In this document: positions 1 to 64,000 of the stretch, in pieces
Position numbering within the stretch: the first letter of the stretch is position 1
Layout: each line of letters opens with the position of its first letter
DNA from: Streptomyces sp. NBC_01463
Lineage (GTDB): Bacteria; Actinomycetota; Actinomycetes; Streptomycetales; Streptomycetaceae
DNA: 64,000 bases
Assembly: GCA_036227345.1 (NCBI GenBank)
Contig: CP109468.1
Span: 7,068,001 to 7,132,000 of the forward strand
Direction of reading: 5' to 3'
Translations under genes and position numbers: made by a program
The notes under the pieces: model-generated
What the model was told of the DNA's origin: nothing
Database searches by the model: none
What the model saw: the letters and a program-made list of their open reading frames with translations, nothing else

Positions 1-2
1 CG

Positions 3-533
3 ATCCACACCTCGCGGATCGCGCACGGGGAGCGCAGGCTCGTCGTGCTGAGCCGCGAAGGGCTCTGGGCGGTACGGGACTTCGACCCGGACTCCGCGGC
101 GCGGCGGGCCTTCCGCGCCATCGCGGCCACGCCGTACGACCCGCGCTGGGCCGTGCCGGGCACCTTCCGCGCGTACGACACCTCCCGGACCATCCAGGTG
201 GAGAACGCCGACGGGGTCGAGCGCGGACTCGGTCTCGGCGGGGAGATCGCCTTCGAGTTCGACGGCGCCCGGCACACCCTCCAGGTGGCCGTCGAGGACG
301 ACGGTTCGCTCTGGGCGGTCTTCGCCGACGCCACCAGCGGGGACACCAGCTACCGCTTCCGGTTCCTGCGGCCCGCGGCCCCGGCCGCCGACGGCTCGGT
401 GACGGTCGACCTCAACCGTGCGCTGCTGCCGCCCTGCGCCTTCGCGGACCACTTCATCTGCCCCTTCCCGCCGCCCGGCAACACCCTCTCCGTCGCCGTC
501 GAGGCGGGGGAGCGCCTGCGGACCGACGGCTGA
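3..533 (+). CDS. DUF1684 domain protein (5' truncated by window)
   Basis: The frame is open from the left edge, so the true start lies outside the window. About 176 C-terminal residues are visible. The tail has the family's characteristic run of Cys-Ala-Phe-Ala-Asp-His-Phe followed by Cys-Pro-Phe-Pro-Pro-Pro-Gly-Asn and Val-Glu-Ala-Gly-Glu, which I recognise from DUF1684 proteins of actinobacteria. No signal peptide or membrane segment is visible in this part. The biochemical role of DUF1684 is unknown. It stands alone, and 260 bp of non-coding sequence separate it from sprB. Confidence 0.8.
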   Translation: MHTSRIAHGERRLVVLSREGLWAVRDFDPDSAARRAFRAIAATPYDPRWAVPGTFRAYDTSRTIQVENADGVERGLGLGGEIAFEFDGARHTLQVAVEDDGSLWAVFADATSGDTSYRFRFLRPAAPAADGSVTVDLNRALLPPCAFADHFICPFPPPGNTLSVAVEAGERLRTDG

Positions 534-793
534 ACAGCCCCCGTACCGACCGCGTCCGGCCCCGGTGGAACTGATCCGCCGGGGCCGGACGGCTGCGCGG
601 CGCAAGTCGCCACGCCGCAAGCTCAGGCCAAAAGGCGCTCTTGCGCCGGAAGTTGACGCCTTGAATACTCCCGAGCAGCGCTTGTCAGGGGCACGGCACA
701 TCCGGAATCCGGACACCGGCCGTTCACCTGACTGCGCCTCACGGGTCCGGCCACCCCACAGGCGGACCCCCGACTCCCCTCGGGAGGAAACAA

Positions 794-1693
794 GTGAGGA
801 TCAAGCGCACCACCCCCCTCAGCGGCAACGCGAGACGCAGCAGGGCCGTCGCCATCGCCGCAGGCCTCGTGGCAGTCGCCGCACTCGCCGTCCCCAGCGC
901 ACAGGCCAGCTCCACCGGAACGTACAGCGCGAACCAGCTCTCCGCCGCGAGCGAAGCCGTCCTCGGCGCCGACGTGGCAGGCACGGCCTGGAACGTCGAC
1001 CCCGCGACGAAGAAGCTCGTGGTCACGGTCGACAGCACCGTCTCCGCTTCGGAGATCCAGCAGATCAAGGACTCCGCGGGCTCCAACGCGGGCGCCCTGC
1101 GCATCGAGCGCACCTCCGGGAAGTTCAGCAAGCTGCTCTCCGGCGGTGACGCCATCTACGCACCCGGCTGGCGCTGTTCCCTCGGATTCAACGTCCGCAG
1201 CGGCAGCACCTACTACTTCCTGACCGCCGGTCACTGCACCGACGGCAACCCGCCCTGGTACACCAACTCCTCGAACACCACCTACATCGGACCGACGGTC
1301 GGCTCCAGCTTCCCGACCAACGACTACGGTCTGGTGCGCTACGACAACGCCGCCGTCTCCCACGAGGGCACCGTCGGCAGCGTCGACATCACCAGTGCGG
1401 CCAACGCCACGGTCGGGATGTCCGTCACCCGCCGCGGCTCCACCACCGGCATCCACAGCGGCACCGTCTCCGCGCTCAACGCCACGGTCAACTACGGCGG
1501 CGGAGACGTCGTCTACGGCATGATCAAGACCAACGTGTGCGCGGAGCCCGGCGACTCCGGCGGTCCGCTCTACTCCGGCTCCAGGGCGATCGGCCTCACC
1601 TCGGGCGGCAGCGGCAACTGCAGCTCCGGCGGTACGACGTTCTTCCAGCCGGTCACCGAGGCGCTCAGCGCGTACGGCGTCAGCGTCTACTGA
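794..1693 (+). CDS. sprB: Streptogrisin B precursor (secreted S1 serine protease)
   Basis: This is a 299-residue pre-pro-protease, the same length as the Streptomyces griseus protease B precursor, which it closely resembles from memory. A GTG start is preceded by GGGAGGAAAC. Residues 1-38 form a twin-positive, hydrophobic signal peptide. A propeptide of about 75 residues follows, and the mature chymotrypsin-fold enzyme begins near Ile-Tyr-Ala-Pro. The catalytic triad is His147 (TAGHC), Asp177 (NDYG) and Ser255 (GDSGGP). Paired cysteines match the family disulfides. It should act outside the cell as a broad-specificity endoprotease after autocatalytic removal of the propeptide. It is monocistronic and followed by two hairpins. 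Confidence 0.95.
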
Positions 1694-1703
1694 CGCACCG
1701 GGC

Positions 1704-1730
1704 GGCCGGTCCCGTCCCCGGGGACCGGCC
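1704..1730 (+). terminator. Hairpin downstream of sprB (first)
   Basis: GGCCGGTCCC and GGGACCGGCC form a perfect 10-bp stem 10 bp after the sprB stop. There is no U-tract, as usual for Streptomyces terminators. Confidence 0.6.
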
Positions 1731-1759
1731 GATCCTCGAAAGCGCAAGTCGAACACGCC

Positions 1760-1790
1760 GAGCCCCCGCCCGAATTCGGGGCGGGGGCTC
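1760..1790 (+). terminator. Hairpin downstream of sprB (second)
   Basis: GAGCCCCCGCCC pairs with GGGCGGGGGCTC, a perfect 12-bp stem around a 7-nt loop. It is probably the main transcription terminator for sprB and insulates the following SLOG gene. Confidence 0.7.
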
Positions 1791-1864
1791 CCGCTGACCC
1801 CGCGGCTTTTGAGAGGATGTGACACGGACGGTCACGCAGGAGCAACGGGGGCGGATGCTGCGCC

Positions 1865-1915
1865 TCCCGGAGGGATGCCCTCCGGGAACCCCCGGCAGAC
1901 ACCCCAGGGGGTTCC
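1865..1915 (+). promoter_or_regulatory. Two overlapping hairpins in the SLOG-gene leader
   Basis: TCCCGGAGGG/CCCTCCGGGA (1865-1887, 3-nt loop) and GGAACCCCC/GGGGGTTCC (1885-1915) are both perfect inverted repeats. They share three bases, so they compete. The second ends 6 bp before the GTG start of the next gene. This is compatible with attenuation or translational control, or with a terminator for upstream transcription. Confidence 0.4.
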
Positions 1916-1921
1916 AGGTCC

Positions 1922-2401
1922 GTGAAACGCATCGGAGTGACCGGTCACCGCAGCATTCCAAGGGAAGTCCACGACCACGTGCTGGCGGCGATGCGCACGG
2001 CACTCCGCGGCTTCGACGGATCGGTGGAGGCACTGTCCAGCCTGGCGGTGGGCGCGGACCAGCTCTTCGCCGACCTGGCCCTCGCCCACGGCGCCGAGCT
2101 GACGGTGGTCATCCCCAGCGGCGACTACGAGGCCTGCTTCGCCGACGAGGCCGAACTCGCCCGCTACCGTTCCCTCAAGGCCCGCGCCGTCCGCGAGGTC
2201 AGGCTGGACTACCCGCACTCCACCGACGAGGCGTACTACGCGGCCGGCGCCTACATCGCCGACCACTGCGACCGCCTGCTCGCCGTGTGGGACGGCCGCC
2301 CCGCCCGCGGCCTCGGCGGCACCGGCGACATCGTGACGTACGCCCGGGGGCTGGGCCGCCCGGTCACGGTGATCTGGCTCGACGGGGTCGAGCGCGCCTG
2401 A
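1922..2401 (+). CDS. SLOG-superfamily Rossmann-like protein
   Basis: This 159-residue soluble protein begins with a beta strand and a T-G-H-R motif (Ile-Gly-Val-Thr-Gly-His-Arg, residues 4-10). It has Gly-Ala-Asp-Gln in the middle (about 45-48) and Trp-Asp-Gly-Arg-Pro-Ala-Arg-Gly-Leu-Gly-Gly-Thr-Gly near the end. This spacing is typical of SLOG (SMF/DprA-LOG) nucleotide-binding domains, described by Burroughs and colleagues as sensors or processors of nucleotides in conflict systems. The substrate cannot be read from the sequence. It converges on a SLATT-type gene 30 bp away, the family's usual partner, and lies just upstream of an FxSxx-COOH locus. The start is GTG with only a weak AGG ribosome site and hairpins in the leader. 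Confidence 0.7.
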   Translation: MKRIGVTGHRSIPREVHDHVLAAMRTALRGFDGSVEALSSLAVGADQLFADLALAHGAELTVVIPSGDYEACFADEAELARYRSLKARAVREVRLDYPHSTDEAYYAAGAYIADHCDRLLAVWDGRPARGLGGTGDIVTYARGLGRPVTVIWLDGVERA

Positions 2402-2431
2402 TGGGTCGTCAGGGGCCGGGGTGGGCGGCCG

Positions 2432-3358
2432 TCACATCTGATGCCGGGCGAGCCAGTCGGTGTGCTGGGGGGAGACGATGCGCTCGGTCTCGAACACCGC
2501 TCGCGGCCACTGCCGCTCGTTCAGTGTGGTCTCCATCGCCACCTGCATGGACTCCAGGTCCTTCTCCACCAGGGAGTGGGCCGAGATCAGCGGATGGTGG
2601 CGGCGCATCTCGACCCAGGCGAGACAGGCGGCGCCCGCGGCGGAGAGCACCCCGGTCAGGGCGAAGGACTGGCCGACCGAGAACGCCCTGAGCAGGGCGA
2701 GGAGCAGGGCGAGCGCCGTCAGTGCGGCGATCGTGGTCGACCAGGCGAGCGTGGCGCGCCGCGACACCTCCTGGCGTCTGCGGTACCAGCTGCGCTGTTC
2801 GATCAGCCGGTCGCGCACATAGGTCTCCTTGCGCACGGTGAATGCCTTGTCCCGCAATGCGCGCATGGATTCGGTGATGAGCCCGCCGGAATCCGCCGTC
2901 CGGTCCCGGGGATCGGACCAGCCCACCTTGCGGAGCTCCTGCAGCCCCTCCTCGAGCCGATTGGCGAACACCGCTTCGGGGTGATGTGTGCCGGTGTCGA
3001 AAGGTGAGCCATGCACCGAGTAGCGCCAGCACATCGATTTGATGAACTCCGCCGCGGAGCGATTCAGTTGCCAATGCGACTTTGCTTTCCGCCGGGAGGT
3101 GAGGTAGGTCGTGATCAGCACCCCGAGGTAGGCCAACACCGCAACACCATCCGTGAGTTGGAGCGTGCCCGCGACCTCCGCACGCCAGGGCAGCGCGGCC
3201 GGAACCGAGCCCGTGACCAGCAGGATGAGCTGCCACCTGGTGGTGTTGACCGCCTCGCGCTGACGCGCGATCGCGATGGCGTCCGTGTGGTGAAAGAGAT
3301 CCGGCAGATCAGCGTTCCTGAAGACCATGCTCTGCAGTGGTCCGGGAATCGCCGTCAT
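2432..3358 (-). CDS. SLATT/DUF4231-type two-TM protein
   Basis: This protein has 308 residues. I chose ATG at 3358 because GGGAG lies 5 bp upstream; an in-frame GTG at 3364 overlaps that site. Two hydrophobic pairs are visible: about residues 42-90 (Leu-Ile-Leu-Leu-Val-Thr then Ala-Val-Leu-Ala-Tyr-Leu-Gly-Val) and about 195-245 (two close TM helices, Ala-Leu-Thr-Ala-Leu-Ala-Leu-Leu). Between and after them lie charged, coiled-coil-prone helices. This arrangement fits DUF4231/SLATT proteins, predicted membrane effectors paired with SLOG or SMODS nucleotide systems. It faces the SLOG gene tail to tail rather than being co-transcribed. A pore-forming role is inference. Confidence 0.65.
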   Translation of the reverse strand: MTAIPGPLQSMVFRNADLPDLFHHTDAIAIARQREAVNTTRWQLILLVTGSVPAALPWRAEVAGTLQLTDGVAVLAYLGVLITTYLTSRRKAKSHWQLNRSAAEFIKSMCWRYSVHGSPFDTGTHHPEAVFANRLEEGLQELRKVGWSDPRDRTADSGGLITESMRALRDKAFTVRKETYVRDRLIEQRSWYRRRQEVSRRATLAWSTTIAALTALALLLALLRAFSVGQSFALTGVLSAAGAACLAWVEMRRHHPLISAHSLVEKDLESMQVAMETTLNERQWPRAVFETERIVSPQHTDWLARHQM

Positions 3359-3396
3359 GTTCACTCCCGTCTGCGGTTATGTTGTCACTCTGTTGG

Positions 3397-3413
3397 CGGA
3401 ATCTATAGTTCCG
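3397..3413. promoter_or_regulatory. Inverted repeat upstream of the SLATT gene
   Basis: CGGAATCTATAGTTCCG has a perfect 5-bp dyad around an AT-rich centre. It lies 39 bp upstream of the SLATT start, in the unusually AT-rich divergent intergenic region facing fxsA. Its reverse complement shares CGGAACTAT with a second site at 3545-3553, close to fxsA, so one regulator could bind both. No regulator gene lies next to it. Confidence 0.35.
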
Positions 3414-3584
3414 TTTGATCCTGGCCGGTCCCGTGTGACGCTCTTGTTCCAAGTGGGCGTCCTCAGTTGCCAACCGAGGCCATGAGAGTAAAGTCGTGCC
3501 GCCGGGCACTGCAATGGTGCAGGTACCAACACTGGTTTCCTGTCCGGAACTATTCCATCGGAACGAATCCCCTCAAGGACGGCC

Positions 3585-3752
3585 GTGAAGACCACTGAAT
3601 CCTCCCTCTCCTTCGCCGTTGCGAAGAAGAGTCGTGTGCCGCTCGCCGCGATCGACGCGCGTGGTGGCGAAGCAGCCAGGAAGCTCGGTCGGGTGCATGC
3701 AGCCTCCGCCGGTCGCCCCAGCCAGGCATCCACCTTCAACTCCTCCCTCTGA
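3585..3752 (+). CDS. fxsA: FxSxx-COOH cyclophane RiPP precursor peptide
   Basis: This is a 55-codon gene starting with GTG and preceded by AAGGA at proper spacing. The peptide has a Ser/Ala/Lys-rich leader (residues 1-49) and ends Thr50-Phe51-Asn52-Ser53-Ser54-Leu55. That is exactly the F-x-S-x-x-COOH signature that names this RiPP family. It lies 74 bp upstream of the fxsB maturase. By analogy with FxsB enzymes of the triceptide class, Phe51 and Ser53 would be joined into a three-residue cyclophane (aryl carbon to Ser C-beta). No leader protease or exporter is encoded nearby, so the fate of the modified peptide is unknown. The gene lies in a segment of lower GC than its neighbours. Confidence 0.85.
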   Translation: MKTTESSLSFAVAKKSRVPLAAIDARGGEAARKLGRVHAASAGRPSQASTFNSSL

Positions 3753-3761
3753 TCCCTTATT

Positions 3762-3809
3762 GCGGATCACTCCTCCGGGGCAGCCGGTCTGCCGGATCAC
3801 CCTTCCGGG
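3762..3809 (+). repeat. Direct repeat between fxsA and fxsB
   Basis: GCGGATCACTCCTCCGGG (3762-3779) and CCGGATCACCCTTCCGGG (3792-3809) match at 15 of 18 positions with 30-bp spacing. They sit in the 74-bp gap between precursor and maturase genes. A possible -10 box, TAGACT, follows at about 3818, only 4 bp before the fxsB ATG. A separate, possibly leaderless, fxsB promoter is therefore conceivable. Confidence 0.3.
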
Positions 3810-3826
3810 CTGGCTAGACTGGTGGA

Positions 3827-6082
3827 ATGACAGGACTTCTGGTCCCTTTCCGTGAAGTAGTCCTCAAGGTTCACAGCAGGTGTGATCTTGCCTGTGACCA
3901 TTGCTATGTCTACGAACATGCCGATCAGAGCTGGCGAACCCGTCCGAAAACAATCTCTGACGACGTCATCTTCCGGACTGCTCAGCGCCTGGCTGAGCAT
4001 GCCAAGACACACGCACTGCCCTCCGTGTCAGTGATCCTGCACGGAGGGGAGCCTCTACTGGCGGGCCCCGCCCGGCTGCGCCGCATCTGCGAAGAGCTGA
4101 CCTCCGCCTTCGACGGCATCGCCGCCCTCGACCTGCGCATCCACACCAACGGGCTGCAGCTCAGTCCGCGCTATCTCGACCTCTTCAGCGAGTACGACGT
4201 CAAGGTGGGCATCTCCCTCGACGGCGACCGCGCGGCCAACGACCGGCACCGCCGCTTCGCCGACGGGCGCAGCAGCCACCCCCTGGTGCTCAAGGCCGTC
4301 GAACTGCTCCGGCAGGAGCGCTACCGCCATCTCAACCTCGGCCTCCTGTGCACCATCGACATCGAGAACGACCCGCACGCGGTCCTCGACGCCCTCACGG
4401 AGCTCGAACCGCCGCTCATCGACTTCCTGCTGCCGCACGCCACCTGGGACGACCCGCCGCCCCGTCCGGACGGATCGCCCACCGCCTACGCCGACTGGCT
4501 CCTCGCGGTCTTCGACCGCTGGCAGGAGCAGGGGCGTCCGGTGCCGGTACGGATCTTCTCCTCGGTCGCCTCCACGCTGAACGGCGGCCCCAGTCTCACC
4601 GAGTCGCTGGGCCTGGCCCCGACCGACCTCGTCGTCGTCGAGACCGACGGCCGGCTGGAGCAGGTGGACTCGCTGAAGAGCGCCTACGAGGGCGCGGCGG
4701 ACACCGGCTTCGACGTCTTCGCGCACTCCTTCGACGAGGTCGCGGCGCACCCCGGGGTGCGGGCTAGGCAGCTCGGCCTGGCGGGCGTCAGCGAGACCTG
4801 CCGCGCCTGCCCCGTCGTACGTTCGTGCGGCGGAGGCCTGTACACCCACCGCTACAGCTCCGCCGGCTCCGGCGAGGGTTTCGACAACCCGTCGGTCTAC
4901 TGCCACGATCTCGCCGCCCTGGTGCACGGCATCGAGGCCCGCACGTCCGCGGACGCCGTGGCACCGGCGGTGGCCGAACCCGCCGAGCTGCTCGCCGCCC
5001 AGGAGGACCTCACCCGCACGCTCCTGGCCCGGCTGCACGCGGACCTGGACGGCAGGGGCGGCGATCCCTGGGCGGCCGGGTGGGAACTGGCGGCCGTGCT
5101 GGAGGGCTCGGAGGAAGGGGCCCGGGAGCTGGACGCCGTACTCGCCCATCCGTACAGCCGCAGCTGGCTGCTGGACTCGCTGGACGCCCTGTACGACGAG
5201 CGCCCGGGAGCGGCGACCGCCGCCGCCGACGGCCTGCGGGCGCTGCTCGCGGCCGCCGCCGTGCGGGCCGGCCTCGATCTCCGCGCACCGGTGACCTACC
5301 GGGACGGCGCGCTGGTCCTGCCCACCCTCGGCCGGCTGATGGTCGGCGGCCCGGGGGAGCACGGCACGGTGCTGGTGTGCGCCGCCGGGGACGGGTTCCT
5401 GGCCGGGGCCGCCGCCGGACCGGCCGAGCGGCGGATCCGACGGGTCCGGCGGCGGGCCGCGGCCGAGCCCGGCTGGCTGCCGGTGCGCGCGTTCGCCCTG
5501 CCCGGCGGCCCGGCCGCGGACCGCGGCTTCGTGATCGACGACCTCGACCCGTACCGCGACTGCTTCACCGGACCCGCGGCGGCCACCCTCGGCGCGGCCG
5601 CGGCCGGCCGGCTGGGTGCCGCGCTCACCGAGGCGTGGGAGCTGATCGAGCGGCGGGCTCCGGCGTACGGCGCGGACTCCGCCGACGGCCCGCTCACCTT
5701 CACCCCGCTCACCGGCTCCGTGCCGGGCGAGCCCTCCGTGGGACGGCACGGATACGGCGCCCTGGGAATCGGCGCGGACGAGCGCGCGTACACGCTGGCG
5801 CTCACTCTGCTGCGCGGAGTGCGGCGGGCGAGATTCCGGGCACTTGCGGACGTCACGGATCTTTACGCGGCGGACGGCTCCTGGGAACATCGAATGCCCT
5901 GGCAGGAGGAATTGGTTCCGTTTTCCCGGCTGCTGGCCGGCACCTATGAACGACTGGCGCTCGCGGCATTCGATCCCCGGTACCGGGACGGAGTGCCGCA
6001 GGCGCTCGACACGCTGGAAGGCGCCGCCGAACTCACCGTCGGCGGAAAACGGCTTCTGGCCCTGATGCGAAAAGAATTCTGA
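3827..6082 (+). CDS. fxsB: Radical SAM/SPASM maturase FxsB with degenerate HEXXH-type extension
   Basis: This 751-residue protein is about twice the length of a bare FxsB. Cys19-x3-Cys23-x2-Cys26 binds the SAM-cleaving 4Fe-4S cluster. A GGEP motif follows (near residue 72), and SPASM-type cysteines lie around 325-365 (CRACPVVRSCGGG and a later Cys). It should install the Phe-x-Ser cyclophane on FxsA. From about residue 390 a second domain resembles the HEXXH-motif peptide-modification family (putative beta-hydroxylases). Where His-Glu-x-x-His is expected, the sequence is Arg663-Gly-Val-Arg-Arg667, so the metal site is lost. This fits the form NCBI calls FxsBH with an inactivated extension. 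The domain may now only bind substrate or partners. Confidence 0.9.
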   Translation: MTGLLVPFREVVLKVHSRCDLACDHCYVYEHADQSWRTRPKTISDDVIFRTAQRLAEHAKTHALPSVSVILHGGEPLLAGPARLRRICEELTSAFDGIAALDLRIHTNGLQLSPRYLDLFSEYDVKVGISLDGDRAANDRHRRFADGRSSHPLVLKAVELLRQERYRHLNLGLLCTIDIENDPHAVLDALTELEPPLIDFLLPHATWDDPPPRPDGSPTAYADWLLAVFDRWQEQGRPVPVRIFSSVASTLNGGPSLTESLGLAPTDLVVVETDGRLEQVDSLKSAYEGAADTGFDVFAHSFDEVAAHPGVRARQLGLAGVSETCRACPVVRSCGGGLYTHRYSSAGSGEGFDNPSVYCHDLAALVHGIEARTSADAVAPAVAEPAELLAAQEDLTRTLLARLHADLDGRGGDPWAAGWELAAVLEGSEEGARELDAVLAHPYSRSWLLDSLDALYDERPGAATAAADGLRALLAAAAVRAGLDLRAPVTYRDGALVLPTLGRLMVGGPGEHGTVLVCAAGDGFLAGAAAGPAERRIRRVRRRAAAEPGWLPVRAFALPGGPAADRGFVIDDLDPYRDCFTGPAAATLGAAAAGRLGAALTEAWELIERRAPAYGADSADGPLTFTPLTGSVPGEPSVGRHGYGALGIGADERAYTLALTLLRGVRRARFRALADVTDLYAADGSWEHRMPWQEELVPFSRLLAGTYERLALAAFDPRYRDGVPQALDTLEGAAELTVGGKRLLALMRKEF

Positions 6083-6328
6083 ATCCTGGATTCCGGTTCG
6101 ATGGGAAGGGGGCGGATGCGGGAGAATCGGAAGGAACAACCGGGAGGAACGACCGCAGACCGCATTCGATCAGGAGTGTGGTCGGCGGAGCGCGTGAACA
6201 GATGACTGAAAAGTGGCGTTGATTGACCGAACGTCATGGGGGTGGAGCAAGGTCCGCTCCGGAATGATGAATTCGCTCGCATTCTCTTCACTCCTCGGGT
6301 GCGGGTGCTCACACAGGACGGGGGTCGT

Positions 6329-7666
6329 GTGCACGCGACGACGCAGCAGCGAGCGGCGGACCATCGGCCGTACTTCTTCTTGAGTTATGCCCACACACCG
6401 GGGTACGGCGGTGGCACCGACCCCGACATGTGGGTCGAGCGGCTCTTCCAGGATCTGTGTGGCCATGTGATGGCCATGACCGATCTGCCCGCGGGCGCCC
6501 CCGCGGGCTTCATCGACCGCGAGATACGCTCCGGCGAGGGCTGGTCCGAACGGCTCGGTGAAGTGCTCGCCACCTGCCGGGTGTTCGTACCGCTGTTCTC
6601 GCCGCGCTACTTCGCCAGCGAGATGTGCGGCAAGGAGTGGTACGCCTTCGCCCAGCGCGCCATCCATTACCGGGCCCGCTCCAACCAGCCGGCCGAGGCG
6701 ATCGTGCCGGCGCTCTGGGTGCCGGTGCCGCCCAGCCAGCTGCCGGGGCCCGCCGAGCGATTACAGTTCAACCACCGTGATTTCGGTGACCGTTACGTCA
6801 GCGACGGACTGTACGGGCTGATCAAGCTCAAACTCTTCAACGAGGAGTACGAGCGTGCGGTGTACGAGCTCGCCAAACGCATCGTCAGCGTCGCCGACAC
6901 CGTACGGATCGGCACCGGCCGCCCCGTCGACTACCGGCTCGCGCCCAGCGCCTTCGGCTCACCGGGCAGCATGGCCGCCGGCGGCCCCCGCCCCATGCAG
7001 GTGACCATCGCCGCCGCCACCCGCCACGACCTGCCCGAGGGGCGCAACGCCGACTACTACGGCGACAACCCGCAGGACTGGAACCCCTACCACCCGGACG
7101 CCGCGCGCCCCCTCGCCTACGTGGCCGAGGACCTGGTGCGCTCCCTCAACTACCAGGCCACCATCGCCTCCTTCGACGAGGAGGCCGGCCTGCCGGGCGG
7201 CAAACAGCCACCGACCACCCCGGAGATCCTGCTCGTCGACCGCTGGGCGCTCCAGGACGAGGACCGGTGCCGGCGGCTCGCCGCCTTCGACGCGGAGAAC
7301 CGCCCCTGGGTGACGATGGTCGTGCCGTGGAACCGCGACGACCACGAGAGCAGAGCCGCGGAGGCCGAACTCACCGCCAAGCTCGAACGGACCATGCCCA
7401 CCAAGATGCGCCAGGGCCGGGCCTACTGCCGCGCGGCCGCCAAGGGCGTGCCGAGCATGGAGGCCTTCGGCCAGATCCTGCCGCAGGTGGTCGAGGTGGC
7501 CGCCCAGCAGTATCTGAGACACGCGGCCGTCTATCTGCCCGCCACCGGCGGCGGAGGCCCCACCGAACGGACACGGCTGATGGGACCGATGGCGCAGACC
7601 CAGTACATCCCCGGGACACATGACGCTTCGACGGATGCGGAGGACACGGATGACGGCCAGTCGTGA
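6329..7666 (+). CDS. fxsC: TIR-like protein FxsC
   Basis: The protein has 445 residues from GTG at 6329. An in-frame ATG at 6236 exists, but the 31 codons between use A/T at the third position far more than the gene body, so I reject that start. Residues 13-150 form a TIR-like domain opening with Arg-Pro-Tyr-Phe-Phe-Leu-Ser-Tyr-Ala-His. The C-terminal half (about 230-420) matches the conserved FxsC C-terminal region, including Tyr-Tyr-Gly-Asp-Asn-Pro and Trp-Asn-Pro-Tyr. FxsC is a marker of FxSxx-COOH loci; its biochemistry is unknown. Codon 145 (6761-6763) is TTA, the bldA codon. It overlaps fxsT by 17 bp. A 246-bp gap after fxsB may hold its own promoter. Confidence 0.85.
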   Translation: MHATTQQRAADHRPYFFLSYAHTPGYGGGTDPDMWVERLFQDLCGHVMAMTDLPAGAPAGFIDREIRSGEGWSERLGEVLATCRVFVPLFSPRYFASEMCGKEWYAFAQRAIHYRARSNQPAEAIVPALWVPVPPSQLPGPAERLQFNHRDFGDRYVSDGLYGLIKLKLFNEEYERAVYELAKRIVSVADTVRIGTGRPVDYRLAPSAFGSPGSMAAGGPRPMQVTIAAATRHDLPEGRNADYYGDNPQDWNPYHPDAARPLAYVAEDLVRSLNYQATIASFDEEAGLPGGKQPPTTPEILLVDRWALQDEDRCRRLAAFDAENRPWVTMVVPWNRDDHESRAAEAELTAKLERTMPTKMRQGRAYCRAAAKGVPSMEAFGQILPQVVEVAAQQYLRHAAVYLPATGGGGPTERTRLMGPMAQTQYIPGTHDASTDAEDTDDGQS

Positions 7667-10600
7667 CGGGCGCATCGTCACCTTCTACTCGTACAAGGGC
7701 GGTACCGGGCGCACCATGGCCCTGGCCAACACCGCCTGGATCCTCGCCGCCAACGGCAAACGGGTACTGGCCGTCGACTGGGACCTGGAGGCCCCCGGAC
7801 TCCACCGGTTCTTCCACCCGTTCCTCGACCCCTCGACGCTCGGCGCCACCACCGGGGTCATCGACCTGATCACCGAGTACGCCTGGGCCGCGACCAGCCC
7901 CGTGCAGCGGGCCGACGACTGGCACCGGGACTACGCCCGGATCCAGCCGCACGCGGTCTCGCTCACCCCGGAGGCGCTCGGCTGGGAGTTCCCGCAGGGC
8001 GGCACGCTCGACTTCGTCTCCGCCGGACGGCAGAACCGCGAGTACTCCGCGACCGTCTCCACCTTCGACTGGGACAACTTCTACGACCGCCTCGGCGGCG
8101 GCCACTTCTTCGACGCCCTGCGCGACGACATGAAGGCCAACTACGACTACGTCCTCATCGACAGCCGCACCGGCCTCAGCGACATCGCCGACATCTGCAC
8201 CGTCCACCTGCCCGACGTGCTCGTCGACTGCTTCACCCTCAGCGACCAGTCCATCGACGGCGCCGCCTCGGTCGCCCGGCAGATCTCCGAGCGCTACACC
8301 GGCCGCCCCATATCGATCTTCCCCGTCCCGATGCGCATCGACGAGGGCGAGAAGGAGAAGGCCGACGCCGGCCGGGCCCTGGCCCGGCTGAAGTTCGACC
8401 GGCTGCCGCGCGACCTCTCGGGGGACGAACTCACCGCCTACTGGGGCGCGGTGGAGATCCCGTACCGCCCCTACTACGCGTACGAGGAGACACTGGCCAC
8501 CTTCGGCGACGAGGCGGGCCTCACCAACTCCCTCCTCTCCGCCTTCGAGCGGCTCACCTCCGTCATCACCGGCCAGCAGGTCACCTCGATGCCGGCGGTC
8601 GGCGAAGAGGTACGGCTGCGCATCCGCGACGCCTTCACCCGGCGCAGGCCCGCCCTGCCCGCCGATCTCCTGCTCAGCTATGTGGCGGAGAACCGGATGT
8701 GGGCCGACTGGATCGAGTCCGTGCTCACCCGGGCCGGCTTCCGCGTCGTGCCGCGCGACGTGTCCGCCGAGCGGGAGCCCCAGGAGGCGACCGCCGTCGC
8801 CGCGGAGAACGCGGTCCGGACCGTGGTGCTGCTCTCCAGCGCCTATCTGAAGTCGCAGCGCGCGGTGAACCTCTGGGACCGGGCCGTCGCCGAGGACCCG
8901 GGCGGCGGGCGGCGCCATCTGCTGCCCCTCAGGGTCGGTGACGTCCGGCTCTCCGCGCCCTACATCGACCGCAACCCCGTCGATCTGTTCCGGCTCGACG
9001 AGGTGCACGCCACCGCCGCCCTGTTACGGGCCCTGGACCGGCCCGTCCAGCTCACCGACGCGGTCTCGCCCGGACCGCGCTTCCCCGGCACCGTCCCCCG
9101 GATCTGGAACGCACCGCCGCGCAACCCCGGCTTCACCGGCCGCTCCCTGGTCCTGGAGCGGATGCGCGACCAGCTCGGCGGCGGCATGGCCGTCGTGCTG
9201 CCGCAGCCGCAGACCCTGTACGGACTCGGCGGCGTCGGCAAGACGCAGGTCGCCCTGGAGTACGTGCACCGGTTCATGGCCGACTACGACCTGGTCTGGT
9301 GGATATCGTCCGAGCAGACCGACGACGTGGTCGCCGGCCTCGCCGAACTCGCCGTCCGGCTCGGCGCCCAGGGCGGCGACGACATGGCGGCCGCCTCCCA
9401 GGAGGCCGTCGACCTGCTGCGCCGGGGCGTGCCGTCGGACCGCTGGCTGCTGGTCTTCGACAACGCCGACGACCCCGAGCGGCTGCGGCGCTACTTCCCC
9501 CAGGGCGGCTCCGGCCACATCCTGGTCACCTCCCGCAACCAGGCCTGGTCCCAGCACGGCGACGCGCTGCCCGTCGACGTCTTCCTGCGCGAGGAGTCCA
9601 TCGAGCACCTCCAGCGCCGGGCACCGGGACTGAGCGACGAGGACGCCGCCCAGGTGGCCACCGCCGTGGGCGACCTGCCGCTCGCCGTCGAACAGGCCGC
9701 GGCCTGGATCGCGGAGACCGCCACCCCGATCGACACCTATCTGGAACAGCTGGCCCAGCAGGCACCGGAGGTCCTGGCGCTCAACCAGCCGGCCGGCTAC
9801 CCCGAGCCCGTCGCGGCGACCTGGAACATCTCCATCCAGCGCCTCAAGGAGCGCTCGCCCGCCGCGGTGCGCCTCCTCCAGCTCTGCGCCTTCTTCGCCC
9901 CCGAGCCGATCTCGGGGAACCTGCTGTACAGCAAGGAGATGATCGAGGCGCTGAAGCCGTACGACGCCTCGCTCCAGGAGAAGCTGGTGCTGGGCCGGGT
10001 CATCCGGGAGATCGGCCGGTTCGCCCTCGCCAAGGTCGACCAGGTCTCCAACTCCATCCAGGTGCACCGGCTCGTGCAGGCCGTCATCCGGGCCCAGCTC
10101 ACCGAGGAGGAGCAGCGGGACGCCCGGCACGCCGTCCACCGCATCCTGGCCGGTGCCAGGCCCGATGACGACGAGCCGATCGACAACCCCGCCAACTGGC
10201 CTCAGTTCGCCACGATATGGCCGCACCTCGGCCCGTCCGACGCCCGTAACTGCAAGGAGCCCGAGGCCCGCAGGCTGCTGATCGACCGGGTGCGCTACCT
10301 GTGGAAGCGCGGTGACTTCAGGACGGCCACCACGCTCTGCGAGGAGCTGCGCGAGATCTGGCGCGAGACGCTGGGGGAGCGGGACATCCAGTACCTCTAC
10401 CTCTGCTTCCACCTGTCCAACATCTACCGCTCGCGCGGCCGTTACGTGGAGGCGAAGGACCTCGACGAGATCACGCTGGCGACCCAGCGGGAGGTGCTGG
10501 GCCCGGAGCACCCGCACACGTACATGAGCACCAGCAGCCTGGCCACGGACCTCGGCACGCTCGGCGAGTACACCAGGGCGATCGAGCTGGCGACCGAGGC

Positions 10601-11585
10601 CACCGACGGGTTCAACCAGATCTTCCACGACTCGCACCCCAGGGCCCTGGCCGCGGCCAACAACCTGGCGTTCACCCTGCGCTCCATCGGCCAGTACGCC
10701 CGGGCCCGCGAGATCGACCAGGACGTCTTCGACCGGCGCCGCGAGGTGCTCGGCGAGGAACACCCGTACAGCCTCTCCTCGGCCATGAACCTGGCCCGTG
10801 ACCTGCGGGACGTCGGACGGTACGAGGACTCGGTCGGCATCCTCAGCCGTACGTACGACAGCTACAAGGGCACGCTCGGCCGGTCCTTCCCCGGCACGCT
10901 CAGCGCGGCCAAGAGCCTGGCGGTCTCGCTGCGCCGGGCCGGCCGGCTGGAGGACGCCCGCCGGCTGACGGTGGCGACCAGGGCCCGGTACCGGGCCAAG
11001 TACACCTCCGCCAACCCGGAGTCGCTGGCCTGTGATCTCAATCTGGCGGCCGACCTGTTCGCGGCCGGCGAGTCGACCGAGGCCCGGGACGCCGCGCAGG
11101 AGGTCGTCGACCAGTACGTGAAGGTGCCGGGCGAGAAGCACCCGTACACGCTGGCGGCGCTGAACAACCTGGGGGTCTACCTCGGGGGGACCGGCGCGGC
11201 CGAGGAGGCGGTGCGGGTGCTCACCCGGGTGGTCGCCCTGATGCGTGAGGTGTACGGGCGGGAGCACCCCAACACGCTGTTCAGCGTGATGAACCTGGCC
11301 AACGCCACGGCGGAGCGGGGCGATCTCGACCTGGTGCTGAAGACCGAGCGGGTCCTGGCGGTGCAGTTCCGGGACGTACTGGGCGCACACCATCCGGAGA
11401 CCCTGGCCATGAAGTCGAACATGGCGGTCACGCTCGACGCGATGGGGCGCAAGGACGAGGCGCTCCAGGTCAGGGCCGAGACGGTCGACGAGCTGTCCCG
11501 GCAGCTCGGTGACGAGCATCCGCTCACCCGGATCGCCCGGGACGAGCGCCGGTTCCAGCGCGAACTGGAACCGCAGGCGGTGTGA
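7650..11585 (+). CDS. fxsT: FxSxx-COOH system TPR/STAND protein FxsT
   Basis: The protein has 1311 residues. I chose ATG at 7650 because GGAGGAC precedes it at good spacing; ATGs at 7620 and 7635 lie deeper inside fxsC. Domain order: a ParA/MinD-like P-loop ATPase with deviant Walker A KGGTGRT (16-22) and an acidic Asp-Trp-Asp Walker region; a TIR-like domain from about 337 (Leu-Leu-Leu-Ser-Tyr); an NB-ARC/STAND NTPase with GLGGVGKT near 525-532 and Leu-Leu-Val-Phe-Asp-Asn-Ala-Asp; and about ten kinesin-light-chain-type TPRs from about 890 to the end, each with Glu-His-Pro-type turns. Such architecture suggests a ligand-sensing signalling ATPase. Codon 459 (9024-9026) is TTA. The ligand is unknown; the FxsA product is an obvious candidate. 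Confidence 0.88.
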   Translation: MTASRDGRIVTFYSYKGGTGRTMALANTAWILAANGKRVLAVDWDLEAPGLHRFFHPFLDPSTLGATTGVIDLITEYAWAATSPVQRADDWHRDYARIQPHAVSLTPEALGWEFPQGGTLDFVSAGRQNREYSATVSTFDWDNFYDRLGGGHFFDALRDDMKANYDYVLIDSRTGLSDIADICTVHLPDVLVDCFTLSDQSIDGAASVARQISERYTGRPISIFPVPMRIDEGEKEKADAGRALARLKFDRLPRDLSGDELTAYWGAVEIPYRPYYAYEETLATFGDEAGLTNSLLSAFERLTSVITGQQVTSMPAVGEEVRLRIRDAFTRRRPALPADLLLSYVAENRMWADWIESVLTRAGFRVVPRDVSAEREPQEATAVAAENAVRTVVLLSSAYLKSQRAVNLWDRAVAEDPGGGRRHLLPLRVGDVRLSAPYIDRNPVDLFRLDEVHATAALLRALDRPVQLTDAVSPGPRFPGTVPRIWNAPPRNPGFTGRSLVLERMRDQLGGGMAVVLPQPQTLYGLGGVGKTQVALEYVHRFMADYDLVWWISSEQTDDVVAGLAELAVRLGAQGGDDMAAASQEAVDLLRRGVPSDRWLLVFDNADDPERLRRYFPQGGSGHILVTSRNQAWSQHGDALPVDVFLREESIEHLQRRAPGLSDEDAAQVATAVGDLPLAVEQAAAWIAETATPIDTYLEQLAQQAPEVLALNQPAGYPEPVAATWNISIQRLKERSPAAVRLLQLCAFFAPEPISGNLLYSKEMIEALKPYDASLQEKLVLGRVIREIGRFALAKVDQVSNSIQVHRLVQAVIRAQLTEEEQRDARHAVHRILAGARPDDDEPIDNPANWPQFATIWPHLGPSDARNCKEPEARRLLIDRVRYLWKRGDFRTATTLCEELREIWRETLGERDIQYLYLCFHLSNIYRSRGRYVEAKDLDEITLATQREVLGPEHPHTYMSTSSLATDLGTLGEYTRAIELATEATDGFNQIFHDSHPRALAAANNLAFTLRSIGQYARAREIDQDVFDRRREVLGEEHPYSLSSAMNLARDLRDVGRYEDSVGILSRTYDSYKGTLGRSFPGTLSAAKSLAVSLRRAGRLEDARRLTVATRARYRAKYTSANPESLACDLNLAADLFAAGESTEARDAAQEVVDQYVKVPGEKHPYTLAALNNLGVYLGGTGAAEEAVRVLTRVVALMREVYGREHPNTLFSVMNLANATAERGDLDLVLKTERVLAVQFRDVLGAHHPETLAMKSNMAVTLDAMGRKDEALQVRAETVDELSRQLGDEHPLTRIARDERRFQRELEPQAV

Positions 11586-11590
11586 GGGAC

Positions 11591-11622
11591 GGGAGCGTCC
11601 GGCCACCGGGCCGGACGCTCCC
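11591..11622. terminator. Bidirectional hairpin between fxsT and alpha/beta hydrolase
   Basis: GGGAGCGTCCGGCC and GGCCGGACGCTCCC form a perfect 14-bp stem with an ACCG loop. It lies between two convergent stop codons and marks the 3' end of the fxs locus. Confidence 0.8.
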
Positions 11623-11627
11623 GCCGC

Positions 11628-12503
11628 TCAGCCTCCCGACGTGTCCAGCAGCCAGGTGAGGATGCGGGGGAGGGCGTGCAGCGCGTCGAAGTGCGCGGCC
11701 GCCGGTTCCACCACGACGGTGGCACCCGGGATGCGGCTCGCCAGCCAGCGGGTGTGCCCGACCGGTGAGAACACGTCCTTCTCGCCGTGCCACAGCAGCA
11801 CCGGACCGGTGATGTCGGCCGGGTCGAACCCCCACGGGTGGCTGAACGCGAGTGCGTCGTCGATCCAGCCGTACGCGGAAGTGCGCAGCCCCTCACGGTA
11901 GTTGCGCAGCAGCATGGTGCGGACGCCGGCGTCGTTGACCACCATCCGGTCGGAGTCGGTCAGCTCCCGGCGCAGATCGTCGATCAGCCGGACCGGGTTC
12001 TTCCTGATCACCGCGGACCGTGAGATGAACGATTCCGCGAGCCCGTCCGGGTCGGCGGTCGCCGTGGTGTACGCCAGCACGTTGGAGGCGGCCATCCCGT
12101 CGAACCAGTCGAGCCCTTCGGCGTCCCGGGGCGCCAGCCCGACCAGGGCGGCGGTACGGGTGACCCGCTCGGGCATCAGCGCCGCACAGGCCAGGGCGTG
12201 GCAGGCGCCACCGGACCGCCCCACCACGGCGAACCGGTCGAGTCCGATGTGGTCCGCGATCGCCCGTACGTCCTGGACGGCATCGGCGACACAGCGGCCC
12301 GGAAGCCGGTCGGAGTCGCCGTATCCCGGCCGGTCGTAGGTGATCAGCTGGGTCTTTCGCTGGTACAGCACCATGCCGCGCGGTGCCGGCCCGAGTCTGC
12401 TGCCGGGCATCCCGTGCAACAGGAACACCGGTCTGCCGCGGGGATCCCCCAGCCGCTCCACCACCAGTTGACGTCCGTCGGCCGCGCGCACCCGACTGCG
12501 CAC
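11628..12503 (-). CDS. Alpha/beta-fold hydrolase
   Basis: The protein has 291 residues from a GTG at 12503 that carries GAGGAGG six bases upstream, which settles the start. It shows the alpha/beta-hydrolase core: an oxyanion His-Gly-Met-Pro-Gly-Ser loop near residue 30, the nucleophile elbow Gly-Arg-Ser-Gly-Gly, a late Trp-His-Gly-Glu-Lys-Asp acid strand and a C-terminal Ala-His-Phe-Asp catalytic histidine. There is no signal peptide, so it is cytoplasmic. The substrate is unknown; epoxide, ester or lactone hydrolysis are all possible. It is convergent with fxsT and monocistronic. Confidence 0.8.
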   Translation of the reverse strand: MRSRVRAADGRQLVVERLGDPRGRPVFLLHGMPGSRLGPAPRGMVLYQRKTQLITYDRPGYGDSDRLPGRCVADAVQDVRAIADHIGLDRFAVVGRSGGACHALACAALMPERVTRTAALVGLAPRDAEGLDWFDGMAASNVLAYTTATADPDGLAESFISRSAVIRKNPVRLIDDLRRELTDSDRMVVNDAGVRTMLLRNYREGLRTSAYGWIDDALAFSHPWGFDPADITGPVLLWHGEKDVFSPVGHTRWLASRIPGATVVVEPAAAHFDALHALPRILTWLLDTSGG

Positions 12504-12921
12504 TACGTGCCTCCTCGCGATCCATGCGGACACGGCGTGTCCGGCTTTCCCCGCACCATCCGATGATGACCCATCAGAGCCGTTACCGGGATGGCGCGTG
12601 GGGAGAATCCGGGAGGCTCCGGGGGAGCGGACGGGTGCGGAGCGCCGGGGATGCGCCGGGAATCGGATCCGCAGAGGCGAATACCGGACAGGACTAGTCC
12701 TCACCCACTGCCGACCGGGTGGTTGCACGGGGTGTTCGCAGAAGGAACCGACGAGGCCCGACCACCGGTAAGTGAACGTGTCACGACCGAACAGGTGGTG
12801 TCGTGTGTGCGTCCTGAAGTCGGCCTTGTGTGCTATCTGGACGGTCGGAATAGTGGGCGCCCCATCCTCCGTGTACGGGCGACCCCACATCATCCGTGCG
12901 CGGCCCCACAGGAGGTCGAAG
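12504..12921. other. 418-bp intergenic region between divergent hydrolase and sprD
   Basis: I find no convincing gene here. The last 150 bp read open in the sprD frame, but they lack a good ribosome site and normal codon bias until TTG at 12922. The region must hold promoters for both divergent genes. I could not pick out reliable -35/-10 boxes. Confidence 0.5.
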
Positions 12922-14007
12922 TTGAAGCATCGACGCATGTCCAGGAAGCGCGCAGTGCTGGCCGGCTCGGCAGTGGTCGCCCTGGTCGCCGCAGGAGTGA
13001 CGTTCCAGAGTGCGAACGCGAGTGACGACATACCGCAGTTCACCGCCCGGACGCTGAACGCGGCGGCGGCCGGAAAGCTCGCCACCGGTCTCGGCAAGGA
13101 CCTGGGCACCGACGCGGCGGGCGCGTACTACGACGCCTCGTCGAAGAACCTCGTGATGAACGTGGTCGACGAGGCCGCCGCGGAGCAGGTGCGGCAGGCG
13201 GGCGGCAGGGCGAGAGTCGTGCAGAACTCGCTGGCCGAGCTGAAGTCGGCCCGGCAGACCCTGACCGGCAAGGCCACGATCCCCGGAACCTCGTGGGCCG
13301 TCGACCCGGTCAGCAACAAGGTGGTCGTCACGGCGGACCGCACGGTCAGGGGCGACGCCTGGCAGAAGCTCAGCTCGGTGGTCGAGGGGCTGGGCGGCAA
13401 GGCCGAGCTCAAGCGGTCCGCCGGGGAGTTCAAGCCGTTCATCGCGGGCGGCGACGCGATCTGGGGCAACGGCGGGCGCTGCTCGCTCGGCTTCAACGTG
13501 GTCAAGGACGGCGAACCGTACTTCCTGACCGCCGGTCACTGCACCGAGGCGATCTCCAGCTGGTCGGACTCCCAGGGCGGCGCGGAGATCGGTACGAACG
13601 CCGGTTCGTCGTTCCCGGACAACGACTACGGCCTGGTGAAGTACACCTCGGACACGGCGCACCCCAGCGAGGTCGACCTCTACGACGGCTCCACCCAGCC
13701 GATCACCAAGGCGGGCGAGGCGACCGTGGGGATGACGGTGTCGCGCAGCGGCTCCACCACCCAGGTGCACGACGGCGAGGTGACGGGCCTGGACGCCACG
13801 GTCAACTACGGCAACGGCGACATCGTCAACGGGCTGATCCAGACGACGGTCTGCGCCGAGCCCGGAGACAGCGGCGGTTCGCTCTTCGCCGGTGACACGG
13901 CGATCGGTCTGACCTCGGGCGGCAGCGGCGACTGCTCCTCGGGCGGCGAGACCTTCTTCCAGCCGGTGCCGGAGGCGCTGTCCGCCTTCGGGGCCGAGAT
14001 CGGCTGA
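12922..14007 (+). CDS. sprD: Streptogrisin D precursor (secreted S1 serine protease)
   Basis: This protease precursor has 361 residues from TTG at 12922, where AGGAGG sits 6 bases upstream. The frame is open farther upstream, but no better start is visible. The signal peptide spans roughly 1-37 (Arg-rich start, then Val-Val-Ala-Leu-Val-Ala-Ala-Gly). It is followed by a long propeptide of about 130 residues, longer than that of SprB, as known for SprD. The mature domain begins near Ile-Ala-Gly-Gly-Asp-Ala-Ile-Trp. The triad is His206, Asp235 and Ser317 (EPGDSGG). The sequence agrees closely with S. griseus SprD from memory. It is monocistronic and followed by a strong hairpin. Confidence 0.93.
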
Positions 14008-14035
14008 CCTGTCCGGACCGTTTCCGTGCGGTGAC

Positions 14036-14066
14036 GAGTGGCCCCCGGCTGTGCCGGGGGCCACTC
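14036..14066. terminator. Hairpin between sprD and phospholipase A2
   Basis: GAGTGGCCCCCGGC pairs with GCCGGGGGCCACTC in a perfect 14-bp stem with a TGT loop. It serves two convergent genes. Confidence 0.8.
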
Positions 14067-14077
14067 GGCCGTGCGGG

Positions 14078-14575
14078 TCAGGCGGCCCGGGCCGGTCTGC
14101 CGGAGTCCGTCTTCGCGGGTGCGACACCGAAGATGTCGACCGCGTGGTAGTACGTCCAGGCCGTCGCGTTGCACGAGGTCAGCGTCGCGCCGGAGTAGGC
14201 GGAGCACACCCGCTTGAGATCCGCGTAGAGCGCGGAGTCGAGGCGGGCCTTGTTGGCGGAGAACGTGCCGGCGGCCTTGTAGTTCCGGTAGCCGAAGTCG
14301 TGCCGGGCGCAGGCCGTCTGGAAGGGGAAGCCGAACGGGTTGTCGGGCGAGGTGCTGCAGTAGTCCGTCGACCAGTCGAAGCCGTAGGCGGCCCAGGCGC
14401 CCTGGTTGTTGCGGGCGGCGTTCCAGGTGTTGTAGCTGGCGGCGCTCGTCTGGGTCCAGGAGCTGAGCACCTGGGGCTTGTCCGCGGGGGCGGCCGAGGC
14501 GGATGCGGCGGGCAGCAGGGCGAGCGGCAGCGACAGGGCTACGGTGCCGAGTAACGCGGCGACATGGCGACGCAT
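14078..14575 (-). CDS. Secreted prokaryotic phospholipase A2
   Basis: The protein has 165 residues. I chose ATG at 14575 because GGAGG lies 6 bases upstream; an in-frame ATG at 14641 lacks such a site. Residues 1-29 form a signal peptide ending Ala-Ser-Ala. The active-site motif Cys-Ala-Arg-His92-Asp93-Phe-Gly-Tyr-Arg-Asn-Tyr is that of bacterial PLA2 such as the Streptomyces violaceoruber enzyme. Four cysteines could form two disulfides. The enzyme should hydrolyse the sn-2 ester of phospholipids outside the cell with Ca2+. It is monocistronic and convergent with sprD. Confidence 0.9.
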   Translation of the reverse strand: MRRHVAALLGTVALSLPLALLPAASASAAPADKPQVLSSWTQTSAASYNTWNAARNNQGAWAAYGFDWSTDYCSTSPDNPFGFPFQTACARHDFGYRNYKAAGTFSANKARLDSALYADLKRVCSAYSGATLTSCNATAWTYYHAVDIFGVAPAKTDSGRPARAA

Positions 14576-14721
14576 GGACAACCTCCGTGGGGTGAGGGGA
14601 GCCGTGTGGTCCCGCTCCTCTCGTGCGAGGCGCGGGATCACCCCAGGATGCCGTCATGTACCTGCCATGCCTAGTCATTGTGTCAACTCGACGCCGGGGG
14701 TTGGGGCGCCGTTCTTCTCCG

Positions 14722-15768
14722 CTACGCCGCTGTCGAGCCGCCGCCCGCCGCCCCCGCGAGCGGGGCGTCCGCCGGCTCCGGCTTCCTGCGCATCGCCATC
14801 AGCAGGGTGATGACCGTGCCCACCACCGCCCACGCGGACAGCACCAGCAGCGGTCCGGTCACCGCGTTGCCCTTGAAGTACGCGATCGAGCGGGCCACCC
14901 AGGTGCCGGCGCCCGGTGGCAGTGCGGGGCCGATCGCCCGCCAGAAGTCCGGCAGCATCGGGAGCGGGAAGGCGCCGCCCGCGCTCGGGTTGCCCGCGAT
15001 CACCACGATCAGGACCGCCAGGCCGATGCCGACGATGCCGGTGAGCGCCTGCAGGGCGAGCGTGATCATGCCGACCGCGAAGACGGTCAGCGCGCCCAGG
15101 CCCGACAGCCCCCAGAAGGATCCGGGCAGGGCTCCGAGGATCGGGCCGATGATGACGGCGCCGCCGATCCCGCCCGCGATCGAGTACAGCGCCATGACGC
15201 CGGTCCGGATCACCGCGCGCTGACGGTTGGCGGGGCGGGAGCCCGCGCTGATCGCCAGGATCGAGGCGCAGAGGTAGCCGCCCACGCACCAGCCCACGAC
15301 CAGGTAGAAGGACGAGAGTCCGTCGAAGTCCTGGTCCGACGCCGGGGCCACGTCCACGGAACGCACCGTGCGGCGCTGGGTGAGATCGACCTTCTTGATG
15401 ATCTCCGTCAGCGAGTTGGCCAGGACGGTGCCGCCGCCGGAGGCGACCAGCACGGTGTCGGTGGTGCCCCGGGGGCTGACGATGAGGGCGCCGTCGATGT
15501 CCCGGTCCAGGATCTGCCGGCGGGCGGTGGCCGCGTCGGTGACCGTGCGGGGGTCGAGGGGGCCGCCGGGGAGGTTCTTCAGTTCGGTGACCAGCTGGGC
15601 GGACACCTGCTGGGGTGCGACGACACCGAAGGGGACGTCGGTCGGCTTCGGGTTGTGGAGCGCGCCGATGTAGGACGCGATGAACAGCAGCTGCAGCGCC
15701 AGTACGCCGATGACGAGCAGCGCGGCTCGCGGAGTGACGGCACTCTTCACCTCGTCGACGAAAGTCAT
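14722..15768 (-). CDS. YhgE/Pip- or DUF3533-like ABC-2-type membrane protein
   Basis: This 348-residue polytopic protein has one N-terminal TM helix (about 18-38). An extracellular domain of about 125 residues follows, with the Pip-like beginning Pro-Phe-Gly-Val-Val. A cluster of five or six C-terminal TM helices runs from about 155 to 335, with Gly/Ala-rich loops. This is the topology of ABC-2-type permease relatives in the YhgE/Pip and DUF3533 groups. No ATPase gene adjoins it, so it may work alone or with a distant partner. The substrate is unknown. It is divergent from dnaE2. Confidence 0.65.
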   Translation of the reverse strand: MTFVDEVKSAVTPRAALLVIGVLALQLLFIASYIGALHNPKPTDVPFGVVAPQQVSAQLVTELKNLPGGPLDPRTVTDAATARRQILDRDIDGALIVSPRGTTDTVLVASGGGTVLANSLTEIIKKVDLTQRRTVRSVDVAPASDQDFDGLSSFYLVVGWCVGGYLCASILAISAGSRPANRQRAVIRTGVMALYSIAGGIGGAVIIGPILGALPGSFWGLSGLGALTVFAVGMITLALQALTGIVGIGLAVLIVVIAGNPSAGGAFPLPMLPDFWRAIGPALPPGAGTWVARSIAYFKGNAVTGPLLVLSAWAVVGTVITLLMAMRRKPEPADAPLAGAAGGGSTAA

Positions 15769-15923
15769 GCCCCCACGGTCCGGGGTGCCCGTCGTCCCCG
15801 CAGTCGGGGCCGGGCCGAATGGCTGAGAGGTGGCCCGCCTCTCAGGTATCGCACGAATGTTCGAACGTGGTCTATGGTGGAGAGCGAGGGGGTGGTGAGT
15901 ACGGATCGGTTCAGGAGGTGCAG

Positions 15924-18900
15924 GTGCCCGGGTTCACGCATCTGCATACCGTTTCCGGGTTCTCCCTGCGGTACGGGGCCTCGCACCCGGAGCGGCTGGC
16001 GGAGCGCGCCGCGGAGCGGGGGATGGACGCTCTCGCGCTGACCGACCGGGACACCCTGGCGGGTACGGTCCGGTTCGCCAAGGCCTGCGAGCGGGAAGGG
16101 GTGCGGCCGCTCTTCGGAGTGGATCTCGCCGTGGCCCCCGCCGGGCGTGCGGAGGGCGACGGGCGTACGTACCGGCTGCGGACCCCGGTCCGGGGCGGTG
16201 CCTTTGTCGATGAATCCGCCCCCCGGGTCACCTTCCTCGCCCGTGACGGCGCACAGGGCTGGGCCGAGCTCTGCCGGCTCGTCACCGCCGCCCACGCCGC
16301 CGTGCCCGAGGGCGGCCGGCCCCTGGTCGGCCGGTCCGCACTGCCCGCCGAAGGGCTCACCGTGCTGCTCGGCCCCGACTCCGAGGTGGGCAGGGCGCTG
16401 GCCGCCGGCCGCCCCGACCGGGCCGCCGTCCTGCTCGCCCCCTGGCGGGAGGTGTACGGCGACGACCTGCGGCTCGAAGCCGTCCACCACGGCCGGGACG
16501 GCACCGGACCCGGTTCGCTGAGGCTCGCCGCCCGTACCGTCGGCTTCGCCGCCGAACAGGGGATACGGGCCGTGCTGACCAACGCCGTCCGGTACGCGGA
16601 TGCGGGGCAGGGCCCGGTCGCCGACGTACTCGACTCCGCCCGCAGGCTCGTCCCCGTCGACCCGCGCCGCGCCCCGCTCGACAGCGGCGAGCGCTGGCTC
16701 AAGGACGCCTCCGCGATGGCGGAGACCGCCGAGCGGATCACCACCGCCGCCGGGCTCGGCCCCGGTGCCGGGGCGCGGCTGCTCGCCGAGACCCGGCACA
16801 CCGCCGACGCCTGCGCCGTCGACCCCGAGGACGACCTCGGCCTCGGCTCCGTCCACTTCCCCGAACCGCACCTCGTCGGCGCCGGCCGCCGCACCGCCCA
16901 GCGGGTGCTGGCCTCCCGCGCCGCCGCCGGCATGGTGCTGCGCGGCTACGACCGCAGGCCCGGCTACTGGGACCGGATGCACCACGAGCTGGACATCATC
17001 GCCCACCACGGCTTCGCCTCGTACTTCCTGACGGTCGCCCAGGTGGTCGACGATGTGCGGGAGATGAAGGTCCGGGTGGCCGCCCGGGGTTCCGGGGCCG
17101 GCTCCCTGGTCAACCACCTCCTCGGCATCGCCCACGCCGACCCGGTCGAGCACGGGCTGCTGATGGAGCGCTTCCTGTCCAAGCGCCGCTTCGTGCTGCC
17201 CGACATCGACATCGACGTCGAGTCCGCCCGCCGCCTCGACGTCTACCGCGCGATCATCGGCCGCTTCGGCGCCGAACGGGTCGCCACCGTCGCCATGCCC
17301 GAGACCTACCGGGTGCGCCACGCCATCCGCGACGTCGGCGCCGCCCTCTCCATGAACCCCGCCGAGACCGACCGGCTCGCCAAGGCCTTCCCGCACATCC
17401 GGGCCCGTGACGCGCTCGCGGCCATGGAGGAACTGCCCGAGCTGCGCGAGGTGGCGAGGACGAAGGAGAAGTACGGACGGCTGTGGGAGTTGGTCGAGGC
17501 GCTCGACGCACTGCCGCGCGGCATCGCCATGCACCCGTGCGGGGTCCTCCTCTCCGACGCCTCGCTGCTGCGCCGCACCCCCGTCATGCCCACCAGCGGC
17601 GAGGGCTTCCCGATGGCGCAGTTCGACAAGGAGGACGTGGAGGACCTCGGGCTGCTCAAGCTCGACGTGCTCGGGGTGCGGATGCAGTCGGCGATGGCGC
17701 ACGCGGTCGCGGAGGTGCGGCGGGCATCGGGCGAGGAGGTGGACCTGGACGGTGTGCCGCCGGGTGACCCGGAGACGTACCGGCTGATCAGGACCGCCGA
17801 GACGCTGGGCTGTTTCCAGATCGAGTCGCCCGGCCAGCGCGATCTGGTCGGCAGGCTCCAGCCGGCGGACTTCCACGACCTGGTGGTCGACATCTCGCTG
17901 TTCCGGCCCGGTCCGGTCGCCGCCGACATGGTGCGCCCGTTCATCGAGGCCCGGCACGGCCGGGCGCCGGTCCGCTATCCGCACCCCGATCTGGAGGGGC
18001 CGCTGCGCGACACGTACGGCGTGGTGGTCTTCCACGAGCAGATCATCGAGATGGTCGACATCATGACCGGCTGCGGCCGGGACGAGGCCGACCGGGTCCG
18101 GCGCGGGCTCTCCGACCCCGAGTCGCAGGGCCGGATCAGGGTCTGGTTCGCGCAGCACGCGGCGGCGCGCGGGTACGGCGCCGAGGTGATCGCCCGCGCC
18201 TGGGAGATCATCGAGGCGTTCGGCAGCTACGGCTTCTGCAAGGCGCACGCGGTCGCCTTCGCCGTGCCCACGTACCAGTCGGCCTGGCTGAAGGCGCACC
18301 ACCCGGCGGCCTTCTACGCCGGACTGCTCACCCATGACCCCGGGATGTACCCGAAGCGGCTGCTGCTCGCGGACGCGCGGCGGCGCGGGGTGCCGGTGCT
18401 GCCGCTGGACGTGAACCGGTCGGCGGCCGTCCATCGAATCGAACTGGTGTCCGGCGAGGGAGGGGGAGGGGAGTCCTGGGGGCTGCGGCTGGCGCTCTCC
18501 GACGTCCATGGGATCAGCGCGGCCGAGGTCGCCCGGATCGAGGACGGGCAGCCCTACACCTCGCTGCTGGACTTCTGGCAGCGGGCCCGCCCGGGCAAAC
18601 CCGCCGCCGAACGGCTGGCCCAGGTCGGCGCGCTGGACGCGTTCGGCGCCAACCGCCGCGATCTGCTGCTGCACCTGTCCGAACTCCACCGCGCCCAGCG
18701 CGGCGCGGGCTCCGGCGGCTCCGGCGCGCAGCTGCCGCTCGGCGGCGGCCACCGCACCGGCTCCATCGGCCTGCCCGACCTCAACGAGGCGGAACGGCTC
18801 AGCGCCGAACTGGGCGTGCTGAGCATGGACGTCTCACGCCATCTGATGAGCGATCACCACGCCTTCCTGAAGGAGCTCGGCGCGGTCTCGGCCAAGCGGC

Positions 18901-19409
18901 TGCGCGAGGCACGGCACGGGGACACCGTGCTGGTCGCGGGCGCCAAGGCGGCCACCCAGACCCCGCCGATCCGCTCCGGGCGCCGGGTCGTCTTCACCAC
19001 CCTGGACGACGGCACGGGCCTGGTCGACCTGGCCTTCTTCGACGACAGCCACGCCGCCTGCGCGTACACCGTCTTCCACTCCTGGCTGCTGCTGGTGCGC
19101 GGAGTGGTGCAGCGGCGCGGGCCGCGGAGCCTGAGCGTGGTCGGCGCGGCGGCCTGGAACCTGGCCGAGCTGGCCGAACTGCGGCGCACCGGAGGGCTCG
19201 ACGCGGTCGCGGCCCGGCTGGCGGAGGTGCCCGCTCCGGAGAAGGAGGAGGGCGCCGCGTCCGACGAGGCCCCGGCCGCCGACGACGGCCGCCGGATCCG
19301 GATGCCCACCGGCTACGAGATGAACCCCTGGTCCGACCTGCAGCCGCCCGGCGAAGGGGCGCCCACCGGAAGGAAGCTGTGGCACCAGAGCCCGGGGAGC
19401 GCGGGATGA
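15924..19409 (+). CDS. dnaE2: Error-prone DNA polymerase III alpha subunit DnaE2
   Basis: The protein has 1161 residues. The GTG at 15924 has AGGAGG five bases upstream and begins Pro-Gly-Phe-Thr-His-Leu-His-Thr, the start of the PHP domain. The polymerase palm carries Pro-Asp-Ile-Asp-Ile-Asp (about 429-434). A helix-hairpin-helix region and a C-terminal OB fold follow (about 1010-1080). DnaE2 is the alternative replicase that performs damage-induced translesion synthesis, with ImuA'/ImuB in mycobacteria. The stop overlaps the start of the next gene as ATGA, so the two are translationally coupled. The upstream GTTCGAAC is not a proper LexA box. Confidence 0.93.
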   Translation: MPGFTHLHTVSGFSLRYGASHPERLAERAAERGMDALALTDRDTLAGTVRFAKACEREGVRPLFGVDLAVAPAGRAEGDGRTYRLRTPVRGGAFVDESAPRVTFLARDGAQGWAELCRLVTAAHAAVPEGGRPLVGRSALPAEGLTVLLGPDSEVGRALAAGRPDRAAVLLAPWREVYGDDLRLEAVHHGRDGTGPGSLRLAARTVGFAAEQGIRAVLTNAVRYADAGQGPVADVLDSARRLVPVDPRRAPLDSGERWLKDASAMAETAERITTAAGLGPGAGARLLAETRHTADACAVDPEDDLGLGSVHFPEPHLVGAGRRTAQRVLASRAAAGMVLRGYDRRPGYWDRMHHELDIIAHHGFASYFLTVAQVVDDVREMKVRVAARGSGAGSLVNHLLGIAHADPVEHGLLMERFLSKRRFVLPDIDIDVESARRLDVYRAIIGRFGAERVATVAMPETYRVRHAIRDVGAALSMNPAETDRLAKAFPHIRARDALAAMEELPELREVARTKEKYGRLWELVEALDALPRGIAMHPCGVLLSDASLLRRTPVMPTSGEGFPMAQFDKEDVEDLGLLKLDVLGVRMQSAMAHAVAEVRRASGEEVDLDGVPPGDPETYRLIRTAETLGCFQIESPGQRDLVGRLQPADFHDLVVDISLFRPGPVAADMVRPFIEARHGRAPVRYPHPDLEGPLRDTYGVVVFHEQIIEMVDIMTGCGRDEADRVRRGLSDPESQGRIRVWFAQHAAARGYGAEVIARAWEIIEAFGSYGFCKAHAVAFAVPTYQSAWLKAHHPAAFYAGLLTHDPGMYPKRLLLADARRRGVPVLPLDVNRSAAVHRIELVSGEGGGGESWGLRLALSDVHGISAAEVARIEDGQPYTSLLDFWQRARPGKPAAERLAQVGALDAFGANRRDLLLHLSELHRAQRGAGSGGSGAQLPLGGGHRTGSIGLPDLNEAERLSAELGVLSMDVSRHLMSDHHAFLKELGAVSAKRLREARHGDTVLVAGAKAATQTPPIRSGRRVVFTTLDDGTGLVDLAFFDDSHAACAYTVFHSWLLLVRGVVQRRGPRSLSVVGAAAWNLAELAELRRTGGLDAVAARLAEVPAPEKEEGAASDEAPAADDGRRIRMPTGYEMNPWSDLQPPGEGAPTGRKLWHQSPGSAG

Positions 19410-20404
19410 GCGAGCAGCCGGGTGTTCTCTGTCTGCGGTTCCGGCGGATCGGCGGCGGCCCCCCGGACGGTGCGGGCTACGCGGGGCTGCTCGCCCTGCT
19501 CGGTTCGTTCACCCCGCTCGTCGAGGCGGCGCCGCCCGACGGGGCGCTCGCCGATGTGCGGGGCGCGCTGCGCTACTTCGGCCGGGACGTGAAGGGGCTG
19601 GCCTCGGTGATCCGGGTCCGCGCACTGGCGCTGCACGGGGTGGACTGCGCGATCGGGGCCGCGGAGAACCCGATGCTGGCCCGGATGGCGCTGCGGCAGG
19701 CCGCGCCCGGGACGACCTTCGTGGTGCCGGCCGGCGGGGCCGCCGCCTTCCTCGCGGACCGGCCGGCCGCCGCGCTGGACGGCGTCGGGGCGGCGACGGC
19801 CCGCACCCTGTGCGGATACGGGCTCGACTCCGTCGGCCGGATCGCGGCCGCCCCGCTCGGCACCCTGCAACGGATCACCGGGGTGCGGACCGGGCGCGAG
19901 CTGTGGGAGCGGGCGCACGGCATCGACCGCACGACGGTCGTGCCGAACGCCGCGGCCCGCTCGCTCGCCGCCGACCGGACCTTCCCGCGCGACGAACTGG
20001 ACCGGGAGCGGCAGCGGCGCGCTCTCATGTCGCTCACCGAGGAACTGGGGGCGAGGATGCGCGGCGAGGGACAGGTGTGCCGCTCGCTCGCGGTCTCCGT
20101 GCGCTACGCCGACCGGACCGGTTACTCGACGCTGACCCGCAGCCGTACGCTCCCCGAGCCCACCGCGCACTCCGCGGAACTCACCGCGCTCGCCTACCGG
20201 ATCCATGACTCGTTCGCCCTGCAGCGGGCCCGGGTGCGGGGGATCGCCCTGCGCGCCGAGGGGCTCGGCGACGCCGGCCGGGCCGCGCACCAGCTGACCT
20301 TCGATCCGGTGGACGAACGGGCGCGGCGGATCGAGGAGGTCGCGGACCGGCTGCGGGAGAGATTCGGACCGCAGGCCGTGATGCCGGGGCGACTCGCGGC
20401 CTGA
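19406..20404 (+). CDS. ImuB-like Y-family polymerase homologue, catalytic residues degenerate
   Basis: The protein has 332 residues, starting inside the dnaE2 stop (ATGA). The Y-family fold is visible: palm segments, the helix-hairpin-helix with Gly-Val-Gly (about 138-140) and a little-finger domain. The first metal motif is Leu-Cys-Leu-Arg-Phe-Arg instead of Asp-x-Asp. The usual Ser-x-Asp-Glu motif reads Asp-Gly-Ala-Leu-Ala-Asp-Val, so catalysis looks lost, as in ImuB. It is shorter than mycobacterial ImuB (about 500 residues) and lacks the long C-terminal tail. Its likely role is as an adaptor bringing DnaE2 to lesions. No imuA' gene is present next to it. Confidence 0.82.
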   Translation: MSEQPGVLCLRFRRIGGGPPDGAGYAGLLALLGSFTPLVEAAPPDGALADVRGALRYFGRDVKGLASVIRVRALALHGVDCAIGAAENPMLARMALRQAAPGTTFVVPAGGAAAFLADRPAAALDGVGAATARTLCGYGLDSVGRIAAAPLGTLQRITGVRTGRELWERAHGIDRTTVVPNAAARSLAADRTFPRDELDRERQRRALMSLTEELGARMRGEGQVCRSLAVSVRYADRTGYSTLTRSRTLPEPTAHSAELTALAYRIHDSFALQRARVRGIALRAEGLGDAGRAAHQLTFDPVDERARRIEEVADRLRERFGPQAVMPGRLAA

Positions 20405-20454
20405 CCTGCGCGTAGACGGCCGTTCTGCGGCTACCGTTGATACGGCGTCAGTTT

Positions 20455-20496
20455 TTACCGACGCGTAACTTCCCAGGTAACCTTACTCATGCGTAA
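20455..20496 (+). repeat. Tandem TTAC-N6-GTAA operator-like sites before lipase
   Basis: TTACCGACGCGTAA (20455-20468) and TTACTCATGCGTAA (20483-20496) share 11 of 14 bases. Each has TTAC/GTAA dyad ends. They lie 97-138 bp upstream of the lipase start, in an AT-richer stretch. Two copies 28 bp apart suggest binding of a dimeric regulator. Confidence 0.45.
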
Positions 20497-20592
20497 GTTG
20501 GCCTGAGTACACAGAACGTCATCAGAACTTGTGGTCCGGGCCGCAGGGTGCACAGACATCGCAACTCCCTTGAGCCGCAAGGAGACCACACG

Positions 20593-21486
20593 ATGCTGCC
20601 CTGGACCCGTGCGCCGCGCACCCCACGTGCGCGCAGAGCCCTCACCGCACTGCTCCTCGCCGTCGCCGCAGTCGCCACCCCCACGGCTACTGCCGCTGCA
20701 GCCGCCCCCACCGCCGCCACGGCCACCTCCCGTGGCTGGAACGACTACTCCTGCAAGCCCTCCGCCGCCCACCCCCGGCCCGTCGTCCTGGTCCACGGGA
20801 CCTTCGGGAACTCGGTCGACAACTGGCTCGTCCTCGCCCCCTACCTGGTCAACCGGGGCTACTGCGTCTACTCGCTCGACTACGGGCAGCTCCCCGGAGT
20901 GCCGGTCTTCAACGGCCTCGGCCCGATCGACAAGTCGGCCGGACAGCTCTCCGCCTTCGTCGACAAGGTGCTCGCCTCCACCGGGGCGCCCAAGGCCGAC
21001 CTGGTCGGCCACTCCCAGGGCGGCATGATGCCGAACTACTACCTGAAGTTCCTCGGCGGAGCGGCCAAGGTGAACGCCCTGGTCGGGATCGCGCCCGACA
21101 ACCACGGCACCACGCTCCTCGGCCTGACCAAGCTGCTGCCGTACTTCCCCGGCGTCGGGGACCTGCTCAACGCCGGCACCCCCGGACTCGCCGACCAGGT
21201 CGCCGGATCGCCCTTCGTGACCAAGCTCAACTCGGTCCCCGACACCGTGCCCGGCGTGCACTACACCGTCATCGCGACCAGGTACGACGAGGTCGTGACC
21301 CCGTACCGGACCCAGTTCCTGGACGGGCCCGACGTGCGCAACGTCCTGCTCCAGGACCTGTGCCCGGTCGACCTTTCCGAGCACGTGGCGATCGGCACCA
21401 TCGACCGGATCGCCTACCACGAGGTGGCGAACGCCCTGGACCCGGCGCGCGCCACCCCGACCACCTGCGCCTCGGCCATCGGCTAG
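20593..21486 (+). CDS. Secreted alpha/beta-fold lipase
   Basis: The protein has 297 residues. ATG at 20593 follows AAGGAG. Residues 1-38 form an Arg-rich signal peptide ending in an Ala-rich cleavage region. The lipase signature is Gly-His-Ser141-Gln-Gly. Earlier, His-Gly-Thr-Phe-Gly-Asn forms the oxyanion loop, and Asp (Arg-Tyr-Asp-Glu-Val) and His (Ser-Glu-His-Val-Ala) complete the triad. Paired cysteines (Tyr-Ser-Cys-Lys, Asp-Leu-Cys-Pro and others) are consistent with an extracellular enzyme. It probably hydrolyses triacylglycerols or esters. The order next to DnaE2 and an LPMO matches S. coelicolor as I remember it. It is convergent with the LPMO gene, with a 25-bp gap. Confidence 0.88.
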   Translation: MLPWTRAPRTPRARRALTALLLAVAAVATPTATAAAAAPTAATATSRGWNDYSCKPSAAHPRPVVLVHGTFGNSVDNWLVLAPYLVNRGYCVYSLDYGQLPGVPVFNGLGPIDKSAGQLSAFVDKVLASTGAPKADLVGHSQGGMMPNYYLKFLGGAAKVNALVGIAPDNHGTTLLGLTKLLPYFPGVGDLLNAGTPGLADQVAGSPFVTKLNSVPDTVPGVHYTVIATRYDEVVTPYRTQFLDGPDVRNVLLQDLCPVDLSEHVAIGTIDRIAYHEVANALDPARATPTTCASAIG

Positions 21487-21511
21487 GGGCTGCCCCTGGC
21501 CGGACCGTCCG

Positions 21512-22537
21512 TCAGAGTCCGCGCCGGGCCGCTGCGGCGGCCCGGCGGCGGACCGAGAGCAGCAGCGCGACCGCACCCAGAGCGATCGTGGCCGCGCCGC
21601 CCATGGCCAGATGACGCGTGGCGGCGCTGCCGCCCGTCTCGGCGAGCCGGTCCGGGCCCGCGACGGGGACGTCGTCCGAAGCGCTGTCCGGTTCCGGGGC
21701 GTTGGCCGGGGCCGTCGCACCCGTGGCCTCGGTGACGGCCGCGCCCGTACCGGCGTCGTCGTCACCATGGCCGCCGTGCTCGACCGAGGACTTCCCCTCG
21801 CCCTCGGTGATCTCCTGCTCGGAGGGCGCCGACGCGGCCGGTGCGGGGACGGCGGCGACCGATCCGCTGCCGCTCGCGGCGCCGCCGCCCGAACCGCCGA
21901 AGACCACGTCGGAGCAGGCGTAGAACGCCTCCGGGGAGTCCGAGCGCTGCCAGACCGTGTAGATCAGCTGACGCCCCGAACGCTCGGGAACGGTGCCGTC
22001 GAAGACGTACGAACCGTCCACCAGCCGCGGGTCGGTGGCCTCGGCGAACGGCTTCGCCTCCAGGTCCGACCACTTCAGCGGCTTCGCCGGGTCGTAGGAG
22101 GCCGTGGTGAGGTAGAGCGCGAAGGAACCCCTGTGCGGCGCGGTGGCCCGGAAGCGGAAGGTGTGCGGCCCCGCCTTCAGATCGGTGGCCGGCCAGTCCG
22201 CGCGCGGCAGATCCAGCCCCTTGAACTTGTCGTTGCCCGCACTGCACAGCTTGCCGTCCGGGATCAGCTGCCGGTGGTTCCCCGCCGCGTCGGCGATGTT
22301 CACACCGTTCCAGTCGTACAGCGCCTGAGTGCCGCCCGCCGCGACCGCGGCCACGCACGCGGCGGACTCCGGGTGCTCGGGACCCTCGGCGAAACAGGCC
22401 GAGACCCGGCTGACCGGGTCCGTCAGCGAGCCGTGCGCCGAGGCCGGAGCCGCGGCCAGAGCGGTGAGGACGAGCGGCGTCGCACCGAGGGCGACGACGG
22501 CGGCGGCCCTGCGGCGGGCGGGGGTGATGGCGGGCAT
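21512..22537 (-). CDS. AA10 lytic polysaccharide monooxygenase with C-terminal sortase signal
   Basis: The protein has 341 residues. ATG at 22537 has AAGGAG nine bases upstream. The signal peptide ends Ala-Ser-Ala, exposing His35 as the mature N terminus, which is required for the copper histidine brace; a second His lies in Gly-Pro-His-Thr-Phe. The AA10 domain runs to about residue 210 and should oxidise chitin or cellulose. A Ser/Ala/Glu-rich linker follows. The end carries Leu-Ala-Glu-Thr-Gly, a TM helix and an Arg-rich tail: a class-E sortase substrate (LAxTG). Most AA10 enzymes are freely secreted; this one should be wall-anchored. Confidence 0.88.
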   Translation of the reverse strand: MPAITPARRRAAAVVALGATPLVLTALAAAPASAHGSLTDPVSRVSACFAEGPEHPESAACVAAVAAGGTQALYDWNGVNIADAAGNHRQLIPDGKLCSAGNDKFKGLDLPRADWPATDLKAGPHTFRFRATAPHRGSFALYLTTASYDPAKPLKWSDLEAKPFAEATDPRLVDGSYVFDGTVPERSGRQLIYTVWQRSDSPEAFYACSDVVFGGSGGGAASGSGSVAAVPAPAASAPSEQEITEGEGKSSVEHGGHGDDDAGTGAAVTEATGATAPANAPEPDSASDDVPVAGPDRLAETGGSAATRHLAMGGAATIALGAVALLLSVRRRAAAAARRGL

Positions 22538-22766
22538 GGCGGGGTACTCCTTCAGCGGTCCAGGTCTGTGTGCGGGGCGTCCCGGGAACAGCAAGCTAGC
22601 CTCCGGCCGGCCCCGGAAAGCCCGCGTGAAGGGCCTGGTGGCGATCGTTATGACGGGCTTAAGGGGCCGCTCACGGACGCTTAAGACCGGCGGCCCGCGG
22701 CCCAGGACCGAGCGCGCTTCCGGGGAGAGGGCCGCCGCTGTCAGTGACAGCTGGCACGATCGGTCC

Positions 22767-24245
22767 ATGACGACGATCGACTGGGATTCAGCCGCCGGTT
22801 CCTTCGACGAGGAGCCGGACCACGGTCTGCTCGATCCCGTGGTCCGGCACGCCTGGGCCCAGCGGCTGGAGAGCTGGCTGCCCTCCGGGCGTTCCGAGGT
22901 GCTCGACCTGGGGTGCGGCACCGGCAGCCTGTCGCTGCTCGTCGCCGGACAGGGCCACCGGGTCACCGCGGTGGACCGCTCGCCGCGCATGGTGGAGCAG
23001 GCGCGCGCCAAACTGGCCGGTACGGGCACCGAGGTGCTGACCGGGGACGCCTCCGCGCCACCCGTCGGCAAGCAGCGGTTCGACGTGATCCTCGCCCGGC
23101 ACGTGGTGTGGCTGCTCCCCGACCCGGCGGCCGCCCTGCGCCACTGGTTCGGCCTGCTGCGGCCCGGCGGCAGACTGGTCCTGGTCGAGGGCGTGTGGAA
23201 CGGGGTCGGTCTATCCGCCGCCGAACTCACCGCGCTGCTCGCCCCGTTCACCGAGCGCGTCCACCACGAGCGGCTCTCCGGCGACCGGGACCTGTGGGGC
23301 AAGGACGTCGACGACGAGCGCTACGCCCTGGTGGCCCGGGCCGAACCCCCGCGCCGGCACACCGAGGTCGTCGACGTGCACCTGATCCTGCGCCGCGGCT
23401 CCGACGTCCTGCTCGCCCGCCGGGCCGGCACGGGATACGCGGACGGGCTGCTGCACGCCCCGTCCGGGCACGTGGAGGACGGCGAGGACGTCCGCGAGGC
23501 GATGATCCGCGAGACGGCCGAGGAGATCGGCGTCGCGCTCGAATCGGATGAACTGCGGGTGGCGCTGGTCATGCAGCACCGGGGGCCGGGCGGCAGCCCC
23601 CGCACCGGCTGGTTCTTCGAGGCGGCGTACGACCCGGACCGGCCGCCGTACAACCGCGAACCGGACAAATGCTCCGAGCTGGCGTGGTATCCGCTGGACG
23701 CCCTGCCGGACGACATGGTCGCCTACTGCCGCGCCGGTCTCGACGGCTACCGGGCGGGGGACCCGTTCCTGATCCACTGGCACGAGGACGGCGACACGGT
23801 CGCGTTCGCGCCCCGGGGTGTCCGCCGGGCCGTGTCCCTGCCGGCCGGCGGGGCCCGCACCGGGCGGCTGCACCACATCGAGCTGTGGGTGCCCGATCTG
23901 ACGGCGGCCGCGGCCGGCTGGGGCTGGCTCCTCGGCGAGCTCGGCCATCTCCCGTACCAGCAGTGGGCGCACGGGCGCAGCTGGCGGCGGGGGGACAGCT
24001 ATGTGGTGGTCGAGCAGTCGCCCGATCTGGCACCGGGGGCGCACGAGCGACGCCGCCCCGGCCTCAACCACCTGGCGTTCCACGTCGAGGACCGGGCCAC
24101 GCTCGACGCCCTGGTGGCCCGGGCCCCCGACCACGGCTGGCGGCTGCTGTTCGCGGACCGCCATCCGCATGCGGGCGGCGACGGGCACGTCGCCGCCTAT
24201 CTGGAGGACGCGGCGGGGTACGAGGTGGAACTGGTGGCGGGCTGA
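22767..24245 (+). CDS. Methyltransferase-Nudix-VOC three-domain fusion
   Basis: The protein has 492 residues from ATG at 22767; the ribosome site is weak. Residues 1-190 form a class I SAM methyltransferase (Asp-Leu-Gly-Cys-Gly-Thr-Gly at about 46-52). Residues 195-345 form a Nudix domain with a complete box, Gly-x5-Glu-x7-Arg-Glu-x2-Glu-Glu-x-Gly (Gly-His-Val-Glu-Asp-Gly through Glu-Glu-Ile-Gly). Residues 365-492 form a VOC/glyoxalase-bleomycin-resistance domain beginning Leu-His-His-Ile-Glu-Leu-Trp-Val and ending with a metal-ligand Glu. All three look intact and in one frame. No function can be assigned; a damaged-metabolite or small-molecule resistance role is inference. Confidence 0.85.
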   Translation: MTTIDWDSAAGSFDEEPDHGLLDPVVRHAWAQRLESWLPSGRSEVLDLGCGTGSLSLLVAGQGHRVTAVDRSPRMVEQARAKLAGTGTEVLTGDASAPPVGKQRFDVILARHVVWLLPDPAAALRHWFGLLRPGGRLVLVEGVWNGVGLSAAELTALLAPFTERVHHERLSGDRDLWGKDVDDERYALVARAEPPRRHTEVVDVHLILRRGSDVLLARRAGTGYADGLLHAPSGHVEDGEDVREAMIRETAEEIGVALESDELRVALVMQHRGPGGSPRTGWFFEAAYDPDRPPYNREPDKCSELAWYPLDALPDDMVAYCRAGLDGYRAGDPFLIHWHEDGDTVAFAPRGVRRAVSLPAGGARTGRLHHIELWVPDLTAAAAGWGWLLGELGHLPYQQWAHGRSWRRGDSYVVVEQSPDLAPGAHERRRPGLNHLAFHVEDRATLDALVARAPDHGWRLLFADRHPHAGGDGHVAAYLEDAAGYEVELVAG

Positions 24246-24251
24246 GGGGCT

Positions 24252-24316
24252 CGGGGCCCGTCCGGCGGACCTTGGCCGGGGTCGCGGCCGGCCCTGATCA
24301 AGCCGGACGGGCCCCG
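24252..24316. terminator. Long-loop inverted repeat between convergent genes
   Basis: CGGGGCCCGTCCGGC (24252-24266) and GCCGGACGGGCCCCG (24302-24316) are perfect 15-bp complements with a 35-nt GC-rich loop. The position between convergent stops suggests a bidirectional terminator. Confidence 0.6.
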
Positions 24317-24326
24317 GCCGGGCTTC

Positions 24327-24824
24327 TCAGCCCAGCAGTCCGGCGAACCCCTCCTCCGTGCGGGCCAGCCGCTCCAGCTCGTCGAGTGCCGCGACCGCGG
24401 CCTTCGCCGCCTCCGGGTCGCGCCCGGCCAGGCCGCTCTCCTCGAACTCGTCCTCGTCCAGCCGCAGTACGCCGGAGCGGTCCGCCGGCACCCACAGATC
24501 GAGATCCAGGTCCTCGACGAGCAGCTCACCGTCCCGCAGCACGGCCGGACGGGTCACATCGCAGTACCAGCCCTTGAGCTCACCCGCACCCGTGCGGACC
24601 TCCTTCACCGCGAACCACGCGTCACGCCAGTAGTACTCGGTGAAGACGTCACCCGGCTCGAACCGTACGAAGCCGAAGTCACGGACCCCGGGCGCGGCCC
24701 AGGGTGCCAGGACCGTGACCCGGTTGCCGTCGTCGGCGACCAGGGCGGCGGGGTAGCTGATCTTGGTCTTTCCGGCCTTGACCAGGACGACCGTCAGTCC
24801 GGACTCAGCCGAGCCTGCGGACAT
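24327..24824 (-). CDS. DUF402 domain protein
   Basis: The protein has 165 residues. ATG at 24824 follows GGAGGT. The core has the DUF402 pattern: Tyr-Pro-Ala-Ala-Leu-Val, Trp-Ala-Ala-Pro-Gly-Val, Glu-Tyr-Tyr-Trp, a Gly-Trp-Tyr-Cys-Asp-Val strand and Asp-Leu-Asp-Leu-Asp-Leu-Trp-Val carrying the metal-binding acidic residues. DUF402 proteins (FomD, nucleoside di/triphosphatases) hydrolyse nucleotide or phosphonate esters. The substrate here is unknown. The start lies 20 bp inside the preceding GNAT gene, so translation is probably coupled. Confidence 0.75.
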   Translation of the reverse strand: MSAGSAESGLTVVLVKAGKTKISYPAALVADDGNRVTVLAPWAAPGVRDFGFVRFEPGDVFTEYYWRDAWFAVKEVRTGAGELKGWYCDVTRPAVLRDGELLVEDLDLDLWVPADRSGVLRLDEDEFEESGLAGRDPEAAKAAVAALDELERLARTEEGFAGLLG

Positions 24825-25725
24825 GGCGCACCTCCGTGGCACAGAGTTCGTAGCCGAACCAGCGGTTGACCGCCAGCATCGGACCGTTGTCGGCGTCGTT
24901 GCCGGTGAACGCGTCGGTGTACCCGGCGGCGCGCGCCCGGTGCAGCGAGTCGTTCTTCGCGAGCTTCGCGAGGCCGCGGCCGCGGTAGGCACGGCGGGTG
25001 CCGGTCATCCCCGACCAGTAGCGGCTCGCACCGTCGGTCTGCGCCGCGCTGAACGCGGCCACCTGACCGTCGGCCACGACGACCGAGGTGAGGTGGTGGT
25101 CGAGGCAGGGATTGCGCCAGGTCTCGCCCAGCCACTCCTCGTAGTCCGAGAGCTGGGCCGGCGTGTCGCTGGGCTCGTCCGCGGTGGTCTCGGCGTCCGC
25201 CTCGAAGAGCGGGCGCGGGTCGTCGGCGAAGTCGGCGGCGGTACGCAGTTCGACACCGGCCGGGAGCTCCTGGCGGGGCGGCAGTGTGCCGCCCGCCAGG
25301 TCGAGACGGAAGAAGTGCGCGGGCCGGCTCGGCGCGTAGCCGTGCTTCGCGGCGAACGCCCGGTCGCCGGGGGTGTCCAGCACCCAGGTGTAGACGGCGG
25401 TCGCGCCGGCCAGGTCCAGGTACTCCTCGGCGGTGCGCAGCAGCAGCGAGCCCGCGCCCCGTCCGGTCCGCTCCGGGTGGGTGTACGGATTGCAGAACGC
25501 CTGCCCCGGCTCGGGGCTCTCGTGCGCCAGACCCACCTGGGCCGTCCCGATGATCTCGCCGTCCTCCTCCGCGACCAGCATCCGGTAGCGCTTGTCGGGA
25601 TGGGCGGCTTCCAGCTCGAAGACCACGCTCTCCGGCGTCATGACCATGAACGGGAGGGCGGCGCGCCGCACCCGGACCCAGTCCTCGGCGTCGGCGGGCC
25701 GGAAATCGCGCACGATGACAGTCAT
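24805..25725 (-). CDS. Tandem GNAT acetyltransferase
   Basis: The protein has 306 residues from ATG at 25725. Two GNAT folds lie in a row. The N-terminal half (about 1-150) has an acetyl-CoA loop, Arg-Thr-Gly-Arg-Gly-Ala-Gly. The C-terminal half (155-306) has Arg-Ala-Tyr-Arg-Gly-Arg-Gly-Leu-Ala, followed by the Asn-Asp-Ala-Asp-Asn-Gly-Pro-Met-Leu segment common to this tandem class. It should transfer acetyl groups to an unknown amine. It is the first gene of a two-gene unit with DUF402 and divergent from a GntR gene; only 69 bp separate their starts. Confidence 0.8.
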   Translation of the reverse strand: MTVIVRDFRPADAEDWVRVRRAALPFMVMTPESVVFELEAAHPDKRYRMLVAEEDGEIIGTAQVGLAHESPEPGQAFCNPYTHPERTGRGAGSLLLRTAEEYLDLAGATAVYTWVLDTPGDRAFAAKHGYAPSRPAHFFRLDLAGGTLPPRQELPAGVELRTAADFADDPRPLFEADAETTADEPSDTPAQLSDYEEWLGETWRNPCLDHHLTSVVVADGQVAAFSAAQTDGASRYWSGMTGTRRAYRGRGLAKLAKNDSLHRARAAGYTDAFTGNDADNGPMLAVNRWFGYELCATEVRHVRRLG

Positions 25726-25794
25726 GGGCCGGACCGTACCCGCAGGTCCGGCCGGTCCGCCCCCGAATTTCCGGCGGTGGGGCAGAATCGGCCC

Positions 25795-26169
25795 GTGACC
25801 CTGAAGATCGCAGTGGACCCGGATTCCGGCACCGCCCCGTACGAGCAGCTGCGCACGCAGATCTCCGAACTGGCCCGATCGGGCGCGCTGCCGGTCGGTT
25901 ACAGACTCCCGACCGTACGCGGCTTCGCCGAGGAGCTGGGCCTCGCCGCCAACACCGTCGCCAAGGCCTACCGGGCGCTGGAGGCGGACGGCGTGATCGA
26001 GACACGGGGGCGCAACGGGACGTTCGTCGCCGCAGCGGGCGACGCGGCCGAACGCAACGCGGCGTCCGCGGCCCGCGAGTACGCGGAACAGGCCCGGCGG
26101 CTGGGCATGTCCCGGGCGCGGGCACTGGAGCTGGCGCAGGACGCGGTGCGGGCGGTCTACGCGGGCTGA
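25795..26169 (+). CDS. GntR-family regulator, YtrA-like
   Basis: The protein has 124 residues from GTG at 25795; a leaderless or near-leaderless start is possible because no clear ribosome site precedes it. It has a winged-helix GntR domain (residues 10-78: Pro-Tyr-Glu-Gln-Leu-Arg, Leu-Pro-Thr-Val-Arg, Asn-Thr-Val-Ala-Lys-Ala-Tyr, ending Gly-Thr-Phe-Val). Only a short helical tail follows, which defines the YtrA subfamily. YtrA regulators usually control a linked ABC transporter; none is adjacent. The divergent GNAT/DUF402 pair is a possible target. Confidence 0.82.
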   Translation: MTLKIAVDPDSGTAPYEQLRTQISELARSGALPVGYRLPTVRGFAEELGLAANTVAKAYRALEADGVIETRGRNGTFVAAAGDAAERNAASAAREYAEQARRLGMSRARALELAQDAVRAVYAG

Positions 26170-26202
26170 GGCGGGGCGGATCCCGCCGGGCCCGCCCACG
26201 GA

Positions 26203-26333
26203 GTCCCGGAGGCAGAGACCCGCCGGGCGCGGACGCGGGTCTCAGAGGTACAGGCCCCGCCGGAACCCGCGCGCGGCGTCCCGGAGGTAGAAGACCCACC
26301 GGGCCCGCCCCCGGACCTCAGAGGTACAGGCCC
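26203..26333. repeat. Imperfect tandem repeat covering the AAA ATPase gene end
   Basis: Two units lie about 75 bp apart. GTCCCGGAGG occurs at 26203 and 26278, and CTCAGAGGTACAGGCCC at 26241-26257 and 26317-26333, with related GC-rich sequence between. The second unit contains the last codons (Gly-Leu-Tyr-Leu-stop) of the AAA ATPase gene. The first unit would encode the same ending, so the gene's 3' tail seems duplicated downstream. Confidence 0.6.
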
Positions 26334-27433
26334 GCGTCCGCGCCCGAGTCCTGCTTGGGGACCGAGGCGGGGCCCGTGCCGCGGCGCAGTGCGTACAGCT
26401 CGGCCAGGGTCGTTCCCTCGCGCGCCACGTCCCGGCCGAGGCCCTCCTCGGTGCCGAGCCAGGCCACGGACTCCTCGCGGGTCAGCGGTCCCACCTCGAT
26501 CCGGGCGAGGCAGCGGCCGGGCCGGACGACCGCCGGGTGCAGCCGCTCCAGATCCTCGTTGGTGGTCACCCCGACCAGGACGTTGCGGCCCTGGCCCAGC
26601 AGCCCGTCCGTGAGGTTCAGGAGCCGGGACAGCGCCTGGCCCGCCGTGTGCTTGGCCTCGCCGCGGATCAGCTCGTCGCAGTCCTCCAGGAGCAGCAGCC
26701 GCCAGCGGCCCTTCGCGCTGCCGTCGTCCTCGCCGATCGCGATGTCCATCAGATAGCCGACGTCGTTGAAGAGCCGCTCGGGGTCCAGCACGCAGTCGAC
26801 CTGGCACCAGTCCCGCCAGGACCGTGCCAGGGTGCGCAGGGCGGAGGTCTTGCCGGTGCCGGGCGGTCCGTGCAGCAGGAGCAGCCGGCCCGCGATGTCG
26901 TCCGGGGTGACCTTCATCAGCCGGCCCATCGCCTCGGCCACCGGAGCGGTGTAGTTGGACCGGACCTCGTCCCAGGTGCCGGCCGCGATCTGCCGGGTCG
27001 TGCGGTGCGGGCCGCGGCGCGGTGAGACGTACCAGAAGCCCATCGTCACGTTCTCGGGCTGCGGTTCCGGTTCGTCCTGGGCGCCGTCCGTGGCCGCTTC
27101 GAGGATCTTCAGGGCCAGTTCGGGAGTGGTCGCGGTGACCGTGACGTCGGCGCCGCGGTTCCACCGCGAGATGAGCAGGGTCCAGCCCTCGCCCTCGGCG
27201 AGCGTGGCGCTGCGGTCGTCGTCGCGGGCGGCGCGCAGGATCTTCGCGGCCGGGGGCAGCAGGGTGGCCCCGGTGCGGACCCGGTCGAGGGAGGAGCTGT
27301 GCGAGTACGGCTGCTCGCCCGTCGCGAAGCGGCCGAGGAACAGCGCGTCGACGACATCGGACGGGGAGTCGCTGTCGTCGACGGTGAGCCGGATCGGCAG
27401 AGCGGACTCGGGGTTGGCGGACATGCCGCCCAT
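26318..27433 (-). CDS. DUF5925 and AAA ATPase domain protein
   Basis: The protein has 371 residues from ATG at 27433. An ATG at 27424 and one at 27517 are alternatives; none has a strong ribosome site. The N-terminal part (about 10-155) is the DUF5925-like region. A classical AAA module follows: Walker A Gly-Pro-Pro-Gly-Thr-Gly-Lys-Thr, Walker B Leu-Leu-Leu-Leu-Glu-Asp-Cys-Asp-Glu, sensor-1 Thr-Thr-Asn-Glu and an Arg-Pro-Gly-Arg finger. These proteins are widespread in Streptomyces and of unknown function. Its 3' end is embedded in a tandem repeat. Confidence 0.8.
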   Translation of the reverse strand: MGGMSANPESALPIRLTVDDSDSPSDVVDALFLGRFATGEQPYSHSSSLDRVRTGATLLPPAAKILRAARDDDRSATLAEGEGWTLLISRWNRGADVTVTATTPELALKILEAATDGAQDEPEPQPENVTMGFWYVSPRRGPHRTTRQIAAGTWDEVRSNYTAPVAEAMGRLMKVTPDDIAGRLLLLHGPPGTGKTSALRTLARSWRDWCQVDCVLDPERLFNDVGYLMDIAIGEDDGSAKGRWRLLLLEDCDELIRGEAKHTAGQALSRLLNLTDGLLGQGRNVLVGVTTNEDLERLHPAVVRPGRCLARIEVGPLTREESVAWLGTEEGLGRDVAREGTTLAELYALRRGTGPASVPKQDSGADAGLYL

Positions 27434-27611
27434 GATCCGGCACGGGGGCACCCCGCGCACCCAGGTTTCACCGAGCCGATATGACGTGCGCTCAGCGGCC
27501 CGCCGGGAAACGCTCATCCGATCGACTTGGCATGGACACTTCCGGAATGGCCTTCGCTGCTGCTACCACGGACATGGCAGAGATCCTGCCGGTCGATCCC
27601 AGGGAGGTTCC

Positions 27612-28421
27612 ATGAAAATGTCCAGACTCGTGGCGTTCTCGTCCTCGCTCCTGCTCGGCGCAGTCATCGCCCTGACCGGGGCGGCCACCGCGAACGCCGC
27701 ATCGTCCGTCCAAGCCGTCGACTACGTCGCGCTGGGCGACTCCTACTCCTCGGGGGTCGGCTCCGGCAGTTACATCGGCTCCAGCGGGGACTGCAAGCGC
27801 AGCACCCTCGCCTACCCCTCGCTCTGGGCGGCCGCCAACACGCCCGCCTCGTTCGCCTTCACCGCCTGCTCGGGCGCCCGTACCGGTGATGTGACGGCGA
27901 GTCAGCTCGGACCGCTCACCTCCTCGACCGACCTCGTCTCGATCTCCATCGGCGGCAACGACGCGGGATTCGCCGATGTCATGACGACCTGTGTCCTCCA
28001 GTCGGAGGCCACCTGCCTCGGCCGGATCGCCACCGCCCGCGGTTACGTGGACTCCACGCTGCCCGGCAAGCTCGACTCGGTGTACGACGCGATCAGGGCC
28101 AAGGCCCCGTCCGCCCATGTCGTCGTCCTCGGCTACCCGCGCTTCTACAAGATCGGCGGCAGCTGCGTCGTCGGTCTGAGCGACAAGGTGCGCACCGCCA
28201 TCAACGGCGCATCCGACTACCTCAACGCCGCCACCGCCAAGCGCGCCGCCGACCACGGCTTCACCTTCGGTGATGTCGCCGGAAAGTTCACCGGGCACGA
28301 GATCTGCTCCGGAAGCGCCTGGCTGCACAGTCTCAACTGGCTGAACATCGGCGAGTCGTACCACCCCTTCGCTTCCGGCCAGTCCGGTGGCTATCTGCCC
28401 GTTCTCAACGCCCTCGACTGA
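27612..28421 (+). CDS. Secreted SGNH (GDSL) lipase
   Basis: The protein has 269 residues. ATG at 27612 follows GGGAGG. The signal peptide (1-29) ends Ala-Asn-Ala. SGNH blocks are complete: Gly-Asp-Ser-Tyr-Ser-Ser-Gly (block I), Gly-Ala-Arg-Thr-Gly (II), Gly-Gly-Asn-Asp-Ala-Gly (III) and Tyr-His-Pro near the C terminus (V). Six cysteines match the three disulfides of the Streptomyces rimosus lipase, which this protein closely resembles from memory. It is an extracellular esterase/lipase of broad specificity. It appears monocistronic, with a 19-bp inverted repeat downstream. Confidence 0.92.
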   Translation: MKMSRLVAFSSSLLLGAVIALTGAATANAASSVQAVDYVALGDSYSSGVGSGSYIGSSGDCKRSTLAYPSLWAAANTPASFAFTACSGARTGDVTASQLGPLTSSTDLVSISIGGNDAGFADVMTTCVLQSEATCLGRIATARGYVDSTLPGKLDSVYDAIRAKAPSAHVVVLGYPRFYKIGGSCVVGLSDKVRTAINGASDYLNAATAKRAADHGFTFGDVAGKFTGHEICSGSAWLHSLNWLNIGESYHPFASGQSGGYLPVLNALD

Positions 28422-28447
28422 CCGGCGCGCATACCCCTTGAGCTGCC

Positions 28448-28515
28448 CGGAGGTTGACGAACTGTCCAACTCGCCCTGGAATCGGGCGGATTCGCAGACA
28501 GTTCGTCAACCTCCG
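28448..28515. repeat. Perfect 19-bp inverted repeat with 30-nt spacer
   Basis: CGGAGGTTGACGAACTGTC (28448-28466) and its exact complement (28497-28515) lie 27 bp after the SGNH lipase stop. The arms are only about 58% G+C, unlike ordinary terminators here. It may be a terminator with a large loop, a pair of binding sites or a relic of a small mobile element. Confidence 0.55.
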
Positions 28516-28617
28516 TATGTGTGTGCTCAATCCTGCGCCCGGGATACACGCGTGTCGCCGCGGGGCGATAGGGTTAACCTGCCCGGGCCGGGTGCCCTCG
28601 TACGGGTGGGGAGTGAC

Positions 28618-28881
28618 ATGGAACAGATAACGGTGCGCAGCAGGGCGCGAGTGCCTGCCATTACATGCGGGAGCAGTGCGACGAGTTCGCGCCTCGACCG
28701 TCATCTCGCAGTGCTGGGCGGCCCCGCCGTCCCGCAGCGCGAGTCCGCTGAGGCGACGCTGCTGATGCGGGAGCTCACCTCGCGCGATGCCGCGCACACC
28801 CGCCGGAGCAAGAGCGCGCGGGTCTCGCTCTTCGCGCCGCTGCGGCGACTGCGACGCTCGCTCTTCGGCAGCCGCCGCTGA
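28618..28881 (+). CDS. Small basic conserved hypothetical protein
   Basis: The protein has 87 residues. ATG at 28618 follows GGGGAG. There is no TM segment or signal peptide. The sequence is Arg/Ser-rich, and the last 25 residues are strongly basic (Ser-Leu-Phe-Ala-Pro-Leu-Arg-Arg-Leu-Arg-Arg-Ser-Leu-Phe-Gly-Ser-Arg-Arg), forming an amphipathic cationic helix. I do not recognise the family. Codon usage is normal for the genome, which supports a real gene. Binding to nucleic acid or membrane through the tail is inference. Confidence 0.55.
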   Translation: MEQITVRSRARVPAITCGSSATSSRLDRHLAVLGGPAVPQRESAEATLLMRELTSRDAAHTRRSKSARVSLFAPLRRLRRSLFGSRR

Positions 28882-29059
28882 ACCGACGACCCCGGTCCCG
28901 GCATCGCGCTGCTGCCCGCTCTTCCGTCATCCCCGGAGCCGGCAGTGGCGCGTCGCCATGTCCGCGTGCGGTGTGTGCCGGGGTCGTGTCCGCTTGCGTT
29001 TTTTCTGGTGGAGTGGGTGCCGAGGTAATTCGGTGCCGAAGTACTTCTACACTGTCCGC

Positions 29060-29668
29060 ATGCCCGAGAAGCGAGCCGCGCGCCTGAGCCCCGACGAACG
29101 AAGGGCGCAATTGGTCGATATTGGCGTGGACATGCTCGCCGATCGCTCGCTGGACGAGCTCTCCACCGACGAGGTGGCGCGCCGCGCCGGGATATCCCGG
29201 GGGCTGCTCTTCCACTACTTCGACTCCAAGCGCGACTTCTACCGCTCCGTGGTGCAGCAGGAGTGCGACGACTTCGCCGCGGCCACGGAACCGGACCCCT
29301 CGCTGGAGCCCGTTCCCTGGCTGCGGTCGTTCATCGCCGGTTTCGCGGCGTACGTGACGGAGCACCGCAGGGTCTATCTCGTCCTGGTCCGCGGTGCCGG
29401 CGGCAGTCATCCCGCCGTGGAGGACGTCGTCGAGTCCACGCGCAACACGCTGGCCCGGCGGGTGGAGGAGGGGCAGCGGCGGCTCGGGATGCCGGATTCG
29501 CCGCGGCTGCTCGTCGCCGCCCGGGCCTGGATGGCCTTCGCCGAGGAGGCGGTCACCAGCTGGCCGCTGGAGGAGCCCGACGCCCTGGTCGAGCTCGGTG
29601 CGTTCCTGGAGTCGAGCTTCATCTCCCTGCTGGGCGCCCTGGACCGGCCGGTCGCACTGACCGGCTGA
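29060..29668 (+). CDS. TetR-family regulator
   Basis: The protein has 202 residues from ATG at 29060; GTG at 29033, with GAGGT upstream, would add nine residues and is a real alternative. The N-terminal HTH reads Ser-Thr-Asp-Glu-Val-Ala-Arg-Arg-Ala-Gly-Ile-Ser-Arg-Gly-Leu-Leu-Phe-His-Tyr-Phe. The C-terminal ligand domain is all-helical. The target is unknown. It converges with the ABC permease gene. The bases just upstream contain GAAGTACTTC, a perfect 10-bp palindrome at 29039-29048, which could be its own operator. Confidence 0.85.
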   Translation: MPEKRAARLSPDERRAQLVDIGVDMLADRSLDELSTDEVARRAGISRGLLFHYFDSKRDFYRSVVQQECDDFAAATEPDPSLEPVPWLRSFIAGFAAYVTEHRRVYLVLVRGAGGSHPAVEDVVESTRNTLARRVEEGQRRLGMPDSPRLLVAARAWMAFAEEAVTSWPLEEPDALVELGAFLESSFISLLGALDRPVALTG

Positions 29669-29722
29669 GGCGTCCGTAGGCCCCTGCCCGCACCGCCCGG
29701 CCGGATGCCGGTGCCGGCCGCG

Positions 29723-30559
29723 CTATGCGTCGCCGCGTGAGTAGCGGCGTACGGACAGGGGTACGGCGACCGCGAGCAGCGCCGCCGACCAGAGCAGCGT
29801 CCCGGCCACCGGATGGGCGACCGGCCAGGCGGCGTCGGCGGCCGGCGCGGCGTTGCCGAACAGGTCGCGGGCGGCCGCGGCGACGGCGCTGATCGGATTC
29901 CACTCCGCGAGTGTGCGCAGCCAGCCCGGCAGGTTGTCGGTCGGGATGTACGCGCTGGAGAGCAGCGGCAGGATGAACGTGGCCGCGCCCAGCTGCCCGG
30001 CGGCCTCCTCGTTCCGGATCAGGAGCCCCAGCCAGCAGCCGACCCACGACGTCGCGAACCGGAACAGCAGCAGCAGTCCGAACGCGCCCACCGCGGCGTC
30101 CGCGCCGCCCTCGATCCGCCAGCCCACGGCGAGTCCGACCAGGATCAGCGGGACCAGTCCGACGGCCGTGGTCAGCGCATCGGCCGCGGTCTGCCCGAAC
30201 GGCACGGCGGACCGGCTCATCGGCAGTGTCCGCAGCCGGTCCATCACGCCCCGCTGACAGTCCTGCGCGGACTGGAACATCCCGGTCATGATGCCGTTCG
30301 CCGCCGTCGCCGCCAGCAGTCCCGGCACCAGGAAGGCGCGGTACTCCTGGCCGGGGACGGCCAGGGCGCTGCCGAAGACGTACCCGAAGAACAGCAGCAT
30401 CGTGATCGGCATGGTCTGGGTCAGGATCAGGACGCCCGGAGCCGCCTTGATCCGCTGCAGGTGGCGGCCGAGCATGGCCAGGCCGTCCGCGACCGGAGTG
30501 CTCGTGCCCGGCGCGGGGTGCGCGGTCCGCGGTTCTGTGACGAGTGCGTCGGTGCTCAT
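29723..30559 (-). CDS. ABC-2 type exporter permease (DrrB-like)
   Basis: The protein has 278 residues with six predicted TM helices, between about 50 and 270. It carries the ABC-2 loop Arg-Thr-Leu-Pro-Met-Ser-Arg after the second pair, and Trp-Asn-Pro-Ile-Ser near the C terminus. Both are hallmarks of DrrB-type daunorubicin-resistance permeases. It overlaps the ATPase gene by 4 bp (ATGA), so the two form one transporter. The likely role is export of a hydrophobic drug or lipid; the substrate is unknown. Expression is presumably set by the TetR encoded at 31582. Confidence 0.88.
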   Translation of the reverse strand: MSTDALVTEPRTAHPAPGTSTPVADGLAMLGRHLQRIKAAPGVLILTQTMPITMLLFFGYVFGSALAVPGQEYRAFLVPGLLAATAANGIMTGMFQSAQDCQRGVMDRLRTLPMSRSAVPFGQTAADALTTAVGLVPLILVGLAVGWRIEGGADAAVGAFGLLLLFRFATSWVGCWLGLLIRNEEAAGQLGAATFILPLLSSAYIPTDNLPGWLRTLAEWNPISAVAAAARDLFGNAAPAADAAWPVAHPVAGTLLWSAALLAVAVPLSVRRYSRGDA

Positions 30560-31518
30560 GCTGCCGTCTCCTCGATCGGGGTGGTGCGGCCGGTCAGGCG
30601 GAGGAAGACCTCGTCGAGCGTGGGCGGGCGCAGGCTCGCGTCGATCACCGCCGCGCCCGCCGCGTCCAGTTCGCGGACGATCCGGGGGAGGGTGAGCGAG
30701 GGGTCCGTGGCGACCGCGCCCACCGTGCGGCGCTCGTGGTCGAGCACCGGCTCGGTGCCCGTCAGCCGGTCCAGTACGGCGGCTGCCGGTACGAGCGCCG
30801 AGGCGTGCGCGACGACGACCTCGGCGTAACTGCCGATCCTGGCCTTCAGCTCGGCGGGACTGCCGGTGTGGGCGGCCCGGCCGCTGTCGACGAGCACGAT
30901 GTCGTCGGCCAGCCGGTCGGCCTCGTCCAGATACTGCGTGGTGAGCAGGACGGTGGTGCCGCGGCCCGCCAGCTCCCGTACCGCCGCCCAGATCTGGTTG
31001 CGGCTGTGCGGGTCGAGGCCGGTGGTCGGCTCGTCCAGGAAGAGCACCTGCGGGCGGGCCAGCAGGCTGGCGGCGAGATCCAGGCGGCGGCGCATCCCGC
31101 CCGAGTAGGTGCGGGCCGGCCGGTCGGCCGCGCCGGTCAGCTCGAAGCGTTCGAGGAGCTCGTCGGCCCGGCCGCGCGCCGCGTCGCCCCGGTACTTGAG
31201 CAGCTTGGCGAACAGCCGCAGGTTCTGCCGGCCGGAGAGCTCGCCGTCGACGGAGGTGCTCTGCCCCGTGACACCGATCGCGGCCCGCACGGCGGCGGCC
31301 TCGCGCACCAGGTCGTGGCCGGCGATCCGGGCGCTGCCGGCGTCGGGAGCGGTCAACGTGGTGAGGACGCGGACGGCGGTGGTCTTGCCGGCGCCGTTGG
31401 GCCCCAGGACTCCGCAGACGGTGCCTTCGGCGACGGCCAGGTCGAGACCGCGCAGCGCGTGGACGTCGCCGTAGCGCTTCTCCAGACCTTCACTAAGTAC
31501 AGCGTACGTAGTTGTCAT
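30556..31518 (-). CDS. ABC exporter ATP-binding protein (DrrA-like)
   Basis: The protein has 320 residues from ATG at 31518. Walker A is Gly-Pro-Asn-Gly-Ala-Gly-Lys-Thr-Thr, the signature is Tyr-Ser-Gly-Gly-Met-Arg-Arg-Arg-Leu-Asp, and Walker B is Leu-Phe-Leu-Asp-Glu-Pro-Thr-Thr-Gly-Leu-Asp. The C-terminal extension ends Pro-Pro-Thr-Leu-Asp-Glu-Val-Phe-Leu-x-Leu-Thr-Gly, the DrrA motif needed for pairing with DrrB. The first codons overlap one copy of a TetR operator (31494-31510), and a second copy lies in the divergent promoter region. Confidence 0.92.
   Translation of the reverse strand: MTTTYAVLSEGLEKRYGDVHALRGLDLAVAEGTVCGVLGPNGAGKTTAVRVLTTLTAPDAGSARIAGHDLVREAAAVRAAIGVTGQSTSVDGELSGRQNLRLFAKLLKYRGDAARGRADELLERFELTGAADRPARTYSGGMRRRLDLAASLLARPQVLFLDEPTTGLDPHSRNQIWAAVRELAGRGTTVLLTTQYLDEADRLADDIVLVDSGRAAHTGSPAELKARIGSYAEVVVAHASALVPAAAVLDRLTGTEPVLDHERRTVGAVATDPSLTLPRIVRELDAAGAAVIDASLRPPTLDEVFLRLTGRTTPIEETAA
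31494..31510. promoter_or_regulatory. TetR operator, copy 2 (within ATPase gene start)
   Basis: TAAGTAC-AGC-GTACGTA is one mismatch from a perfect dyad. It is arranged like the site at 31537-31553, with centres 43 bp apart (about four helical turns). Confidence 0.65.
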
Positions 31519-31536
31519 GTCGCAACGATAGCGCAC

Positions 31537-31553
31537 TACGTACGGTGTACGTA
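31537..31553. promoter_or_regulatory. TetR operator, copy 1 (divergent intergenic region)
   Basis: TACGTAC-GGT-GTACGTA is a perfect 7-bp inverted repeat with a 3-bp spacer. It lies in the 63-bp gap between the exporter ATPase and the divergent tetR gene. It is probably bound by that TetR to repress both promoters. Confidence 0.75.
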
Positions 31554-31581
31554 ACTACCATGGTGGTCGAGGTGATGATCA

Positions 31582-32292
31582 ATGGTGGGGCGACCCGCTG
31601 TACCGGAAGTGATCTGGGCGCGCCCCGAGCGTGCGGGCCGGGGCCCCAAGCCCGCGTTCAGCCGTGCGGACATCGCGGCGGCCGCCGTGCGCATCGCGGA
31701 CGCGGAGGGGCTCGACGCGGTGTCGATGCGGAAGGTGGCGGCCGAGCTCGGCTGCGGCACCATGTCGCTCTACAACTACGTGCCCCGCAAGGAGGACCTG
31801 TACGAGCTGATGCTCGACGCGGTCAGCGCCGGATACGACTACCCGGACCCGTCCGGTGACTGGCGCGCCGATCTTCTCGCCCTCGCCCACCAGGCCCGGG
31901 CCATGATGCACCGGCACACCTGGGTCCCCCGGCTGATGTCACCGGTGTACGGCTTCAGCCCGAACGTGCTGCGGTACCTGGAGTACGCGCTGAGCTGTCT
32001 GGACGGGGTCGACGTGCGGTTCGGCGAGAAGATGGAGCTCATCGCCATGGTCAACGGCGTGGTCACCACCTACACCGCCAACGAGATCGCGACGGCGGAG
32101 CGCAGCCGCTCGCTGCCCTGGTCCCAGGAGCAGGAGCAGGACGTCCGCACCCGGTATCTGATCAGCCAGATCATGACGGGGAAGTACCCGCGGATGGCGG
32201 CCGGTTTCGCCGAGGACCCGGGGCCGATCGACCTGGACGCCGTGTTCGACCGCGCGCTCGCCCGGGTGCTGGACGGGTTCGGCCGCCCGTAG
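31582..32292 (+). CDS. TetR-family repressor of the adjacent ABC exporter
   Basis: The protein has 236 residues. ATG at 31582 has GAGGTGAT upstream. A 25-residue basic N-terminal arm precedes the HTH (Val-Ser-Met-Arg-Lys-Val-Ala-Ala-Glu-Leu-Gly-Cys-Gly-Thr-Met-Ser-Leu-Tyr-Asn-Tyr). The C-terminal domain is of the TetR_C type found in tetracycline-like repressors (Trp-Val-Pro-Arg-Leu near residue 115). Divergence from drrAB-like genes with two matched operators makes local repression very likely. Ligand unknown. Confidence 0.9.
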   Translation: MVGRPAVPEVIWARPERAGRGPKPAFSRADIAAAAVRIADAEGLDAVSMRKVAAELGCGTMSLYNYVPRKEDLYELMLDAVSAGYDYPDPSGDWRADLLALAHQARAMMHRHTWVPRLMSPVYGFSPNVLRYLEYALSCLDGVDVRFGEKMELIAMVNGVVTTYTANEIATAERSRSLPWSQEQEQDVRTRYLISQIMTGKYPRMAAGFAEDPGPIDLDAVFDRALARVLDGFGRP

Positions 32293-32321
32293 GCGTGTTC
32301 CGAAAGTCCCGCCCACCTGGG

Positions 32322-33545
32322 TCACAGCAGGGCGAACTGGCCGTCCGGGCCCTCCTCCTGGTGGTCGAGCACGGAAGCGGGCCGCCGGGCCGGTGCCGCC
32401 ACCGGCAGCACACCCGCCGCCCGCAGCTCGGGCACGCCGATCTCCGGACCGTCCGCCAGTTCGTCCTGCCGCGGCTGCAGTTCGGCGAGGAGGGCGAGCA
32501 GCGCGATCAGCTCCAGCAGCTCGGACGTCCACTCCTGCGGCCAGACGCGGGGGCGCACGGCCTCCAGGCCGCCCGCCCCGGACCCCGCCGCCCGGCGCTC
32601 GAACCAGAGCTCCAGCATCCGTACGCCGCCCACCCGGAAGTCCCACGCCCCGGCGGGCACCGGTGAGATGCGGCCCGAGCCGAGGCTCAGCACCTCGTCC
32701 TCGGCGTCGTACGACAGCTCCGAAGGGGCGGCCGGCACGGCGGCCCGCACATACGGGCGGCGCCCGCCGGGCAGCCGGGGCCGCTGCCGGCCGCGGGCCC
32801 CGCGCAACTGGAGCCGCAGCAGCTCCCGCCCCAGCTCCACCCCCGCCGACCAGCGCGCGGTGTCCGCGGGCAGCGGCACCACACAGCCGGCCGGGGAGCG
32901 GCGGGCCGCCGCGAGGATCCAGGCCAGCACGGACTCGGCCGTGACCGCGTCCCCGTGGCGGGCCCGCAGCAGGGCGAGCAGCCCCGGGGCCAGATTGGGT
33001 TCGGTGCCACCGGGGCGCCGGTACAGCGGACGGATCCGGCCCGGCCGGCCCGCGGGGGAGTGCCCGTCGGGGAGCAGTGCCGTCACGGAGAGGACGGGGC
33101 CCGTGTCCTGCGGCACCCGGCCGTGTTCGAGGACGAAGAGCTGGTGGCCGTCGGCGACCCGCCACAGCTCGGGGCGGGCCACGTCGATCAGCCGGTGGTC
33201 GGGGAGCAGCCACTGCTCGTCGAACGGCCCGTGCAGGATGCGGACCGGCTCCGGGCACGGCCCCTGCTCCCGGGCGAACCGGCCGGTCCCCGTGGACGGG
33301 CCGAAACCGGGCAGCGCCGCCACCGGGGTCTGCGGGGTACGCGCACGGGTCGGCCCGAACAACTGGTCACGCTCGGGGCCCGCGGCCCGGACCAGCCGCT
33401 CCCAGCGGGCCCTGAGCGACGCCGCGTCCGGCGCGGTCACCCAGGGGCGCCCGGTCCTGAGCGGCCGTACCGACCAGGGCATGAGGTCGTCGAGGAGCGG
33501 GCCGCACGGGCCCTCGCCGGGGCCGGCCGCTGCCGGAGCTGCCAC
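32322..33545 (-). CDS. Stand-alone type-ISP restriction enzyme C-terminal domain protein
   Basis: The protein has 407 residues from GTG at 33545, preceded by GGGGAGG. It resembles Streptomyces proteins often annotated as type ISP restriction/modification enzymes or DNA methyltransferases. The recognisable segment is Leu-Met-Pro-Trp-Ser-Val, then Cys-Pro-Glu-Pro-Val-Arg-Ile-Leu-His-Gly-Pro-Phe-Asp, Asp-His-Arg-Leu-Ile-Asp and Ile-Arg-Pro-Leu-Tyr-Arg-Arg-Pro-Gly-Gly. This corresponds only to the C-terminal target-recognition part. No nuclease, helicase or N6-methyltransferase motif (Asn-Pro-Pro-Tyr) is present and no partner gene is adjacent, so it cannot be a complete restriction system. Function unknown. 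Confidence 0.6.
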   Translation of the reverse strand: MAAPAAAGPGEGPCGPLLDDLMPWSVRPLRTGRPWVTAPDAASLRARWERLVRAAGPERDQLFGPTRARTPQTPVAALPGFGPSTGTGRFAREQGPCPEPVRILHGPFDEQWLLPDHRLIDVARPELWRVADGHQLFVLEHGRVPQDTGPVLSVTALLPDGHSPAGRPGRIRPLYRRPGGTEPNLAPGLLALLRARHGDAVTAESVLAWILAAARRSPAGCVVPLPADTARWSAGVELGRELLRLQLRGARGRQRPRLPGGRRPYVRAAVPAAPSELSYDAEDEVLSLGSGRISPVPAGAWDFRVGGVRMLELWFERRAAGSGAGGLEAVRPRVWPQEWTSELLELIALLALLAELQPRQDELADGPEIGVPELRAAGVLPVAAPARRPASVLDHQEEGPDGQFALL

Positions 33546-33614
33546 CGTGTCGTCCTCCCCGTCGCCACGTCCGCCGCCTTCCCCGGCATCGTAACGGCGT
33601 GGCCCCGGCCGGTG

Positions 33615-34415
33615 TCAGTGCGCCTCCAGCGTGACCGAGAAGGAGAAGCGGTCGCCCCGGTAGCGGATCTGCGCCACATCGACGACCCGGCCGCTCTCGT
33701 CGTAGGTCACGCCCGTGTAGTACAGGATCGGGCTGAGCAGCGGGACCTGGAGGAGGCCGGCGGTGACGGGGTCGGCGAGCCGGGCCTCGACCGTGTCGGT
33801 GATCCGGGCGATGGGGACTCCGACGCGGTCGCGCAGCACCTTGGTCATCGGCCAGCGCTCCAGGTCGGCCGGGTCGAGCCCGGCCGCGACCTGGGGGTGC
33901 AGCCAGTTCTGCGCCCAGTTGGTCGGCTCGCCGGACTCCTCGTCGCACCGCAGCCGCCGGTAGCCGGTCACCTCCGGGCAGTCGGGGAAGTACTCCGCGA
34001 CCTCGCCCGGCACCGGCGACGGGCCGTGGTCGAGCACGGTGGTCCGCTCGCCCGACTGCTGGGCCACGATCGCGTCGACCGAACCCAGCAGCCGGACCGG
34101 CGAGACCCGGCGGGCGCGCGGCTCGATGAACGTGCCGCGACGCCGGTGCCGGCTGATCAGCCCCTCGGCCTCCAGTTCCTTGAGCGCCTGGCGCATGGTG
34201 AGGACGCTGACGCCGTAGTGCGCGGCCAACTGCTCCTCGGTCGGCAGCCGCAGGGTGGCGTCCGGGGTGCGGCCCAGTATCGAGGCCCGCAGCGACTGCG
34301 AGACCTGGTACCACAGCGGCAGCTTGCGGTTGAGGACCAGCGAGTCGGGCGCGAAGGCGGCCCCCTGGGGCACGGGGGGCTTCAGAGGGGGCTGCGGCAC
34401 CTGGGTCACCTGCAT
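33615..34415 (-). CDS. GntR-family regulator with UTRA domain
   Basis: The protein has 266 residues from ATG at 34415. After a 30-residue Pro-rich arm, the GntR winged helix spans about 30-105 (Leu-Pro-Thr-Glu-Glu-Gln-Leu, Val-Ser-Val-Leu-Thr-Met-Arg-Gln-Ala, Arg-Gly-Thr-Phe-Ile). The UTRA effector domain, like that of HutC, spans about 120-262 and ends with a typical Arg-Tyr-Arg-Gly-Asp-Arg-Phe-Ser-Phe. It lies 27 bp downstream of hmgA on the same strand, so it may be co-transcribed with hmgA and respond to an aromatic catabolite such as homogentisate (inference). Confidence 0.85.
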   Translation of the reverse strand: MQVTQVPQPPLKPPVPQGAAFAPDSLVLNRKLPLWYQVSQSLRASILGRTPDATLRLPTEEQLAAHYGVSVLTMRQALKELEAEGLISRHRRRGTFIEPRARRVSPVRLLGSVDAIVAQQSGERTTVLDHGPSPVPGEVAEYFPDCPEVTGYRRLRCDEESGEPTNWAQNWLHPQVAAGLDPADLERWPMTKVLRDRVGVPIARITDTVEARLADPVTAGLLQVPLLSPILYYTGVTYDESGRVVDVAQIRYRGDRFSFSVTLEAH

Positions 34416-34442
34416 TTCGTCGATGCTGCGGAACGGGGCCCG

Positions 34443-35771
34443 TTACGGCCGGAAGCTGCGGCTCAGACCCTGCCACACGTCGTCGTAGCCCTGCTGCAGA
34501 TGGCCGGCCGTCGCGGCCTGCGCGGTCGCGGTGACGGGCCAGCGGGTCTCGAACATGAAGGCCAGACCGTCGTCGATCTTCTGCGGCTTCAGCTCCGCGC
34601 TGCTTGCCCGCTCGAAGGTCTCCCGGTCCGGACCGTGCGCCGACATCATGTTGTGCAGGGAACCGCCGCCGGGCACGAAGCCCCCCTTGCCGGCCGTCTT
34701 CGCGTCGTACGCGCCCTCGATCAGGCCCATGTACTCGCTCATCACGTTGCGGTGGAAGTACGGCGGCCGGAAGGTGTCCTCGCCCACCAGCCAGCGCGGT
34801 GCGAACACCACGAAGTCGACCCCGGCCAGACCGGGGGTGTCCGTGGGCGAGGTCAGCACCGTGAAGATCGACGGGTCCGGGTGGTCGTAGCTGACCGAGC
34901 CCATGACATTGAACCGGCGCAGGTCGTAGACGTACGGAGTGTGGTTGCCGTGCCAGGCGACCACATCGAGCGGCGAGTGGTCGTACGTCGCCGACCAGAG
35001 GTTGCCGCAGTACTTGTTGACCACCTCGACGGGGCGCTCCACGTCCTCGTAGGCGGCGACCGGGGCGAGGAAGTCCCGGGCGTTCGCCAGGCCGTTGGCG
35101 CCGATCGGGCCGAGGTCGGGGAGGACGAACGGCTGGCCGTAGTTCTCGCAGACGTATCCCCGGGCGGTGGCGTCGAGCAGCTCGACCCGGAAGCGGACAC
35201 CGCGCGGGATCAGGGCGACATGGCCCGGTTCGGCGCGCAGCAGGCCCAGTTCGGTGCGCAGCAGCAGACCGCCGTGCTCGGGGACGATCAGGAGCTCGCC
35301 GTCACTGTCGCTGAACACCCGGTCGGTCATGGCGGCGTTGGCGGCGTAGAGGTGGACGGCCATTCCGCTGCGCTGCGCGGCGTCGCCGTTGCCGCCGAGT
35401 GTCCACAGGCCGGACAGGAAGTCGGTGCCGGGCGCGGGCTCCGGGAGCGGGTCCCAGCGCAGCCGGTTGGGATCGGCGACGGACTCGGTGAACGGGGCGG
35501 TGCGCAGGGTGCCGTTGCCGGTGCGGACGAACGGCGGGTGGGCTGCCGAGGGGCGGATCCGGTATAGCCACGAGCGGCGGTTGTGGGCGCGCGGCTCGGT
35601 GAAGGCCGAACCGCTCAGCTGCTCGGCGTAGAGCCCCAGAGGCGCCCGCTGCGGTGAGTTGCGGCCGTGCGGCAGCGCTCCCGCGACCGCCTCCGAGCTG
35701 TGTTGATTACCGAATCCGGCGGAATGCTCAAGCCCTTCCGCCGTCTTCCTCGCCTGCTCGATGCCGCTCAT
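34443..35771 (-). CDS. hmgA: Homogentisate 1,2-dioxygenase
   Basis: The protein has 442 residues, the normal size. ATG at 35771 begins Met-Ser-Gly-Ile-Glu; a farther in-frame ATG at 35864 would reach into the divergent promoter. The non-haem Fe(II) enzyme opens the ring of homogentisate to maleylacetoacetate in tyrosine/phenylalanine breakdown. Family marks include Gly-Phe-Gly-Asn-Gln-His near the N terminus, Trp-His-Gly-Asn in the middle, the metal-site region [11 protein letters not shown], and Ala-His-Gly-Pro-Asp. No other pathway gene is in the window. It is divergent from the beta-helix operon. Confidence 0.95.
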
Positions 35772-35893
35772 GTGTGCTCCCGGTGCCGAAGAAATCCTAT
35801 GGACAACCGTAGGAATCAGACCGGAAGGAGTCAACGGCATTCGTGCGGCACAGGGGGGTTCCAAAAGTTGAACAATGCTCTACTCTCCGCCAC

Positions 35894-37975
35894 ATGTCGT
35901 GGACACGAAGACTTCTGGTGGTCCTGGCGGCGCTCGCCGCCGCCCTTCTCGCGGCCCCGGCCGCCCAGGCGCACGAGGAGCGGCCGGTCACCCTGCCCGA
36001 CGGCACCGGCAGCGTCCCCGTGCACCGCGCCGGCGAGCCCGACCTCCTGGTCTGCAAGAGCGACCGGGCCGACTTCGAGCGCCGGACATCCGGCTTCCCG
36101 GCCGCCCTGCGGACCCGGAACCTGACGCTCTTCGACCGATGTCAGGAGTCCGGCTACCGCCATCTCCAGCAGGCCGTCGACGCCGTCACCACGCCCGGGA
36201 AGAACATCGCGATCCTGCCGGGCCTGTACGAGGAGGAGCCCTCGCTCCCCTCGCCGAAGGGGGAGTGCGCCCGGCTGAAGGCCCCCAACTCCCAGCTCGG
36301 CTACCAGATCCTGAGCTACGAGCAGCAGGCCAAGTGCCCGCACAACCAGAACCTGGTGGCGATCCTCGGCAAGAAGGACCTCCAGATCGAGGGCACCGGC
36401 GCCGAGCGCACGGACGTCGTCATCGACGCCAAGTACCAGAAGCTCAACGCGATCCGCGCGGACGGCTCCGACGGCGTCTACTTCAAGAACTTCACCGCCC
36501 AGCGCACCACCTTCAACTCGCTGTACGTCCTGGCCCAGGACGGCTTCGTCATCGACGACGTCCTGACCCGCTGGAACGACGAGTACGGCTTCCTGACCTT
36601 CGCCAGCGACCACGGCCTGTACAAGAACTGCGAGTCGTACGGCAACGGCGACTCCGGCATCTACCCGGGCAGCGCCTCCGACATCAACGACGCCCACGGC
36701 TACGACGTCCCGCGCTACTCCATCGAGATCACCGGCTGCCGCAGCCACCACAACATGGTCGGCTACTCCGGCACCGCGGGCGACTCCGTCTACGTCCACG
36801 ACAACGAGTTCGACCACAACATGGGCGGCGCCTCGATGGACAGCGCCTTCCCCGGCCACCCCGGACTGCCGCAGAACCACGCCCGCTTCGAGCGCAACCT
36901 GATCCACGACAACAACGCCGACTACTACCCGTACGTCGCCGACGGCACCTGCGCCAAGCCGCCCGTCGAGCGCGGCTACGAGGACGGGGTGGTGTGCCCG
37001 CAGATCTCCATGCCGCCGGGCACCGGCATCATCACCGCGGGCGGCAACTGGAACCTCTACGAGAACAACTGGGTCTACGGACAGAAGCGCGCCGCCTTCT
37101 TCCTGAGCGCCGTCCCCGCGTTCATCCGCGGCGAGGACGCGCTCGGCAAGCAGACCGACACCTCGCACCACAACCGGTACGCGGACAACCACCTGGGCAC
37201 CGACAAGGAAGGCAGATCACGCCCCAACGGCACCGACGTCTGGTGGGACGGCCAGGGCGAAGGCAACTGCTGGCAGTCGGACACGGGCGCGTCCACGCCG
37301 CGCTCGCTGCCCGCGTGCGGGTCCAGGCGCGGCGACGTCACGGGTGGCACCGACCGGCTGGTGGGCGAACCCGTCAAACTCGCCCAGCTGCTGGTCTGCG
37401 CCGACTACAACGTGCAGGCGCGCCGGCTGCCGGCCGGCTGCGACTGGTACGGGGCGCGCGGCATCGAGCGCATCGAGGTGCAGGCGGCCCTCGGCATCGC
37501 GGCGGTGCTGGTGCTGGTCGGCGGGGTGCTTTGGTGGCGCAGGCTGCGTACGAGCCGGCTCGGCACGGCAGCCACGGTCCTCGGCCTCGTCGGCCTCGGG
37601 CTGGACGTGGCCGGATCGACCACGGGGCTCGCCGCCGGCTATGTGCCCGCGCTCGCGCTGCTGCTGACCGGGCTCTGGTGGACGGGCATCGGTCTGGTGC
37701 TGCGGCGGGAGCGGCCGGGGCTGGGCTGGACCACGGTGGTGCTGGGGGGTCTCACGCTGCTCGACGCCCTGGACAAGGGCGTGTTCATGATCCCGTGGAT
37801 CCCGCTGAGCCCGGCCTGGGTACGCGGGCTGCTCGGCCTGGTCTGGGTGGTGTGGGCCGTGGTGGCCGCCGCCCGCCACAGGGAGCGGGCGGAGCGGGCG
37901 GAGCCGGACGGTGAGCGGGCGGGGACGGGCGGGGAGCCGGTTCCGGCCCCCGCACGGGAAGGGGAGCCTTCGTGA
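35894..37975 (+). CDS. Secreted right-handed parallel beta-helix protein with C-terminal TM helices
   Basis: The protein has 693 residues. ATG at 35894 begins a signal peptide cleaved after Ala-Gln-Ala (about 26). Residues 90-430 form a pectate-lyase-like beta-helix with repeated short strands and Asn/Asp/His-rich turns (Tyr-Gly-Asn-Gly-Asp-Ser-Gly-Ile-Tyr-Pro-Gly; His-Asp-Asn-Glu-Phe-Asp-His-Asn). Residues 530-665 contain four or five TM helices, and the tail is highly charged. The enzymatic domain would face outward, tethered to the membrane. Substrate unknown. It overlaps the next gene by 4 bp. Confidence 0.75.
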   Translation: MSWTRRLLVVLAALAAALLAAPAAQAHEERPVTLPDGTGSVPVHRAGEPDLLVCKSDRADFERRTSGFPAALRTRNLTLFDRCQESGYRHLQQAVDAVTTPGKNIAILPGLYEEEPSLPSPKGECARLKAPNSQLGYQILSYEQQAKCPHNQNLVAILGKKDLQIEGTGAERTDVVIDAKYQKLNAIRADGSDGVYFKNFTAQRTTFNSLYVLAQDGFVIDDVLTRWNDEYGFLTFASDHGLYKNCESYGNGDSGIYPGSASDINDAHGYDVPRYSIEITGCRSHHNMVGYSGTAGDSVYVHDNEFDHNMGGASMDSAFPGHPGLPQNHARFERNLIHDNNADYYPYVADGTCAKPPVERGYEDGVVCPQISMPPGTGIITAGGNWNLYENNWVYGQKRAAFFLSAVPAFIRGEDALGKQTDTSHHNRYADNHLGTDKEGRSRPNGTDVWWDGQGEGNCWQSDTGASTPRSLPACGSRRGDVTGGTDRLVGEPVKLAQLLVCADYNVQARRLPAGCDWYGARGIERIEVQAALGIAAVLVLVGGVLWWRRLRTSRLGTAATVLGLVGLGLDVAGSTTGLAAGYVPALALLLTGLWWTGIGLVLRRERPGLGWTTVVLGGLTLLDALDKGVFMIPWIPLSPAWVRGLLGLVWVVWAVVAAARHRERAERAEPDGERAGTGGEPVPAPAREGEPS

Positions 37976-38886
37976 ACCGGAACGTGAGCCGGCACCCCGG
38001 CTCCCATCTGAACGGGCAGCCGACCTGTCACCTGAACGGGAACCCGAGCTGCCCCCCGGCCGGCCACCCGCGCCACGCCTCCGCGTCGGTCCGGGCGCGC
38101 AGGTCCGTCGCTGCCCTGCTCGTCGCGGCCGCCCTCGTGCTCGGCGCGGGTGCCTGCGGCGGGCGGGCCACCACCCACCACAAACCCGGCACCAGCCACG
38201 AGCAGGCCACCGGCAGCAACGGCCGCCGCCTCGCCGCGACCGACGGCTCCGGCCACCGGCTGCGCCAGGTCGACGCCGAGGGCGCGCCGGAGGTGGACGT
38301 CGCCGTACGGCCGGACTCGGAGGACGGCTGGAACGTCCACCTGACCGTACGCAACTTCCGGTTCACCCCGGACAGCGTCGGCGGCGCGGCCCTCCTCGGG
38401 CGGGGCCACGCCCGGTTTTTCCTCGACGGCCACCCCCTCGCCCGCGTCTACGGCACCTGGTTCCACCTCCCGGAATCGCTCCTGCGCACCGCCGGGGGCG
38501 GCACCCGGCTCACCGCCCGCCTCTACGCCGACGACCACACCGCCTGGGCGGTCGGCTCCACCCCGGTCCAGGCCACCGTCACGCTCGGCGCGGCCACTTC
38601 GGCACCCGCCACCACCCCCGCGCCCGGCACCACCGTGGAGATCAGCGTCCGCGACGGCAGGGTCAGCCCCGCCCCCGGACGCACCGAGGTCAAGAAGGGG
38701 CGGACCGTGCGGCTGAAGGTCCGCAGCGACCGCGACGACACCCTGCACGTCCACGGCTACGACAAGGAGGCGCGGCTGCCCGCCGGGCGCACCGTCACGC
38801 TCACCTTCACCGCCGACCGCACCGGGCTCTTCGAGGTCGAGACGCACGAGTCCGACCTGCTCCTGACCCAACTCGTCGTACGGTGA
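37972..38886 (+). CDS. Cupredoxin-like lipoprotein
   Basis: The protein has 304 residues from GTG at 37972, overlapping the preceding stop (GTGA). The lipobox Leu-Gly-Ala-Gly-Ala-Cys62 is preceded by a hydrophobic stretch. The first 44 residues are unusually long and contain a duplicated His-Leu-Asn-Gly-x-Pro-x-Cys unit, so a later start is possible, but no better start codon was found. Residues 120-200 look like an immunoglobulin-like domain. Residues 210-304 look like a cupredoxin-type fold (Leu-His-Val-His-Gly-Tyr, ending Glu-Thr-His-Glu-Ser). It is probably lipid-anchored outside the membrane. A copper role is inference from the His-rich site. Confidence 0.65.
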   Translation: MNRNVSRHPGSHLNGQPTCHLNGNPSCPPAGHPRHASASVRARRSVAALLVAAALVLGAGACGGRATTHHKPGTSHEQATGSNGRRLAATDGSGHRLRQVDAEGAPEVDVAVRPDSEDGWNVHLTVRNFRFTPDSVGGAALLGRGHARFFLDGHPLARVYGTWFHLPESLLRTAGGGTRLTARLYADDHTAWAVGSTPVQATVTLGAATSAPATTPAPGTTVEISVRDGRVSPAPGRTEVKKGRTVRLKVRSDRDDTLHVHGYDKEARLPAGRTVTLTFTADRTGLFEVETHESDLLLTQLVVR

Positions 38887-40205
38887 CGGCCGCTCCCGGC
38901 CTCCCCGTGGGCTCCGGTGCCGTGAGCGTCCTCGCGCACGGCATCGGGGCCCAGCACGACCTGCCCCTCTCGCCCTTCTACGCCTTCGCCGGAGCCTTCG
39001 CGGCGCTCTTCGTCTCCTTTCTCGCGCTCGGCCTGCTCTGGTCCGCCTCCCGGTTCCGCGGCGACCGGGCGGGCCGCCCGCTGCCGGCCGCGCTCCAGCG
39101 CGCGGCCGACGCCCGCGCCACCCGTACCGCGGCCCGCGCGCTCGGTCTGGCCGCGGGCCTCCTCGTCGTGCTCCACCTCCTTCTCGGCCCGGCCGACCCG
39201 GACCGCAATCCGGCTCCCGGGGCCGTCTACGTACTCCTCTGGGTCGGGCTCGTACCGGCTTCCCTGCTGTGCGGGCCCGTCTGGAAGCTGTTCAACCCGC
39301 TGCGCACCCTTCATCTCGCCGGCTGCCGCGCGCTCGGGCGCGACCCCGACGCCGGCCGCCCCCTGCCCCCACGCCTCGGGCTGTGGCCCGCCGCGGCGGG
39401 ACTCCTCGCCTTCACCTGGCTCGAACTCGTCGCCCCCGACCCCGCGTCGCCCACCGCCCTGCTGCTGTTCCTCGCCCTCTACGCCGTCGTCCATCTCGCG
39501 GGCGCCGCCCGCCACGGAGCAGGCTGGTTCGACCACGCCGACGCCTTCGAGGTCTACTCCGGCCTGCTCGCCCGGCTCTCCCCGCTCGGCCGCCGCCCCG
39601 CCGACCGGCGTCTCGTCCTGCGCTCCCCGTTCAACGGACTCGACGCCACCCCCCAGCTCCCCGGACTCGTCGCCACCGTCTGCGTGATGCTCGGCTCCAC
39701 CGCGTACGACGGCTTCTCCGACGCGCCGTCCTGGATCAGCACCGTCCAGACCTCATCCCTGGGCCGCACCACCACGGCCACCCTCGGGCTCCTCGGGGCG
39801 GTCGCCCTCGTCGCCGGTCTCTTCGCCCTCTGCGCCGGCGCCACCCGGCTGCTCTCCGGCCGGCTGCCGCACCCCCTCACCGCCTTCGCGCACTCCCTCG
39901 TCCCGATCGCCCTCGGCTATCTGATCGCCCACTACTTCACACTCTTCGTCACCGAAGGACCGCACACCGTTATGGTCGCACTCGGCACTGACAACCCCGT
40001 CCCGCCCGAGCCGCCCCTGGGACCGGGCGGGGTCGCCGCCCTCCAGGTCCTCGCGATCGTCCTCGGCCACGTCCTCGGCGTCGTCGCCGCCCACGACCGC
40101 TCCGTGCGGCTCTTCCCGCCCGGCCGCGCGGTCGCCGGCCAGCTTCCGCTGCTCGTCCTGATGATCGCGTACACGATCGGCGGACTCTCCCTGCTCATCG
40201 CCTGA
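38883..40205 (+). CDS. Polytopic membrane protein of unknown function
   Basis: The protein has 440 residues from GTG at 38883, overlapping the lipoprotein stop as GTGA. About ten hydrophobic helices are visible across the chain. Between them are His/Asp-containing segments: Ala-His-Gly-Ile-Gly-Ala-Gln-His-Asp-Leu-Pro near the start, Trp-Lys-Leu-Phe-Asn-Pro, and Leu-Ile-Ala-His-Tyr-Phe-Thr. I recognise it only as a conserved actinobacterial integral membrane protein. Strict coupling with the cupredoxin-like lipoprotein and beta-helix protein implies a joint envelope function, perhaps metal or electron handling (inference). Confidence 0.6.
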   Translation: MTAAPGLPVGSGAVSVLAHGIGAQHDLPLSPFYAFAGAFAALFVSFLALGLLWSASRFRGDRAGRPLPAALQRAADARATRTAARALGLAAGLLVVLHLLLGPADPDRNPAPGAVYVLLWVGLVPASLLCGPVWKLFNPLRTLHLAGCRALGRDPDAGRPLPPRLGLWPAAAGLLAFTWLELVAPDPASPTALLLFLALYAVVHLAGAARHGAGWFDHADAFEVYSGLLARLSPLGRRPADRRLVLRSPFNGLDATPQLPGLVATVCVMLGSTAYDGFSDAPSWISTVQTSSLGRTTTATLGLLGAVALVAGLFALCAGATRLLSGRLPHPLTAFAHSLVPIALGYLIAHYFTLFVTEGPHTVMVALGTDNPVPPEPPLGPGGVAALQVLAIVLGHVLGVVAAHDRSVRLFPPGRAVAGQLPLLVLMIAYTIGGLSLLIA

Positions 40206-40251
40206 GATCTCATGCCCACGCTTACGCCCGGCGGAGGAGGCCCACGGCATC

Positions 40252-40872
40252 ATGGAGCCCGTGCCCCATGCGAACACGAACCTCCGTCGCGCCCCCGTGC
40301 AGCAGCGCAGCGCCGAACGCCTCGCCCGGATACTCGACGCCTGCGCCGAACTCCTCGACGAGACCGGCTACGAGCAGCTCTCGACCCGGGCCGTGGCCGT
40401 GCGCGCCGGAGTCCCCATCGGCTCCGTCTACCGCTTCTTCTCCAACAAGCGCGCCCTCGCCGACGCCCTCGCCCGCCGCAACCTGGACAGCTACGCCGAA
40501 CGGATCACCGACCGGCTGAGCGGCATCCCGGCCGCCGACTGGCGCCCCGCCATCGACGCCGTGCTCGACGAGTACCTGGCGATGAAGACCGCGGTCCCGG
40601 GCTTCGCCCTCATCGACTTCGGCGCCCCCGCACCCGACGAGGACCCGGCCGACGACGCCAACCAGCGGGTCGCGGGGCGGCTCACGGAACTGCTCTCCGG
40701 CCATCTCGGCCGCGAACCCGACGAGGATCTGCTGCGGGTCATCCTGGTCTGCGTGGAGGCGGCCGACGCGCTCCTCCAACTCGCCTTCCGCACCGACCCG
40801 TCGGGCGACCGGGCGATCGTCGCGGAGACCCGCGTGCTGCTCCAGGCCTACCTCGCCCGCGTGCTGGACTGA
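40252..40872 (+). CDS. TetR-family regulator
   Basis: The protein has 206 residues. ATG at 40252 has GGAGGAGG about 12 bases upstream, slightly far, so GTG at 40261 is also possible. The HTH reads Leu-Ser-Thr-Arg-Ala-Val-Ala-Val-Arg-Ala-Gly-Val-Pro-Ile-Gly-Ser-Val-Tyr-Arg-Phe. The C-terminal domain is of the type that follows the motif Leu-Asp-Glu-Tyr-Leu. A 12-bp dyad, TACCG-GT-CGGTA, lies between its stop and the downstream oxidoreductase gene, so it may regulate that gene. Confidence 0.85.
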   Translation: MEPVPHANTNLRRAPVQQRSAERLARILDACAELLDETGYEQLSTRAVAVRAGVPIGSVYRFFSNKRALADALARRNLDSYAERITDRLSGIPAADWRPAIDAVLDEYLAMKTAVPGFALIDFGAPAPDEDPADDANQRVAGRLTELLSGHLGREPDEDLLRVILVCVEAADALLQLAFRTDPSGDRAIVAETRVLLQAYLARVLD

Positions 40873-40925
40873 GACGCGCGGCGTCCCGGGACAACCTGAC
40901 CGTTCCTGGGCCTCCCGCACATGCG

Positions 40926-40937
40926 TACCGGTCGGTA
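40926..40937. promoter_or_regulatory. TetR-type dyad before molybdopterin oxidoreductase
   Basis: TACCG-GT-CGGTA is a perfect dyad 90 bp before the oxidoreductase ATG. It resembles the TACCGGTCGGTA sites common for TetR repressors. The preceding TetR is the obvious candidate binder. Confidence 0.5.
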
Positions 40938-41027
40938 TGCTCGCTCCGGTGCGGCCGTGCCCGAACATGGCCGGCCGTGCTCGCCGACGTACGCGCGCCA
41001 CCGCAGCCGCCGCCCCGGGGAGGGCCC

Positions 41028-43280
41028 ATGTCGCACGACCCCAGCAGTTCCCGTACCGCCCTGCGCATCTGCCCCCTCTGCGAAGCCACCTGCGGGCTCA
41101 GCCTCACCATCGAGGGGACCAGGGTCACCGGCGCCCGCGGGGACCGGGACGACGTGTTCAGCAAGGGGTTCATCTGCCCCAAGGGCGCGTCCATCGGCGG
41201 ACTCGACGAGGACCCCGACCGGCTGCGCACCCCGCTCGTCCGCAGGAACGGCGTCCTGACCGAGGCCGGTTGGGACGAGGCCTTCGACGTGATCGCCGGA
41301 GCTCTGCCGGCCCTCGTCGCGGAACACGGACCGCAGGCCGTCGGCGTGGTCCTCGGCAACCCCAACGTGCACACCATGGCCGGCGCGCTCTACCCGTCCG
41401 CCCTGCTCGCGGCCCTGCGGACCCGCGCCCTGTTCACCGCGAGCACCCTGGACCAGATGCCCAAGCACGTCTCCAGCGGACTGCTCTTCGGCGACCCGAA
41501 CAGCATCCCGGTGCCGGACCTCGACCACACCGACCACCTGCTGCTCATCGGTGCCAACCCGCTCGAGTCCAACGGCAGCCTCTGCACCGCCCCCGACTTC
41601 CCCGGCAAGCTCAAGGCGCTGCGCCGCCGCGGCGGCAGCCTCACCGTCATCGACCCGCGCCGTACCCGCACCGCCCGCCTCGCCGACCGGCACGTGGCCG
41701 TCCGCCCCGGCACCGACGCCCTCCTGCTCGCCGCGATGACACACGTCCTGTTCGAGGAGAAGCTCACCGGCCCCGGCGCGCTGGCGGACCACGTCCAGGG
41801 GATCGACGAAGTCGGTGAGGCGGTGCGGGACTTCTCCCCGGAGGCCGTCGCCGCGGCCTGTGACGTGGACGCCGAGACCATCCGCACGCTCGCCCGGGAA
41901 CTCGCGGCCGCCCCCACCGCCGCCGTGTACGGCCGGATCGGCAGCTGCACCGTCGAACACGGCACCCTCGCCAGCTGGCTCGTCGACGTCCTCAACACCC
42001 TCACCGGGAACCTCGACCGCCCCGGCGGCGCCCTCTTCCCGCTCTCCGCGACCGCCCGCGCCCCCCGGCCCGCCGCCCCCGGCAAGGGCTTCGCGCTCGG
42101 ACGCTGGGCGAGCCGGGTCTCCGGACACCCCGAGGCCAAGGGCGAACTGCCCATCTCCGCACTGGCCGAGGAGATCGCGACCCCGGGCGACGGCCGGATC
42201 CGCGCACTGATCGTCCTGGCCGCCAACCCCGTGCTCTCCGCACCCGACGGCGACCGGCTGGACGCGGCACTGGCCGACGGGATCGACTTCATGGTGAGCG
42301 TCGACCCCTACCTCAACGAGACCTCCCGCCACGCGGACGTGGTGCTGCCCCCGCCGCCGCCCTCGCAGAGCGCCCACTTCGACTTCGCGTTCAACACCCT
42401 GGCCGTGCGCAACCAGGTCCGCTACACCCGTCCCGCCGTGCCCCTGGACGCCGACCGGATGGACGAGGCCGAGATCCTCGCCCGGCTCGTCCTCGCCGTC
42501 TCCGGGATGCACGGCGCGGAGCCGGACGCCGTGGACACCATGGTCATCGACCGGGCCCTCGGCAAGGCGGTCGCCGACCCGCTCTCGCCCGTGCACGGCC
42601 GCAACCCCGCCGACGTCTCCGCCTCGCTCACGGGCCGCACCGGGGCGGAGCGCCGCCTCGACCTGATGCTGCGCCTGGGCCCGTACGGCGAAGGCTTCGG
42701 CACCGACCCCGAAGGCCTCAGCCTGGAACGGCTGCTGGCCCACCCGCACGGCATCGACCTCGGCCCCCTCGCCCCGCGCGTCCCCGAGGTCCTCACCACC
42801 CGCAGCGGACGCGTCGAACTGTTCCCCGCGCCGATCGCCGCCGACCTGCCGCGGCTGCGCCGCGCCCTCGACGGACGCGCCGACCCCGACGCGCTCGTCC
42901 TCATCGGCCGCCGCCACCTGCGGTCCAACAACAGCTGGCTGCACAACGTCGCCGCGCTCCGCGGCGGCACCAACGTCTGCACCCTGCAGATCCACCCCGA
43001 CGACGCGCGGCGCCTGGGGCTGACCGACGGCGCCCCCGCAACGGTCACCGCGGACGGCGGCGCGCTGACGGTCCCGGTCGAGGTCACCGACGGCGTACGG
43101 ACCGGCGTGGTGAGCCTTCCGCACGGCTGGGGGCACGACCGCCCCGGCACCCGGATGTCCGTCGCCGCGGCGCAGCCCGGCGTCAACGTCAACCAGCTCC
43201 TCGACGGCAGCCGCCTCGACCCGCTCTCCGGGACCGCCGTGCTCAACGGAATCCCGGTCACGGTGGCACCCCTGCGGTGA
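41028..43280 (+). CDS. Molybdopterin-dependent oxidoreductase, one 4Fe-4S cluster
   Basis: The protein has 750 residues. ATG at 41028 follows GGGGAGGG. The N-terminal cluster ligands are Cys15-x2-Cys18-x3-Cys22 and Cys50 (Phe-Ile-Cys-Pro-Lys-Gly). Three molybdopterin-binding domains follow, and residues 620-750 form the molydopterin dinucleotide-binding barrel (His-Pro-Asp-Asp-Ala-Arg, Gly-Val-Val-Ser-Leu-Pro-His-Gly-Trp). No twin-arginine signal is present, so it is cytoplasmic, in the nitrate reductase/formate dehydrogenase superfamily. No electron-transfer subunit adjoins it. The substrate cannot be assigned; annotation as assimilatory nitrate reductase or formate dehydrogenase would be a guess. 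Confidence 0.88.
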   Translation: MSHDPSSSRTALRICPLCEATCGLSLTIEGTRVTGARGDRDDVFSKGFICPKGASIGGLDEDPDRLRTPLVRRNGVLTEAGWDEAFDVIAGALPALVAEHGPQAVGVVLGNPNVHTMAGALYPSALLAALRTRALFTASTLDQMPKHVSSGLLFGDPNSIPVPDLDHTDHLLLIGANPLESNGSLCTAPDFPGKLKALRRRGGSLTVIDPRRTRTARLADRHVAVRPGTDALLLAAMTHVLFEEKLTGPGALADHVQGIDEVGEAVRDFSPEAVAAACDVDAETIRTLARELAAAPTAAVYGRIGSCTVEHGTLASWLVDVLNTLTGNLDRPGGALFPLSATARAPRPAAPGKGFALGRWASRVSGHPEAKGELPISALAEEIATPGDGRIRALIVLAANPVLSAPDGDRLDAALADGIDFMVSVDPYLNETSRHADVVLPPPPPSQSAHFDFAFNTLAVRNQVRYTRPAVPLDADRMDEAEILARLVLAVSGMHGAEPDAVDTMVIDRALGKAVADPLSPVHGRNPADVSASLTGRTGAERRLDLMLRLGPYGEGFGTDPEGLSLERLLAHPHGIDLGPLAPRVPEVLTTRSGRVELFPAPIAADLPRLRRALDGRADPDALVLIGRRHLRSNNSWLHNVAALRGGTNVCTLQIHPDDARRLGLTDGAPATVTADGGALTVPVEVTDGVRTGVVSLPHGWGHDRPGTRMSVAAAQPGVNVNQLLDGSRLDPLSGTAVLNGIPVTVAPLR

Positions 43281-43400
43281 CCTGGGGTTTTGCTCGTATT
43301 GCTCGCATGTCAACGTCTTGTTAACGCCGTGTGGGGCGCCCTAACGTCATCCGAACCGCCGGCTCCGGTGGGAGTTCAAGGGTGAACGATAGGTATCCAC

Positions 43401-44840
43401 ATGCTGACAATCCTCGGCTTTGCCATGATCGCGACCTTCCTGGTCCTGATCATGATGAAGAAGATGTCGCCGATCGCGGCGCTCGTCCTGATCCCCGCAC
43501 TCTTCTGTGTGGCCGTCGGGAAGGGGGCGCACCTCGGCGACTACGTCATCGACGGCGTCGGCAATCTGGCGCCGACCGCGGCCATGCTGATGTTCGCGAT
43601 CGTCTACTTCGGCGTGATGATCGACGTCGGGCTCTTCGACCCGATCGTCCGGGGCATCCTGCGCTTCTGCAAGGCCGACCCGATGCGGATCGTCGTGGGT
43701 ACGGCGGTGCTCGCCGCGATCGTCTCGCTGGACGGCGACGGCTCCACCACGTTCATGATCACCGTCTCGGCGATGTATCCGCTCTACAAGCGCCTGAAGA
43801 TGAGCCTGGTCGTGATGACCGGGGTCGCCGCCACGGCGAACGGCGTCATGAACACCCTGCCCTGGGGCGGCCCCACGGCCCGCGCCGCCACCGCGCTGAA
43901 GCTGGACGCGGGCGACATCTTCGTCCCCATGATCCCGGCGCTCGGCGTCGGACTGCTCGCGGTGATCCTGCTCGCCGTGGTCCTCGGCCGGCGCGAGCGC
44001 AAGCGGCTCGGCACTCTCAGCCTCGACGGGGCCCTGGTGACCGGCGCCGCCCCCGTCACGGAATCCGGGACGGTCCTCGTCGCCGCGGGCGGCGGCGGTG
44101 ACCGGCCGGGCAGGAGCACCGGCGGCGCGGGCGCGGGCGGCACGGGCACAGGCGACACGGGCGCGGGCACGGAGGACGCGGAGCGTACCGACGAGGGATT
44201 CAAGGGGCTCGACCCCCACCGCGCCACCCTGCGGCCCGGGCTCTACTGGTTCAACGCCGCCCTCACCATCGCCCTCCTCACCGCGATGATCATGGAATTG
44301 ATGCCGATCCCGGTGCTCTTCCTCCTCGGCGCTGCCCTCGCCCTCACGGTCAACTTCCCCCACATGCCCGACCAGCGGGCCAGGATCGCCGCCCACGCCG
44401 ACAACGTCCTCAACGTCTCCGGCATGGTCTTCGCCGCCGCCGTCTTCACCGGAGTGCTCACCGGCACCGGCATGGTCGACCACATGGCCGACTGGCTGGT
44501 CGGAGCCATCCCGGACGGCATGGGACCGCACATGGCCCTCGTCACCGGCGTGCTGAGCATCCCGCTCACCTACTTCATGTCCAACGACGGCTTCTACTTC
44601 GGCGTCGTGCCCGTGCTCGCCGAGGCCGGTGCCGCGCACGGCGTCTCGCCGCTGGAGATCGCCCGCGCCTCCCTGGTCGGCCAGCCCCTGCACATGTCGT
44701 CCCCGCTGGTGCCGGCCGTCTACGTCCTGGTCGGCATGGCCAAGGTCGAGTTCGGCGACCACACCCGCTTCACCGTCAAGTGGGCCGCCCTCACCTCCCT
44801 GGTCGTGCTCGGCGCCGGACTCCTGTTCGGGATCATCTGA
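43401..44840 (+). CDS. CitMHS-family citrate-metal:proton symporter
   Basis: The protein has 479 residues with about 12 TM helices and a Gly-rich, low-complexity cytoplasmic loop near 215-265 (runs of Gly-Thr-Gly-Asp). Family marks include Met-Met-Lys-Lys-Met-Ser-Pro, Leu-Asp-Gly-Asp-Gly-Ser-Thr-Thr-Phe-Met near residue 115, and Ser-Asn-Asp-Gly-Phe-Tyr-Phe-Gly near 395. CitMHS proteins import citrate complexed with Mg2+ or Ca2+. It lies three bases upstream of an MFS gene, so they are co-transcribed. No two-component CitAB pair is nearby. Confidence 0.88.
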   Translation: MLTILGFAMIATFLVLIMMKKMSPIAALVLIPALFCVAVGKGAHLGDYVIDGVGNLAPTAAMLMFAIVYFGVMIDVGLFDPIVRGILRFCKADPMRIVVGTAVLAAIVSLDGDGSTTFMITVSAMYPLYKRLKMSLVVMTGVAATANGVMNTLPWGGPTARAATALKLDAGDIFVPMIPALGVGLLAVILLAVVLGRRERKRLGTLSLDGALVTGAAPVTESGTVLVAAGGGGDRPGRSTGGAGAGGTGTGDTGAGTEDAERTDEGFKGLDPHRATLRPGLYWFNAALTIALLTAMIMELMPIPVLFLLGAALALTVNFPHMPDQRARIAAHADNVLNVSGMVFAAAVFTGVLTGTGMVDHMADWLVGAIPDGMGPHMALVTGVLSIPLTYFMSNDGFYFGVVPVLAEAGAAHGVSPLEIARASLVGQPLHMSSPLVPAVYVLVGMAKVEFGDHTRFTVKWAALTSLVVLGAGLLFGII

Positions 44841-44843
44841 GCC

Positions 44844-46109
44844 ATGACCGATACCGCCGGGCCCGGCCGGAGCTGGCTGCTGCGCCTCGTCATCGCCTTC
44901 GCCTTCGCGCAGGGCGCGGTGTCGATGGCGCGGCCCGCCGTCTCCTACCGGGCCCTCGCGCTCGGCGCGGACGAGCGCGCCATCGGTGTGATCACCGGGG
45001 TCTACGCGCTCCTCCCGCTCTTCGCCGCCGTACCCCTGGGCCGCCGGACGGACCACGGCCGCTGCGCACCGCTGCTGCCGCTGGGCGTCGTCCTGATCGC
45101 GGGCGGCTGCGCCCTCAGCGGCCGGGCGCAGTCGCTGACCGCGATGGCGGCCTGGAGCGGAGTGATGGGGCTCGGCCACCTCTGCTTCGTGATCGGCGCC
45201 CAGTCGATCGTCGCCCGCCAGTCCGCCCCCGCCGAACAGGACCGCAACTTCGGCCACTTCACCATCGGCGCCTCCCTCGGCCAGCTCATCGGCCCGATCG
45301 CCGCCGGGTGTCTGATCTCCGAACGCGACGGCGCCATGGGCCGCACCAGCGCCCTCGCCCTGACCGTCTCGGCGGCCGTCGCCGCCGTCTCCTTCGCCTC
45401 GCTCCGGCGCATCGAACACCGTGCGGTCCCCACGCCCCGCCGCGAGCCCGCGGCCGCCAAGGTGCCCGTCGGCATGATCCTGCGCGCCCGCGGCGTCCCC
45501 GCCGGAATCTTCATCAGCCTCGCCGTGCTCTCCGCGACCGACATCCTGACCGCCTATCTGCCCGTCGTCGGCGAACACCGCGGCATCGCGCCCGCCACCG
45601 TCGGCCTGCTGCTGAGCCTGCGCGCCGCCGCCACCATCGCCTGCCGGCTGGTGATGACCCCGATGCTCCGGGTGCTGGGCCGGGCCGCCCTCCTCGCCAC
45701 CACCTGCCTGGTGGCCGGCGTCCTCTGCGCCGGCATCGCCCTGCCCGTGCCCGTCTGGGCCCTGGCCCTGATGCTCGCCGTCCTCGGCTTCTGCCTCGGC
45801 GTCGGCCAGCCCCTGTCGATGACCACCGTCGTCCAGGCCGCCCCGGCCGCCGCGCGCTCCACCGCCCTCGCCCTGCGCCTCACCGGCAACCGGCTCGGCC
45901 AGGTCGCGGCCCCGGCGGCCGCCGGACTCGTCGCCGGATTCGTGGGCACCGCGGCGCCGTTCGTCATGCTGGGCGTGCTGCTGCTCGCGGCGGCGGGCCT
46001 GGGCGCACGCGGCGGAGCCGGCCGGAGCCCGCGCCCGGCACCCGGACCGGATCCGGCCAAGCCCGCCGACGGTCCCGCGCGAGCCGGTCTGAACCGGAAT
46101 CCCACCTGA
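44844..46109 (+). CDS. Major facilitator superfamily transporter
   Basis: The protein has 421 residues with 12 predicted TM helices in two halves (6 + 6, central loop near 190-210 with Arg-Arg-Glu-Pro). The typical loop 2-3 motif appears as Pro-Leu-Gly-Arg-Arg-Thr-Asp-His-Gly-Arg near residue 65. The substrate cannot be deduced. Tight linkage to the citrate transporter (3-bp gap) suggests joint expression, possibly uptake and efflux of related organic acids (inference). A short CGCCCC/GGGGCG hairpin follows at 46126-46139. Confidence 0.82.
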   Translation: MTDTAGPGRSWLLRLVIAFAFAQGAVSMARPAVSYRALALGADERAIGVITGVYALLPLFAAVPLGRRTDHGRCAPLLPLGVVLIAGGCALSGRAQSLTAMAAWSGVMGLGHLCFVIGAQSIVARQSAPAEQDRNFGHFTIGASLGQLIGPIAAGCLISERDGAMGRTSALALTVSAAVAAVSFASLRRIEHRAVPTPRREPAAAKVPVGMILRARGVPAGIFISLAVLSATDILTAYLPVVGEHRGIAPATVGLLLSLRAAATIACRLVMTPMLRVLGRAALLATTCLVAGVLCAGIALPVPVWALALMLAVLGFCLGVGQPLSMTTVVQAAPAAARSTALALRLTGNRLGQVAAPAAAGLVAGFVGTAAPFVMLGVLLLAAAGLGARGGAGRSPRPAPGPDPAKPADGPARAGLNRNPT

Positions 46110-46242
46110 CACTTCCGGCGTCGCACGCCCCGTGGGGCGCAACCTTTGCGCGAGTCATTCCCTCACCCTGCGCAGTGGGTTAATTTCAGGCCACTGCTGC
46201 CGCTCCCCACCGCTCCACCTTCATCCTCCCGGGCGGAACCAC

Positions 46243-47601
46243 ATGACTCGCGCCATCACCCTGAACAATGTCAGCAAGGCGTACGGACGGTCCTCGCGTG
46301 CCGTCGACCGCCTCTCGCTCTCCATCGACCCGGGCGAGTTCGTCGTCCTGCTGGGCCCATCGGGCTGCGGCAAGTCGACCGTGCTCCGCATGATCGCCGG
46401 CCTGGAGGACGTCACCGAGGGCGAGATCCTCCTCGACGGTGAACCCGCCAACCACCTCACACCCCGCGAACGCGGCATGGCCATGGTCTTCCAGAACTTC
46501 GCGCTGTACCCGACCATGACCAACCGGGCCAACATCGGCTTCCCGCTGAAGCTGGAGAACCCGCGCCACGACCACACCGAACGCATCGAGAACACGGCCA
46601 GGATGCTCGGCATCGAGAGCGTCCTGGACCGCTTCCCCGGCCAGCTCTCCGGCGGCGAGCGCCAGCGCGTCGCCATGGGCCGGGCCATCTCGCGCCAGCC
46701 CTCGGCCTTCCTGATGGACGAGCCGCTCTCCAACCTCGACGCGAAGCTCCGCAACCATCTGCGGGCCGAGATATCCCAGCTCACCAAGGAACTCGGGGTC
46801 ACCACGGTCTACGTGACGCACGACCAGGCCGAGGCGATGTCGCTGGGCCACCGGGTCGCCGTGATGCGCGGCGGCGTGCTCCAGCAGGTCAGCCCGCCGC
46901 GCGAGGTGTACGCCCTGCCGGAGAACGTGTTCGTCGCGGCGTTCATCGGCACCCCGCGGATCAACCTGCTCCAGGCCGTCGTGCACGCGCCGCTGGAGGG
47001 GCGGATGTCGATCGACCTCGGCCGCCAGCGGCTCCCGCTGCCCGAACCCCTCAGCCCCGACCACCAGTTGCTGCGCATCCAGCAGGGCCGCCGGATCATC
47101 GTCGGACTGCGCTCCGAGGCGGTCCGGATCGCTCCGCCCAGCCAGGCCCGCCCGGGCGAGGTCGCGCTCAGCGGCATCGTCGAGCACGTCGAGTACCAGG
47201 GGCACGAGGCGCTGGTCCACCTCAACACCGGTTCGCAGCCCGCCATGGTGCCGGACCTGGAGTCGGCCCGCCCGGACCGCGGCACCCAGCGCAGACGCCG
47301 CAGCGCCCAGGGCGGAGTCGGTGTGCTGGAGCGCCTGAAGGAACGCGCCACCGGTCATGTCAGCGGGCCGGTCGCCGTCCTCGACGAACCGGAGCCCGAC
47401 GCGCTCCAGCCGGGCTTCCGCAGCCCCGACCGCCCCGCGGTCACCTCCAGCGACCTCGTCGTGCGCACCGGCCCCGACATGCGGCTGCGCACCGGGGGTC
47501 AGGTCCCGCTCCTGGTCGACCTGGCGCACCTCTACGTCTTCGACCACCAGGGGCACCGGATCTGCCCGCTGCCGAGGGACGTTCCGGGGCTGGACGTCTA
47601 G
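46243..47601 (+). CDS. Sugar-type ABC transporter ATPase (MsmK/UgpC-like), orphan
   Basis: The protein has 452 residues, longer than the roughly 370 usual for MsmK/UgpC because of an inserted charged segment around 325-420. ATG at 46243 gives the normal start Met-Thr-Arg-Ala-Ile. It carries Walker A Gly-Pro-Ser-Gly-Cys-Gly-Lys-Ser-Thr, Q-loop Phe-Gln-Asn-Phe-Ala, signature Leu-Ser-Gly-Gly-Glu-Arg-Gln and Walker B Phe-Leu-Met-Asp-Glu. The C-terminal part is a TOBE/OB regulatory domain. No permease or binding protein adjoins it. In Streptomyces one MsiK-like ATPase serves several sugar importers; whether this is one is unproven. Confidence 0.85.
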   Translation: MTRAITLNNVSKAYGRSSRAVDRLSLSIDPGEFVVLLGPSGCGKSTVLRMIAGLEDVTEGEILLDGEPANHLTPRERGMAMVFQNFALYPTMTNRANIGFPLKLENPRHDHTERIENTARMLGIESVLDRFPGQLSGGERQRVAMGRAISRQPSAFLMDEPLSNLDAKLRNHLRAEISQLTKELGVTTVYVTHDQAEAMSLGHRVAVMRGGVLQQVSPPREVYALPENVFVAAFIGTPRINLLQAVVHAPLEGRMSIDLGRQRLPLPEPLSPDHQLLRIQQGRRIIVGLRSEAVRIAPPSQARPGEVALSGIVEHVEYQGHEALVHLNTGSQPAMVPDLESARPDRGTQRRRRSAQGGVGVLERLKERATGHVSGPVAVLDEPEPDALQPGFRSPDRPAVTSSDLVVRTGPDMRLRTGGQVPLLVDLAHLYVFDHQGHRICPLPRDVPGLDV

Positions 47602-47607
47602 GAACCG

Positions 47608-47760
47608 CGGGACCGGTCGACGTGCAGGACGCGGGACCGGTCCCGCCCGGGACCGGTCCCGCCCGGGGCCGGTCCCTCAGCCCGCGGCCGGTCGCTCGGC
47701 CTACGGGTCGCTCGGCTTACGGCAGGTCGCTCAGCGCGCGGCCGGTCCCGCCGTGCCGCG
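47608..47760. repeat. GGGACCGGTCCC-type palindromic repeats
   Basis: Short units of the type CGGGACCGGTCCCGCC recur after the ATPase gene, about every 18 bp between 47632 and 47670. Degenerate copies continue past the end of the BTAD regulator gene (47731). Each intact copy holds the 12-bp palindrome GGGACCGGTCCC. It probably works as a bidirectional terminator. It is also a likely slippage hot-spot. Confidence 0.5.
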
Positions 47761-50700
47761 GGCCTGCTCGACGCGGTGCGTGCCCGCCGGATAGGGGAGT
47801 TCGGCCGCCAGGGCCGCGGCCCGGCCGAACTCCTCGCGGGCCGCCTCCCGCTGCCCGCACGCCGCGAGCGCCGCCCCGAGCACCGTGCGCGCCTCGGTCT
47901 CCGCGAGCCGCTCGCCGACCTGCTGCGCCCGTGCCGTCTCCTCCGTCGCGATCCGGACCGCCGCCCGCGGGCTGCCCGCGTACAGCTCCGCCCACGCGAC
48001 CAGGTGCGCGGTGCCCGGTCCGTGGTCGCGGCCCAGCAGCGCGAGGGCCTCGGCCGGACTGCCCTCGCGGACCAGGAGTTCGGCCTGCGCCGTCCGCACC
48101 TCGTGGAGTGCCTGGCGGTCGGCCTGCGCCTCGGCGGCCCGTCCGGCCCGCTCCAGCAGCTCGCCGGCGCCCGGCTCGCCGGTCCGGATCCGGACGCGGG
48201 CCAGCGCCGCGAGGGCGTAGGGGGTGCACCAGCTGCTCTGTGCCTCACCCTCCTGGACCGCGGCCTGCGCGTGTTCCCGCGCCTCGCTGAACTCGCAGCG
48301 CAGCAGATGCAGTTCGGCCAGGTTGGCGCGCTCGAACGCGACCGCCGTGGGGTCGCCGGTGTGCTCGGCGAGCTTCAGCGCCCGCTGCCCGATGGAGACG
48401 GCCTCGCCGAGCCGGCCGGACCTGCGGGCGTGTTCCCGCAGCACCGAGAGCGTGGTCACCAGGAGCTCCTGGTCCCCGTACGCCTCCGCGTGCGGGAGGG
48501 CCGCCTCCGCCGCGGGCCTGGCCCGGTCGAACCGGCCGGCCAGGGCCAGCGAGGTCGCCTGCATCCCCAGTGCCCGGGCGAGCAGCCCCCTGCGCTCGCC
48601 GCCGCCGACGGTGTCCGCGGCCTCCTGCGCGATACGGGCCGAGGTGTGCGCCTCTTCGTACCGGCCGGTCACGAACCGCAGTCCTCCCGCGGCCAGATGG
48701 TGCGTCGCCACGGCCAGCGCCGGGGTCCGCGGGCCGGGCCGGTGGGTGCGCAGCAGCTCCTCGCCCTCCTCCGTCCCGCGGTACTTCATCAGGATCTCGC
48801 TCAGCCGGGCCGCCGCCAGCACCTGCCCGTCCTCGTCGCCCCGGCGCACCATGTCCTCCAGTGCCTCGCGCAGCACGGTGGCCGCGTCCCGGTAGCGGGC
48901 CATCCTGCGCAGTACGGCCCCCCGGTCGATGCGGGCCCGGGCGGCGTCGGCGGCCGACGCGTCGAGCCGCGCCGTCAGCTCGGCGTAGTAGCGGTCCGCG
49001 GTGTCGTTGGCGCAGAGCGCGGCGGCACGTTCGGCGGCCTGCCGCAGATAGCCGGTGGCCCGCGGGTCGTCGGCGCGGGTCAGCTGGGTGGCCAGGGTGT
49101 CGACCGCGTCCGGACGGTGGCGCAGCACGGCCTCCGCGTACGCCGAGTGCAGCTGGCGGCGCCTGGCCGTGGACAGGCCGTCGTAACAGGTCAGCCGCAC
49201 CAGCGGATGCCGGAAGGCGAGGCCGGGCAGCGAGCGCCCGCCGACCACCACCGGCCGTTCGGTCACCACCGACGCCGTCACCGCCGCGTCGACGGCGTCC
49301 GTCGCCTCGGCCGGGGAGAGCGGCGGGTGGAGGCCCTGCCCGGCCACGTCGAGGATCTCGGTGAGGGCCGCGCCGCCGCCGGTCACGGAGATCGCCTCGA
49401 CCACCCGCCGGGCCGCCGGACCCAGCCGGGCCAGACGCGCGGCCACCAGCTGACGGACTCCCTCCGGCGCGCCCGGTGCGCCCGGGTCGGCGCCCTCGTG
49501 GACCGTACGGGCCAGCTCCAGGGCGAAGAGGGGGTTGCCCAGGGAGAGTTCCCACACCCGGTCGAGACCGGTGAGCGCCCCCGCGTCCCGGGCGACGGCC
49601 AGGCACTCGTCCCGGTCCAGCCGCCCCAGCTCGACGGGTTCCGCGAGCCGGGCGTGCACCAGGGTCTCCAGGGCGGTGCGGCGCGGGTCGTCGGCGTCGA
49701 ACTCCTCCGCCCGGTAGGTGACCACGAAGCGCCACCCCGCACCGGTGGTCGCCGCCCGCCGGGCGAGATGGCTCAGCAGCTGGTACGACCCCGCGTCCGC
49801 GGCATGCAGATCGTCCAGGACCAGCAGCACCGGCGCGCCCGCCGCGAGATCGCCGAGCAGTCCGGCGGTGGCCCGGAAGAACCGGTCGCGCTCCTCCTCG
49901 GGGCTGCGGTCCCGGCCCGCCCCGATCTGCCCCAGGGACGGCAGCAGGGCGGCCAGTTCGGGGTACTCGCCGCCGATCCTGGCCCGCTCCACCGGCGGCC
50001 GGTCGGCCAGCCACGCGTCCAGCGCCTCCACGAAGACGCCGTACGGGGTGTGGCCCTCCGCGTCGTGTCCCGCGCCCCACAGGACGGTCGTCCCGGACGC
50101 GGCGGCCGCCCGGGCCACCTCGGTCGTCAGCCGGGTCTTGCCCACCCCCGCCTCACCGCCGACCAGCCGCACCGGCGGGCCGTCCGCGGCCAGCAGCGAC
50201 CGCAGCGCCCCGTCGCGGCCGCGCAGCGGGGGGCCCGCCGGGGTGCGGATCGCGGCGGGCAGCACCGGGGACGCGGAGGCGGGCAGCACGGTCGTGGTGG
50301 CGTCCAGCGCCAGCAGGTGCAGCCGCTCGGTCGCGGGCCCCGGCCGTACACCGAGTTCGGCGTCGAGCGCCTCCCGGCACAGGTGGTACTGGCGCACCGC
50401 CTGCCGGCGCAGCCCCTGGCGCAGACAGGCCTCGATGACGACCCGGTGGGCCCGCTCCTCGGCCGGCGCGGCGGCCAGGGCGCGCAGCGCCACCTCGCTC
50501 GCCGACTCGTTCTCGCCGTCCGTGAGATGGGCCTCGGCCAGCGCGAGCCGGACCCGGTCGCGCAGCGCGTCGAGATGGGTGCGCCGGGCCTCGGCCCAGG
50601 CGGCGTAGCGGTCCTCGGGCAGCAGCTCCCCGGTGAACGCGGCGAGCGCGGCGGCGAGCGGCGCGGTGCCGCCGTCGGCCAGGGCGCGCTCGGCCAGGGC

Positions 50701-51081
50701 CTCCGCCTCGTCCGCGTCGATCACGACGGTGTGCGGATCGAGCCGCAGCAGGGTGCCCTCGCCGGTGAGATAGGACGAGGAGGCGCGGGGGGCGAGTTCG
50801 GGCTCGATGGCGCGGCGGGCGGCGTGCAGGGCGACCCGGAGGCTGCCGAGCGCCGCCTGCGGGTCGGAGTCCGGCCAGCAGATCTCCATCGCCTGTTCGC
50901 GGTGGAGGCTGTGCCCGGGGGAGACCGCGAGGAGCTTGACCAGGGCACGGGCGCTCGGCCGGGGCCACCGCTCGGCGAGGGAGGGGCCGTCGTCGCGAGT
51001 CACCCGGAACCCGCCGAAAAGGTGCAGACGCAGCACCGGGGGAGTGATGTGTGTGCTGTGGTTCGTCGCGTCTGTGCCCAT
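47731..51081 (-). CDS. Large BTAD/AAA transcriptional regulator
   Basis: The protein has 1116 residues from ATG at 51081; ATG at 51114, after a G-rich site, is an alternative. The N terminus (about 15-105) is an OmpR-like winged helix of SARP type (Leu-Phe-Gly-Gly-Phe-Arg-Val). A bacterial transcriptional activation domain follows (110-260). Then comes an AAA/STAND ATPase with Walker A Gly-Gly-Glu-Ala-Gly-Val-Gly-Lys-Thr (about 310) and Leu-Leu-Val-Leu-Asp-Asp-Leu-His. The C-terminal 500 residues are helical, TPR-like. No LuxR HTH is present at the C terminus. Such proteins are usually pathway-specific or global activators; the target is unknown. Confidence 0.85.
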
Positions 51082-51414
51082 CAGGGCGCCACTGTAACGC
51101 GCGGATTCGGCCATGCCACAGGCCCCCCGAGCCCGTGCTCGGGAGGTCTGCGGCCGTCGTTCGCCCAGGTCCGTGCGGGGCCGGGAGTCAAGGGGCCGGC
51201 CCCGGTCCGCAGTCACGGGGGGAAGTGCGGGCGGGACCGGCCGGGGCAGGACGCTAGGGGAACGTCGTTACTGGCGCATTACCGGGCCGCCCGGCAGGGT
51301 GGAGCGGGCCCGTGCCCCGCCGAGCGTGACCGGCGTCTCTGGCGCCTGAAAACTAACAGCGCTAGTTTGGGGCGCGGACGACTCCGTCCGTCACCGCGCC
51401 CGGGAGGAACAGCC
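51082..51414. other. 333-bp divergent intergenic region (BTAD regulator / aldehyde dehydrogenase)
   Basis: No gene was seen. It contains the promoter of the BTAD gene on one side. The side toward the dehydrogenase carries the 17-bp dyad at 51351-51367. The remainder is GC-rich, and I see nothing further in it. Confidence 0.5.
51351..51367. promoter_or_regulatory. TetR operator-like dyad before aldehyde dehydrogenase
   Basis: AACTAACAGCGCTAGTT has a 5-bp outer dyad (AACTA/TAGTT). It matches the site beside the TetR and acyl-CoA dehydrogenase genes (56563-56579) at 14 of 17 positions. It lies 48 bp before the ATG, where a repressor would block transcription. Confidence 0.7.
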
Positions 51415-52809
<1,395 letters not shown>

Positions 52810-52865
52810 GCCGGTTCACCGAATCCACCGCCCGTCATCCGCTTCCCCCGTCAAGGAGCCAGTCC

Positions 52866-53945
52866 GTGGTCCGCGCCGCCGTACTGTCCGCCGTCGGAGC
52901 TCCGCTGGAGATCACCGACATCACCCTCCCGGAACCCGGCCCCGGCCAGGTGCGGGTCCGCCTCGCCGCCGCCGGGGTCTGCCACTCCGACCTCTCGCTG
53001 TCCAACGGCACGATGCGGGTACCCGTCCCCGCCGTCCTCGGCCACGAGGGCGCGGGCACCGTCGTCTCGGTGGGCGAGGGCGTCAGCGAGGTCGCCCCGG
53101 GCGACGCCGTCGTCCTCAACTGGGCGCCGTCCTGCGGGAACTGCCACCACTGCGGCATCGGCGAGGTCTGGCTCTGCGCCAACGCCCTGGCCGGTGCGGC
53201 GAACCTGCACGCCCGCACCGCCGACGGCACGCAGCTCCACCCCGGGCTCAACGTCGCCGCCTTCGCCCAGGAGACCGTGGTCGCCGCGAACTGCGTCCTG
53301 CCCGCCCCGGACGGCATCCCGCTCACCGACGCGGCGCTGCTCGGCTGCGCGGTCCTGACCGGGTACGGCGCCATCCACCACAGCGCCCGGGTCGTGGCGG
53401 GCGAGTCCGTCGTCGTCCTCGGCATCGGCGGCGTCGGTCTCGCCGTGCTCCAGGCCGCCCGGATCGCCGGTGCGTCGAAGATCATCGCGGTGGACGTCTC
53501 CCCGGAGAAGGAGGAACTGGCCCGCCGGGCGGGCGCCACGGACTACGTGACCGCCACCGCCACCACGCCCCGCGAGATCCGCGCGCTGACCGGCGGCCAG
53601 GGTGCGGACGTGGCGGTCGAGTGCGTCGGCCGGGCCGCCACCATCCGTACCGCCTGGGAGTCCACCCGCCGCGGCGGCCGCACCACGGTCGTCGGCATCG
53701 GCGGCAAGGACCAGCAGGTGACGTTCAACGCGCTGGAGATCTTCCACTGGGGCAGGTCGCTGACGGGCTGCGTGTACGGCAACAGCGACCCGGCCCGCGA
53801 TCTGCCGGTGCTGGCCGACCACATCAGGGCCGGCCGCTTCGACCTCTCCATGATGGTCACCGAACGGATCGCGCTGGACGGCATCCCGGCGGCCTTCGAC
53901 AACATGATCGCGGGCAAGGGCGGCCGGGCCCTGGTCGTCTTCTAA
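52866..53945 (+). CDS. Zinc-dependent alcohol dehydrogenase
   Basis: The protein has 359 residues from GTG at 52866, with AAGGAGCC upstream. Catalytic-zinc residues are visible: Cys (Gly-Val-Cys-His-Ser-Asp) and His-Glu (Gly-His-Glu-Gly-Ala-Gly). Three of the usual four structural-zinc cysteines are clear (Ser-Cys-Gly-Asn-Cys-His-His-Cys), with the fourth in Leu-Cys-Ala-Asn. The Rossmann motif is Gly-Ile-Gly-Gly-Val-Gly. It works with the upstream aldehyde dehydrogenase in one operon. Its stop codon overlaps the stop of the convergent ppk2 gene by 4 bp. Confidence 0.92.
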   Translation: MVRAAVLSAVGAPLEITDITLPEPGPGQVRVRLAAAGVCHSDLSLSNGTMRVPVPAVLGHEGAGTVVSVGEGVSEVAPGDAVVLNWAPSCGNCHHCGIGEVWLCANALAGAANLHARTADGTQLHPGLNVAAFAQETVVAANCVLPAPDGIPLTDAALLGCAVLTGYGAIHHSARVVAGESVVVLGIGGVGLAVLQAARIAGASKIIAVDVSPEKEELARRAGATDYVTATATTPREIRALTGGQGADVAVECVGRAATIRTAWESTRRGGRTTVVGIGGKDQQVTFNALEIFHWGRSLTGCVYGNSDPARDLPVLADHIRAGRFDLSMMVTERIALDGIPAAFDNMIAGKGGRALVVF

Positions 53946-54880
53946 CCCCCGGGGAAGGTCTCCGGGCCGCCGGTGGTGAGCAGCCGGGCCGCCATCTCGC
54001 CCCGTTCGAAGAGCCGGGACGCCGGACCCACGATCAGTGGGTCCGGCTCCCCGGCCACCGCCGCGTCCTTGTCCGGGTAGTCGAAGCGGTGCAGGACGTG
54101 CCGGATCGCCTCCAGCCGGGCCCGCTTCTTGTCGTTGCTCTTCACCACGGTCCACGGCGCGTCCGCGGTGTCGGTGTGGAACAGCATCAGCTCCTTGGCC
54201 TCGGTGTACGCGTCCCACTTGTCCAGCGAGGCGAGGTCGACCGGACTGAGCTTCCACTGCCGCACCGGGTCGGTCTGCCGCGTCATGAACCGGTTGCGCT
54301 GCTCCTCGCGCGAGACGGAGAACCAGAACTTCACCAGGTGGATGCCGTCGCGGGCGAGCATCCGCTCGAACCCCGGTGTCTGGTGCATGAACTCGAGGTA
54401 CTCGCGGGTCGAGCAGAACCCCATCACCCGCTCCACACCGGCCCGGTTGTACCAGGACCGGTCGAACAGCACGATCTCGCCGGCGGCCGGCAGGTGGGCC
54501 ACGTACCGCTGGAAGTACCACTGGGAACGCTCGCGTTCGGTCGGCTTCTCCAGCGCCACCACCCGCGCGCCACGCGGGTTGAGGTGCTCGGTGAACCGTT
54601 TGATGGTGCCGCCCTTGCCCGCGGCGTCGCGCCCCTCGAAGAGGATGACCAGCCGTTCGTCGTGCTCCTTGACCCAGTGCTGGAGCTTGAGCAGCTCGAT
54701 CTGCAGCGCGCGCTTGGACTTCTCGTACGCCTTGCGGCCGAGCTTCTCGCCGTACGGGTAGTCCTCGCGCCAGGCGTCGCCGGCCGGGCCCCGGGGTGTC
54801 ACCAGCGCCGATCCCTCGCCCTTCGCGGGCTTCACCTTCGCCTTCCTACGGCCGTTCTGCTGCTCGGTGTTCCGCGTCAT
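53942..54880 (-). CDS. ppk2: Polyphosphate kinase 2
   Basis: The protein has 312 residues. ATG at 54880 follows AAGGA. Walker A is Glu-Gly-Arg-Asp-Ala-Ala-Gly-Lys-Gly-Gly, and Walker B/lid is Phe-Asp-Arg-Ser-Trp-Tyr-Asn-Arg-Ala-Gly-Val-Glu. These are diagnostic for PPK2, which transfers phosphate between polyphosphate and nucleoside mono- or diphosphates. The N-terminal 40 residues are basic and Lys-rich. The start lies 35 bp inside the upstream EamA gene on the same strand, and the stop overlaps the convergent alcohol dehydrogenase stop by 4 bp, leaving no room for a terminator. Confidence 0.93.
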   Translation of the reverse strand: MTRNTEQQNGRRKAKVKPAKGEGSALVTPRGPAGDAWREDYPYGEKLGRKAYEKSKRALQIELLKLQHWVKEHDERLVILFEGRDAAGKGGTIKRFTEHLNPRGARVVALEKPTERERSQWYFQRYVAHLPAAGEIVLFDRSWYNRAGVERVMGFCSTREYLEFMHQTPGFERMLARDGIHLVKFWFSVSREEQRNRFMTRQTDPVRQWKLSPVDLASLDKWDAYTEAKELMLFHTDTADAPWTVVKSNDKKRARLEAIRHVLHRFDYPDKDAAVAGEPDPLIVGPASRLFERGEMAARLLTTGGPETFPGG

Positions 54881-55826
54881 GACGGGGTCCTTCCACCGGC
54901 GGGGCCGGATTCTTCCGCGTCGCACCAGTCTGCGGACGCGTCCGGGAGACCGCCACCCCGGCCAGACAGAGCAGCCCGCCGCCCACGGTGAGCAGCGCGG
55001 GCACCTCGTCCAGCAGCAGCCACGACATCAGCACCACGAGCGCGGGAACCGCGTAGGTGGTGGCGCCCATCCGGCCGGCCGTGGTGCGGGCGAGCGCGTA
55101 GGCCCAGGTGGTGAAGGCCAGTGCGGTCGGGAAGATGCCCAGATAGACCATGTTCAGGGTCGCGGACAGGGGTGCGTCGGCGGCCTCGGACACCAGCGCA
55201 CCGGCGAACGGCAGACACGCCACCGTGCCGACGAGGCAGCCGAACGTGGTGATCTGGAGCGCCGAGCCGTGCCGCAGCGCCGGCTTCTGGCCGACCACCC
55301 CGCCCGCGTACGCCACCGCCGCCAGCAGGCACAGCAGCACGCCCAGCACCGAGGACCCCCCGTGCCCGGACATGGAGAGCCCGACCACCGCGGCGCCCGC
55401 GAAGGACACCGCCATGCCCAGCAGCAGCCGGCGCGGCAGCCCCTCGCCCAGCAGCCGGGCGCCGAGCAGGGCGATCAGCAGCGGCCCGATGTTCACCACC
55501 ATTGCGGCGGTGCCCGCGTCCACCTCCTGCTCGCCCCAGTTGAGCACCACCATGTACAGGCCGAACCACAGCAGCCCGGACCACAGGATGCCCGGCCAGG
55601 CGGCCCGTGACGGCAGTCCCTCGCGCCGGACGAGCAGCAGGGCGCCGAGCGCCAGGGAACCGGCGAGCAGCCGGCCGAGGGCCAGCGCGCCGGGGGAGTA
55701 GGCGTCGCCCGCGCTGCGGATGGAGACGAAGGCGGAGGCCCATAGCACCACGGTCGTGCAGGCGGCCGCCGCGGCCCGCCGGTCTCGGGGTGCGGCAGGG
55801 GCGGCGGGGGAGGAGAGGGGCGTCAT
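54846..55826 (-). CDS. EamA/DMT-family transporter
   Basis: The protein has 326 residues with ten predicted TM helices in two EamA repeats (about 20-155 and 165-300). Each repeat ends with a Pro-containing helix such as Thr-Tyr-Ala-Val-Pro-Ala-Leu-Val-Val-Leu. Drug/metabolite exporters of this family move amino acids, nucleosides or drugs; the substrate is unknown. It overlaps ppk2 by 35 bp, and a TetR gene lies 56 bp upstream on the same strand, so the three could form an operon tetR-eamA-ppk2. Confidence 0.88.
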   Translation of the reverse strand: MTPLSSPAAPAAPRDRRAAAAACTTVVLWASAFVSIRSAGDAYSPGALALGRLLAGSLALGALLLVRREGLPSRAAWPGILWSGLLWFGLYMVVLNWGEQEVDAGTAAMVVNIGPLLIALLGARLLGEGLPRRLLLGMAVSFAGAAVVGLSMSGHGGSSVLGVLLCLLAAVAYAGGVVGQKPALRHGSALQITTFGCLVGTVACLPFAGALVSEAADAPLSATLNMVYLGIFPTALAFTTWAYALARTTAGRMGATTYAVPALVVLMSWLLLDEVPALLTVGGGLLCLAGVAVSRTRPQTGATRKNPAPPVEGPRHDAEHRAAERP

Positions 55827-55882
55827 GGTGCCGACCGTAGGGCCAGGACCGTTCGGTGCCCACCGAATAGTTGCCGCGGGCG

Positions 55883-56533
55883 CTACCGCACCTCGTGCGC
55901 CGGTGGTGCGTACTGCAGGGCGAGTCCGTCGACCAGCGCCCGCAGCCCGGTCTCGAAGGCACCCTCGTCGACCTTCTGGCGGCGCTCCGCGAGCAGGTGG
56001 GCCTGGCCCAGGTGCGGGTAGTCGGCCGGGTCGTACGCCGTCTCGTCGTCCACGAAGCCCCGGGCGAACGAGCCGAGGGCCGAGCCGGTGATGAAGTAGC
56101 GCATCAGGGCGCCGATGTACGTGGCCTGGGCGGGCGGCCAGCCCGCGCGGACCATGGCGCCGAACACCGCGTCGGCGACCCGCAGGCCGGCCGGGCGGCG
56201 TCCCGGGCCCTGGGCGAGCACCGGGACGATGTGCGGATGCGCGGCGAGGGCCGCACGGTAGGAGAGCGCCCAGTCGTGCAGGGCGGCCCGCCAGTCACGG
56301 CTGTCCGACTCGTCGAACATCGACAGGTCGACCTGTGCGGAGACGGCGTCGGCGACCGCGTCCAGGATCTCGTCCTTGTTGCGGAAGTGGTTGTAGAGCG
56401 ACGGCCCGCTGACCCCCAGCTCGGCCGCCAGGCGGCGGGTCGAGACGGCGTCGAGCCCCTCGGCGTCCACGAGGGCGCTCGCCGTCTCGACGATGCGGTC
56501 TCTGCTGAGGAGGGGCTTGCGCGGGCGGGCCAT
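55883..56533 (-). CDS. TetR-family regulator of acyl-CoA/aldehyde metabolism
   Basis: The protein has 216 residues from ATG at 56533; an ATG at 56542 is an alternative. The HTH reads Val-Ser-Thr-Arg-Arg-Leu-Ala-Ala-Glu-Leu-Gly-Val-Ser-Gly-Pro-Ser-Leu-Tyr-Asn-His, followed by a TetR_C-like ligand domain. It is divergent from an acyl-CoA dehydrogenase gene, and a 17-bp dyad lies between them (56563-56579). The same dyad lies before the aldehyde dehydrogenase operon 5 kb away, so this TetR likely represses both. The ligand is perhaps an acyl-CoA (inference). Confidence 0.88.
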   Translation of the reverse strand: MARPRKPLLSRDRIVETASALVDAEGLDAVSTRRLAAELGVSGPSLYNHFRNKDEILDAVADAVSAQVDLSMFDESDSRDWRAALHDWALSYRAALAAHPHIVPVLAQGPGRRPAGLRVADAVFGAMVRAGWPPAQATYIGALMRYFITGSALGSFARGFVDDETAYDPADYPHLGQAHLLAERRQKVDEGAFETGLRALVDGLALQYAPPAHEVR

Positions 56534-56562
56534 GCGGCACATAGTAGGGCCTGCCCCGGTAA

Positions 56563-56579
56563 AACTAGCAGTGCTAATT
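56563..56579. promoter_or_regulatory. TetR operator between tetR and acyl-CoA dehydrogenase
   Basis: AACTAGCAGTGCTAATT pairs AGCA/TGCT around the central G and AA/TT at the ends. It resembles the site before the aldehyde dehydrogenase at 14 of 17 positions. Confidence 0.72.
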
Positions 56580-56597
56580 AAAGTGGAGAGTCGAAGG

Positions 56598-57749
56598 ATG
56601 AATCTGGAGCTCAGCGAGGAGCAGGAAGCGGTCCGGCAGCTCGCCAAGGACTTCGTCGCCCGCGATGTCGCCCCGTACGTCGTCGAGTGGGACCGGGCCG
56701 AGAACGTCGACAAGTCGATCGTGAAGAAGCTCGGCTCGCTCGGCTTCCTCGGGCTGACCGTCCCCGAGGAGTACGGCGGCTCGGGCGGTGACCACCTCGC
56801 GTACTGCCTGGTGACCGAGGAGCTCGGCCGCGGCGACTCCTCGGTCCGGGGCATCGTCTCGGTCTCCCTGGGCCTGGTCGCCAAGACCATCGCCGCCTGG
56901 GGCGACGAGGACCAGAAGCGGCAGTGGCTGCCGCGGCTGACCGCCGGGGACGCGGTCGGCTGTTTCGGTCTCACCGAGCCCGGCACGGGGTCCGACGCGG
57001 GCAGCCTGACGACGAGGGCCGTGCGGGACGGCGACGACTACGTCATCAACGGCAGCAAGATGTTCATCACCAACGGCACCTGGGCCGATGTGGTGCTCCT
57101 GTTCGCCCGCACCAACGACACCCCCGGCCACAAGGGCGTCTCGGCCTTCCTGGTGCCCGCCGACACCCCCGGCCTCACTCGCCGCACCATCCACGGCAAG
57201 CTCGGCCTGCGCGGCCAGGCGACCGCCGAACTGGTGCTGGAGGACGTCCGCGTCCCCGCCGCGGCCCTCATGGGACCCGAGGGCAAGGGCTTCTCCATCG
57301 CGATGTCCGCGCTGGCGAAGGGGCGCATGTCGGTCGCCGCCGGCTGCGTCGGCATCGCCCAGGCCGCCCTGGACGCAGCCGTGGGCTACGCCGCCGAGCG
57401 CGAGCAGTTCGGCAAGTCCATCGCGAGCTACCAGCTCGTCCAGGAGCTGATCAGCGACATCGCCGTGGACGTCGACGCGGCCAGGCTGCTGACCTGGCGG
57501 GTGGCCGACCTGATCGACCGGGGCGAGGCCTTCGCCACCGCCGCCTCCCAGGCGAAGCTCTTCGCCTCCGAGGCCGCCGTCCGCGCCGCGAACAACGCGC
57601 TCCAGGTCTTCGGCGGCTACGGCTACATCGACGAGTACCCGGTCGGCAAGCTGCTGCGCGACGCCCGGGTGATGACGCTCTACGAGGGCACCAGCCAGAT
57701 CCAGAAGCTGATCATCGGCCGCGCGCTGACGGGCGTATCGGCGTTCTGA
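56598..57749 (+). CDS. Acyl-CoA dehydrogenase
   Basis: The protein has 383 residues. ATG at 56598 follows a weak GAAGGA. The FAD/substrate motifs are Cys-Phe-Gly-Leu-Thr-Glu-Pro-Gly-Thr-Gly-Ser-Asp and Phe-Gly-Gly-Tyr-Gly-Tyr-Ile. The catalytic base is Glu363 in Leu-Tyr-Glu-Gly-Thr-Ser. It dehydrogenates an acyl-CoA at C2-C3 with FAD and passes electrons to ETF. The chain length is not readable from the sequence. It is controlled by the divergent TetR. Confidence 0.94.
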   Translation: MNLELSEEQEAVRQLAKDFVARDVAPYVVEWDRAENVDKSIVKKLGSLGFLGLTVPEEYGGSGGDHLAYCLVTEELGRGDSSVRGIVSVSLGLVAKTIAAWGDEDQKRQWLPRLTAGDAVGCFGLTEPGTGSDAGSLTTRAVRDGDDYVINGSKMFITNGTWADVVLLFARTNDTPGHKGVSAFLVPADTPGLTRRTIHGKLGLRGQATAELVLEDVRVPAAALMGPEGKGFSIAMSALAKGRMSVAAGCVGIAQAALDAAVGYAAEREQFGKSIASYQLVQELISDIAVDVDAARLLTWRVADLIDRGEAFATAASQAKLFASEAAVRAANNALQVFGGYGYIDEYPVGKLLRDARVMTLYEGTSQIQKLIIGRALTGVSAF

Positions 57750-57845
57750 CCCCGGCCGCGCTCCGCGCGTCGAACGGGCGTCTGAGTACCTGTCTGAGTA
57801 CGAACGCGGATGTGGTGTGTGCCACATCGCCGGATGCTGTGCGTC

Positions 57846-58136
57846 ATGAGTGAGACGACATCGGTCAAGCAGCAGAGCACCGCCGCCTTCTACGGACAGG
57901 CCGTCGCGTCCTTCGGGATCGCGATGGGGGCGGTGGCGCTCGGGATCTACTTCCTGGACGCCGACGCCTGGGTCCGCGGCTTCCTCGCCATCGGCGTGCT
58001 CTACCTCGTCACCTCCGCCTTCACCCTGGCCAAGGTGATCAGGGACAGGCAGGAGGCGGGCCAGATCGTCAGCCGGGTCGACCAGGCCAGGCTGGAGAAG
58101 ATCCTCGCGGAGCACGACCCCTTCCAGAAGCTCTGA
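57846..58136 (+). CDS. YiaA/YiaB-family inner membrane protein
   Basis: The protein has 96 residues from ATG at 57846, with two TM helices (about 17-35 and 42-62). The consensus features are Ser-Thr-Ala-Ala-Phe at the start, Gly-Ile-Tyr-Phe-Leu-Asp-Ala-Asp-Ala-Trp-Val-Arg in the loop, and a charged C terminus. It is a small envelope protein of unknown role. The 96-bp gap upstream contains a short direct repeat of GTCTGAGTAC (about 57780 and 57793). Confidence 0.8.
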   Translation: MSETTSVKQQSTAAFYGQAVASFGIAMGAVALGIYFLDADAWVRGFLAIGVLYLVTSAFTLAKVIRDRQEAGQIVSRVDQARLEKILAEHDPFQKL

Positions 58137-58158
58137 CGATCCCGCCCGGCGCAAGGCC

Positions 58159-58174
58159 CTAAGCGCTTGCTCAG
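58159..58174. promoter_or_regulatory. Shared operator CTAAGCGCTTGCTCAG, copy 1
   Basis: This is an imperfect dyad with AGC/GCT half-sites. It lies 48 bp before the tetR start, in the right place for autorepression. The same 16 bases lie before the MaoC gene. Confidence 0.75.
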
Positions 58175-58221
58175 GATCGGGGTATGGTGTGCGTCCTGGT
58201 GACTGAGAGGGGCGACCGACG

Positions 58222-58842
58222 ATGAGCACGGCGGAGGAGACCGACGGCGAGACGCCGTGGGAGGAAGTGACCCCCGAGGCCGCCCGGCGGCTTCTCGTCG
58301 CGGCCGTCGACGCCTTCGCCGAGCGCGGGTACCACGCGACGACCACCCGGGACATCGCCGGCCGTGCCGGAATGAGCCCCGCGGCGCTCTACATCCACTA
58401 CAAGACGAAGGAAGAGCTGCTCCACCGGATCAGCAGGATCGGTCACGACCGGGCCCTGACGCTCCTGGAGGCGGCGGCCGGCCGCGAGGGCACGGCCGCC
58501 GAGCGGCTCGCCGCCGCGGTCCGCTCCTTCGTCCGCTGGCACGCCCAGCGCCACACCACCGCGCGCGTGGTCCAGTACGAACTGGACGCGCTCGGCGAGG
58601 AGCACCGCACCGAGATCGTCGAACTGCGCCGCAGGAGCGACGCGGTGGTGCGCCGGATCATCGGCGAGGGCGTGGCGGCCGGCGAGTTCGACGTCCCCGA
58701 CGTGCCGGGCACCACGCTCGCGGTGCTCTCGCTCTGCATCGACGTGGCGCGGTGGTTCAACGCCCAGGGCAGCCGGACGCCGGACGAGGTGGGCGAGCTG
58801 TACGCCGGCCTCGTGCTGCGGATGGTCGCGGCCAAGCACTGA
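58222..58842 (+). CDS. TetR-family regulator
   Basis: The protein has 206 residues from ATG at 58222. The HTH reads Thr-Thr-Thr-Arg-Asp-Ile-Ala-Gly-Arg-Ala-Gly-Met-Ser-Pro-Ala-Ala-Leu-Tyr-Ile-His. The C-terminal ligand domain is of the kind seen in fatty-acid and lipid regulators. An exact 16-bp motif occurs both before this gene and before the MaoC dehydratase gene, marking it as regulator of both. It converges with the MaoC gene across a very strong hairpin. Confidence 0.88.
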   Translation: MSTAEETDGETPWEEVTPEAARRLLVAAVDAFAERGYHATTTRDIAGRAGMSPAALYIHYKTKEELLHRISRIGHDRALTLLEAAAGREGTAAERLAAAVRSFVRWHAQRHTTARVVQYELDALGEEHRTEIVELRRRSDAVVRRIIGEGVAAGEFDVPDVPGTTLAVLSLCIDVARWFNAQGSRTPDEVGELYAGLVLRMVAAKH

Positions 58843-58848
58843 CCGTCG

Positions 58849-58893
58849 CGGCGGTGTGGGGCCGGTCCCGCCGGGACCGGCCCCACACCGCCG
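58849..58893. terminator. 21-bp perfect hairpin between tetR and maoC
   Basis: The arms 58849-58869 and 58873-58893 are fully complementary (21 bp) around the loop GCC, centred on GGCCGGTCCC. It is the strongest terminator in the window and is bidirectional. Confidence 0.9.
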
Positions 58894-58899
58894 AGCGGC

Positions 58900-59361
58900 T
58901 CAGAAGTAGTACCGCGACACCGACTCCGCGACGCACGCCGGCTTGTCGCCGCCCTCGCGCTCGATGGTGACGACCGCGGTGACCTGCACACCGCCGCCCG
59001 CCTCCTCGACGCTCTTCAGGGCGGCGGTCGCCCGCAGCCTGGAGCCCACCGGCACGGGGGAGGGGAAACGGACCTTGTTGGTCCCGTAGTTGATGCCCAT
59101 CTTCGCGCCCTCGACCTGCATGACCTGCGGTACGAGGGCCGGCAGCAGGGACAGCGTGAGGTAGCCGTGCGCGATCGTCGTGCCGAACGGCCCGGCCGCG
59201 GCGCGCTCCGGGTCCACATGGATCCACTGGTGGTCCCCGGTGGCCTCGGCGAACAGGTCGATCCGCTTCTGCTCCACCTCCAGCCAGTCGCTGTGCCCCA
59301 GCTGCTCGCCCACGCCGTCACGCAGCTCCTGCGCGGACGTGAAGATCCTCGGCTCTGCCAT
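58900..59361 (-). CDS. MaoC-family (R)-hydratase/dehydratase
   Basis: The protein has 153 residues from ATG at 59361. It has a single hot-dog fold with the hydratase motif: Asp and His in Ala-Thr-Gly-Asp-His-Gln-Trp-Ile-His-Val-Asp. It also has Gly-Thr-Thr-Ile-Ala-His-Gly-Tyr-Leu-Thr-Leu, and ends with a beta-bulge region (Val-Thr-Ala-Val-Val-Thr-Ile-Glu). It should hydrate or dehydrate an enoyl-CoA, probably in fatty-acid metabolism alongside the regulator at 58222, whose operator copy lies 48 bp upstream. Confidence 0.88.
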   Translation of the reverse strand: MAEPRIFTSAQELRDGVGEQLGHSDWLEVEQKRIDLFAEATGDHQWIHVDPERAAAGPFGTTIAHGYLTLSLLPALVPQVMQVEGAKMGINYGTNKVRFPSPVPVGSRLRATAALKSVEEAGGGVQVTAVVTIEREGGDKPACVAESVSRYYF

Positions 59362-59408
59362 GTCCCTGGTCCCTGCCTTCCCGCTCTCGACCGTCATCCA
59401 TCGCCTGT

Positions 59409-59424
59409 CTAAGCGCTTGCTCAG
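59409..59424. promoter_or_regulatory. Shared operator CTAAGCGCTTGCTCAG, copy 2
   Basis: It is identical to the site at 58159-58174 and lies 48 bp before the MaoC start, the same distance as at the tetR gene. This implies regulation by the adjacent TetR. Confidence 0.78.
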
Positions 59425-59491
59425 CATGGTTGGCGGGTGCGTTCCTGTCAACGACGGACCGGCCGGGAACGCGGCACGTAGGGTTCGATGA

Positions 59492-59962
59492 GTGCCCCAG
59501 ATTCCACAGACACTCCATGAGCTCACGGTCGGCCAGCTCTCCGCGCGCAGCGGCGCCGCGGTGTCGGCCCTGCACTTCTACGAGACCAAGGGCCTGATCA
59601 GCAGCCGTCGCACCAGCGGCAACCAGCGCCGCTACAGCAGGGACGCGCTGCGCCGGGTCGCCTTCGTCCGTGCCGCGCAGCGGGTCGGCATCCCGCTGGC
59701 CACCATCCGCGACGCCCTGGCCGAACTCCCGGAGGAGCGCACGCCGAACCGCGACGACTGGGCCCGGCTCTCCGAGACCTGGCGCTCCGAGCTGGACGAG
59801 CGGATCCGGCAGCTGGCGCGGCTGCGCGACCACCTGACCGACTGCATCGGCTGCGGCTGCCTGTCGCTGGAGACATGCGTGCTCTCCAACCCGGACGACA
59901 TCTCCGGTGACCGGATCAGCGGTTCGCGTCTGATGCCGGAGGGCAGGCCCGCCCGGCCCTGA
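59492..59962 (+). CDS. soxR: Redox-sensitive transcriptional activator SoxR
   Basis: The protein has 156 residues from GTG at 59492. It has a MerR-type HTH (Val-Gly-Gln-Leu-Ser-Ala-Arg-Ser-Gly-Ala-Ala-Val-Ser-Ala-Leu-His-Phe-Tyr), a dimerisation helix, and the 2Fe-2S cluster ligands Cys118, Cys121, Cys123 and Cys129 (Cys-Ile-Gly-Cys-Gly-Cys-Leu-Ser-Leu-Glu-Thr-Cys). In Streptomyces, SoxR senses redox-active pigments such as actinorhodin rather than superoxide. It is divergent from the MaoC gene, with 130 bp between them. Confidence 0.95.
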   Translation: MPQIPQTLHELTVGQLSARSGAAVSALHFYETKGLISSRRTSGNQRRYSRDALRRVAFVRAAQRVGIPLATIRDALAELPEERTPNRDDWARLSETWRSELDERIRQLARLRDHLTDCIGCGCLSLETCVLSNPDDISGDRISGSRLMPEGRPARP

Positions 59963-59977
59963 TCGGGGAGGGACGTC

Positions 59978-60589
59978 CTACGCGATCGTCGCCAGGTCGC
60001 CGAACCGGGTGCGCCGGGCCTTCTCCAGGGCATCGGGGGTGAGGACGGGCTGCGGCACCACGATGCCGCACCCGGTGCACACCGGACCGGACCACGGCTC
60101 GCTGTCCAGGTCCTGCCGCCAGACGATGCGGGCCTGGGCGCACACCGGGCAGCCGGTGCCCGGTTCCGACTCCAGCGCCGAGATCAGCCGGAGCAGGACG
60201 TCCGCGAGCGGTGCCGCCGGGTGGACCGCCGGGTCCTCGCACCGCGCGACCCCGTTCCCGCCCCAGGTGCACCGGTGCCAGTCGTCGAACGCGCCGGGAC
60301 GGCGCAGCCCGTCGTGCTTCTCGCGCCTGCGGCGCTCGGCGAACCCGGCCTCGTACCCGAGCCAGACCGCCCGCGCCGTCTCCAGTTCCTCCAGCGCGCG
60401 CATCAGCCGCGCCGGGTCGGGTGCCCGGTCCTCGGGCCCTATCCCGTGCCGGGCACACAGGTGATCCCAGGTCGCCCGGTGGCCGTACGGTGCGAAGCGC
60501 TCCAGGCATTTGCGCAGCGAGTACCGCCGCAGCGCCAGATCGCTCCGCGGATCGCGGACCTGTCTCGCAAGACTCCGGAAACCGGCCAT
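59978..60589 (-). CDS. Conserved hypothetical protein with two CxxC pairs
   Basis: The protein has 203 residues. ATG at 60589 has GGAGGT about 10 bases upstream, and the frame remains open to 60694. It begins Met-Ala-Gly-Phe-Arg-Ser-Leu-Ala-Arg. The C-terminal half holds Cys-Pro-Val-Cys and Cys-Thr-Gly-Cys pairs about 25 residues apart, so a zinc ribbon is likely. The middle includes Trp-His-Arg-Cys-Thr-Trp-Gly. I do not recognise a named family. A role in nucleic-acid or protein binding is inference. It is convergent with soxR with a 15-bp gap. Confidence 0.6.
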   Translation of the reverse strand: MAGFRSLARQVRDPRSDLALRRYSLRKCLERFAPYGHRATWDHLCARHGIGPEDRAPDPARLMRALEELETARAVWLGYEAGFAERRRREKHDGLRRPGAFDDWHRCTWGGNGVARCEDPAVHPAAPLADVLLRLISALESEPGTGCPVCAQARIVWRQDLDSEPWSGPVCTGCGIVVPQPVLTPDALEKARRTRFGDLATIA

Positions 60590-60741
60590 TGCGCCGCCAC
60601 CTCCGTCGCTCGTACTCCGTCGCCCGCACTTCGGCGTCAGTGAGTGGACGTACGACTGCCCCGATCGGCTCCATCCAAGGGTGGTTCCGTCCACTCAGTG
60701 AGATGACGGATCGTCATGTGACGGGATGTGTCGATTCGGAA

Positions 60742-60786
60742 AAGGTGACCGATGTTCACCTTACCGACGGGTCATACCGTCGGTAA
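60742..60786. promoter_or_regulatory. Two overlapping inverted repeats before the acylase gene
   Basis: AAGGTGA-N7-TCACCTT (60742-60762) and TTACCGACGG-N6-CCGTCGGTAA (60761-60786) are both perfect and share two bases. They lie 34-78 bp before the ATG. The first looks like a typical dimeric operator. The second could be another operator or a leader hairpin. Confidence 0.65.
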
Positions 60787-60819
60787 CGTCCGGCGCATCG
60801 GCCTCTTCGAGGAGCACGC

Positions 60820-63666
60820 ATGCCCCCACGCACCCGCATGTCCGTACGCACCGGCAGGACAAGAGCCGCCACCGTAGCGGCCGTTCTCGCCCTCGGCACG
60901 TCCCTGCTGGCCTCCGCACCTCATGCGGGCGCCAGCGAGGCGGACCCCGTACCCGTCGTCGACTACTGCCAGGGGCAGTGCGACGACATCCTGCCGCCCG
61001 GTGAGAACGGCAACGCCACGCTCGTCGAGATCCTCGGCAACAAGGCGTTCGGCACCCACCCCGCGCACAGCGACGACCAGCTCGACCGCTACGACGGACT
61101 CGTGGCCGGGCACACCGGCCTCACCGACCAGAAGCTGACCGACTTCTTCAACGACGCCTCCTTCGGCGTCGCGAAGGACCAGGTCGAGTCCGTCACCTCG
61201 CCGCGCGACGACGTCACCATCACCCGTGACAAGGTCTCCGGCGTCCCGCACATCAAGGGCACCACCCGCTACGGGACCGAGTTCGGCGCCGGATTCGCGG
61301 CCGGGCAGGACCGGCTCTGGCTGATGGACCTCTTCCGCCACATCGGCCGCGGGGAACTGACCTCGTTCGCCGGCGGCGCACTGGCCAACCAGGGCCTGGA
61401 GCAGCAGTTCTGGCCGCAGGCCCCGTACACCGAGGCCGACCTGCAGGCGCAGGTCGAGTACATCAGGACCCATGAGGGCCCCCGCGGCGAACAGGCCATG
61501 GCCGACGCGCAGGCGTACGTCGACGGCATCAACTCCTACCGCGAGAAGTCGAAGAAGGGCCGCTACTTCCCCGGCGAGTACGTCCTCACCGGCAAGATCG
61601 ACGCGATCACCAACATCGGCGAGATCCAGCCGTTCCAGCTGACCGACCTGATCTCGATCGCCTCGGTCGTCGGCGGCCAGTTCGGCGGCGGTGGCGGCGG
61701 CGAGGTGCAGGCGGCGCTGTCCCTGCTCTCCGCCCAGCAGAAGTACGGGGTCGCCGAGGGCACGAAGGTCTGGGAGTCGTTCCGGCAGCGCAACGACCCC
61801 GAGGCCGTGCTGACCGTCCACGACGGCACCTCGTTCCCGTACGCGAACAAGCCCGGCAACGCCGTCGGAACGGCTCTTCCCGACCCCGGCTCCGTCACCG
61901 CCGAGCCGCTGATCCACGACCGCACCGGCTCCGCGGGCACGGACGCCAAGACCCCCGTCAAGGCCCCGGCCGCGCTCAAGAAGGCCCAGGGCATCTACGA
62001 CGACGGAGTCATCCCCGAGGGCTCGCTGCCCGGTTCGGGCTCCGGCGCCCAGAAGCGCGGCATGTCCAACGCCCTGCTGGTCTCCGGCAAGAGCACCGCG
62101 AGCGGAAACCCGATCGCGGTCTTCGGCCCGCAGACCGGCTACTTCGCCCCCCAGCTGATGATGCTCCAGGAGCTCCAGGGCCCCGGCATCAGCGCCCGCG
62201 GCGTCTCCTTCGCCGGCGTCGGCATGTACATCCAGATGGGCCGCGGCCAGGACTACGCCTGGAGCGCCACATCGGCGGGCCAGGACATCACCGACACCTA
62301 CGCCGTCGACCTGTGCGAGCCCGACGGCTCCGCCCCCACCAAGGACTCCACGCACTACCTCTACCGCGGCGACTGCACCGCCATGGAGAAGCTGGAGAAG
62401 TCCAACTCCTGGAAGCCGACCGTCGCCGACTCCACGGCCAAGGGCTCCTACCGGATGCAGGTGTGGCGCACCGGCTACGGCATCGTCACCCACCGCGCCA
62501 CGGTGGGCGGCAAGCCGGTCGCGTACACCTCGCTGCGCACCACCTACCGCCACGAGGCCGACTCGATCATCGGCTTCCAGATGCTCAACGACCCGTCGTA
62601 CGTCACCGACGCCGCCTCCTTCCAGCAGGCGGCGAGCAACATCGACTACGCCTTCAACTGGTTCTACGCCGACTCCCGCACCGCCGCCTACTACAACAGC
62701 GGCATGAACCCGGTGCGCGCCCCGGGCGTCGACCCGGCGCTGCCGGTCAAGGCAGAGAAGGCGTACGAGTGGAAGGGCTACGACCCGGCGGCCAACACCG
62801 CGGAGCACACCCCCTTCGCCGAGCACCCGCACTCCAGCGGCCAGGACTACTACGTCTCCTGGAACAACAAGCAGGCCGAGGGGTACGCCTCCGCCGGCTT
62901 CGGCCTCAGTGCCGTGCACCGGGCCGATCTGCTCGACGACCGGGTCGCGAAGCTGGTCGAGGAGGGCGGCGTCACCCGCGCCTCCCTCACCCGCGCGATG
63001 GCGGACGCCGCGCTCACCGATCTGCGCGGTGAGCAACTGCTGCCCGAGCTGCTGAAGGTGATCCGCTCCCAGCCGGTCACCGACCCGGAACTCAACGCGG
63101 TGGTCCAGCAACTGGACTCCTGGCGGGCGGCCGGTGCCCAGCGCAAGGAGAGCAGCCCCGGCTCGCACACGTACACCCACGCCGACGCGGTACGGATCAT
63201 GGACGCGTGGTGGCCGAAGCTGGTCGAGGCCGAGTTCAAGCCCGGGCTCGGTGACGATCTGTACGGGGCGCTGACCGCGAACCTCGCCACCGACGAGTCC
63301 CCGGCCGCCAGCCACGGGCCGAGCGGCGCGCACAGCGGTTCGGCGTTCCAGTACGGCTGGTGGGGCTTCGCCGACAAGGACCTGCGCCAGGTGCTCGGAC
63401 AGCAGGTCAAGGGCCCGCTGGCCAGGTCCTACTGCGGCAACGGCGATCTGAGCAGCTGCCGCGCGGCGCTGCTGTCCTCGCTGAAGCAGGCGGCGGCGGT
63501 CCCGGCGGCGGAGGTGTACCCGGCCGACGACAACTGCAAGGCCGGCGAGCAGTGGTGCACCGACTCGATCATCCACCGGGCGCTCGGCGGGATCGCGCAG
63601 AAGGCGATCCACTGGCAGAACCGCCCGACCTACCAGCAGGTGGTGGAGTTCCCGGCACACCGCTGA
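60820..63666 (+). CDS. Secreted penicillin-acylase-family amidohydrolase
   Basis: The protein has 948 residues. ATG at 60820 follows GAGGAG. The signal peptide ends near Ala-Gly-Ala-Ser (about 40). It is an Ntn-hydrolase precursor made of alpha chain, spacer and beta chain. The catalytic Ser416 in Gly-Met-Ser-Asn-Ala would become the beta-chain N terminus after autocleavage. Cys pairs (Cys-Gln-Gly-Gln-Cys and others) suggest disulfides. Relatives deacylate cyclic lipopeptides (aculeacin A), acyl-homoserine lactones or penicillins; which is not readable here. Upstream dyads suggest tight regulation. Confidence 0.88.
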   Translation: MPPRTRMSVRTGRTRAATVAAVLALGTSLLASAPHAGASEADPVPVVDYCQGQCDDILPPGENGNATLVEILGNKAFGTHPAHSDDQLDRYDGLVAGHTGLTDQKLTDFFNDASFGVAKDQVESVTSPRDDVTITRDKVSGVPHIKGTTRYGTEFGAGFAAGQDRLWLMDLFRHIGRGELTSFAGGALANQGLEQQFWPQAPYTEADLQAQVEYIRTHEGPRGEQAMADAQAYVDGINSYREKSKKGRYFPGEYVLTGKIDAITNIGEIQPFQLTDLISIASVVGGQFGGGGGGEVQAALSLLSAQQKYGVAEGTKVWESFRQRNDPEAVLTVHDGTSFPYANKPGNAVGTALPDPGSVTAEPLIHDRTGSAGTDAKTPVKAPAALKKAQGIYDDGVIPEGSLPGSGSGAQKRGMSNALLVSGKSTASGNPIAVFGPQTGYFAPQLMMLQELQGPGISARGVSFAGVGMYIQMGRGQDYAWSATSAGQDITDTYAVDLCEPDGSAPTKDSTHYLYRGDCTAMEKLEKSNSWKPTVADSTAKGSYRMQVWRTGYGIVTHRATVGGKPVAYTSLRTTYRHEADSIIGFQMLNDPSYVTDAASFQQAASNIDYAFNWFYADSRTAAYYNSGMNPVRAPGVDPALPVKAEKAYEWKGYDPAANTAEHTPFAEHPHSSGQDYYVSWNNKQAEGYASAGFGLSAVHRADLLDDRVAKLVEEGGVTRASLTRAMADAALTDLRGEQLLPELLKVIRSQPVTDPELNAVVQQLDSWRAAGAQRKESSPGSHTYTHADAVRIMDAWWPKLVEAEFKPGLGDDLYGALTANLATDESPAASHGPSGAHSGSAFQYGWWGFADKDLRQVLGQQVKGPLARSYCGNGDLSSCRAALLSSLKQAAAVPAAEVYPADDNCKAGEQWCTDSIIHRALGGIAQKAIHWQNRPTYQQVVEFPAHR

Positions 63667-63719
63667 ACCGGCGCGCCGGGCACATCAGGCCCGTCCGGCG
63701 ACCGAGGACGGAACCGGTT

Positions 63720-63755
63720 CGCCGGGCGGGCCCGCACACGACGGCCCGCCCGGCG
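63720..63755. terminator. Hairpin downstream of the acylase gene
   Basis: CGCCGGGCGGGCC and GGCCCGCCCGGCG form a perfect 13-bp stem around a 10-nt loop. It lies between convergent genes. Confidence 0.75.
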
Positions 63756-63763
63756 ACACGGGC

Positions 63764-64000
63764 TCACCGGTACTGCAGGTACCGCTTCCGCACCGCCCGG
63801 AACGCGGCGAGGTCATCCGCCCACGCCCCCACCACCTCATCGGTGTCCGCCCCCGCGTCGATCATCGTGCGGACCCGGGTGTTGCCGGTGAGCTTGTCGA
63901 TCCAGTTGTCGGAGCGCCAGGCGAACCCGCTCCAGGTCTGCTTCGCCGTCACCAGCAGCGCGATCCCGGTGCGGACCGGGTCGAAGACCTCGCGGTCCTG
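63764..64000 (-). CDS. DUF1343/NamZ-type exo-beta-N-acetylmuramidase (5' truncated by window)
   Basis: The frame stays open to the window edge, so only the C-terminal 78 residues are present; the start lies beyond base 64000. The ending (Phe-Asp-Pro-Val-Arg-Thr-Gly-Ile-Ala-Leu-Leu, Phe-Ala-Trp-Arg, Ile-Asp-Lys-Leu-Thr-Gly-Asn, Val-Val-Gly-Ala-Trp, Ala-Phe-Arg-Ala-Val-Arg-Lys-Arg-Tyr-Leu-Gln-Tyr) matches the C-terminal signature of DUF1343. Characterised members (NamZ) release N-acetylmuramic acid from peptidoglycan fragments. The catalytic part is outside the window, so activity cannot be judged. Confidence 0.75.
   Translation of the reverse strand, partial: QDREVFDPVRTGIALLVTAKQTWSGFAWRSDNWIDKLTGNTRVRTMIDAGADTDEVVGAWADDLAAFRAVRKRYLQYR

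Follow-up and report, generated by a model that had tools for sequence, protein, structure and literature searches.

Glutamate-bearing and glutamate-less TIR domains and a linked SLATT pair at an FxSxx-COOH locus of Streptomyces sp. NBC_01463

Main finding

At the FxSxx-COOH locus of the soil bacterium Streptomyces sp. NBC_01463, the two TIR domains appear, from the residues they carry, to divide labour: FxsC keeps a catalytic-type glutamate, and the TIR of FxsT is without it. A SLATT membrane protein and its partner P0007 form a near-invariant pair that travels with FxsC, and an alpha/beta-hydrolase is often encoded nearby; all three observations are new here. In the model we prefer, with a probability of about 40%, the FxsA peptide tunes FxsT, FxsT in turn switches on the TIR of FxsC, and at this locus the product may open SLATT via the partner in a Thoeris-like manner. 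Which families the proteins belong to, whether a TIR has the glutamate and which genes are linked are read from the sequences of the window (the whole stretch of 64,000 nucleotides that was analysed) and of its relatives.

The four core genes

In a profile search, FxsA, FxsB, FxsC and FxsT at 3585-11585 all exceed the NCBIfam cut-offs, and each shows what NCBIfam asks of a member of the FxSxx-COOH system (Table 1). These scores bear out the families named in a preliminary description of this DNA, and matches to PF13676, TIR_2, NB-ARC and TPR support the TIR and STAND nature of the proteins. The interval given there is correct for the four named genes and too narrow for the gene set that stays together; its FxsT of 1311 residues agrees with an inner start at Met11 of a frame that measures 1321 aa from its open start. 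By domain scan, FxsT consists of a ParA-like KGGVGR-type ATPase (motif KGGTGR), TIR_2, NB-ARC, DUF7779 and TPR modules. No RNA family reached the gathering threshold in the window.

Table 1. Positions of the locus features within the window
Feature	Position	Strand	Remarks
P0007, 159 aa	1922-2401	+	unnamed family, possibly SLOG/DprA-type Rossmann domain; SLATT partner
SLATT_3 + SLATT_1 membrane protein, 310 aa	2432-3364	-	predicted pore-forming effector; NF033610 182.6 bits, NF033634 101.6 bits
Promoter-like block TTGCCA-N16-TAAAGT	3467-3494	+	upstream of fxsA; conserved, putative promoter
FxsA precursor, 55 aa	3585-3752	+	GTG start, ends FNSSL; TIGR04268 36.5 bits, cut-off 28
FxsA C-terminal core FNSSL	3735-3749	+	F51-N52-S53, expected cyclophane site (predicted from family)
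FxsB (FxsBH), 751 aa	3827-6082	+	TIGR04269 588.8 bits, cut-off 370; NF040587 400.4 bits
FxsC, 476 aa	6236-7666	+	TIR-like N-terminal and FxsC C-terminal domain; NF040588 233.8 bits; TIGR04276 243.5 bits; PF13676
FxsC Glu134 codon	6635-6637	+	aligns with WCxxE Glu of plant TIRs
FxsT, open frame 1321 aa	7620-11585	+	NF040586 1033 bits, cut-off 300
alpha/beta-hydrolase	11628-12539	-	C-terminal 303 aa of ORF 11628-13109; PF00561; convergent with fxsT

The FxsA peptide and its maturase

Directly upstream of FxsB, a small ORF ending in [FYWH]x[ST]xx was found on the coding strand in 121 of 136 loci whose FxsB was found by search, whereas the opposite strand of the same interval yielded 9 in all, so FxsA is more than a chance frame; the remaining 15 loci gave no upstream small ORF with this ending. 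Among 37 close relatives, FxsA substitutions number 276, 300 and 621 by codon position. Purifying selection is just partly shown, because non-synonymous codons (459) outnumber synonymous ones (383) in the same set. Phe and Ser counts over 117 FxsA precursors carry no weight, since these precursors were selected by the pattern F.S.. itself.

In an alignment of 9 close loci, most share the promoter-like block letter for letter, and with up to 3 mismatches allowed the genome contains a single copy. Its 58 matches in 57 loci of relatives (at most 8 mismatches in 28) were counted without a shuffled control, and the weakest are possibly chance. A hairpin between fxsA and fxsB was rejected (z -1.76; 11 of 200 shuffles equally good).

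FxsB combines a radical SAM/SPASM maturase (residues 8-370, with a CDLACDHC motif) and a hydroxylase-like C-terminal domain (residues 378-750) in which HExxH is lost, the "inactivated beta-hydroxylase extension" of NF040587. Just 18 of 137 loci have the motif, and the FxsB of a second full Fxs locus in the same genome retains it. MscB (IPR026335) is presumably an enzyme of the FxsB type. Its three-residue cyclophane joins Phe C4 to Ser Cbeta, according to a triceptide review (PMC11002830), and the present locus resembles the triceptide enzymes in radical SAM/SPASM family and F-x-S motif. FxsA contains this motif as F-N-S, and FxsB is predicted to cross-link Phe51 to Ser53.

Earlier work (Kaur et al., eLife 2020; PMC7159879, section 24) described systems that combine an FxSxx peptide with TIR-AP-ATPases carrying an inactive ParA-like domain, in actinobacteria both VMAP-linked and standalone. 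The pairing of a RiPP with TIR/STAND proteins, called undescribed in the preliminary description, is already in that section. Like those systems, ours has an FxSxx peptide, a radical SAM/SPASM protein and an AP-ATPase with TIR and TPRs, and an inactive MinD/ParA-like domain beside AP-ATPase, TIR and TPRs places it with the standalone type. Unlike section 24, where a metallopeptidase gene is named, the annotated neighbours here include no zincin-like metallopeptidase; the sole HExxH-type domain is the FxsB C-terminus, with its motif lost, and this may be the metallopeptidase of the 2020 system. Section 24 has no mention of the FxsC glutamate, its loss in FxsT, the SLATT pair or the alpha/beta-hydrolase. 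The preliminary description had likewise missed the SLATT pair, the hydrolase, the HExxH loss of FxsB and the restriction of the glutamate to FxsC.

For the FxSxx peptide, the literature consulted offers a function only as a proposal, and section 24 of PMC7159879 suggests a "peptide toxin or signal". The peptide itself might be a toxin or amplifying effector, released on an FxsT/FxsC trigger, with FxsC and FxsT controlling rather than responding. Although the conserved FxS-type ending upstream of FxsB fits this as well, the hydroxylase-like HExxH is rare among the loci and lost here, and no protease or exporter has a demonstrated link; we consider the reading improbable. In denying any linked exporter or protease gene, the preliminary description was too strong, as an ABC-2-type membrane protein is encoded at 14722-15768, two trypsin-type genes flank the cassette and the alpha/beta-hydrolase is adjacent, but nothing ties these genes to FxsA. 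The ABC and trypsin genes persist at sites without Fxs (L201, L202, L206).

Two TIR domains of different type

The glutamate of the plant TIR motif WCxxE is catalytic. The best matches of the FxsC TIR profile are the plant TIRs L6, RUN1 and Roq1, followed at lower rank by proteins labelled as NAD+ hydrolase or as ADP-ribosyl cyclase, and in the alignments shown the WCxxE Glu of such entries takes the position of the FxsC Glu. Because the scaffold TIR MyD88 was matched too (E 0.01), the contrast between enzyme and scaffold is drawn from the glutamate and not from profile matches. Taking all FxsC matches, 165 of 170 TIRs have the Glu (another count, limited to the top FxsC of each locus, covered 159), and at least one Glu copy is present in 164 of 164 loci; four loci with tandem FxsC have Glu in one copy and Gln in the other. 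In the FxsT TIR, the Glu occurs in 0 of 145, and NADase activity of this domain is rejected. Among its relatives, FxsT retains the NB-ARC P-loop in 141 of 146, and all 145 of 145 have the ParA-like loop KGGxGRT. The presence of Glu suggests that FxsC may act as an NADase.

The SLATT pair and the alpha/beta-hydrolase

At an identity of at least 44%, 73 SLATT places were kept; 11 rows were dropped, namely 3 second halves of split matches and 8 remote ones (27-33%), of which 7 come from genomes that lack FxsC. A P0007-family member (rows of at least 50% identity) is encoded no more than 3 kb from SLATT at 70 of the 73 places, and 66 of the 73 have an FxsC no more than 12 kb away, in several flank types (window-type, MreB-type and others). 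No SLATT at this identity was found in genomes without FxsC over cut-off, where only the seven remote relatives (27-32%) occur. The SLATT arm is optional, because no SLATT occurs within 12 kb at 70 of the 136 FxsC places. The SLATT of L117 was recorded in one locus survey and is absent from the later flank tally.

A SLOG-type assignment of P0007 is weak. P0007 itself has no Pfam match; among 26 family members, DprA (PF02481) was matched in 4 (best E 0.001) and YpsA-SLOG (PF06908) in 3 (best E 0.0012), and with less significant E the scan of alignment A8 hit families of other kinds too, for example Phage_depo_C in 3 members (best 0.016). Against solved structures, A8 found engineered proteins first (E 0.0011 and 0.029) and DprA next (0.049), and alignment A7 found elongation factor P at best (E 0.73). 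Profiles from local alignments of DprA and LOG gave no significant match in profile-profile comparison, and PADLOC ShosA was matched in two of four members (E 0.055 and 0.063).

The alpha/beta-hydrolase (nearest PDB entry 9wlv, a carboxylesterase) is distantly like esterases and proline iminopeptidases. It is found near 97 of 136 FxsC places, and 90 of 113 hydrolase places lie near FxsC, after 7 weaker rows (at most 43% identity) were dropped. Although linked, it is also kept at the window-type site of 7 loci that have none of the other genes, so we rejected it as a core component and regard it as accessory.

SLATT, its partner and the hydrolase could simply have stood beside the Fxs cassette for a long time without sharing a function with it. 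Most linkage indeed comes from a single syntenic site, where besides the solitary hydrolases SLATT and partner are kept without Fxs in 20 kb in three loci (L194-L196). In contrast, the SLATT pair also adjoins divergent Fxs loci without the window flank genes (L186, L209-L211), a hydrolase 62% identical to this one adjoins the second Fxs locus of the genome, and close SLATT relatives are confined to genomes with FxsC, which makes mere neighbourhood rather doubtful.

Distribution of the loci

The 181 loci comprise the 80 whose FxsC is closest to this one among 406 relatives, L033, 80 from a genus survey and 20 chosen exceptions. All six genes stand at a window-type flank in 93 of 181, and since 80 were chosen for closeness of FxsC, much of the linkage reflects shared descent. 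FxsC-FxsT without FxsB or a convincing FxsA occurs in four loci, so some loci can do without the peptide. FxsC over cut-off was found in 91 of 246 genomes of this genus and in 4 of 346 phylum-wide genomes (three of the four from this genus, one being this genome), and no FxsC relative was confirmed in viral contigs.

This concentration in one genus and the lack of FxsC in viral contigs would suit a peptide that signals to sister hyphae or regulates development, with FxsC and FxsT setting a cell-death or differentiation programme rather than phage defence. We give this little credence: no receptor was seen, no exporter is tied to FxsA, and loci with cassette parts missing, as in dispensable defence genes, do exist, although they were deliberately sought and no frequency follows.

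Proposed mechanism

For the preferred model, we infer a cross-link, a peptide-FxsT contact, NADase activity, a signal and a pore, which would form an intracellular conflict system. FxsB would cross-link Phe51 to Ser53, and the modified FxsA would stay intracellular, where it would serve FxsT as a ligand or set its threshold. FxsT would be a STAND switch in which TPRs sense, NB-ARC oligomerises and the Glu-less TIR serves as scaffold; the oligomer would recruit FxsC, whose TIR may cleave NAD+ or make an ADP-ribose-type signal. In loci of this kind, the SLOG-like partner could read the signal and SLATT open, and the gene neighbours suggest that the cluster may end in a membrane-damaging alarm response.

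Thoeris (PMC11204291) uses the TIR protein ThsB and a ThsA of SIR2-SLOG or TM-macro type. The possible logic is alike, from TIR enzyme to SLOG-like sensor to membrane effector; unlike Thoeris, the SLOG-like protein and SLATT are separate genes here, a STAND protein and a RiPP are added, and no ThsA effector of either type stands beside the TIR among the annotated neighbours. Phage TIR-SLATT neighbourhoods, in which SLATT is predicted to be a membrane effector regulated by ADPr derivatives (PMC9503650), also place a TIR gene beside SLATT, but as described in that excerpt they are without the RiPP and STAND present here.

A more specific cascade, in which the cyclophane RiPP sets the STAND threshold, the dead TIR nucleates active FxsC and the product acts through the SLOG-like protein on a SLATT pore, seems to us unlikely. 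Our literature search found no immune pathway with a radical-SAM-modified peptide as intracellular ligand of an NLR-like protein, and if true, this cascade would seemingly be the first. With a TIR predicted to be capable of catalysis, a linked membrane-effector pair and a hydrolase, the "toxin or signal" idea can be broken down into steps open to experiment: FxsC would deplete NAD+ and form a nucleotide product, the SLOG-like protein would bind it, and SLATT would open.

The Fxs locus and its distribution

All four genes that the preliminary description had assigned to the Fxs locus were found where it had placed them, on the plus strand, each scoring above its own NCBIfam cut-off. The window corresponds to G000:C1:7068001-7132000 in a genome of 9.07 Mb. 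Because the fxsC and fxsT genes overlap, they are probably translationally coupled.

Features of the Fxs locus and its surroundings (positions in the window)
Feature	Position	Strand	Remark
Trypsin-type gene, upstream side	794-1693		alpha-lytic-protease prodomain
P0007	1922-2401	+	convergent to the SLATT gene; family without Pfam or NCBIfam name
SLATT_3+SLATT_1 protein	2432-3364	-	divergent to fxsA
Promoter-like block	3467-3494	+	28 nt, upstream of fxsA
FxsA	3585-3752	+	NCBIfam above cut-off
FxsB	3827-6082	+	NCBIfam above cut-off
FxsC	6236-7666	+	NCBIfam above cut-off
FxsT	7620 (or 7650)-11585	+	NCBIfam above cut-off
Alpha/beta-hydrolase	11628-12539	-	convergent to fxsT
Trypsin-type gene, downstream side	12772-14007		alpha-lytic-protease prodomain
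Prokaryotic phospholipase A2 gene	14078-14641
ABC-2-type membrane protein gene	14722-15768
Error-prone-type DNA polymerase III alpha (DnaE2-like) gene	15819-19409		beside the site in many relatives

The nearest named relatives of FxsC, from Streptomyces sp. or43 and S. poriferorum, are 99% identical. Within Streptomyces, 91 of 246 genomes encode an FxsC above the cut-off, against 4 of 346 genomes sampled across the phylum. Matches occur in five plasmid records, three of which cover at least 80% of FxsC, and no relative in viral contigs was confirmed.

A second full Fxs locus lies roughly 0.66 Mb away in the source genome (L033:6414-14541, also on G000:C1); its FxsA ends in FQSSV. Compared with the window, identity is 50% for FxsC, 53% for FxsT and 62% for the downstream hydrolase. 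FxsB of the window is an FxsBH fusion. Its C-terminal domain (NF040587, 400 bits) is similar to the HExxH peptide hydroxylase yet no longer contains that motif, whereas the FxsBH of L033 keeps an intact HEFQH (TIGR04267, 187 bits). The HExxH string is found in 18 of 137 loci having this C-terminal domain.

The two TIR domains

Glu134 of FxsC is the glutamate of an SxxCGxE motif. This residue is kept in 165 of 170 FxsC TIR matches, and every one of 164 loci has at least one Glu-bearing copy. In the other five matches it is replaced by Gln (four) or Asp (one). All four Gln copies come from loci with tandem FxsC (L178, L180, L187 and L190), in each of which the sister copy retains Glu; these tandem copies appear as if split into enzyme and scaffold. 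A profile built from 19 diverse FxsC TIRs matched best the plant TIRs L6, RUN1 and Roq1 (E 1.5e-5 to 3e-4), followed at lower rank by entries annotated as ADP-ribosyl cyclase or NAD+ hydrolase, and it also matched scaffold TIRs such as MyD88 (E 0.01). In the profile alignments shown, the FxsC glutamate falls on the WCxxE glutamate of plant TIRs, which we take to be catalytic.

Every one of the 145 FxsT rows that have a residue at this position shows Leu, Val, Ile, Ala, Thr, Phe or Met instead. The profile of the FxsT TIR matched TRR-2, which is Toll-related (E 4e-5), and gave a weak match to MyD88 (0.05). An NB-ARC P-loop was detected in FxsT of 141 out of 146 loci. The ParA-like loop has the form KGGxGRT in all 145 of 145 cases, in agreement with the "inactive MinD/ParA-like domain" described in PMC7159879. 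Since the glutamate is kept in FxsC and lost in FxsT, FxsT looks like a sensor and scaffold and FxsC like an enzyme.

SLATT, P0007 and the hydrolase as neighbours

Leaving out rows below 44% identity, 73 SLATT places were found in the 246 genomes, 66 of them within 12 kb of an FxsC above the cut-off; the genomes of the remaining seven do carry such an FxsC. At an identity of at least 50%, P0007 homologues also number 73, and 70 of them have a SLATT gene no more than 3 kb away; conversely, a homologue accompanies 70 of the 73 SLATT genes. At L193, SLATT is present without a P0007-type partner. The SLATT arm is optional, as SLATT lies near 66 of 136 FxsC places. L033 shows no SLATT pair within the 20-kb stretch examined. 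The hydrolase is near 97 of the 136 FxsC places. Counting hydrolase places instead, FxsC is nearby at 90 of 113, and 13 belong to genomes that lack FxsC.

We also compared 181 loci, comprising the best 80 of 406 relatives by FxsC, L033, 80 loci from the genus survey and 20 exceptions. The complete set of six genes is found with window-type flanks in 93 loci, with MreB-type flanks in seven and with other flanks in two. The SLATT/P0007 pair also adjoins far more divergent Fxs loci lacking the hydrolase (L186, L209, L210, L211). Among the matches listed, the FxsB-C-T cassette is reversed relative to its SLATT and hydrolase flanks in L107-L109 and L111-L113, a group that includes S. virginiae and S. 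xanthophaeus.

In a Pfam scan of 26 members of the P0007 family, DprA matched four (best E 0.001) and YpsA-SLOG three (best E 0.0012), with unrelated families matching at weaker E. Against solved structures, two engineered proteins ranked first (E 0.0011 and 0.029) and DprA next (0.049). Comparing the family profile with local alignments of DprA and LOG gave nothing significant. A SLOG-type P0007 is thus a lead and not a finding. PMC9503650 describes YpsA-like SLOG domains as including cADPR-sensing members and SLATT as a predicted membrane effector regulated by ADPr derivatives that adjoins TIR genes in phages, and PMC11204291 reports 3'cADPR bound by the SLOG domain of ThsA.

Incomplete and rearranged loci

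Loci with natural deletions were deliberately sought out, so no frequency can be taken from them. L194 keeps the SLATT pair and the promoter-like block (8 of 28 positions mismatched, the -10 part within one), and the next gene is a homologue of the downstream trypsin-type gene, everything from fxsA through the hydrolase being gone. The loss is larger in L195, where what remains includes the SLATT pair and, in degraded form as in L194, the promoter-like block of fxsA; L196 has SLATT and its partner without Fxs beside an MreB-type flank, the hydrolase alone is left in seven loci, and L204 holds fragments.

L200 contains an FxsA-like ORF, FxsB and the hydrolase without FxsC or FxsT. Conversely, L148, L162, L167 and L177 carry FxsC and FxsT with no FxsB within the stretch examined and no convincing FxsA, the candidates being a weak opposite-strand match in L167 (E 0.006) and one ORF in L162 that ends in FxSxx without a profile match. 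These partial loci indicate that FxsA-FxsB and FxsC-FxsT can be separable, and the FxsA peptide may be a tuning layer. FxsC-type TIRs also occur inside long proteins without fxsB nearby. Among the six examined, the L120 protein has many TPRs ahead of the FxsC part, AAA_16 matches weakly in the L189 protein, and no further Pfam domain was seen in those of L141, L168, L175 and L192.

Novelty and proposed mechanism

The core Fxs locus is a new example of an already known type, and PMC7159879 is a relevant published treatment of FxSxx-COOH systems. In the openly licensed literature, no paper linking FxsB to cyclophanes was found, no title concerned a RiPP or radical SAM with TIR/NB-ARC, and FxsA/FxsB/FxsC gave only unrelated material, none of which proves absence. 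What sets this locus apart is the SLATT pair, together with the predicted split of roles between its two TIRs.

The observations are the sequence features given above; the model considered most likely goes beyond them. In it, the modified FxsA peptide would act inside the cell, either as a ligand of FxsT or by regulating its threshold, FxsT would gather FxsC via TIR-TIR contacts, and FxsC would then use up NAD+ or produce a nucleotide signal, which in loci like the present one may act via P0007 and SLATT.
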